From a virus, in the IMG/VR virus record IMGVR_UViG_3300045741_000135, positions 1 to 31,028 of that record: 31,028 nucleotides of DNA, one strand, 5' to 3'. Numbering within the stretch: the first letter of the stretch is position 1; each line of letters begins with the position of its first letter. Positions 1-31,028 of the stretch are shown in pieces. The notes under the pieces are model-generated. The model was not told the origin of the DNA. It searched no databases and saw nothing but the letters and a program-made list of their open reading frames with translations. A program made the position numbers and the translations under genes.

Positions 1-16
1 ACAAGGCAAGCCTTGT
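1..16. repeat. Short perfect hairpin at the window edge
   Basis: Seven-base arms (ACAAGGC and GCCTTGT) flank a two-base AA spacer. With the two larger hairpins at 88-143 it makes three stem-loops in 150 bases that contain no credible gene. It may be part of a terminator cluster, but the left context is outside the window and there is no clear T-tract. Confidence 0.35.
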
Positions 17-87
17 ACTTTCCGCCCCTGCTTTTCCAGGTGCGTATGACTGTGTTAGTCGCTTCTATCATGTGTCAGCCCTCAAAG

Positions 88-111
88 CTGCAGCGCTTCA
101 TTGCGCTGCAG
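88..111 (-). terminator. Hairpin downstream of leftward operon, CTGCAG-capped
   Basis: A perfect inverted repeat has nine-base arms, CTGCAGCGC and GCGCTGCAG, around the loop TTCATT. It lies 39 bases past the stop of the leftward gene ending at 150 and is the second of two tandem stem-loops met by leftward transcription. The leftward-strand sequence just after the stem begins CTTT, only a weak T-tract, so termination may be partial or Rho-assisted. Each arm carries a full CTGCAG palindrome, the word that is over-represented across the window. Confidence 0.5.
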
Positions 112-120
112 GTCGAAAGG

Positions 121-143
121 CTGCAGGGGTTCTCCCCCTGCAG
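121..143 (-). terminator. First of two tandem hairpins after the leftward operon
   Basis: Nine-base perfect arms (CTGCAGGGG and CCCCTGCAG) surround a five-base loop TTCTC. The hairpin starts 7 bases past the stop codon of the leftward 94-aa gene, where a terminator is expected. No long T-run follows on the leftward strand. The stem is GC-rich and again capped by CTGCAG, so it could also act as an mRNA 3'-end stabiliser. Confidence 0.5.
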
Positions 144-149
144 GTCTGC

Positions 150-434
150 TTACGCTTTGATAGGGTGGAAGGTCGCAGTGACACAGTCGGCCATGAGATT
201 GCATATCTCGCAGCGTTCGAAGTTGTCGTATTCTTCCTCATCATCAGGGAAGGTCCAATGCCCATCACGTCCGGCTTGTGCGTCTTTCACCCAGCGATCG
301 AACTGTTTGATGGCGCGCGCCTCGGCCTTCTCGCTCTCGAAATGATAGGTAAAGGACGAGTAGTCGCCATAAAGCAGAGTGCACAGATATTCCTTGGCGA
401 TTGTGTGTTCTTCAGGTTCTTCAAAGACTGTCAT
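150..434 (-). CDS. Small acidic protein with a CxxC pair, unknown function
   Basis: This 94-aa product is rich in Glu and Asp and has an aromatic centre. Near its C-terminus three cysteines (C75, C78, C84) form a CEIC-x5-C arrangement that could bind a metal or be redox active. I do not recognise a family. A longer reading frame extends upstream, but the ATG at 434 is preferred: GGAG lies about ten bases before it and the upstream extension is Arg/Pro/Ser-rich frame noise covering the neighbouring gene. It is the last gene of the leftward three-gene operon, six bases past the preceding stop, and is followed by two tandem hairpins. Small proteins like this in a phage operon apart from the virion genes are often early host-takeover or regulatory factors; that is inference. 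Confidence 0.6.
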   Translation of the reverse strand: MTVFEEPEEHTIAKEYLCTLLYGDYSSFTYHFESEKAEARAIKQFDRWVKDAQAGRDGHWTFPDDEEEYDNFERCEICNLMADCVTATFHPIKA

Positions 435-439
435 GTTCG

Positions 440-694
440 TTAGCTCCAGAGTATTTGGCCGTTGGTGGTCATGCCTACGGCGTAGGCGTTCAGGACGGCT
501 TGCGCGTAGTCGCGTCGTACATTGCGGACTTCGATGCTCTGCGTCATCAGGCGGCGCCCGACGCGCACTTGGAGATCGCCGCCTTCGTTGGCGAGATCGT
601 AGAGGCGCTGGGTGGACTGCAGGCGCGTCACAGCTTCCATCAGCGTGACTTCGACCGCCTGCAGGGCGGCAATGCGCTTCTCGTATGTTTCCAT
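440..694 (-). CDS. Small helical protein, unknown function
   Basis: This 84-aa product is mostly helix-forming, with heptad-like Leu/Val/Ala spacing (EKRIAALQAVEVTLMEAV and following) over about residues 4-35, so a short coiled coil is likely. The start at 694 has a strong Shine-Dalgarno sequence (AAGGAAG, about nine bases upstream), which rules out the longer upstream extension of the same frame. It lies between the 93-aa gene (158-base gap) and the 94-aa gene (5-base gap), all leftward. The gap on its 5' side (695-851) shows no credible gene. No enzymatic motif or membrane segment is visible and I cannot name a family. Confidence 0.6.
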   Translation of the reverse strand: METYEKRIAALQAVEVTLMEAVTRLQSTQRLYDLANEGGDLQVRVGRRLMTQSIEVRNVRRDYAQAVLNAYAVGMTTNGQILWS

Positions 695-851
695 GGGTGA
701 TGCTTCCTTGTGGCTTGGCCGCTGAGCGGCCTTGTGGCTTGGGGGCGATGGGACGGGGAGGCTCGGCCGTTTCGCCCGTCTGGGGGCTTCCTCGGCCGCC
801 TGAAAGCCATGCCTCCAAGCGGCGTCGTGAGTTGCATATGCAACAAGTTGC

Positions 852-1133
852 TTAGCACCGCGCCACGGTCGCCCCGTGCCTGGCCTCCCAGCGCGCCAGC
901 CCTGCAGGCGTCTTTGCGCGCGATGGGCGAGGCTTCCGCGCAGGTTTGGACTTCGGCGCCGGAGCACCCTTGCGCGTCTGGGCGTTCGCCAGGGAGAAGC
1001 GTTCGGCGCGATCCGTGATTTCGTTAAGCATCGCCTTTATGCGTGCGTCGTACTCCGCCTTCCGCGCTGCCCGTTGAGCCTGATACTCGGCCTCTTTGCG
1101 CTCGGCATCTTTGCGCCATTCGTCGTGTGTCAC
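852..1133 (-). CDS. Basic two-part small protein, possibly nucleic-acid binding
   Basis: This 93-aa product has a highly charged helical N-terminal half (residues 1-50, alternating Lys/Arg/Glu/Ala) and a basic, Pro/Ala/Lys-rich C-terminal half (residues 55-93, with repeated KP and RP pairs). The composition suggests a coiled-coil oligomeriser with a disordered basic tail that could contact DNA or RNA, but no defined domain is recognisable. Translation most likely starts at GTG 1133, since AGAGGA sits about eight bases upstream. It is the first gene of the leftward operon, transcribed away from the terminase operon across the divergent region 1134-1520. Confidence 0.5.
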   Translation of the reverse strand: MTHDEWRKDAERKEAEYQAQRAARKAEYDARIKAMLNEITDRAERFSLANAQTRKGAPAPKSKPARKPRPSRAKTPAGLARWEARHGATVARC

Positions 1134-1520
1134 TGTCTGCGTCCTCTGTGTTGTTGTCTGCCTGCTTAGTTCGAAGTCAAGTCAACCATGTCAGCCCGTC
1201 ACTGTCAACTACGTCTTTGGTCGAATGAACGGCCAGGCGACAAAGCGTGAACGAACGGGGAACTGACTACCAGAAGCTGCAAGAGGCTTGGTTGTGTAGC
1301 TTAAGGTTGAGTGTATGACATTGACAATCATTCGCAAGAGGCTCGGCGGCGGGGCAACTTGGGATACGCCACCTCCCCCACCCACCCTCGCGAAAAATTG
1401 GGACATGCCCTCTCCGCCGCGCTATAATTTAAAACCAGTCTATCACGAACACGGCTACTTCGCCGCCTCGCCTCTTCGTGGCTTACACACTAGCGGCACA
1501 GACACTAGAGGCCAGACACA
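1134..1520. other. Divergent intergenic region, no convincing gene
   Basis: This 387-base stretch separates the leftward small-gene operon from the rightward virion operon, so promoters for both should lie here. A TATAAT is visible for the rightward direction. For the leftward direction there is a TTGACA at 1208-1203 on the minus strand but no convincing -10 at normal spacing. Short ORFs on both strands (for example 1209-1406 minus, 1315-1545 plus) have low-complexity Pro/Gly tracts and look like noise. No terminase small subunit or tRNA was found. Confidence 0.5.
1400..1428 (+). promoter_or_regulatory. Candidate promoter of the virion operon
   Basis: A perfect TATAAT lies at 1423-1428. Seventeen bases upstream is GGGACA (1400-1405), which matches TTGACA at four of six positions. 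An alternative -35, TTGGGA at 1398-1403, has 19-base spacing. Predicted initiation near 1435 would leave a leader of about 85 bases before the terminase ATG. It is the only consensus -10 in the divergent region and points towards the packed virion genes. A phage-specific polymerase or activator cannot be excluded. Confidence 0.4.
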
Positions 1521-3533
1521 ATGCAGTTGGAAGACCCAAGATTAGTATTAGCCCAGCACTTCGCAAGCTCTAGATTCTTGGCGCATGAGGTAATCTTCGC
1601 GCATAGAAGAACGTGCGACTCGTCGGGGATGCATGCGGATATTATAGGGCACCATTACTCAGATGCAGCACGCCTGCAGTTCATGGCGTTTCGAGGCTCC
1701 GCGAAGTCAACCATAGCGGAAGAGGTCTTGACTCTCGCTCCTATAATTAACTTCTCAAAGAATCCGGTCCATAACTTCCTTATCATAGGCTCCAGCGAAA
1801 CAAGAGCTGCAGAGCGCCTAGAAGCAGTCAAGCATGAGTTCGAGCATAACGAAACACTCCTGCAGACATTCGGCGAGTATAAGGGGGATACCTGGACAAG
1901 CACCAGAATCACTCTGAAGAACGGAGTATGCATTCAGGCGCTCGGACAAGATCAGTCTATGCGTGGAACGAAATACCTATCATACCGGCCAGAATTCATT
2001 CTCTTTGACGATATCGAAGATGAAGAGCACGTAGTCAACCCAGAAGCGAGACTGAAGTTCCTGCGGCGATTCATGGCGAAGATCATGCCTGCCTTCGCCC
2101 AGACGTATAGAGCGCGAATGAACTCAACGCCTCTTGATGCAGAAGCCTTAAGCGTTACGCTCTCACATGCAGACGAGTGGCAGACGAAGAAGTATCCTAT
2201 CAAGTATATCGATCCGGAAACAGGTAAGTGGAGAGCAACTTGGGAAGCCGCCTTCCCACTTAGCCGCATAGATCAGATCGAGAAGGAGTTCACCCAGAAG
2301 GGGCAGATAGCCATATTTCAACGTGAGTATATGGTGCAGGCGACAAGCATGCAGGACGCGGTTTTCAAGGAGGAAAACTTTCACTACGAGATCAAACCGC
2401 GAACATTTCAGGCGACGTATGTGATGTACGATCCGGCGCGTTCGGTGACCAAGGCCAGCGCGCACACGGGGAAGGCCGTGTGGTCCTGGGAGAACAACCG
2501 GCTTATCGTATGGGAGGCCAAGGGCGAGTTCTGGTTGCCCGACGAGATCATAGCCGATGCCCTGCAGACGGCGGAAAAGTATGATCCTGTCGGTGTTTAC
2601 TTCGAGGAAGACGGCCTCAGTGAGTTTCTTCTGCAGCCTCTCCGCACCGCGGCGAGCAAGTGCGCCCATCCATTCCCGTTCTCGCCGGTGAAGGCTCCAC
2701 GGTCCAAACTGGATTTCATCAAAGGCCTGCAGCCGTTCTTTGCCGCCAATGAGGTCGTGTTCGTCGGGAACGCGCCTGAATTCGAAACCCTGACGGCCCA
2801 GCTCAAGAACTTCCCTACGGGACGGATCGACGCGCCCAACGCTCTGGCCTACGCGCCCATGCTCAGACCGGGCATGCCGGTGTTCGAGGGCTTCCCGGAG
2901 AGCGCTATCGTCCCTGGCTCGAGCCCGGCGAAGGCGAGACCGCTGATCCTGGCTCTCAACGCCTCCAAGACCGCGCAGCAGCTCGTGGGGGCCGTCTGTC
3001 AGTACGCGGCGGGCAACTTCACGGTGTTCGCCGACTACGCCATGGAAGGCCCTCCTGGGATTCGCCTGCCCGAGATGCTGCAGTCGGCGAGCTTCGACTT
3101 CGGCCGGCGTCTGCAGGTGATAGCCCCGCCGCTTCACTTCCAGCCTTACGACACGATCGGTCTGCGGGCTGCAGCGGCCAGCATCCCCGTAGAAGTCGAG
3201 CGCGGCGGCGTCCCCCAGCAGGGGCGGGAGATCATGCGCCAGCTTCTGGACAGAACGTCGCCGAACACCGGGCGTCCGCGCCTCACCGTGGGCGAGAACG
3301 CACACTGGACATTAAGGGGCTTTTCCGGGGGCTATCACTATGATATGAATGGACGGCAAGCCGTCTTGCGACCAGAACCAAAAGACAACATTTATGCTGT
3401 CGTCATGCAGGCTCTCGAAAGCGTGGCGGCGCGATCTGGCTTAAGCCTGCAGGATGGGGATGCAAGCCACGAGCGGCACTATGCGGAAGACGATCATGGA
3501 CGCAGATACCTGACCTCAAGACCTATGAGTTGA
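1521..3533 (+). CDS. terL: Terminase large subunit (DNA-packaging ATPase/nuclease)
   Basis: This 670-aa motor protein would pump DNA into the procapsid and cut the concatemer. The ATPase domain shows a Walker A variant RGSAKST (residues 58-64) and a Walker B ILFDDIED (160-167). The RNase H-like nuclease domain follows: an Asp strand MYDPARS (D304), YFEED (360-364), and a C-terminal PTGRIDAPNALAYA (D437) in place of the usual DDxxDALAYA. The product then runs a further 220 residues past the normal nuclease end, which is longer than usual for TerL. Codon use changes sharply near 2375 (AT-rich to GC-rich) and back near 3300. The ATG at 1521 has a GAGG about ten bases upstream. No small terminase subunit is seen beside it. 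The portal starts one base after its stop. Confidence 0.92.
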   Translation: MQLEDPRLVLAQHFASSRFLAHEVIFAHRRTCDSSGMHADIIGHHYSDAARLQFMAFRGSAKSTIAEEVLTLAPIINFSKNPVHNFLIIGSSETRAAERLEAVKHEFEHNETLLQTFGEYKGDTWTSTRITLKNGVCIQALGQDQSMRGTKYLSYRPEFILFDDIEDEEHVVNPEARLKFLRRFMAKIMPAFAQTYRARMNSTPLDAEALSVTLSHADEWQTKKYPIKYIDPETGKWRATWEAAFPLSRIDQIEKEFTQKGQIAIFQREYMVQATSMQDAVFKEENFHYEIKPRTFQATYVMYDPARSVTKASAHTGKAVWSWENNRLIVWEAKGEFWLPDEIIADALQTAEKYDPVGVYFEEDGLSEFLLQPLRTAASKCAHPFPFSPVKAPRSKLDFIKGLQPFFAANEVVFVGNAPEFETLTAQLKNFPTGRIDAPNALAYAPMLRPGMPVFEGFPESAIVPGSSPAKARPLILALNASKTAQQLVGAVCQYAAGNFTVFADYAMEGPPGIRLPEMLQSASFDFGRRLQVIAPPLHFQPYDTIGLRAAAASIPVEVERGGVPQQGREIMRQLLDRTSPNTGRPRLTVGENAHWTLRGFSGGYHYDMNGRQAVLRPEPKDNIYAVVMQALESVAARSGLSLQDGDASHERHYAEDDHGRRYLTSRPMS

Positions 3534-3534
3534 T

Positions 3535-5718
3535 ATGGCCAAGAAAGAAAAAGATCTTCGGACAAAGCCTCAGAAGCATGAGGATACAGCGCCCGTGTCG
3601 GAGCGCGACGAAGAGCTTGTGACTGACGAGGCCCTGCAGGATACGCTGCTTACCATCTATAACGAGGTCAAGACAGGCTTCGAGAACCAGATAGAGAGGG
3701 TGGATAGCAACCTTGACAACTGGGACATATTTAATTGCAAGCTTGGTTCTAACCAGTTCTATAACGGCAAGTCTCAGATATTCGTGCCTATCGTCAAAGA
3801 TGCAATCAAGGCGCGTAAGACGAGATTCGTAAACCAGTTGTTCCCAGCTAATGGGCATTTGGTGGGATGTCTGAGCACCGACAGTTCGCAGCCGCACGGG
3901 ACCAAAGGTCTACTCACACACTATGTGCGCAAGGCGAAACTGCGGTCTCAGATCGTACCAGCTCTCCTATTTGCTGGGGACGTAGAAGGCCAATACTCGA
4001 TATACGTTGACTGGCTTACGACCGAGCGTCATGTTACTTATAAGTCTGACATTGCATCCGATACTGATCTAGAAGCTCTTCTTGAGGATGTTCTAGAGGA
4101 AGAGCAGGAGGACGAGGATGTTGTCATTGAGGAAGTTGTCAGACACTCATACCCACGTGTCGAGATAGTTTCAGACTCAGACTTACTTGTCCTGCCTCAG
4201 ACGTCAAACTCCATAGAAGAAGCGCTCGCCAATGGCGGCAGTGTTACTGTACGCCGCTACTGGTCCAAGGCTAAAATCCTGCAGTTGGTCGAGGATGGCC
4301 AGCTAGAGGAAGAGGCGGGCAAAGCGCTTGCTACGGAGATGAAGAAAATTGACGATGGCGATCAGTACAAGGATATCGAGAAGGAACAGGCGAAAGTCGT
4401 TGGTATTAAGAAAGACCAGCGTGGCACGCACGTCGTTGTTTTTGAGACATGGGCGAAGATCAATATTGATGGCGAGAAGCGTCTGTGCAAGTTGTTCTTT
4501 GGTGGCTCTAGGAGTTTTCTGTCCTGCAAGAGAAATCCGAACTGGTCAGATAAGGTGCCTATACTTTCCGCGCCCGTGGAAAAAGTTAAAGGCTCCTTCA
4601 AGGGCAAGAGTCAAGTTGACTCGGTAGCAGCCCTGCAGTACTATGCCAACGATGTGATCAACGAAGGTGCGGACTCAAGCCAGTTCGCTCTTATGCCTAT
4701 TGTCATGACTGATCCGACGCAGAACCCGCGAACAGGGTCTATGATTCTCAACATGGCGGCTATCTGGGAATGTAGCCCGAAGGATACGCAGTTCGTCAAC
4801 TTCCCTCCACTGTGGAAGGACGCTCTAGAGATCGTGGCTAATGTCAAGGGGCAAATACAGCAGAGCCTTGGCGTCAACCCTGCGATGATCACACAAAGCC
4901 CTGGCGCGCATAAGTCCAAGCCATCGCAGGCGCAGGTTAGCCAAGAGCAGCAGATTGATATCCTGACGACTGCGGACGCAGTGACGGTCCTTGAAGAGGA
5001 TATCTTAACGCCTCTCCTGCAGCGCATGGTGGAGCTTGATCACCAGCACAGAGACGACGACGTTATCATTCCACAGTTCGGAATTATGGGCGTAAGAGCG
5101 TCCATGGAGAGAATACCGCCTGTCCGCTTCGACAGACAGTATCACTTCTATTGGAGAGGCACAGAGCAGACACGTCAAGCGCAGATGATGCAGATACAGA
5201 TCAGCGCGCTTAACGTCGTCAAAGGCATACCTCCTGAGCAGTATAAGGGCTATGAGATCGATCTAGCGCCAGCTATAACGATGCTCATGGAGAATACATT
5301 CGGGCCGTATCTTGCCCCATTGATTTTTAAGTCGCAGAGAGAGAACTTGACAATCCAGGCCGAGAAGGAGAATCAGCTCCTTGAAGAAGGCCTGGAAATG
5401 CCTGTGCATCCCATGGACGATCACGCCGAGCATATGCAGAGCCACATGGGGGCTGCGCAGCGCAACGGCGATCCGCACGGGACGCTTCGCGCCCATCTGG
5501 CCAAGCACCAGATGATGCAGCAGGCGCAAATGATGCAACAGCAAATGCAACAGATGCAGATGGGCGGCGGCGCGCCCGGCCAGCCTCCAGGAGCGCCCCC
5601 CGGCGGCGCGGGAGGCCCAAGACCGGGCGCGCAGCCCATGCCACCCCGTGGAGGCCAGATGCCTCCCGGCGCCATCCACAATGACCGGCTTCAAGACCCA
5701 GGGAGAATGCCGCAATGA
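3535..5718 (+). CDS. Portal protein (head-tail connecting)
   Basis: This 727-aa product has the length and position, directly after terL, of podovirus-type portals. It would form the dodecameric ring at one capsid vertex through which DNA enters and leaves. Family-like features are an acidic/basic helical N-terminus, the segment NGKSQIFVPIVKDAIKARKT near residues 80-100 (a typical clamp/wing entry), an acidic linker at about 180-205, and a long Gln/Met-rich then Pro/Gly-rich C-terminal tail (about 640-727) likely to be flexible. The acidic stretch may be a surface loop. Codon use turns GC-rich from about 5,400. Its stop overlaps the ATG of the next gene by four bases (ATGA), indicating coupled translation. 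Confidence 0.85.
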   Translation: MAKKEKDLRTKPQKHEDTAPVSERDEELVTDEALQDTLLTIYNEVKTGFENQIERVDSNLDNWDIFNCKLGSNQFYNGKSQIFVPIVKDAIKARKTRFVNQLFPANGHLVGCLSTDSSQPHGTKGLLTHYVRKAKLRSQIVPALLFAGDVEGQYSIYVDWLTTERHVTYKSDIASDTDLEALLEDVLEEEQEDEDVVIEEVVRHSYPRVEIVSDSDLLVLPQTSNSIEEALANGGSVTVRRYWSKAKILQLVEDGQLEEEAGKALATEMKKIDDGDQYKDIEKEQAKVVGIKKDQRGTHVVVFETWAKINIDGEKRLCKLFFGGSRSFLSCKRNPNWSDKVPILSAPVEKVKGSFKGKSQVDSVAALQYYANDVINEGADSSQFALMPIVMTDPTQNPRTGSMILNMAAIWECSPKDTQFVNFPPLWKDALEIVANVKGQIQQSLGVNPAMITQSPGAHKSKPSQAQVSQEQQIDILTTADAVTVLEEDILTPLLQRMVELDHQHRDDDVIIPQFGIMGVRASMERIPPVRFDRQYHFYWRGTEQTRQAQMMQIQISALNVVKGIPPEQYKGYEIDLAPAITMLMENTFGPYLAPLIFKSQRENLTIQAEKENQLLEEGLEMPVHPMDDHAEHMQSHMGAAQRNGDPHGTLRAHLAKHQMMQQAQMMQQQMQQMQMGGGAPGQPPGAPPGGAGGPRPGAQPMPPRGGQMPPGAIHNDRLQDPGRMPQ

Positions 5719-6401
5719 GGCTTCACAGGCTCTATCCGCCCCTCTTCGTCGCCCTGGCGCTGCTGGGCGGACTCTCCGTCGCGCGAGCGCAGCAGGGACC
5801 GGCCAACATCCTTGGCGGTATCTATTACTCGACGCAGCCTCCGTTCACGCTATCGGACAAACAGCAGGCGGCATTCCAGGTTGATATGAATGGCAACCTG
5901 TTGACAGCGTCAGGCAATCGACCAACATACTCGGCCGGTGTACTCGGCATGACGCTTGCAGCTACGCCAACAGATATCTTCTGCATTCAGGGCTCCGCGA
6001 CCAAGATCGTTAAGGTAAAGCGGATTGATCTTTCTGGGCTGACCTCAACGGCGCTTGCGACCGTTGGCATGCAGGTAATTAAGCGCTCTACCGCCAACAC
6101 AGGTGGCACGGCGACAAATCCAACTGCTGTTCCTCATGACTCTCAGAATCCTGCAGCTACTGCTACGATCCTGGCATACACAGCTAACCCGACTACTGGC
6201 ACCTTAGTTGGTGTGCTCGATCCGTTCTATATAACAGCATCGACCGCAACGACACAGAACAACGAGCGGCAGAAGTTGTATGGCACAGAAGAGATGCAGG
6301 CCATGCGGCTTAGGGGTACTGGCGAGATGCTGTGCCTGAATGGCAATGGCGCTAGCTTCACAGGAACTATCAGCATTGGCGTCGATTGGACGGAGCAATA
6401 A
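5715..6401 (+). CDS. Exported beta-rich protein of the virion block, unknown role
   Basis: This 228-aa product starts with a textbook Sec signal peptide: basic n-region (MRLHR), hydrophobic core LYPPLFVALALLGGLSV and an ARA cleavage site near residue 25. The mature part is Thr/Ala/Gly-rich, probably all-beta, and holds two cysteines (in FCIQG and MLCLNG), compatible with a disulphide in the periplasm. I do not recognise the family. It overlaps the portal stop (ATGA) and is followed three bases on by a fibre-like gene. Two later genes in the operon share this signal-peptide plus Thr/Ala-rich beta architecture. It may be a receptor-modifying or superinfection-exclusion protein, or a structural protein; the sequence does not decide. 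Confidence 0.65.
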   Translation: MRLHRLYPPLFVALALLGGLSVARAQQGPANILGGIYYSTQPPFTLSDKQQAAFQVDMNGNLLTASGNRPTYSAGVLGMTLAATPTDIFCIQGSATKIVKVKRIDLSGLTSTALATVGMQVIKRSTANTGGTATNPTAVPHDSQNPAATATILAYTANPTTGTLVGVLDPFYITASTATTQNNERQKLYGTEEMQAMRLRGTGEMLCLNGNGASFTGTISIGVDWTEQ

Positions 6402-6404
6402 GCA

Positions 6405-7427
6405 ATGGGCAGAATCAGCGTATCACTTGCTGCGTCTAACGCCGATATGAGCGCCGTGCGGCAGGCTATTGAGCAGATTGACCAGAATTTTATCGATCTG
6501 TATACAGACGTAGTTGATCTGCCGCAAGGGCGCTTGACTTTGACGTCCGGCACGCCTGTCATGACGGCGACGGTCTCAGGAGCAACAAACACATACTATA
6601 CGCCATATACAGGACAACTATGCCCTGTATACAATGGTACAAGCTTCGATATGATTGATATCGGACGTGAGCTAGTCAATGTGACCACAGACGTCGTAAC
6701 CAACCCTGCAGCCGTCGTGACAAGCGGAGTGTACGATCTGTTTGTGTGGCTTAACAATGGTGTACCAACGTTGTCGCGTGGACCTGCATGGACAACCGCA
6801 ACAGCACGATCAGCTGGCACAGCACTTACTAGGATTAGAGGTATACTTGTAAATAGTGTAGCTGTAGCTAATGGCCCTGCGCAATATCAAGGCACATATG
6901 TTGGCACTATGGCTGCGCTTGGCGGAGCGCCGACTATAAGTTTCCAGTACGGGACACCTGCTTCTGGTGGTGGACAAGCACTACTAAATCTGTGGAACAT
7001 GTATAATCGCGTGACAGTCCAAACGCGCGTTACCGATACACAAGTACCATACACATATACAACAGCCGTAGTTAGACAAGCCGGCGGTAGCGCGTCTAAT
7101 CTCATTCGTTATATAATCGGTGTAGCAGAAGAACCACCAACCTTCTACTACCAACAGAACGTAACTACAGCGGCAGCCGCAGGCGCTACATGTCAGGTTA
7201 GCATAGGTGACAACGTCTCATCAGCTTTCGAGCTTGGTGGCACATACTTTGCATCGCAAGCAGCATCTGCGGTAACGGGTACACTAGATGTGGCTTATGT
7301 AAAGGGAGGCGCAGAGCCATTTTTAGGACAGCAAACAGCGTATGCAGTAGAACTTGGCGACGGCCTTAACGCTAACACATTCAATGTCGGTTCTGCCGGA
7401 TCACTTGCAGGCATCATAAGGATGTAG
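6405..7427 (+). CDS. Putative fibre/spike or decoration protein
   Basis: This 340-aa product has a short helical N-terminus (MSAVRQAIEQIDQNFIDLY, about residues 15-33) of the kind that trimerises or anchors tail appendages. A long Thr/Val/Gly-rich beta region with many YT, TVT and GTY patterns follows. There is no signal peptide, unlike the gene before it. No enzymatic motif is recognisable. Placement between portal and lysis genes is unusual for a fibre but does occur in mosaic phage genomes. Codons are AT-richer than in the portal tail or capsid genes, hinting at separate origin. Role inferred from composition and context only. Confidence 0.55.
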   Translation: MGRISVSLAASNADMSAVRQAIEQIDQNFIDLYTDVVDLPQGRLTLTSGTPVMTATVSGATNTYYTPYTGQLCPVYNGTSFDMIDIGRELVNVTTDVVTNPAAVVTSGVYDLFVWLNNGVPTLSRGPAWTTATARSAGTALTRIRGILVNSVAVANGPAQYQGTYVGTMAALGGAPTISFQYGTPASGGGQALLNLWNMYNRVTVQTRVTDTQVPYTYTTAVVRQAGGSASNLIRYIIGVAEEPPTFYYQQNVTTAAAAGATCQVSIGDNVSSAFELGGTYFASQAASAVTGTLDVAYVKGGAEPFLGQQTAYAVELGDGLNANTFNVGSAGSLAGIIRM

Positions 7428-7428
7428 C

Positions 7429-8271
7429 ATGTCTAAGTACGAGGCCATGTTTAGAAGTATGATTGTGCGGCCTGCGTTTGCCAGCGCTGCGCATACGGTA
7501 TGCATAACGAAGATAAAGCCTTACAAGCAGAAGTACATTGAGGTTAGCAACAAGACTGGCGTGCCGTGGTGGTGGATAGCTTGTGTTCATCATATGGAGT
7601 CCAACAACAACTTCAGCACGCACTTGCATAACGGTGATCCATTAACCGAGCGAACAACCCACGTTCCGAGCGGCAGACCTATTGAAGGCAATCCGCCCTT
7701 TACATGGGAGGAAAGCGCGGTGGACGCTCTGACTGGCAATCATGCGGTTGCCAGTCAGAAGACTTGGAAGCTCGAAAACGCCCTGTGGCTGTTTGAGAAA
7801 TTCAACGGTCTGGGCTATGAGATGCACGGCATTAGTAGCCCATACGTTTGGAGTGGTTGTCAACACTATACTAGGGGGCGTTACGTGTCAGACGGAGTAT
7901 GGGATGCAGAGTCTGTATCACAGCAGATAGGCGCTGCAGTTATCCTAAAAGAGTTGATCAACATCGGAGAGGTTGTCATGCCGGATACGCCTGCCGCTCC
8001 CGTTATCTCGGGAAGCGTTGTTCCTGTCCAGCAGTCGGATGTAACCATCCCGCTCCTGGCTAGCGCGTTAAAGTTTTTGCAGGGGCCTATCGGCGCTGTG
8101 ATCATGGCGCAAGCCATCGATCCTAATAGCCTACTCAATACTGTGGCGCACCAGAACTTCTGGCTTGGTCTTGCAGTAACTGCAATCGGTGGTGTGCTGC
8201 AACATCTGCGCACCGACAGCACCAATAAGAATACGCTAACCGCGTTGGGTTTTACTACGCCGCCTCAGTAA
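7429..8271 (+). CDS. Endolysin-like peptidoglycan hydrolase with hydrophobic C-terminal region
   Basis: This 280-aa product begins with a lysozyme/transglycosylase-like domain (about residues 30-180): VPWWWIACVHHMES, where E57 is the likely catalytic acid, followed by NNNFSTHLHNGDPL and a conserved-looking HVPSGRP loop, as in phage lysozyme-family proteins. Residues about 185-280 are different: a Pro/Val linker, an amphipathic to hydrophobic stretch (about 208-230) and a likely transmembrane helix (FWLGLAVTAIGGVL, about 244-257). Hydrolase and membrane-anchor or holin-like functions may therefore be fused. The gene starts one base after the previous stop. A perfect 12-base inverted repeat lies inside it at 7728-7759. 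The small membrane protein following it fits a lysis cassette. Confidence 0.7.
   Translation: MSKYEAMFRSMIVRPAFASAAHTVCITKIKPYKQKYIEVSNKTGVPWWWIACVHHMESNNNFSTHLHNGDPLTERTTHVPSGRPIEGNPPFTWEESAVDALTGNHAVASQKTWKLENALWLFEKFNGLGYEMHGISSPYVWSGCQHYTRGRYVSDGVWDAESVSQQIGAAVILKELINIGEVVMPDTPAAPVISGSVVPVQQSDVTIPLLASALKFLQGPIGAVIMAQAIDPNSLLNTVAHQNFWLGLAVTAIGGVLQHLRTDSTNKNTLTALGFTTPPQ
7728..7759 (+). repeat. Perfect 12-bp inverted repeat inside the endolysin gene
   Basis: The arms TCTGACTGGCAA (7728-7739) and TTGCCAGTCAGA (7748-7759) are exactly complementary and separated by eight bases, TCATGCGG. In mRNA this would be a strong stem-loop within codons 100-111 (ALTGNHAVASQ). No T-run follows, so it is not a standard terminator. 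It could slow translation, stabilise or expose mRNA for cleavage, or bind a protein. Confidence 0.7.
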
Positions 8272-8291
8272 GTATAGGAGTTGGAGCAGCG

Positions 8292-8507
8292 ATGGACAGT
8301 ACGATAAGTCTGGGCCATATCATATCGCTGCTTGGCTATCTTGTTACAACGGTTGCCGCCGCTGGGGCGATTGGAGTACGACTTAACCGAGTCGAACGCG
8401 ATATTGAAAGGCTACTCGGCCTACTTGTTCAACAAGGTAGGCTGGAAGAACGCATAAAGAATATAGAAGACACAGTCCATAACAGGCGTAACCACGAGCG
8501 CGATTGA
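8292..8507 (+). CDS. Small membrane protein with coiled coil, holin-like or lysis accessory
   Basis: This 71-aa product has one hydrophobic segment (about residues 8-28, IISLLGYLVTTVAAAGAIGV) followed by a charged coiled-coil tail (about 30-65) with heptad Leu/Ile spacing. That layout resembles small haemolysin XhlA-like or class III holin-associated proteins of lysis cassettes, although in XhlA the coiled coil precedes the membrane helix. It starts 20 bases after the endolysin, with AGGAGTTGGAG upstream of the ATG, and is closed by an intrinsic terminator. Its likely role is to act in the inner membrane and time or assist endolysin release. Evidence is topology and neighbourhood only. Confidence 0.6.
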   Translation: MDSTISLGHIISLLGYLVTTVAAAGAIGVRLNRVERDIERLLGLLVQQGRLEERIKNIEDTVHNRRNHERD

Positions 8508-8528
8508 CCGCCGTAAGCGGTCTTCTTT
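8506..8528 (+). terminator. Intrinsic terminator after the lysis genes
   Basis: The stem GACCGC/GCGGTC (8506-8511 and 8517-8522) has loop CGTAA and is followed by TTCTTT. It starts inside the stop codon of the small membrane protein gene and precedes the scaffold gene by 27 bases. It would reduce read-through from the packaging and lysis genes into the head genes, or separate transcript levels. Confidence 0.55.
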
Positions 8529-8555
8529 CGACACCGAACGTAAACGGAGCATGAA

Positions 8556-9323
8556 ATGACAGCGCCAGATGATCTAGATTTTGACTTTGACGAGTTGGAA
8601 ATCGATGAAACAAATGAAGAAATCGAAACGTCCTTCGACCAAGAAGGTTCAGAAGGAAGCGAAGGCGGAGGGCGAGAGTCCGAAGCAGGAGATGATGGAG
8701 CAGAAGCGAACGCGGACGAGGGCGCGGGTGCACAGAGGCAGCTAAGTCGTGGCGAGCGTCGTTTCCAGTCCCTAGCCAACAAGGCGAAGGATGCAGACCG
8801 CAGAGCGCTTGAGGCTGAGACGCGCAACCAGCTTCTGCAGCAGCAGCTTATGCAGATGCAGCAGCCTGCGCAACCGCAGTACGATCCAAGGGCCGAGCAG
8901 GAGTACATTGCAGCGTTAGACCCAGTCGAACGCATGCAGTACGTCACAGGTAGGCAGATGCAGGCTCTACAACAGAGTCAGTATCAGCAGCAGGCAATGA
9001 TGATGGACATGGTTGATAGAACCATGTTTCAGAGCAAGGCCGCTTCTAATCCTGTGTACAAGAAGTTCGAAGCTGAGGTAGAGAAGCTACGAGCTGCAGA
9101 AGCAAGTAGGGGGCGCTACTTTAATCGGGAGGATATCTTGGCCTTCATCATTGGTCAGAAGCTTATCCAGGGTAAGCAGTCTGGCAAGAGTAAGCCGAAG
9201 GCTAAGCCACGTTCCTCGCAGACAGTCAGACCGGGCAACACATCTAATGATGTTTCGACCGGGAGGAAGCAGGATAGCGAGCGTGCAGCGCGCGCTAAAC
9301 GAGTTCAAACTTACACGTTCTAG
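8556..9323 (+). CDS. Scaffolding-like protein
   Basis: This 255-aa product lies immediately upstream of the capsid gene, where scaffolding proteins usually sit. Its N-terminal 65 residues are extremely acidic (runs of Asp/Glu, for example DDLDFDFDELEIDETNEE). The middle (about 65-150) is a Gln/Met-rich helix predicted to be coiled, and the C-terminus (about 200-255) is strongly basic (KSGKSKPKAKPRSS, RAARAKRVQ), matching the helical, capsid-binding basic tail of many scaffolds. It would chaperone coat assembly and leave before DNA packaging. A GGAG precedes the chosen ATG by about seven bases; an earlier overlapping ATG reads only two codons. Alternative: a minor head protein. Confidence 0.7.
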   Translation: MTAPDDLDFDFDELEIDETNEEIETSFDQEGSEGSEGGGRESEAGDDGAEANADEGAGAQRQLSRGERRFQSLANKAKDADRRALEAETRNQLLQQQLMQMQQPAQPQYDPRAEQEYIAALDPVERMQYVTGRQMQALQQSQYQQQAMMMDMVDRTMFQSKAASNPVYKKFEAEVEKLRAAEASRGRYFNREDILAFIIGQKLIQGKQSGKSKPKAKPRSSQTVRPGNTSNDVSTGRKQDSERAARAKRVQTYTF

Positions 9324-9357
9324 GGCGTGAGCATGCGCCTCGGACAGGAGATAAAAA

Positions 9358-10704
9358 ATGGCTGGCTTGAATACATCAGGTCAATTTATTACTGATATCC
9401 AGAACTATATCGCCGACGAGGTGCTACCGCTTGCCCGCCGTTGGCTCGTGGTCTATCAGTTCGGAACACCGCTGACGCTCCCCAAGGGGCAGGGCGTCAC
9501 TTATACCGCTACGCGCTTCGAGCGCGTGCCGCTGCCGTTCGCGCCGTTGTCGGAAGCAATCCCGCCTGTCGGCCAGACCATGACTATCAGTCAGGTGACT
9601 GCGACTGCCCAGCAGTGGGGCGACGTGATCACGATCTCCGACCGCGCGGAACTGACAACCAAGCACCCTGTCTTCCAGCAGGGCGTCAATCTCATGGGCC
9701 TGCAGATTGCAGAAACTCTGGAACGCAACACGTATGTGCAGCTCCTTGGCGGTACACAGATTAATTATGTCAACACCAGGGGCTCTCGCGCTGCGCTTGT
9801 TGCTGGCGACGTTCTTAATCTGCATGAAGTTAACCGGGCATTCGGTATTCTTCACACTATCGGCGCGCCTCGTTTTATGGGCGATGAGCAAACCAATATC
9901 AAACTGAAGGCGGAGGAAGGCGAGCCCAACGCAGGCAAGAACGCCCGCGCCAATCCTCACTTCGTCGCCGTCATTCATCCGCTTGTCGAACAGGACATGC
10001 GCGAGAACTCGTCTGTTATGCAGGCGTGGTCCTTCTCGGATGTGAACAAGATTTACAACTCCGAGATCGGCGAGCTGGGCGGCGTCCGCTTCTGCCGGTC
10101 GAACATGATTCCCACCTTCACCGGCGTTGCCCAGATCAACGGCACGGCGGGCACGGCGGGCACGCTGGCGACGGGCACCTACTACATCAAGGTCACCGCC
10201 TCCGACAGCCAGAACCAGTACGAAAGCCGTATCTATCAGGTTTCGACCGGCGCTGCCGTCACCGGCCCCAACGGCTCCATAAGCGTCACGTTGCCAGTCC
10301 TGGCGGGCTTCACCTTCAACGTTTACGTTGGAACCACCACGAGCCCCGCCAACCTCGGAACCTGCGTCCTCGGCCCACTGCAGGGACCATACGCCGGGCA
10401 GGCCACGCAGCTCGCCGGCGGGCAGACCGTGACCATTACTGGCACAGGCATTGCCCAGACGCCGCCAGCGGCGCCCGGAACCGGCGTGACCGTCTACCCG
10501 ACGTTCGTTTTCGGACGTGGCGCTTACGGTCAGGTTGTGCTTGACGACGTCAAGACAACCTTCTTGAAGGAAGCCGATAAGTCCGATCCCCTCAACCAAA
10601 TTCGGACTATGGGTTGGAAGGCTTATTATGGTACGCTGATCGAGAACAACACGTTCTTTATGCGTATCGAAAGCGCCTCGGCCTTCAGCACCACGTTTGG
10701 TTAA
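9358..10704 (+). CDS. Major capsid protein, N4-gp56 type, with inserted Ig-like domain
   Basis: This 448-aa product forms the icosahedral shell. Residues 1-255 and 380-448 match the N4-gp56 family pattern: a helical N-arm (ITDIQNYIADEVLPLARR), a GVTYTATRFERVPLP strand, QQWGDVITISDRAE, PHFVAVIHPLVEQDM, and a C-terminal block with FGRGAYGQVVLDD, DPLNQIRTMGWKAYY and MRIESA. About 120 residues (258-378) interrupt this fold and look like an immunoglobulin/fibronectin-type domain (TYYIKVTASDSQNQYESR, a second strand set, then GQTVTITGTG), probably displayed on the capsid surface. The ribosome site is strong (AGGAG, eight bases before ATG) and a hairpin follows the gene, fitting very high expression. 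The gene is GC-richer than its neighbours. Confidence 0.9.
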   Translation: MAGLNTSGQFITDIQNYIADEVLPLARRWLVVYQFGTPLTLPKGQGVTYTATRFERVPLPFAPLSEAIPPVGQTMTISQVTATAQQWGDVITISDRAELTTKHPVFQQGVNLMGLQIAETLERNTYVQLLGGTQINYVNTRGSRAALVAGDVLNLHEVNRAFGILHTIGAPRFMGDEQTNIKLKAEEGEPNAGKNARANPHFVAVIHPLVEQDMRENSSVMQAWSFSDVNKIYNSEIGELGGVRFCRSNMIPTFTGVAQINGTAGTAGTLATGTYYIKVTASDSQNQYESRIYQVSTGAAVTGPNGSISVTLPVLAGFTFNVYVGTTTSPANLGTCVLGPLQGPYAGQATQLAGGQTVTITGTGIAQTPPAAPGTGVTVYPTFVFGRGAYGQVVLDDVKTTFLKEADKSDPLNQIRTMGWKAYYGTLIENNTFFMRIESASAFSTTFG

Positions 10705-10713
10705 TCCTAACTA

Positions 10714-10733
10714 GGGGAGGCTTTAGCCTCCCC
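10714..10733 (+). terminator. Perfect hairpin directly after the capsid gene
   Basis: The arms GGGGAGGCT and AGCCTCCCC (nine bases) are separated by two T residues. It begins nine bases after the capsid stop codon. There is no downstream T-run, so it may only partly terminate or may protect the capsid mRNA 3' end, giving high capsid and lower tail expression. Confidence 0.6.
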
Positions 10734-10751
10734 GCCCTGGGAGTGGATAGC

Positions 10752-11051
10752 ATGGCGCTTCATACTTTGGTGACTAGAGCGGCGACAACCTTAACCGCCC
10801 TGACATGGACTAAGGATGCGCTGCAGACAGATATTGCTAATCTGGCGCAGCTCATTCTTGACGATCTAAATCCAGCGCACCCGATTAAGCCGGGTGCGTG
10901 GAGCAATAACGGCATCCTGTACATTCCAAACAGGACAGGAGGCTTTGTTGCAATGCAGCCGGGCGATACGTTGGCGGTTGACCTCAACGGATGGCCTATT
11001 ATTGTATCCGCTCAGTCGCTTACGGCTGGCAACGCATGGACATACGTGTGA
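10752..11051 (+). CDS. Small head/connector protein, unknown function
   Basis: This 99-aa product is chosen from ATG 10752; the longer frame upstream runs back through the capsid gene's end and hairpin and is not credible. It has an N-terminal helix (about 1-35) and a beta-rich C-terminal half (TGGFVAMQPGDTLAVDLNGWPI, interrupted here by no gaps) suggesting a small structural protein. Position after the capsid gene and before the adaptor suggests a capsid decoration or head-completion role, which is inference. Its TGA stop shares a base with the next ATG (TGATG). Confidence 0.6.
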   Translation: MALHTLVTRAATTLTALTWTKDALQTDIANLAQLILDDLNPAHPIKPGAWSNNGILYIPNRTGGFVAMQPGDTLAVDLNGWPIIVSAQSLTAGNAWTYV

Positions 11052-11488
11052 TGGGTAAATATGAAGGCCCTGTAGATTTTACGCTTCTGAGCGTAGAAGA
11101 GAAAGCCAAACTGCGGCAGCAGGCTAAAGACCGCGTGATAGCGGAACAAAAGAAAGCTGCGCAGGAAGCGTTCTTTGCAAAGGCTTTGGAATATGAGCGA
11201 CGTGCGCTTGATCCAGAGCAAGAGGAAGTCGAATTTCAGATCGATCTTCCGCGCTATGCAAAGCATGTAATGATCAATGGTGTGCAGTATCTGCACGGCG
11301 GTGTTTATATTACAACCCGTGACAGGTTCGATACCATTGCAGATATCGTGGCGAACGCTTGGCGTCATGATACGGCAATCTTGGAAGAGGAAGGACGGGA
11401 CCGCTTGCGGCGTTCGTTCGGCACTCGCATCAGAAACGGTGCCCAGATCAACACACCAAGCATCAGCAGTGGAGCAGTTAGAGTATGA
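11051..11488 (+). CDS. Small virion-block protein, helical then beta, unknown
   Basis: This 145-aa product starts at the ATG overlapping the previous stop (TGATG at 11,049), preferred over a start 60 bases upstream. The N-terminal half is a charged helix (about residues 15-55, EEKAKLRQQAKDRVIAEQKK). The central part (about 70-105) is beta-rich with aromatic residues (INGVQYLHGGVYITTRD), followed by helix (DTIADIVANAWRHD) and a disordered tail. A mid-protein segment of this kind resembles short phage structural proteins that bind the capsid or portal, but no family is certain. It overlaps the next gene by four bases, so production is coupled. Confidence 0.55.
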   Translation: MGKYEGPVDFTLLSVEEKAKLRQQAKDRVIAEQKKAAQEAFFAKALEYERRALDPEQEEVEFQIDLPRYAKHVMINGVQYLHGGVYITTRDRFDTIADIVANAWRHDTAILEEEGRDRLRRSFGTRIRNGAQINTPSISSGAVRV

Positions 11489-11919
11489 CGTCTACACCTA
11501 TTTTACCAAATCTTGTTCGTATCGCTTATAATGTACAACTTTCAGAACGTGAAGTTATTAGCTTTGAAACAACTGTTGAGCAAAGTGCTGATATACAGAC
11601 TTTCAATGGTGTGCTTAAGAAGCTAGTAACAGTCGCTGAACGTCAGAAGTACGTCGCCCAGCTTGATAAACTGCGCGCGGATTATAAGTCGAACGAACTC
11701 ATGCTGCGCGTGACAGAGGAAAGCGTCCCTCAGATCATTGAGAATGATCGTGCGCGTTGGGATGAAGGGAAGCGAACCGGCCTATACCGGCAATCGCGCG
11801 ATGCTACACTTGAACTGCAGAACGCACAGGTGACAGCGTCGCGGCATAGAAACATGCTGCACACAATCGAGTCACAGATTGTTGAGTATGAAGGCCGACT
11901 CAAGAAATTAGAGGGCTAA
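11485..11919 (+). CDS. Coiled-coil protein of the head-tail block, unknown
   Basis: This 144-aa product begins at an ATGA overlap with the preceding stop. It is almost entirely alpha-helical; residues about 45-75 and 105-144 have regular Leu/Ile heptads and many Lys/Glu/Arg, typical of an antiparallel coiled coil. There are no cysteines and no membrane segment. The location between a small head protein and the adaptor suggests assembly chaperone or connector accessory. I cannot assign a family. The downstream adaptor starts three bases after the stop. Confidence 0.55.
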   Translation: MTSTPILPNLVRIAYNVQLSEREVISFETTVEQSADIQTFNGVLKKLVTVAERQKYVAQLDKLRADYKSNELMLRVTEESVPQIIENDRARWDEGKRTGLYRQSRDATLELQNAQVTASRHRNMLHTIESQIVEYEGRLKKLEG

Positions 11920-11922
11920 TCC

Positions 11923-12648
11923 GTGGCGTTAACGTCTGCGCAGATCGTGAGTCTAGCTACCCAGATTGCTAGGTGTCCGGGATACACTTCGCAAGCTGGA
12001 CAGCTTTTGAACTCCATACTCTCTGATCTGGCGCAGACGTACGACTTTGCGCTTGCGAGGACAAACACGACTATCGTGTTTAACTCGGGGGGCATCTCAG
12101 GGAGTGGCCCGTACCCACTCCCTGCAGATTTTCTAAGAGCGCTTCCTGACGGAGTGTTCTTCATACTAAACGGTATCACATACTATCTAACGCCTATAGA
12201 CCTGGATGAATATGACTCGCTGCCTCAGACGCAAGGCTTTATGTCGTACCCATCCAGCTACACAACGAACATGGAGCTTACGCCGCCGACGCTGCTTGTG
12301 TGGCCTCCTGCATCTGGCTCCTACGTGACTACTATACGATACTATAAGCAGCCTGCAGATATAGCGACGCCTGAGAGTTCGTCGTCTGTGCCATGGTTCC
12401 CGAACACGGACTATCTCACAACGAGGCTTGCCGGTGAGCTTATGAAGCTTACCAACGACGACAGAGTTGATAAGTTCCTAGTTGATACTGGGCGCGAGAA
12501 TGACATGAGCGCGCCTGCCATCCTGAGACGTTATCTGAAGATGAAGGATGACCGCGAGTCCAGGGCGCAGACAGTCAGGCACGATCCCCGCGTCTTCAGT
12601 CGTGGGACTGCCGGTCTGAAGAACACCAAGAAGGTATTCAACCTATGA
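11923..12648 (+). CDS. Head-tail adaptor protein (podovirus gp4/SU10-adaptor-like)
   Basis: This 241-aa product fits the helical adaptor ring beneath the portal of short-tailed phages. The N-terminal helices (QIVSLATQIARCPGYTSQAG, then LLNSILSDLAQTYDF) are followed by the characteristic beta segment around PYPLPADFLRALP (about residues 63-75), a YYLTPIDLDEYDSLPQ region and a C-terminal helical bundle. A basic C-terminal tail would contact portal or nozzle. The start is GTG at 11923, three bases after the preceding stop; no upstream alternative fits. Two strong hairpins (12063-12081 and 12098-12124) lie inside the first third of the gene. Assignment rests on pattern and gene order. Confidence 0.7.
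   Translation: MALTSAQIVSLATQIARCPGYTSQAGQLLNSILSDLAQTYDFALARTNTTIVFNSGGISGSGPYPLPADFLRALPDGVFFILNGITYYLTPIDLDEYDSLPQTQGFMSYPSSYTTNMELTPPTLLVWPPASGSYVTTIRYYKQPADIATPESSSSVPWFPNTDYLTTRLAGELMKLTNDDRVDKFLVDTGRENDMSAPAILRRYLKMKDDRESRAQTVRHDPRVFSRGTAGLKNTKKVFNL
12063..12124 (+). repeat. Two tandem perfect hairpins inside the adaptor gene
   Basis: Hairpin one has arms AAACACG and CGTGTTT (12063-12069, 12075-12081) with loop ACTAT. Hairpin two has ten-base arms CAGGGAGTGG and CCACTCCCTG (12098-12107, 12115-12124) with loop CCCGTAC, and runs directly into a CTGCAG at 12122-12127. Both lie in codons 47-68. No T-run follows, so a translational or mRNA-processing role is more plausible than termination. 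Confidence 0.65.
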
Positions 12649-14288
12649 GTGCACGTCGCTCCGAGCCGTTCACGTTCTCGCCTGCAGGGCTCTCCGATGC
12701 CCTGTCGGGCTCGCACGTGTTCTCGGGCGCGTGCTATAAGCTGCAGAACCTAATTCCCGATCCGACAACCAAGAACCTTTGGATTTGCAGGCCTGCAGCC
12801 GTCCAGCTCACGAACTTCGCGGGCTTCACGACGCCGGGTTTCGTCTCCTGCTTCAAGGTCGTTGGCTCTCGCGTGTTCGGTATGCTCGCTACGGGCCGCA
12901 ACGCGGGCCATGACGAGCCGTTCGTCTATGATCTGGTCACGCGCACCTTCATCACGGTGACCGGCGTCACAAGCGCCAACACACCCATATCCCCGGCATC
13001 GAGCGGTGCTTGGTCCCCGCCCCAAATCGCCGTCATGGGCAAATACGTGATCGTGACGCACCCAGGCTTCCCAGGCGGCGCGGGCGCGTTCTTCGGCTGG
13101 TTCGACAACGGCAATCCTGCAGCGCCTGTGTGGAGTGCTGGAAACACGACAGGCACGGCCTTGCCGTACGTGCCGCAGGGCGTCGCCGTCTTCAATGGGC
13201 GCGCGTGGTTCGCGATCAACCCCACGATCTATTCAGCGCTGGTCCCTTCGACCTATACAACCGACGCATACTCGTTGAACATCGGCAGCACGCCTGTCAC
13301 GCAGATACTAACCTACGACGACAACATACCGATAACAGCTCTTGCAGGCCTAGGACTTTTCAATCAGAGCGGCGGTGTTGTACAATCGCTGTTGGTGTTT
13401 AAAGGCACAACTAATATCTATCAGGTGACCGGCGATTTTGCAACTGGCTATACGATATCGAGAAACTCGCTAAACACAGCGACTTCTACCGAGTCGCCAC
13501 TTGCGATAGTAAACGCGCCTGAAGGCTTGATGTTCATTGCTCCTGATGGGCTGCGTACTCTTGATTATTACGCCAAGATACAACATCCTGTCGGCATAGC
13601 TGGCGAAGGCGTTAACGCACCGTTCATATACAACTTCACGCCTTCTCGTGTTGTCGCTGCCTGCAATGCCTCATTGGTGCGGATATCGGTACAAAACTCT
13701 AGCAAATCAGGCGCACCATGGGAAGAGTATTGGTACGATCTGACTCGCAAGGTGTGGAGCGGGCCTCATACATTTGTACCATCTGCAATCGATACATACA
13801 GGCAGACGTTCATTGTAGCGCCTCAGGGAATAACCGGCTCGCTCTGGCAGTCTGACGTAGTCCCAAACACTACGTCTGTCTACACAGAGAATGGTACCCA
13901 ACTAACTTGGGATTGGTATACAACGATCTTTCCTGATGCAGGGCAGATGTGTGTTTACAATTTCCAGGAAACTACGATCAATATGGCGCTAGACGTCAAC
14001 ATGAACCAGTATATAGTATCGCTTATTAACCCGCAGAACACAGTGTACGACTCGCTTACTAACTCGGTTGTCGGTACGCCTCCTATCTGGGATGTATCTA
14101 TATGGGACGCGGTTGTCTGGGATGGTATAAGCTCTGGGCTTACACCGAGACGAGTTAACTGGACCAAACCGAATGTGACATCACGCGCGCAGATGAGGGT
14201 GCAAGGATCAAGCGCTGCAGGTGTCAAGCTCGGAGATATCAAATTCAATGTGGAGATTGTACCTTATGTTCCGCAAACTGGCATATAG
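12645..14288 (+). CDS. Tail nozzle / DNA-stabilisation-type tail tube protein
   Basis: This 547-aa product follows the adaptor with an ATGA overlap. It is predicted all-beta, with repeated WD/Kelch-like strand patterns (GSRVFGMLATGRN, YVIVTHPGF, LLVFKGTTNIYQVTG, EGLMFIAPDGLRTL), as in the beta-propeller nozzle (gp10-type packaged-DNA stabilisation) proteins closing the short tail of P22-like phages. The N-terminal segment (SGSHVFSGACYKLQNLIPDP) is typical: it recognises the head-side connector. No catalytic motif is visible. GC-rich codons in roughly the first 210 residues change abruptly near 13,290 to AT-rich codons, as in terL. The end overlaps the next gene by 23 bases. Assignment by architecture and synteny. 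Confidence 0.65.
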   Translation: MSARRSEPFTFSPAGLSDALSGSHVFSGACYKLQNLIPDPTTKNLWICRPAAVQLTNFAGFTTPGFVSCFKVVGSRVFGMLATGRNAGHDEPFVYDLVTRTFITVTGVTSANTPISPASSGAWSPPQIAVMGKYVIVTHPGFPGGAGAFFGWFDNGNPAAPVWSAGNTTGTALPYVPQGVAVFNGRAWFAINPTIYSALVPSTYTTDAYSLNIGSTPVTQILTYDDNIPITALAGLGLFNQSGGVVQSLLVFKGTTNIYQVTGDFATGYTISRNSLNTATSTESPLAIVNAPEGLMFIAPDGLRTLDYYAKIQHPVGIAGEGVNAPFIYNFTPSRVVAACNASLVRISVQNSSKSGAPWEEYWYDLTRKVWSGPHTFVPSAIDTYRQTFIVAPQGITGSLWQSDVVPNTTSVYTENGTQLTWDWYTTIFPDAGQMCVYNFQETTINMALDVNMNQYIVSLINPQNTVYDSLTNSVVGTPPIWDVSIWDAVVWDGISSGLTPRRVNWTKPNVTSRAQMRVQGSSAAGVKLGDIKFNVEIVPYVPQTGI

Positions 14289-15858
14289 CATTCTAGCATT
14301 TGCGCTTGCTGTGGCGCCTGCTTATGCAGACGCTATCGTCACAGGTGCAATCCCAAACACGTTTACGCCTGGAAGCGTGATTTCATCTTCACAGATGAAC
14401 GCGAACTTTCAGTATATTGTTTCGCAAGTGAATGCCAATGCGGCAAAGAACGGCGCTAACAGCTCGATTACATCGCTGTCAGCACTAAGCACACCGCTTG
14501 CACCTGCGCAGGGCGGAAGCAGCATCTATATCGGTGGCACAGCTACAGGCACAGCGAATGCAATAACGGTAGCTACTGCGACGCCTAACGGCTTCACATT
14601 GGCTGCAGGTAACACGATACGATTCAATACGACGCTAACAAACACAGGGCCTACGACGCTTACGGTAAATGGTACGACGGTAACTAACGTGTTCAAGTCG
14701 TCGCCTTCCGGGCCTGTGGCCCTGACTGGTGGAGAGATTGTCGCATACAATACTACAGAAGCTTTTTATGATGGTGTGCAGTATCAGCTTATAACGCACA
14801 CCACGGAGAATGGTGGTTATGGGCCTGTATACAATCTGACTAATACCACGACAGCCGATCTAGGGTCGTCGCCCTCTCATTTCATAGGGCTGCAGGTAAA
14901 CGCAAGCATTACATCGCTTGGTGCTAGTGCCTCTCTGACATACCCCATTTATCTTGTTAGTGCTGACGCTGTTGGTGGTGCCACGCTTATACAAAGTGGA
15001 ACGCTGTCTACGCCCAACGGTGGAAACGTTGTGCTACAGCAGCATGACGCATTTCTTGCAAGATATTGGGGTGGCGGAGGATGGGACGTTATAGCCGTCT
15101 TCCCCATACTTGGGAGGTTTAAGGTAGCGCCTACTGAAGCGAACTCCCTAGCGATTAAGAATAACGCCGTTACACCTAATACACAGATAGACATCACCGC
15201 TACAGAAGTAGTGATGGATAATACGTCTGGCGGAAACTACTACACGGAGAACTATGGCACCTGCACAATAAACATGGGTGTGACAGGTGCTGGTGGGCTT
15301 GATACAGGTGTCATAGCTGCTAACACATGGTACCATCTATATATGATAGGCACAGGCAGTGCTAACAGTTGCTTGGCAAGTACTAGCGCGACAGCTCCGA
15401 CACTGCCCGCAGGGTATTCATTTAAGATGCGCGCAGGCGCAATACGGACCCTTACAGCAGCAGCTACGCTATGGACATTTAACCAGCGCGGTAATAGGAC
15501 GCTTCTATCTGCGGCTACAGGGCAGGCAAGCATAGCGTCCGGCGCTTCTGGGACATGCTCGGCAGGCGCGCTAACGCTTAATGCTACCGCAGCGCTAACG
15601 GGATCAATAGCACCTAGTACTGCAACACATATTCATGGCACTATAGGTGGGCAGGGTGTAGCTCAGACGTGCCTATCGCCCGTCGCCGATACAAGTAATC
15701 CGCCGCAGATGGCGCTATGCTCGATTAATAGCAATGCGCCTAGTTCATTCTCAGTGCCATTCACTACACCTCTTGTGACTTCTAGTTTGTACTACTGTGG
15801 CGGCGCAACAAGCTACGTCTGGGAAACAGGATGGACAGACGCAGTCAACGCTAACTAA
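14266..15858 (+). CDS. Signal-peptide-bearing fibre-like protein
   Basis: This 530-aa product starts at ATG 14266 (GGAG about ten bases upstream); the frame could begin earlier at GTG 14221, but the ATG gives a clean Sec signal peptide, MFRKLAYSILAFALAVAPAYA, cleaved near residue 21. The mature N-terminus (TFTPGSVISSSQMNANFQYI) resembles the helical start of many phage tail fibre or collar proteins, and the rest is Thr/Gly/Ala-rich beta structure with a GTATGTANAITV-type repeat. Several cysteines lie towards the C-terminal half (for example in GTCTINMG, SGTCSAG and TCLSPV). The signal peptide is hard to reconcile with cytoplasmic virion assembly. It overlaps the preceding gene by 23 bases. 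Confidence 0.7.
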   Translation: MFRKLAYSILAFALAVAPAYADAIVTGAIPNTFTPGSVISSSQMNANFQYIVSQVNANAAKNGANSSITSLSALSTPLAPAQGGSSIYIGGTATGTANAITVATATPNGFTLAAGNTIRFNTTLTNTGPTTLTVNGTTVTNVFKSSPSGPVALTGGEIVAYNTTEAFYDGVQYQLITHTTENGGYGPVYNLTNTTTADLGSSPSHFIGLQVNASITSLGASASLTYPIYLVSADAVGGATLIQSGTLSTPNGGNVVLQQHDAFLARYWGGGGWDVIAVFPILGRFKVAPTEANSLAIKNNAVTPNTQIDITATEVVMDNTSGGNYYTENYGTCTINMGVTGAGGLDTGVIAANTWYHLYMIGTGSANSCLASTSATAPTLPAGYSFKMRAGAIRTLTAAATLWTFNQRGNRTLLSAATGQASIASGASGTCSAGALTLNATAALTGSIAPSTATHIHGTIGGQGVAQTCLSPVADTSNPPQMALCSINSNAPSSFSVPFTTPLVTSSLYYCGGATSYVWETGWTDAVNAN

Positions 15859-15869
15859 GGAACTTGACT

Positions 15870-16466
15870 ATGAGAAAACTTCTTATCGCTTTTTGGCTGC
15901 TGACTGTCGGCGCGGCATCCGCTCTCGCTGGCAGCTATCCGCCTGTGGCGGCTCCTACCGGCCCTTATGCGCCGCAGGAAATCCCCGGCAAGATTGCCCA
16001 GCTCGCTTACAACGTGAATACGCAGGGTGCAGGTCTTTACTTTTCCCTGCCTGCTATCACCACTGCGACTGCAGCGGCCACGACTCAGACGCTTGCCTCG
16101 GTCACCGTCCCGGCCAACACCTTCACTACGACTGGCTCAGCATTTCGTATCAAAGGCACCTGGACCAAGGCTGCTAACGTCAACAGCGTGACGCCAATCA
16201 TCACCTTCGGCACCTACACTCTGACTGGCGGCGCTAACACAACGTCTGCTGGCTCCGAAACTCTTGAGTGCCTTGTGGTGCGTTCCGGCTTGAACACCCA
16301 GAACATCACCTGCAACGGCGTCAATCAGGTAACGCCTATTGCCGCTACTTATGCGGCGGGGACCTCGACTGAGACCGGCGACATCGCCATTACAGGTCAA
16401 TGCACTCAGGGCGCGGCATCGGCTGACTGCATCCTTGACACGTTCACGGTTGAGGCCCTGCACTAA
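15870..16466 (+). CDS. Second exported beta-rich protein of the tail block
   Basis: This 198-aa product has a signal peptide (MRKLLIAFWLLTVGAASALAG, AxA-type site ALA near residue 20). Its mature part is Thr/Ala/Gly-rich and beta-like, with a motif TATAAATTQTLASVTVPANTF and four cysteines in two closely placed pairs (CLVV...NITCNG and GQCTQ...ADCIL), suggesting two disulphides in an oxidising compartment. ATG 15870 is preferred (AAGGA eight bases upstream); a TTG two codons earlier is possible. It resembles the 228-aa protein at 5715 in general design, though I see no clear sequence identity. Function unknown; candidates are fibre, decoration, or host-surface protein. Confidence 0.65.
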   Translation: MRKLLIAFWLLTVGAASALAGSYPPVAAPTGPYAPQEIPGKIAQLAYNVNTQGAGLYFSLPAITTATAAATTQTLASVTVPANTFTTTGSAFRIKGTWTKAANVNSVTPIITFGTYTLTGGANTTSAGSETLECLVVRSGLNTQNITCNGVNQVTPIAATYAAGTSTETGDIAITGQCTQGAASADCILDTFTVEALH

Positions 16467-16501
16467 GTCTGGTAAGCTCTCGATCTCATAGGAGAAAAAC
16501 T

Positions 16502-16690
16502 ATGTCTATGAAAAGTCCGAAGGGCGGCAAAGACGGCGGATGCTGCACAAGCCTGAAGTCAGGTCTTGTGGACAGACGCGTCAAGAGGCCCGATGCATCA
16601 ATGTCTGTGCCAAAGACCAGTGTAAATGCAGAAGCAACCAGAACAACCACAGCCCCAAATAACACGGGCGTCGGGCCGCGTTCGGCTTAA
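16502..16690 (+). CDS. Small basic tail-block protein, unknown
   Basis: This 62-aa product is Lys/Arg/Ser/Thr/Pro-rich with an adjacent cysteine pair (GGCCTS, residues about 13-17) and no predicted fold or membrane segment. A very good ribosome site (AGGAG, about seven bases before the ATG) supports translation even though the last 65 bases overlap the GNAT gene in another frame. Tiny, low-complexity proteins just before a GNAT gene are common in short-tailed phage tail modules, but their role is unknown. It may be disordered or bind another virion protein. Confidence 0.55.
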   Translation: MSMKSPKGGKDGGCCTSLKSGLVDRRVKRPDASMSVPKTSVNAEATRTTTAPNNTGVGPRSA

Positions 16691-17126
16691 CGTTGAACCT
16701 CTTGAGGCTATATTCGATGAGCTGCAGCCTCTGCTTGAAATGAATTGGGCAGAGGCTGCAGTTGAAAAGGACATCTCGCCGCATGATCCCGACTGGGCAA
16801 AGTACTATGCCCTGGAAGCGGCGGGGATACTTGGTATAGTAACTCTGCGTGTGAACGGTAAACTTGGTGGCTATGTCGCTTGTCTTGTTGGGCCGACAAT
16901 GCAAAGCAAGTCAACTGTCTGGGGGCAGATAGACACGATCTGGCTGCACCCAAAACTGAGACGAGGCAGGCTCGGTGACAGGTTGCTGCAGTTCGCCGAA
17001 GATCAGTTAAAGGCCGCAGGCGCGAAGATCGTCAAAATAGACACAGCCCCTCGCGTCAGCAACTGGCTTGTGCGGAAGGGCTACACAGCGCGTCACGTCG
17101 TGCTGACAAAAGTATTAGGAGAATAG
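16626..17126 (+). CDS. GNAT-family N-acetyltransferase
   Basis: This 166-aa product has the GNAT fold: an N-terminal helix pair (residues about 20-60), beta strands GILGIVTLRVNGKLGGYVACL (about 70-90), strand IDTIWLHPKLRRGRLGDRLLQFAEDQL, which contains the acetyl-CoA pyrophosphate-binding RRGRLG loop (about 115-120), and a C-terminal ...IDTAPRVSNWLVRKGY typical of this fold. The acceptor substrate is unknown. Related GNATs occur within tail and internal-virion gene blocks of short-tailed phages and might modify virion or host proteins. No good Shine-Dalgarno precedes ATG 16626, and the gene overlaps the preceding small gene, so translation may depend on coupling. Confidence 0.8.
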   Translation: MQKQPEQPQPQITRASGRVRLNVEPLEAIFDELQPLLEMNWAEAAVEKDISPHDPDWAKYYALEAAGILGIVTLRVNGKLGGYVACLVGPTMQSKSTVWGQIDTIWLHPKLRRGRLGDRLLQFAEDQLKAAGAKIVKIDTAPRVSNWLVRKGYTARHVVLTKVLGE

Positions 17127-17128
17127 CG

Positions 17129-18112
17129 ATGTCCATGGGCGGTGGTGGTAGTCCGCGAGAAGTGCCGACGCCGTACAGCGCCCCAGGCGTGGCGCAAGGC
17201 GTCGAAGGCACACAGAGCGCTATTGGCGCGTTCGGCGCACAGCCCTATTATGGCATGCAGGCCATGAACCAGGGTTACGGAAACATGGCCCAAGGCTTTA
17301 GTCCAACTGGCTACAATCCGCAGGGTGCGACGAACGCCGCCAATAGCATCTGGGGGCAGTCCAGCCAGCTCCCAGGCATGGCGAGCACGATATGGAATCA
17401 GGCCCTAGATCCGCAGAATGCCCAGAGAGCCTACGCGCTGCGCTCGGCGGACCAAACGGCCATGGCAGGCCTGTCGGGCTCGGGCGTCGCGGACACGCCT
17501 TATGGCGCCAGCGTGCGCGGCACGGTGAGCGCCAACACGAACCAGATGTTCGACGCCTACCGCAATCAGCAACTGCAGCAAGGCGGCGCGGCGGCCGGCG
17601 GGCTCCTGCAGCAGTTCGGCGGGCTGCAGGGCCTTGGCGCGCAGGTCGCACAGATGGCCCCGCAGGAACAGCAAGCCCTGCTGGCGAGCCTCACCCAGGG
17701 TGGCAACGCGGCCCTCGCTCCCTATCAGCAGATGATCAACAGCTATCTCGGCCTCGGCAATCTCGGTTCTGGCCTCTACGGCTCGGAGATATCGGGCTAC
17801 GGCGCGAGGCTTGGCGCGCAGGCGCAAGCCAACAAGGACAGCGCGAGCGGCATGCAGGGCATGGGCCAAATGGCGGGCATGGCCGCTATGATGATGATGT
17901 CTGATCGCCGACTTAAAGAGGACATAGAGCCTGTAGGCAGACTTGATAATGGCCTGACAGTCTACCTCTACAGATACAGAGACACACCGACTTGGCATAT
18001 AGGTCTTATGGCTGATGAGGTCGAAGAGCTGTACCCAGAAGCTGTTGGGCAAGTGGGAGCATTTAAGGCGGTCAATTACAAGCTTGCTACGGCTAAGGAG
18101 ATTAGACAATGA
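17129..18112 (+). CDS. Tail-block protein with C-terminal S74-type chaperone segment
   Basis: This 327-aa product has a Gly/Gln/Ala-rich N-terminal two-thirds (about 1-240) of low complexity that could form helical bundles. A methionine-rich stretch (MAAMMMM) follows, then SDRRLKEDIEPVGRLDNG through VNYKLA (about 259-320), the signature of the Peptidase_S74 intramolecular chaperone, which usually trimerises and then cleaves off tail spikes or fibres. The domain is at the extreme end but lacks the long helical tail of classical S74 chaperones, so autocleavage is uncertain. Codons change from GC-rich to AT-rich near 17,900, close to the S74 junction. A good Shine-Dalgarno (AGGAG) precedes the ATG. 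The stop overlaps the next ATG (ATGA). Confidence 0.7.
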   Translation: MSMGGGGSPREVPTPYSAPGVAQGVEGTQSAIGAFGAQPYYGMQAMNQGYGNMAQGFSPTGYNPQGATNAANSIWGQSSQLPGMASTIWNQALDPQNAQRAYALRSADQTAMAGLSGSGVADTPYGASVRGTVSANTNQMFDAYRNQQLQQGGAAAGGLLQQFGGLQGLGAQVAQMAPQEQQALLASLTQGGNAALAPYQQMINSYLGLGNLGSGLYGSEISGYGARLGAQAQANKDSASGMQGMGQMAGMAAMMMMSDRRLKEDIEPVGRLDNGLTVYLYRYRDTPTWHIGLMADEVEELYPEAVGQVGAFKAVNYKLATAKEIRQ

Positions 18113-18675
18113 GTATGGCGAATGTGGGTGGGCTCGCCGGTGGAGCTGCGCAGGGCTTGCAGGCGGGACAGCAGTTCGGCCAGAACCAGCAGATGAATCC
18201 TTATCTGTTGCAGCACCAGCAACTGCAAAACCAGCTACTGCAGCAGAGGCTTGCAGGCGGGCAGGCTGGAACCGGCTTCCAAGACTCTATCGGCGGGCAG
18301 GGCATCGCCGATATTGGCGACTATATGAAGTCGCAAGGCGGACAAGGCGGCGCAGATGTAGGAAGCGATTTCGCGAAGAACCAGGGCCAAGGCGCTGCAG
18401 GTGGACAAGGGCAAGCGCCTAATAGCGCTTGGAATAATTTAGTTGATCCGCTCGGCATTATTCAACAGCTCGGCCTGCCTCTGCCGCAAGACCCTACGAC
18501 GTTCTTGAACCAGCTTGGGCTTCCAGGCTTGGCCTTCGGAGGACAAGGGCAGCAGGGCGGAGGCGGCGCATACCTACCGAGCAGGCAGGGGCAGTCATAC
18601 GGCACACCGTCTGCGAATTACATGCAGGGCTTCCAGCCTAGCGCAACAAACTACTGGGGTATCGGAGGCTTGTAA
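18109..18675 (+). CDS. Gly/Gln-rich putative internal virion protein
   Basis: This 188-aa product is dominated by Gly, Gln, Ala and Leu. Residues about 20-65 form a Gln-rich amphipathic helix (LLQHQQLQNQLLQQRL), and the rest has GQGGQG low-complexity tracts. No domain is recognisable. Its position between the S74-type protein and two large proteins suggests an ejection or internal core protein that enters the host envelope with the DNA, a common role in podoviruses. The ATGA overlap at the start and the TAATG overlap at the end show tight co-translation. Confidence 0.55.
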   Translation: MSMANVGGLAGGAAQGLQAGQQFGQNQQMNPYLLQHQQLQNQLLQQRLAGGQAGTGFQDSIGGQGIADIGDYMKSQGGQGGADVGSDFAKNQGQGAAGGQGQAPNSAWNNLVDPLGIIQQLGLPLPQDPTTFLNQLGLPGLAFGGQGQQGGGGAYLPSRQGQSYGTPSANYMQGFQPSATNYWGIGGL

Positions 18676-21389
18676 TGGCGACAGTAGACGAGCTGCTAGC
18701 TCGCTTGGGCGGCGCAGGCAGAGGGCCTGTGTACAGCCCAGGCCCTGTTGGGTACGCCTCTTTTGGCGCTCCGTTTGACTCGCAGCCTAACGCTGCGCAG
18801 CTTGCTATGGGACAGGGAAACAGCCGCTCGCCTTTCGACGCACCGCCGCCCCCTGTACCGCCTCTGCCGCGCATGCCTGCTGTGAGCGGGCCGTTTGGTG
18901 TTGGCAACGTTGATATGGGTGGTGTGCGCGACTACCTGCAGGCATTGCAGACGCCGCCTGCGCCCCAGCAGAAGGTGCAAGGCCAACTGCCGCAGTCGTA
19001 CACGCAGACACGATCAACACTGTCTGGCCCCTACAACCAACAGATATTCCCCCGCGCGGAGGATGCTGGCTTTGGGAACACGACCGCCCTTTCCAATTTC
19101 CTGCAGCAACCTCGCTATGGCAGAGACAGCGCCCCCGAGCCTGGACCGGGCATGGGAGGTGTGTGGCAAGACCCTAACCGGCTCCCCTACGAGGAAGAGC
19201 CGCTGCAGTCTGTGAAGGAGCGGAAAGCAGGCAGGCTAGACAAGCAGCCGCAGGAGAAGCCTGCAGGCATGGGCGGCTTCATCACGCCTGAGATGAAGCC
19301 CATACTTGCAGCGATGGTTAAGCGTGACCCAAGCCTGATGCAGAACCCACGGAAGATGGGGGCTGTCATTATGAAGCTTATGCCGTTCATGCATAAGATG
19401 CAGCAGGAGAAGTACGCACAGGCGCGCATAGCTCACACAGAGCGCATGGAGACTTTGTCCCAGGAACGCGCCGCGAGAGCAGAGCGTATGGAGCAGTACA
19501 AGTACCTGCATGACAGGGAACAGTACGTTACTCGGCGTATGGACAAGGCTTGGGACAGGATCAAAACTCTGTCTGATCCTCTGACTGAGTTTGCCGGGGA
19601 CAAGAAGGCGGAGCTTGCGAAGCAGCAAGCCTACTTGAAGACTTACGAAGAGCAGTTGCAGGCCATAGTTAATGATTCGCACAGCGCTAAGAAAGAAGTG
19701 ACTGCAGGCGCTGGCGAAGGTGTGTACGCGAAAGGGACGCAGGCTAAACCGTCAGAGCCTTCAGCCGCTAAACCTGTTGAGGACAAGGGACCGCCGCAGA
19801 TATTCCAACTGCAGGCAGACGATATTGACGCCTTCGTGAGCAAGGTTAAACCAGCCCTCATGCAGGCCAAGACGCTTGCCGATAAAGAGAACATCCTTCG
19901 TAACACGTTCGATCATATAAACAAGCAGCTTCAAGCTGACGGCAAGAGTCCGCTGTCTCTGCCTGACGCCAACAAGTTGATTGTACGTCTTGGCCGCGAC
20001 GCCTACGACCCACGCACAAGCGGCCAGAAGCTAGGCGACTGGGTTGCGGAGAGTGTCAAGAGCTGGTTCCCCGACTACCAGGAGTCGGACATGGTTCGCG
20101 GCGATCTTGGTTTCGCCGCTCGCTTCTATGGGAACCTGCTCAATCCTGCCGAGTACGAAAGGATGCTGGCAGAGGGCGTGCAGACTGCAGCCGACACGCG
20201 CCCGACGACAGAGCAGATGTTGACGGGCCGGGCGCGATCCGGCCCCGAGCGGATCATGGGCGGGTTGGAAGCGCTCGGCGGAGCGCTCGGCCCCCTCGGC
20301 ATGGCGGAAGCGCCCGGCGCCATGGCGCTCGGACAGAGCGTCGGTTCCGCCGTCGGCGAGGGGACGGACAATCCATGGCTTGGCGCGCTGGCGGGAACGC
20401 TGACTGGCGGCGGAGCTGGCGCGTTGCGAGGGCGAGGCGGGCGCGCTGCGCCTGTACTCCCGCCGCAGGGGCCTGCAGGCCTGGGAGGGCCGCCGACTGC
20501 CCTTCGCATCCCATATTTCCCGCCGGACGTCGGCGGAGGCATGAGCCGTGGCGCGCCCCCCTTCGATCCGCTGCGCGGCATGATGGGAGGCGCGGCGACG
20601 CCTGCAGACGCTGCCGCTGCAGCCATGAGGAAGAAGACGCCGGGGGCCTTCCCAAACATGGGCTCGCAGCCAGCGCCCGCGCCTGGAATGCAGGGAGCGC
20701 CAGCGACGCCGCAGCCTGCGGGCGGCGGCATGCCTGGGATGACAGGTCAGCCGGCGCCCGCAGGGACGCTGCGCCTTCCTCCTCCCGGAAACTTCCCGCC
20801 ATCAGCAGGCGGACGCGGCCAAGCCCCCTATCGGCCTCCATTCGGCCCCGCGTTCGAGATGCCCGATCCGTCGATACGCATGGGCGGCCCCGGCGAACAA
20901 CTGCGCCTGCCGCCTCCGACGCCTCGCGACCCAGTCTCCCAGGCCGAAGCAGCGGCGGAGATCGCCTCAGGCAGGGAGCCTGCGGCGCCCGTCGAAGCTC
21001 CGCGCAAGCCCCTGCAGGCGACAGGCGGGCCTTACGGCGTCAATCAGTTCGGCGAGCACACCGTAGGCGATACGGTCAAATTCAATGGGCGCACGCGCAA
21101 GATCGAAGAGCTTATCCCCGCTCGGCCCGGTCACCTCGCCCCCAAGGCGAAGTTGTCGGGCCTTAAGCTTCCTGTCACACTGACGAAGCTTGAGCCTGTG
21201 AGCGCGAAGGCTGCACGTGGTTTCGCCGAAGGTGACCGCGTCAGGTGGGACCTACCTGCAGGCTTTGGATCAGCATCGGGGACAATTAAAAAGGTCACCG
21301 TCAGCCCTCGCGGCAACGCCATGGCGACTGTCCAAAGGTCAGACGGACAACTTGTTGACGTGGACGTCAGCAGCCTGAAGAATGTTTAA
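18675..21389 (+). CDS. Large internal/ejection-type virion protein with SH3-like C-terminus
   Basis: This 904-aa product lies where podoviruses encode ejection proteins. Residues 1-200 are Pro/Gly-rich and probably flexible. Residues about 200-335 form long charged helices (Lys/Arg/Glu-rich, coiled coil). Residues about 370-500 are a helical globular domain. Residues about 525-585 are a Gly/Ala-rich amphipathic stretch (IMGGLEALGGALGPLG and more) that could insert into a membrane. Residues 590-790 are Pro-rich. Residues about 795-904 look like two small SH3/KOW-like beta units (GDTVKFNGRTRKIEEL; EGDRVRWDLPAGFGSASG with VQRSDGQLVDVDVSSLK). No lytic motif was identified. The start overlaps the preceding stop (TAATG). 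Confidence 0.6.
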   Translation: MATVDELLARLGGAGRGPVYSPGPVGYASFGAPFDSQPNAAQLAMGQGNSRSPFDAPPPPVPPLPRMPAVSGPFGVGNVDMGGVRDYLQALQTPPAPQQKVQGQLPQSYTQTRSTLSGPYNQQIFPRAEDAGFGNTTALSNFLQQPRYGRDSAPEPGPGMGGVWQDPNRLPYEEEPLQSVKERKAGRLDKQPQEKPAGMGGFITPEMKPILAAMVKRDPSLMQNPRKMGAVIMKLMPFMHKMQQEKYAQARIAHTERMETLSQERAARAERMEQYKYLHDREQYVTRRMDKAWDRIKTLSDPLTEFAGDKKAELAKQQAYLKTYEEQLQAIVNDSHSAKKEVTAGAGEGVYAKGTQAKPSEPSAAKPVEDKGPPQIFQLQADDIDAFVSKVKPALMQAKTLADKENILRNTFDHINKQLQADGKSPLSLPDANKLIVRLGRDAYDPRTSGQKLGDWVAESVKSWFPDYQESDMVRGDLGFAARFYGNLLNPAEYERMLAEGVQTAADTRPTTEQMLTGRARSGPERIMGGLEALGGALGPLGMAEAPGAMALGQSVGSAVGEGTDNPWLGALAGTLTGGGAGALRGRGGRAAPVLPPQGPAGLGGPPTALRIPYFPPDVGGGMSRGAPPFDPLRGMMGGAATPADAAAAAMRKKTPGAFPNMGSQPAPAPGMQGAPATPQPAGGGMPGMTGQPAPAGTLRLPPPGNFPPSAGGRGQAPYRPPFGPAFEMPDPSIRMGGPGEQLRLPPPTPRDPVSQAEAAAEIASGREPAAPVEAPRKPLQATGGPYGVNQFGEHTVGDTVKFNGRTRKIEELIPARPGHLAPKAKLSGLKLPVTLTKLEPVSAKAARGFAEGDRVRWDLPAGFGSASGTIKKVTVSPRGNAMATVQRSDGQLVDVDVSSLKNV

Positions 21390-21440
21390 TGTATTATCTG
21401 CGCGCTAAGCTTGCGCGGATCAACCGGATAGGTCTAAGGT

Positions 21441-23897
21441 ATGCCACTCAGCGCCGACGATTTCGATCCTCTTGCAAAGAGGACGGCTCCCAAGTCTGAG
21501 GGGCGTACTCCGGCAACCTCCGCCCCTTCGGCCCCTGCCCGTGGATTGGATGCCCTCTCATTCGATCCGCTGGCGCCGCGCGAGCCGCCTAAACCCACGC
21601 CTGCTTCAGGCGGCGAGTGGCTGCAGTCGATTGGCCTCGGAGCTGCAGCTCTTGCCGGTGGCGGGCTGGCGGCTCGCGCGACAGGGCTTGGCGCTCGCGC
21701 CGGGCAAGCCTATGAGCAAGCCGCCAAGAGCGCGAGCGTTGGCGGCAAGGCCATCAGCGCGCCGCAGACCATCTTCGCCCCCACGTCGATCAGTCCCGAG
21801 GCTCGAAGCGCTGAGGCCTTGATCCGCGAGAAGACCGGCTTGGGTGCTCGCGAGACGGCGATGGCGCAGGAGCCGCTGAAGGGACAGCCCAAACAATCGA
21901 GCATCCTCAACCCACTAACCTGGATACAAAAGACGCCATGGGCGGATATCGGTGGCAAGTCCGACGCGGCCAAGCGCAACTTCATCTCCTATGTCGAGGG
22001 TCGTACAGCCGGCGCAAAGCTCTCCGATCCGAGCCTGCAGCCCCTTGCCGACAAGGTGCGTGAAGCGTTCGCAGGCCCTAAGCGGCGCTCTGAGGAGCTG
22101 GGGCTCGAAGGCAAGAGCTGGGCCAAGTTCGGCTTCATCCAGGACTATTATGCCCATATGTGGGAGCGCGACGCCAAGCACGCTGAGCTGTTCTCAAGCC
22201 CTGAGGCGTTCGCCGCAGCCCATGGAAGGTTCACCAAGCAGCGCAAAATTCCGACGATAGAAGATGGGCTTGCCATGGGTCTAACGCCCAAGACGCTTGA
22301 CCCTGTGCAGACGGCGCTTGAGTATGTCCACAACGCAAACAGGTGGATAACCAACGTCGATATCTTAGAGACTGCAGCACAGAATAAGATGGTTATGCGC
22401 GCCAACAATCCGGCGAACGTGCCTCCTGGATGGCAACAACTGCATGGCGCTCTTGCTCAGCGCGGCCTGTATAAGTTCTATGCTCCTGAAGGCTTCGCCA
22501 AAGTCTATAACAACTATGTCAGCAAGGGCTTCTCTGGCGAGTACAAGGACGCCTACAATGCCGCGCGCGGCGTCTCTAACGGTCTGACGGCCTTCGAACT
22601 GGGCATGTCGGGCTTTCACGCTGGGCTGATGGGCTTCGAGGGGGCCGTGTCGGAAGCCGCGCGCGGGATCGAGCATCTGTTCCATGGCGAGTTCGGCAAG
22701 GCGGCGAAGGCCCTTGGCGGCGCGCCGTTCGCGGGCGTGCATCTGGCTCGCACGGGCGCCAAGGTCGAACAGGCGTGGCTTGGCCGCACCGAGCCGACGA
22801 AGCAGATGCGAGAGGTTGTCGATCTCCTGACGCGCGCTGGCGGACGCGGCGCAGGCATCGAGCACACGGCGGGCGAGTATGAGTTCACCGCAGCCGGTTC
22901 GATCTTCGACAGCATCCGGCGAGGCTCCCTGCGAGCGGAGATGCAGGCAGCGAAGGCGGAGATAGGGAGCCAGTACGGATGGGGAGCGGTCAAGACCCTG
23001 GCGCGCGGCGTCGGACGCGTCATGGATACGATGGCCGAGCCGCTGTTCAAAACCTACATTCCCAAGATCAAGAACGGCGCGTTCTACGAGACCATGTCGG
23101 CCTGGATCGATCGGCACCCGGAAGCAGGCCTCGAACAGAAGACTGCAGCCGCGCGGGAAATCTGGGATAGCATCGACAACCGCTTTGGACAGGTGGTGCA
23201 GGATAATATCTTCTGGAACAAATACCTGAAGCAGGCGGCTATGCTGTCCATGCGGTCTTACTCGTGGAACCTCGGAACCGTCAGGGAGCTTGGCGGCGGA
23301 GCGAAGGACCTGTTCGCCAACGGCAAGTTCACGCCTCGCGCCTACTATCTGATTGCGCTGCCTATGGTCTACGGCGTCATGTCGTCGATCTATCAGTACC
23401 TGAAGACAGGCACGCTGCCGGAAGACCTGCGCGACTACATGGCCCCCAAGACGGGAGGGATCGATCCGGCGACAGGCCAGCCCGAGCGCCGCAACGTCTA
23501 CGGCTACATGAAGGACGTGTATGGCTGGGCGGATCATCCCGTTGAAGAGCTGGGGGCCAAGTTCGGCGGCGCGCCCCATCTGGCCGTACAGCTTGCGACC
23601 GGCAAGGATAGCTTCGGCCGCCCCATCCATGCGCCCGATGATCAGGGTTTCAAGCTCATGCAGGCCTACATGAAGCATATCGCCGAAGCCTACACGCCGA
23701 TCACGGTGAAGAGCTTGCAGGGCGTCAGGCGAGGCACTAACATATCCAGGGCCGAACGCCTGGGGCTTGGCTTCCAGCCTGCAGGCCAGCAGTGGACGGC
23801 GCCCGAGCGCGCCAAGCTTCTCAAGCTGAAGCGTGAGCGTGACGAGTGGAAACGGAAAGAGCGCCAAGAGCGCAGACAAAAGAGTTTTCTTGAATGA
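21441..23897 (+). CDS. Large internal/ejection-type virion protein
   Basis: This 818-aa product is GC-rich throughout. Its N-terminus carries two copies of FDPLA (residues 8-12 and 41-45) in a Pro/Ser-rich flexible tract, followed by a Gly/Ala-rich hydrophobic stretch (about 58-82). The middle (about 150-640) is mostly helical, with many Tyr/Phe/Trp residues. A hydrophobic segment (about 633-655, YYLIALPMVYGVMSSIYQYL) could span a membrane. The C-terminus is a basic charged helix (KLKRERDEWKRKERQERRQK). This layout fits an ejection protein that forms a trans-envelope conduit, but I recognise no family. A weak AAGG lies just before the start; the gap to the previous gene contains a short hairpin. 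The stop overlaps the ATP-grasp ATG by four bases. Confidence 0.6.
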   Translation: MPLSADDFDPLAKRTAPKSEGRTPATSAPSAPARGLDALSFDPLAPREPPKPTPASGGEWLQSIGLGAAALAGGGLAARATGLGARAGQAYEQAAKSASVGGKAISAPQTIFAPTSISPEARSAEALIREKTGLGARETAMAQEPLKGQPKQSSILNPLTWIQKTPWADIGGKSDAAKRNFISYVEGRTAGAKLSDPSLQPLADKVREAFAGPKRRSEELGLEGKSWAKFGFIQDYYAHMWERDAKHAELFSSPEAFAAAHGRFTKQRKIPTIEDGLAMGLTPKTLDPVQTALEYVHNANRWITNVDILETAAQNKMVMRANNPANVPPGWQQLHGALAQRGLYKFYAPEGFAKVYNNYVSKGFSGEYKDAYNAARGVSNGLTAFELGMSGFHAGLMGFEGAVSEAARGIEHLFHGEFGKAAKALGGAPFAGVHLARTGAKVEQAWLGRTEPTKQMREVVDLLTRAGGRGAGIEHTAGEYEFTAAGSIFDSIRRGSLRAEMQAAKAEIGSQYGWGAVKTLARGVGRVMDTMAEPLFKTYIPKIKNGAFYETMSAWIDRHPEAGLEQKTAAAREIWDSIDNRFGQVVQDNIFWNKYLKQAAMLSMRSYSWNLGTVRELGGGAKDLFANGKFTPRAYYLIALPMVYGVMSSIYQYLKTGTLPEDLRDYMAPKTGGIDPATGQPERRNVYGYMKDVYGWADHPVEELGAKFGGAPHLAVQLATGKDSFGRPIHAPDDQGFKLMQAYMKHIAEAYTPITVKSLQGVRRGTNISRAERLGLGFQPAGQQWTAPERAKLLKLKRERDEWKRKERQERRQKSFLE

Positions 23898-25204
23898 GAG
23901 TCTTGATAATTGACCAGTTCGGCATGTCTGTTGATATGGCCGTGCGGATGCAAGATCAGGGACATAAAGTCAAAGCGTTCATCCCCAAGGATGAGAAGTT
24001 GTCATCCATCGGTAAGGGGTTGATAGATGTCGTCAGAGAGTATGAGCCCTGGTTCCGATGGGCCGACGTTATTGTCAATACCGACAACAACAAGTACGTG
24101 CGCGATCTGGAATTGGCCAAAGCTGCTGGCGTCCCGGTCGTTAGCGCCAACAGAGAGTCTGCAGACTGGGAACTCCTGCGCGGCGTTGGGATGGAGGTCA
24201 TGCGCAAAGCGGGAATCAAAATCCCGGACTGCGAGACGTTCACCGACTATGATAAAGCCATAGCGCACGTCAAGAAGACGGGCAAGCGCTTCGTATCCAA
24301 GCCGGATGGAGACGCGGACAAAGCCCTCTCCTACTGCAGCAAGAGCCCTGCAGACATGGTGTACATGCTGGAGCGCTGGAAGAAGATAGCCACGAAGAAA
24401 GCGCCCTTCATCCTGCAGGAGTTCATTGGCGGAACTGAAATGGCCGTGGGCGGCTGGTTCGGACCAGGAGGCTTCAACGAAGGTTGGTGCGAGAACTGGG
24501 AGTTCAAGAAGCTGATGAACGATGAGAAGGGCGTTGCTACCGGCGAGCAGGGGACCGTCCTTCGATACGTGCGAAACAGCAAGCTGGCGCGCCTTGTCCT
24601 GCAGCCCGTAGAGGATATGCTGGCGAAGGTAGGCTACGTCGGCTATGTAGACGTTAACTGCATCATTGACGATAAGGGCCAACCATGGCCGCTTGAATTT
24701 ACAATGCGCTTCGGCTGGCCTACCTTCAACATTCAGTTGGCGCTGCACGACGGCGACATAGCCGAGTGGTTGCTTGGACTAGCAGAAGGAAAGGATACGA
24801 GGCCATGCAGGATGAACGAGACGGCGATAGGGGTGGTAGTGACCATCCCGGATTATCCCTACTCGCACGCAACAAAAAAGGAAGTAACGGGCGTGCCGAT
24901 ATACGGGATCGACACGAGGCTGAGACCGCATGTTCACCCGGCAATGATGATGCTAGCGGACGCCCCAAACGACGTGGAAGACGAAGTAATAAACATGCCG
25001 ACGCCGCAGACAGCAGGGGACTACGTTCTGATCATGACGGCGACGGGGCAGGAGATAAGCACCTGCAGACGCACAGTCTACAATCGCTTGGAGAAATTAT
25101 CGATTCCCAACTCCCCGATGTACCGAACGGATATAGGGCGGAGGCTGCGTACCCAACTACCGTTAATCCAGAAACATGGTTTCGCGATGGGGATGAAGTA
25201 CTAG
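23894..25204 (+). CDS. PurD-like ATP-grasp ligase
   Basis: This 436-aa product has the order of phosphoribosylamine-glycine ligase (PurD): an N-terminal nucleotide-like fold starting MRVLIID, a pre-ATP-grasp segment, the ATP-binding Lys in RFVSKPDGDADKA (K136), a hinge strand PFILQEFIGGTEMAVGGWFG (residues 171-190), and the metal/ATP loop LEFTMRFGWPTFN (267-279). In PurD that loop reads EFNxRFGDP: here the metal-binding Asn is Thr (T270) and the Asp is Trp (W275). The PurD N-terminal GNGGREHA loop is absent. The end (TATGQEISTCRR... RTDIGRR) still matches PurD's last domain. A substrate other than glycine plus phosphoribosylamine is therefore likely; an amino-acid or peptide ligase on phage or host material is my inference. 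It starts by a four-base overlap with the large virion gene. Confidence 0.8.
   Translation: MRVLIIDQFGMSVDMAVRMQDQGHKVKAFIPKDEKLSSIGKGLIDVVREYEPWFRWADVIVNTDNNKYVRDLELAKAAGVPVVSANRESADWELLRGVGMEVMRKAGIKIPDCETFTDYDKAIAHVKKTGKRFVSKPDGDADKALSYCSKSPADMVYMLERWKKIATKKAPFILQEFIGGTEMAVGGWFGPGGFNEGWCENWEFKKLMNDEKGVATGEQGTVLRYVRNSKLARLVLQPVEDMLAKVGYVGYVDVNCIIDDKGQPWPLEFTMRFGWPTFNIQLALHDGDIAEWLLGLAEGKDTRPCRMNETAIGVVVTIPDYPYSHATKKEVTGVPIYGIDTRLRPHVHPAMMMLADAPNDVEDEVINMPTPQTAGDYVLIMTATGQEISTCRRTVYNRLEKLSIPNSPMYRTDIGRRLRTQLPLIQKHGFAMGMKY
24874..24880 (+). promoter_or_regulatory. Candidate -1 ribosomal frameshift heptamer
   Basis: A AAA AAG lies in the phase required for -1 slippage: reading frame ACA AAA AAG (T327 K328 K329 of the ATP-grasp protein). 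A -1 shift enters the frame that stays open to 25,500. It is the same heptamer that directs frameshifting in bacterial dnaX. A weak downstream stem (CCG ATATA CGG, enclosed by CGTG and CACG) is present; no clear upstream Shine-Dalgarno stimulator is seen. Speculative. Confidence 0.3.
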
Positions 25205-25224
25205 ACGACAAGTATTACTATCAT

Positions 25225-25500
25225 GTGACTGCGCTTATCCGCAGGAACAAGATACAGATATTGGAAGCGCCGCTTGACCAGGAGGCTAAGAACTTCTCAG
25301 CCCTCCTGCGCGCTAAGTCGGCTCTCGTTATGTCTCATGAAGGCATGCAGGTGCGCGTCGGCGAGGCTGCAGTCGCCGTGAAGATGAAGCAGCGTGAGGA
25401 CTGGTCCGAAGTGTTCGCCGCCGTCGAACGGGCGAAGGCTCAACGCCAACGCCTGATCGATAGCAACATGATAGACGAGTCAGTGCTCGACATCATCTAG
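25225..25500 (+). CDS. Small protein after the ATP-grasp gene, start uncertain
   Basis: The last rightward gene. The listed 91-aa product starts at GTG 25225, twenty bases after the ATP-grasp stop, with no visible ribosome site, so coupling or another start is likely. The frame is open back to 24,766. ATG 24805 has a good site (AAGGAAAGGA, nine bases upstream) and would give 231 aa overlapping the ATP-grasp gene by 400 bases. A -1 frameshift at 24,874 could also enter this frame. The shared C-terminal part is helical and charged (RRNKIQILEAPLDQEAKN, then VAVKMKQREDWSEVFAAVERAKAQRQR), without recognised family. Third-position base use favours the ATP-grasp frame up to its stop. It ends by a 21-base tail-to-tail overlap with the opposing primase-helicase gene. 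Confidence 0.5.
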   Translation: MTALIRRNKIQILEAPLDQEAKNFSALLRAKSALVMSHEGMQVRVGEAAVAVKMKQREDWSEVFAAVERAKAQRQRLIDSNMIDESVLDII

Positions 25501-28260
25501 CTTCCACTTCTTTAGGCTCATGATAATGACACGCTCTCTGCCCTTGGTGTAGGTTGGCAACCCATCCGTGAGATCACGGGGCGTGTCCGCATCGGCGTCG
25601 CGTTCTACGTAGCCCTCATCTACCATCCACTTTATGAACTCCTTGGGCGACATGCTGTAGTCTGCAAGGAACTTGCTCAGCGACTTGCGGCTGATAAGCA
25701 TGCGCGCCTTGTGCACCTCGTATCGCTTGGCTATCTCTTCTCTTGGTTCCAACGATCTGTCGGCAATGCTAACCATGGTTTTGCCGGTGGGAGACTTGCC
25801 GTGCACAACCGTCAATGTTTTGTCGCGCGTGACGTCGAAGAACTCACGCAGGATATCTTCCTTGCTATCCGTCTTGCTGTACCCTGGTTCGCTCTTGACC
25901 TCGGCTATCAGCCAGTTGGTGTAGCGCTCCTGATCGAAGCGCGCCAGCTCCAAACGATTAAGCAGCGCAGCGGCGACGCTGGCGCAGGCAAGGTAATTCA
26001 CCTTGTAGCGGTATTTGACGTCAGGCAGCATGTCGGCGAAGTACACCTGTGTCGCCTGCAGTGTCTTCTTTATCCTAGGTAGGTTCCTCAAAACGAAGTC
26101 GAGAAAGATAGGCCCCGCCCACCCTGGGTTTTGTGTGAGCTGGGAAAGCAGCTTGGCCGAGCCCTTGCTTGGCAGCGAGGGGACTTCAGTTTCAAAGACG
26201 CGCGCTTGCATGGCGTCGGAGCCCTGGTACTGGCTGAGGGCCGCGATCATGGATGTGTTGGCGGTCACGATGTGAACGGAGCTTCGACGGTCCCGGTCTG
26301 GGTTGACTTTGCCGTCCCGGCCCGAACGCTGCTTGTTCATGCCGAGTGTGAAGGCGGTAACCCGGTCTTTGACCTGCTGCGCGTCCTGGCGGATGCTCTC
26401 ATCTTCGAACGTGGGCAGGCCCCCGGCGCCGGACCAGATATTCGCCCGCGTCACTTCCGAAGCCGTGGCGGTTATCTGCAAGGCCCGCTCGAGGCCCCAC
26501 ACCGACTGGGCAAGCTGGCTCGCCGTCGTCTTGCCGCCTCCCGTCTTAGGGCTGCAGTAGGAGCGAAGGACGCCGCCCTCGGTGGGAGCGAGCACACCCA
26601 TCAGGACCGACGCGAACGAGGCCACAAGGGCGTCAAGCTGGAACTCGTATCCGGGCTGCAGGCAGGGCAGGACGGCCTCTCGCCAGCCTTCCAGACTTCC
26701 CATGCGTCGCCCGCCCCCTGGCTGCAGCTCAACGGCCTTGGCGGAAGCGAAGCTGTCGGGCTGCAGGGCTGCAGGTTTCGAGCCCTGATCAGTGAATAGG
26801 GTCTGGCCGACGAGGAAGCCTTCACGCTTCCAGCCAAACGATTTGTACAAGTCCGCCATGCGTGGGCCTCGGTTCACTTTTGCTATGCTTGCGGTAATGA
26901 AGTGCGTCATAAGAGCTGGGTTATAGATTGCCGGGCCGAACGTCCGTATCTCCGTTAGGCCAGACTGCCCCGTCAAGTCGCGCTGCAGAATGATGTTCTG
27001 TTCTAACTCCTGCTCGCCGACGTTGTACTGCTGCAGAACAACATACTTTTTATTACTATCTTCATCCTTGGCGATGCCTACAACACGTATAGGCGTGTCG
27101 CAAATCAACTCATCCTTCTGCCCTTCAGGCGTGCTTGTACGAAAGACAAGCTCGTGTGCTTTGTTCAGCGCGTAGCCGTCCGGATACTCTTTCTCCCATG
27201 TCGTAAAGCTGACAACCTCGCCGCTCGCCGCAACAACGTCCTCTGCGGGTTTGGACCGTAGCACCCCCAGTTCTGCAGGCCCCTTGATATGCCCTTTCCA
27301 GATGCAACCTTCGCATAGGTCATTGTGTTCTGAAAACGAACTGCATGCGTGCGGCGCATCAATCTCAATCGCCGCATCAAACTTAGCTTGTGCCTCTTCG
27401 GACGAATAGCCTTGGTAAGAACTTGACCATTCATGAAACAGGCGTTCGCCGTCCATGCAGGTTGCAAGAATAGACGCCGCGCTGTGCCAATGCGGCTCCG
27501 TATCACTGCCTGTCTCCTGGAAGTGTCTGATCTGGGCGCAGTTCTCAACTATGAGCCCTGCGTCCTTGTTATGCTTATGAAAACGGGTAATTTTTTGTCT
27601 GACTGGTTTGGCGTTGTCCGTGACAGTGTGAACTGCAGCTCCGTGTTTATGCAAGGCCCGCTCAAAATCTGCCGCATCATGTCGCTCATCAGCTGCTCCA
27701 TCATCAATGATAAACGCCTGCGCGCCTCTTGTGTGGTTGAAGCTTCCGGGTAGTCGCATGATGCTTGCGGCGTCGGCTGTCCGTGCAGGGTCCAGTCGTA
27801 CGCCCACCGACTGCAGGCCCTTTTTGAGGGCTCGGGCGAGACTGTGCCATAAGGCATGGTCAAGCGGCTCTCGGAAGATGTACCAGCCTTGGACGCCTCC
27901 GCCAGACCAGACACGGATCGGCGAGGGTAGTCCAAGAGCTGCAGGGCCGTCCAAGGCTGCTTGGGCGGCTTCTTCGACTGTGTCATATCCTTTTCCATCC
28001 CCGTGGGCGTCTATGTCAAACCAGAGGGCGCGAAGTCCGACAACGTCGGTTTTCTTGCGCCCTCCCCCCTCTCCGTATGCCGCAGGGGCGAAATAAACAT
28101 TCCGCCCCTGTTCGTTTGCCTGCATGAGCTTTAGGACCAAGTCCTCTATGTTCTGGGCGCTAACGTTCCTGCCCGTCCCCTTCGTCTGCCCCGCAACGAA
28201 GCCGACGTAGCGGCCTCCATCAGGAATGATCTGTGACAGGAACTTTGCTATTTCGCGCAT
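25480..28260 (-). CDS. Primase-helicase (RepB/AEP-type primase, SF3/DUF927-like ATPase)
   Basis: This 926-aa replication protein has two parts. The N-terminal part resembles archaeo-eukaryotic-type primases: metal-binding LWFDIDAHG (D82, D84), the SGGG loop (119-122) followed by VQGWYIF, and TADAASIMRLPGSFNHT. The usual His of the S-x-H motif seems to be Gln (Q124). A zinc-binding motif (C306, C316, C319, in CSSF... CEGCIWKG) separates this from the C-terminal ATPase, with Walker A PKTGGGKTTA (571-580) and Walker B LPTFEDES (615-622), then VHIVTANTS as sensor. It should initiate and unwind phage DNA replication. It overlaps the next upstream gene by 41 bases. Its 3' end runs 21 bases into the last virion-side gene. 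Confidence 0.85.
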   Translation of the reverse strand: MREIAKFLSQIIPDGGRYVGFVAGQTKGTGRNVSAQNIEDLVLKLMQANEQGRNVYFAPAAYGEGGGRKKTDVVGLRALWFDIDAHGDGKGYDTVEEAAQAALDGPAALGLPSPIRVWSGGGVQGWYIFREPLDHALWHSLARALKKGLQSVGVRLDPARTADAASIMRLPGSFNHTRGAQAFIIDDGAADERHDAADFERALHKHGAAVHTVTDNAKPVRQKITRFHKHNKDAGLIVENCAQIRHFQETGSDTEPHWHSAASILATCMDGERLFHEWSSSYQGYSSEEAQAKFDAAIEIDAPHACSSFSEHNDLCEGCIWKGHIKGPAELGVLRSKPAEDVVAASGEVVSFTTWEKEYPDGYALNKAHELVFRTSTPEGQKDELICDTPIRVVGIAKDEDSNKKYVVLQQYNVGEQELEQNIILQRDLTGQSGLTEIRTFGPAIYNPALMTHFITASIAKVNRGPRMADLYKSFGWKREGFLVGQTLFTDQGSKPAALQPDSFASAKAVELQPGGGRRMGSLEGWREAVLPCLQPGYEFQLDALVASFASVLMGVLAPTEGGVLRSYCSPKTGGGKTTASQLAQSVWGLERALQITATASEVTRANIWSGAGGLPTFEDESIRQDAQQVKDRVTAFTLGMNKQRSGRDGKVNPDRDRRSSVHIVTANTSMIAALSQYQGSDAMQARVFETEVPSLPSKGSAKLLSQLTQNPGWAGPIFLDFVLRNLPRIKKTLQATQVYFADMLPDVKYRYKVNYLACASVAAALLNRLELARFDQERYTNWLIAEVKSEPGYSKTDSKEDILREFFDVTRDKTLTVVHGKSPTGKTMVSIADRSLEPREEIAKRYEVHKARMLISRKSLSKFLADYSMSPKEFIKWMVDEGYVERDADADTPRDLTDGLPTYTKGRERVIIMSLKKWKLDDVEH

Positions 28261-28522
28261 CTAGGAGGCCCCGTAGGAAGGTTGCTCGGTTTTGAAGCCT
28301 GATGTGAGACGGCACAAGAGGCCCGTCTGCCTCTGCAATTGCCTTCTCTAAATCATCCAGCTTTTTAAAGACTGCATGCCGCAGCGCAGGCGTCGGATAG
28401 TGGCCGTTGAGCATCCATCCTTTGACGGTTTCCCTTGGCGTCTGCAGCCAGAGGGCCAAATCGGCGAGCGTAAGCCCGCCGATTTCTCTACACCGCCTAA
28501 GTCGCTGATCTAATTGCGACAT
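28220..28522 (-). CDS. Small helix-turn-helix-like DNA-binding protein
   Basis: This 100-aa product has an N-terminal helix-turn-helix candidate (residues about 10-45): RLRRCREIGGLTLADLALWL followed by QTPRETVKGWMLNGHYP, similar to Cro/XRE-type folds, then a helical tail rich in Lys/Glu/Asp. A role as regulator of the early operon or as replication cofactor is likely but unproven. It lies between the 359-aa gene and the primase-helicase gene and overlaps the latter by 41 bases, so the two are translated together. The ATG at 28522 is the only sensible start. Confidence 0.6.
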   Translation of the reverse strand: MSQLDQRLRRCREIGGLTLADLALWLQTPRETVKGWMLNGHYPTPALRHAVFKKLDDLEKAIAEADGPLVPSHIRLQNRATFLRGLLDARNSKVPVTDHS

Positions 28523-28528
28523 GAGCGC

Positions 28529-29608
28529 TTAGTCCTCCAAGTCTAGCATGGAGAGAGCCGAGCGCAAAGACGCGCCCGGCGTCGCAGGCTTGGCCATGCC
28601 GAACTTTTCCTGCGTCGGAACGTCCTCCGCCGATGGCTTCTTGGAGAGCGGTCCTGGCTTCCTGGTAACCGTCGTCGCCTTCGGCGCGGCCTTGGCCGTC
28701 TCTGCGGCCTCTGCAACGGCCTCGCGGGCCGAGTTCATCCCGGCCACGCGCGTCTTGAAGTCGGTCCCGCGGGCCTTGGGCGCGGCCTGGACGGGCGCTG
28801 CAGCCGCCTTCGCCGCTGGCTTGGCCTGCACGCTTACAGCTCCGACAGGCTTGACCGGCGCGGCGATCTGCTTGGTTTCAGCCGGCGCGGGAAGCGCGGG
28901 CGCCACCGAGCGCTGCAAGAGCTGTTCCGCCGGGCCGCCCGGTTGAATCAGCGCGGCCACTTCGTTGATGTCCATCAGGTGATCGATTGTGGACACAGCG
29001 TCGAACAGCAGCCGTCCCTTCTTCTCGTTATCCCAGGTGATGCGTGTCATCAGCTCGGCCATGTCGGCGGGCTGGCCGTCAAGCGTCGTGGCCGCAACCG
29101 CTTCGACATAGTCGGCGAAGCGTCCAACGGAGGCCGCAGGGACGTCCAGACGAAACACCGTGGTCTTGTCGATCTTCTCGGGCAGAAGGACGGCGAGCCA
29201 CTTCTTGTCCTTGCAGGCCTTGCCCTTGCCGCTGCTGCCCCAGGTGTTCATGATGCACGCGGCGCAGCTCTCCGCCTGCCGGTTCTCCCCCTGGTTCGGG
29301 CGGATGCCATCGTCAGAGCCGCAGTCGGGCGCGGCCTTGCTTTCGTCGGTGAACGGATCGACGTAATAGACCTTGGCCGTGCCGCTGTAGGGGGCGACAT
29401 CGAGAACGATGCACTCCATGCATTGCGTGCCCGTGTCGGGGTTGATCTCGCCGACGTGCTTGACCATGTCCCCGTTGACTGCAGTGAAACCGTGATCGGC
29501 GAGACGGACGCGCGGGAAGCCGCCCTTGGAGACGCCAGCGCGGGCGCGTTCGGCGAGAGCGTTGCCACCACGGCCAAGACGGGTGAGGCCTGCGAATTTT
29601 TCTGACAT
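28529..29608 (-). CDS. Cysteine-containing protein, possible ssDNA-binding accessory
   Basis: This 359-aa product has a conserved-looking N-terminal two-thirds (1-220) with a Cys-rich patch (residues about 62-132): CMEC, DCGSDDG, then ESCAACIMNTWGSSGKGKACKD, suggesting a zinc site. It recalls a widespread phage replication-region family (the CxxC... NxWGS... GKAC pattern), thought by position to bind single-stranded DNA, but that function is not established here. The C-terminal third (about 240-345) is an Ala/Pro/Lys linker, and the final residues are acidic (SALSMLDLED), as in the tails of single-strand-binding proteins that recruit partners. A strong AAGGAAA precedes the ATG. It lies two bases after the previous stop. 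Confidence 0.6.
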   Translation of the reverse strand: MSEKFAGLTRLGRGGNALAERARAGVSKGGFPRVRLADHGFTAVNGDMVKHVGEINPDTGTQCMECIVLDVAPYSGTAKVYYVDPFTDESKAAPDCGSDDGIRPNQGENRQAESCAACIMNTWGSSGKGKACKDKKWLAVLLPEKIDKTTVFRLDVPAASVGRFADYVEAVAATTLDGQPADMAELMTRITWDNEKKGRLLFDAVSTIDHLMDINEVAALIQPGGPAEQLLQRSVAPALPAPAETKQIAAPVKPVGAVSVQAKPAAKAAAAPVQAAPKARGTDFKTRVAGMNSAREAVAEAAETAKAAPKATTVTRKPGPLSKKPSAEDVPTQEKFGMAKPATPGASLRSALSMLDLED

Positions 29609-29610
29609 GC

Positions 29611-30072
29611 TTATTTCCTTACGTTAATGTCAATGTAGCGGCTTATCTCGGTGCCTGGAAACTGCTCGCCAGTCTCAGTCACCTTGTCTTCGATGAATGT
29701 CTTGTTAGGCTTGATATCCAAAGAATCAAGCAGTGTATCGAGTGTGCGCTCGAACACATCCAGCGGCACAGCATCTCCTGTCGCCTCAGCCAGAACGGCG
29801 CATACAAGCTCGCGCTTGTCAAGCGTCTTGACGTTAGTCTTAATCGACTTGTACGCCGTGCCGTACTCAGTCTTGCAGGAGTCGGCCCCGGCCTCATCGA
29901 GAATCCGCCGCAGCTCTTCCTTGAGCATGTCAAGCACTTCTTTATAGGGCTTGACTGCGTCTGCGTGCTGGGCGTCCATGGCCTCGATCTTAGCCCGCAC
30001 CTTGCGGTACTGCAGGATAAGCTCGTCTGCGCCGACGCCTTCGTCTGTTGGTTCGACTTCTGCCTGTGTCAT
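29611..30072 (-). CDS. Helical early-operon protein, unknown function
   Basis: This 153-aa product has an N-terminal coiled-coil segment (about 18-62, heptads of Leu/Ile, EELRRILDEAG), a central beta-like segment (CKTEYGTAYKSIKTNVKTL, about 67-85) and a C-terminal region ending TETGEQFPGTEISRYIDINVRK. That ending resembles a common family of phage proteins near replication genes with a GxEI... INVRR end, whose role is unknown. The start is well defined: the ATG overlaps the stop of the preceding tiny gene (ATGA). Some mu-Gam-like or recombination helpers share the coiled-coil plus beta layout, but the match is not strong enough to call. Confidence 0.6.
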   Translation of the reverse strand: MTQAEVEPTDEGVGADELILQYRKVRAKIEAMDAQHADAVKPYKEVLDMLKEELRRILDEAGADSCKTEYGTAYKSIKTNVKTLDKRELVCAVLAEATGDAVPLDVFERTLDTLLDSLDIKPNKTFIEDKVTETGEQFPGTEISRYIDINVRK

Positions 30073-30140
30073 CGCCTCGGCCTTATCGCGAAGATGCCTA
30101 CGAAAATTACTATGATAAAAAACAGCGCTACTGCTTCCAT
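30069..30140 (-). CDS. 23-residue single-span membrane microprotein
   Basis: A 24-codon frame starts at ATG 30140, one base after the helicase TAG stop, with GGAAGG six bases upstream inside the end of the helicase gene. It ends in a TGA that overlaps the next gene's ATG (ATGA). The product is a single hydrophobic helix (residues about 3-19, AVALFFIIVIFVGIFAI) bracketed by Glu2 and a basic tail RPRR, predicting N-out/C-in insertion in the inner membrane. Coupling at both ends and the ideal membrane pattern make chance unlikely. Function unknown; possible roles include inhibitor of a host membrane process, exclusion factor or early membrane anchor. Confidence 0.6.
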   Translation of the reverse strand: MEAVALFFIIVIFVGIFAIRPRR

Positions 30141-30141
30141 C

Positions 30142-31028
30142 CTAACCTTCCAACATGCTTAACATCACACCTTGCATATTCTGCTTGTTATTCAGTCTAT
30201 CGTATATCTCCCTCTCTACCTTCGTTATCGCGATCTTGACGACGAGCGTCGTGTTCTTCTGGCTCGCTCCCAAGATGCGCTCATTACCTTGCGCCCAGTT
30301 CTCAGGCTTATCTGTCGGCGCGTACCATAGAATGGTGTTCGCCGCTGTGCAGGTCAATCCGTGTGCCATAGTTCCAGGGTCTGCAATGATCACGCGTGGG
30401 ACGCCTGCAGTCTGGAATTTAGAAACGATCTCCGCACGCTCCTTAGGAGACACTGCGCCTGTGATCTGCCTTATAGCTCCTGCAGGCGCTCCGCCCTTCT
30501 TGAACCAATCCTCAAGATGCTTGCGAAGCAAATTAACCGTACTCGTGAACGGGGCGAAGATCAAGCACTTTCCTTCGCCCTTCGGCCCGCAATCGGCTTC
30601 ATCCATGGCCTCTTTGAGGACGGCGAGCCGACCGCTGCAGTCCACTTCATGAGCGACGTGCGCGCCATCATAGACGGCCCCGCAGGCGATCTGCAGGAGC
30701 TTCAGACGGAGCGCGCCTTCATGCACGGCGTCGATCTCGCCGCCAGCCAGCTCGGCGCGCATGGCGAGCCGCAGGGCCTCGTACAGCTCGGCCTGTTCTT
30801 CGGTGAACTCCGCGTCGCGGGCCGTCTGCAGTTGGGGCGGCATGTCGAAGCAGTGTTCCTTTTTAAAGCGGACTGAAGGGGTTAGCAGCTCTGCGGCCTG
30901 GATGTACCCATCCGGCTTGGGCGCCCACTTGAAACCCCCCACGTGGTACATCATCCGTTCCTTCACAGCCTTGAAGGATTCCCGGTACTCGGGATCAATC
31001 AGCTTGCGCAGGCCGTGGGCGTCGGTGG
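30142..31028 (-). CDS. SNF2-type helicase/ATPase, C-terminal part (5' end outside window)
   Basis: The reading frame enters from the right edge and ends at TAG 30142; the visible 295 residues form the second RecA-like domain of an SNF2/superfamily 2 translocase. Visible motifs: GKCLIFAPFTSTVNLL (motif IV region), GVPRVIIADPGTMAHGLTCTAANTILWYAPTDKPENWAQG (motif V), and ERILGASQKN in the position of motif VI. The usual R-x-x-R-x-GQ reads R-I-L-G-A-S-Q, so the second arginine appears lost. An internal GTG at 30966 is not the start, since the frame continues unbroken upstream. It is the first visible gene of the leftward replication operon, likely DNA remodelling or repair during replication. Confidence 0.8.
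   Translation of the reverse strand, partial: TDAHGLRKLIDPEYRESFKAVKERMMYHVGGFKWAPKPDGYIQAAELLTPSVRFKKEHCFDMPPQLQTARDAEFTEEQAELYEALRLAMRAELAGGEIDAVHEGALRLKLLQIACGAVYDGAHVAHEVDCSGRLAVLKEAMDEADCGPKGEGKCLIFAPFTSTVNLLRKHLEDWFKKGGAPAGAIRQITGAVSPKERAEIVSKFQTAGVPRVIIADPGTMAHGLTCTAANTILWYAPTDKPENWAQGNERILGASQKNTTLVVKIAITKVEREIYDRLNNKQNMQGVMLSMLEG

Follow-up and report, generated by a model that had tools for sequence, protein, structure and literature searches.

The locus considered here raises the question of why a virus would carry a gene resembling purD of purine biosynthesis at the very end of its virion operon, and what its product might join if it does not make purines. The window, i.e., the whole stretch of DNA that was analysed (31,028 nucleotides), is a virus record of 31 kb (IMGVR_UViG_3300045741_000135), and the following features are relevant.

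1521..3533, + strand: terminase large subunit
3535..5718, + strand: portal protein
9358..10704, + strand: major capsid protein, used as the marker for sampling relatives
16626..17126, + strand: GNAT acetyltransferase (PF00583, 35.0 bits, cut-off 20.7), in the ligase operon
17129..18112, + strand: 327-aa gp14-slot protein with a C-terminal Peptidase_S74 chaperone domain
18109..18675, + strand: 188-aa ejection-region protein
18675..21389, + strand: 904-aa large protein from the ejection region of this late operon
21441..23897, + strand: 818-aa large ejection-slot (gp16-slot) protein, ending in the ligase start (4 bases)
23894..25204, + strand: PurD-like (non-PurD) ATP-grasp ligase, 436 aa (from translation, Pfam, AF2 model, and tree)
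24692..24724, + strand: metal/carboxylate loop LEFTMRFGWPT, residues 267-277 of the ligase (from translation and residue table)
25222..25500, + strand: conserved, helical-looking small ORF of about 90 aa directly 3' of the ligase (putative start; frame open from 24766)
25480..28260, - strand: primase/helicase-like gene (DUF927), convergent, at which the late operon ends

The ligase ORF (23894-25204, +) begins with an ATG lying inside the stop codon of 21441-23897, and the ATGA junction confirms the four-base overlap with a large ejection-type gene that the original prediction had described for this purine-like ORF. The ejection-slot genes were called from their position and size, with a family match absent for most of them; Pfam and PHROG searches with the 818-aa protein and family searches with the 904-aa protein gave no match. 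The gp14-gp15-gp16 order known for the ejection genes of podoviruses (PMC8954989) is also found in the ligase phages. No other purine gene is present among the window proteins scanned, as had been noticed before, and none of 34 full-size relatives has a purF match that attains the cut-off.

In Pfam, NCBIfam, and PDB sequence searches, the best match of the ligase is PurD each time. GARS_A is above its cut-off (34.1 bits, cut-off 27), GARS_C is under it (30.1 bits, cut-off 34.8), and the NCBIfam purD model (TIGR00877) gives 86.8 bits, which does not reach the equivalog cut-off of 288; PHROGs contain no family or model for the protein. The AF2 model, obtained from an 85-row alignment (pLDDT 94.6, pTM 0.92), has the ATP-grasp superfamily fold, with a Rossmann-like N domain (residues 1-92), an ATP-grasp domain (about 93-300), and a GARS_C-like domain (311-417). 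Its top PDB matches are all GAR synthetases, aligned over the entire chain (Z 32-36, 2.9-4.1 Å), whereas PurK, PurT, and biotin carboxylase stay well under PurD (Z ≤25, with PurK at 25). Among BFVD viral structures the best TM is about 0.4, and the complete fold is absent from the matches listed. The ligase and PurD (TIGR00877; PF01071 and PF02843) share the whole fold, the domain order, and an RxD near the C-terminus; however, structural alignments give 17-23% identity, and the ligase belongs to a separate clade. The alignment of relatives was made without the MW202796 row, and 15 PurD sequences were taken into the maximum-likelihood tree. In this tree, PurD (100), the phage proteins (98), and cellular look-alikes (88, all SH-aLRT) form three separate groups, each on one side of a branch, the separating branch is long (1.75+1.75), and the ligase branches outside the PurD clade. 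Despite the full PurD fold, it is close to certain that the phage ligase is not PurD, in line with the original prediction; a place within PurD together with a full set of its catalytic residues had been named as the outcome that would speak against it, and both tree and residues show the opposite. The metabolic-gene label on phage "PurD" is probably wrong, because sequence, family tree, and gene neighbours all differ from those of PurD.

The ligand contacts of Aquifex PurD (PMC8880213) were mapped onto 69 viral or prophage and 69 cellular relatives (138 rows). E100, K143, E192, K214, and R287 of PurD correspond to E93, K136, E182, K205, and R272 of the ligase and are kept in all 138 rows, E268 is likewise present in 138/138, and K103 is conservatively replaced by an invariant R96. 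E185 is replaced by Q175 in every viral row and by Q or M in the cellular ones. The ATP lysines, the acidic Mg ligand, and the catalytic arginine are all found (K136, E182, K205, E93, E268, R272), and K136, E182, K205, E268, and R272 are the ATP/acyl-phosphate residues in common with PurD. The active site of an ATP-grasp ligase, which was assumed from the beginning, is thus kept, and since the residues for ATP and acyl-phosphate are in place, the ligase is, on its sequence, probably an active ATP-grasp enzyme.

The residues facing the substrates are different. Among the three glycine-contacting residues of PurD (D212, R287, E292; E203, R272, T277 in the ligase) one is kept: D212 is replaced by E203 in 138/138 rows, and E292 is lost, being mostly T, L, or G in the relatives. 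The metal-loop asparagine N285 is T270 in 138/138 rows, a count in which the cellular set, fetched partly by a PLEFT pattern, leans towards T270, while the search patterns of the first viral set do not contain PLEFT/T270. Near T270, on the adjoining strand, D253 and N255 were gained at positions where PurD has Tyr and Gly. The change of EFNxRFGDP to EFTMRFGWP was found at residues 268-276 as predicted; the whole loop, LEFTMRFGWPT, keeps E268 and R272, with N replaced by T270, D by W275, and E by T277, so that GDPE of PurD reads GWPT. The altered loop is therefore real, but it is not peculiar to the window phage, as T270 and E203 are invariant in the 69 viral or prophage and 69 cellular relatives. 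The GNGGREHA loop is indeed missing: the ligase has IDQFGMSVDMA in place of IGNGGREHA, and GNGGREHA is absent from the viral and the cellular look-alike rows. The accompanying loss of the PRA site is predicted solely from the missing P-loop, because no structure of PurD itself shows PRA binding (PMC8880213). Taken together, the residue map indicates that the ATP/acyl-phosphate machinery is retained and that the recognition of carboxylate and acceptor is altered. The whole is best explained by a carboxylate-amine ligase of the ATP-grasp type, from a family derived from PurD but distinct from GAR synthetase; taken together with the chemistry and the late role near the ejection proteins that are proposed below, we assign this reading a probability of about 0.55. 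Following ATP-grasp chemistry, a carboxylate would be activated as an acyl-phosphate held by R272, which would then be passed to an amine. The original prediction had suggested a possible amino-acid ligase modifying virion or host envelope material; the chance that the carboxylate is an amino acid is put at about even.

The family is large. The first scan gave 63 viral relatives, and in the second one at least 598 matching stretches of the phage clade were confirmed in IMG/VR. The median dN/dS of 0.33 over 1,703 pairs suggests purifying selection, the value being indicative only, as the pairs have ancestors in common and many dS values are >1. With hundreds of homologues and such a median, the observation goes beyond chance. 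The nearest isolate copies, found in Paraburkholderia prophages and one Rhodanobacteraceae isolate, point to Pseudomonadota as the hosts of the ligase phages. Other candidates were set aside: the phage-collection matches besides MW202796 align at 20-27%, the annotated ones are named phosphoribosylamine--glycine ligase, and they are probably contamination by host PurD; two apparent fusions of 1,259-1,341 aa (L085, L087) are spurious, arising from open frames in DNA of high GC content; over-long viral ligase ORFs are artefacts of upstream starts. The papers searched contained no description of an ATP-grasp family that resembles PurD in this way. An abundant family without a PHROG, adjacent to ejection genes in unrelated phages, indicates an unstudied phage ligase function.

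Through the sister group, this unstudied function would extend to cellular lineages, including many without PurD. The look-alikes (L078-L146) are chromosomal and come from CPR bacteria, DPANN archaea, Planctomycetota, Acidobacteriota, Myxococcota, and Methylocystis. They are about 26-34% identical to the phage ligase and share with it TGEMGT, PLEFTxR, and the E203/T270 signature. A true PurD over the cut-off is also present in 23 of 44 look-alike genomes, and in 5/6 others; the coexisting true PurD proteins score 366-582 bits and full-length look-alikes 65-124. Small CPR and DPANN genomes mostly have the look-alike and no PurD. The look-alike thus has a job different from that of PurD, because it either coexists with PurD or is found where PurD is absent. 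Its neighbours also differ from those of the phage gene, which adjoins ejection genes: a haem-oxygenase-like diiron oxidase (PF14518) adjoins bacterial look-alikes at 17 of 80 loci, at about 20 of the 80 the neighbour is a PrmC-like methyltransferase, and SET-domain genes lie beside several CPR-group look-alikes. Partners of methyltransferase, haem-oxygenase-like diiron (HDO), SET, or LPG type were sought in the viral loci and none was found.

The ligase directly follows a large ejection-slot gene in phages of the window type, in Paraburkholderia prophages, in MW202796, and in two further records (G019, G020), phage types whose capsid and tail genes have no recognisable relatedness; in the Rhodanobacteraceae prophage, a gap and a short ORF separate the two genes. 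A four-base overlap with the upstream gene occurs in 55 of 127 loci, 87/127 lie within -20 to +60 bases, and BLAST sorts the upstream genes into 21 clusters. The placement behind the last ejection gene of the virion operon, already claimed for the window, holds across phages, and that the function of the ligase is tied to the ejection module is judged about as probable as the contrary.

The ligase is nevertheless accessory. Of 19 records that were sampled by the capsid gene and measure at least 40 kb, 15 have it, and the four without it imply that the ejection proteins can work in its absence. The absence is clean in G085 (capsid 69% identical to that of the window), where the junction is closed and the ejection gene overlaps a small downstream gene by 4 bases; the same join is seen in G086, whose contig holds just part of the ejection gene. 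It was also proposed that the GNAT gene could act on the same target. That gene is in the same operon, but the partnership appears weak: GNAT was detected in 27 of 34 ligase-carrying records and not in the other seven, and it persists without the ligase in the close relatives N85, N97, and N96, so the two are not an obligate pair. In some ligase phages, the GNAT slot holds an Asp/Asn-hydroxylase-like gene instead. The ejection slot varies as well: in G019 its protein has an internal GNAT domain, and in the ligase-less N97 it is occupied by an LPD38 polyvalent protein, with homologues in N96 and N102 and a Mom gene next door in N97. The ligase occurs in 0/3 of these LPD38-type relatives, numbers too small for a correlation.

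How the ligase serves the phage can be weighed from these data. Given its position, the enzyme would be active in the late phase of infection and act on the ejection proteins or alongside them, not in purine synthesis; it would either modify these proteins or be packaged and delivered along with them. That it is instead a true PurD, an auxiliary metabolic gene boosting host purine synthesis during infection, is most improbable. Environmental surveys report viral purD/GART as an AMG in snow and ocean viruses and as a shared viral protein cluster in vents (PMC11097641, PMC12043954, PMC11360552), and the best sequence matches all being PurD would agree with this; however, the score far under the purD cut-off, the place outside the PurD clade, the D212 to E, E292, and N285 to T changes, the missing GNGGREHA, the cellular relatives that coexist with PurD or live without it, and the lack of purF over the cut-off in the 34 relatives all argue against it. 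If the reported viral purD/GART genes belong to the ligase clade, then the claims of viral purine boosting need correcting.

Three other explanations are each possible, with a low probability. An effector packaged with the ejection proteins could modify a protein or metabolite of the host during the opening minutes of infection, for take-over or counter-defence. The adjoining ejection genes, the GNAT domain inside the ejection-slot protein of G019, and the LPD38 protein or its homologue in the ligase-less N97, N96, and N102 favour this tentative view, as polyvalent proteins of the LPD38 class are described as packaged and injected (PMC5512222); a fusion of ligase and ejection protein, sought among the long ORFs of the relatives, was however not found. 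The translational coupling to the ejection gene and the other modifiers in the operon (GNAT, Asp/Asn-hydroxylase-like) would also suit a maturation enzyme by which ejection proteins, tail proteins, or further parts of the virion receive an added group ahead of release. This too is doubtful: the adjoining ejection genes belong to many unrelated families while the ligase is about 45-60% identical in most phages, so a conserved protein substrate next door is not obvious, and G085 retains a homologous ejection protein without the ligase. An equally uncertain option is that the operon end carries a cargo gene for a late enzyme, which would produce a small molecule or alter the host envelope (e.g., for superinfection exclusion). 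It fits the accessory distribution, an integrase-like gene near the ligase in a Paraburkholderia prophage, and the clustering of cellular look-alikes with methyltransferase and diiron (haem-oxygenase-like) genes, in the style of small-molecule pathways; the constant position after ejection genes across unrelated phages and the absence of the cellular-cluster partners from viral loci do not. The ligase may also have a metabolic role and simply take advantage of late expression. The best reading is that the ligase is useful yet dispensable and expressed with the ejection genes, most likely as an accessory enzyme that either cooperates with the ejection machinery or is delivered by it, its target being putative. 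The fuller proposal is rather unlikely: a new class of phage enzyme, in which a ligase with the PurD fold would travel in the virion, leave it along with the DNA-ejection proteins, and, as infection begins, link a carboxylate (possibly an amino acid) to a target in the host, and the same family would serve a pathway independent of purines in CPR bacteria, archaea, and Pseudomonadota.

Phage-encoded ATP-grasp ligases with an unassigned substrate are also known from the early clusters of LUZ24- and phiEco32-type phages. In the LUZ24-like system (PMC3890496), a small RimK-like ATP-grasp protein is encoded in the early region with a COOH-NH2 ligase and GATase, whereas the window ligase is late and PurD-like, and no COOH-NH2 ligase, amidoligase, or GATase gene was found among the window proteins scanned. 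That the ligase is itself such an early amidoligase/ATP-grasp system was rejected, since G019 carries both separately: the late PurD-like gene, and Peptidase_C26, COOH-NH2_lig, Amidoligase_2, GATase, and RimK-like ATP-grasp genes. The L-amino-acid ligases BacD/YwfE share the ATP-grasp fold and the acyl-phosphate chemistry with the window ligase, but the Foldseek TM is just about 0.5-0.6, at 12-14% identity.

At several loci the cellular PurD look-alikes, a chromosomal sister group of the phage ligase that is separate from true PurD, lie in a conserved cluster with a PrmC-like methyltransferase and a haem-oxygenase-like diiron protein (PF14518):

L132:6046-9359, methyltransferase, PF14518 protein and PurD look-alike (likewise at L146, L142, L095, L134 and other loci)

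This arrangement, found in Methylocystis, Myxococcota, Gemmatimonadota and others, looks like an uncharacterised biosynthetic module. SET-domain genes were also observed near the look-alike at L105, L108, L118, L109, L110, L119, L133, and L142, all from CPR/DPANN save L142, which is from Alphaproteobacteria.

Other features were seen at these phage loci:

L319:9649-14459 (G019), early-region amidoligase/GATase/RimK-like ATP-grasp cluster
L318:12771-16166 (G019), ejection-slot protein, 1,132 aa
L401:2839-7294 (G097), LPD38 polyvalent protein and Mom DNA-modification gene
L253:6820-7380, aspartyl/asparaginyl beta-hydroxylase-like gene (PF05118)
L256:3097-3702, the same
L264:18627-19184, the same

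Phage G019 carries both the early-region cluster and the late PurD-like gene, and a GNAT domain is internal to the protein encoded directly before the latter (residues about 305-382). In G097, a relative without the ligase, this ejection slot is occupied by the LPD38 protein, and the Mom gene adjoins it. The hydroxylase-like gene takes the place used by the GNAT acetyltransferase in other phages; PF05118 scored above the cut-off in one of the 28 records scanned.

In the window, the conserved small ORF downstream of the ligase lacks a clear start codon where one would be expected, and its open frame (24766-25500) reaches well back inside the ligase gene. The product of the gp14-slot gene (17129-18112) has a Peptidase_S74 intramolecular chaperone domain at its C-terminus, an unusual feature in a protein of the ejection region.
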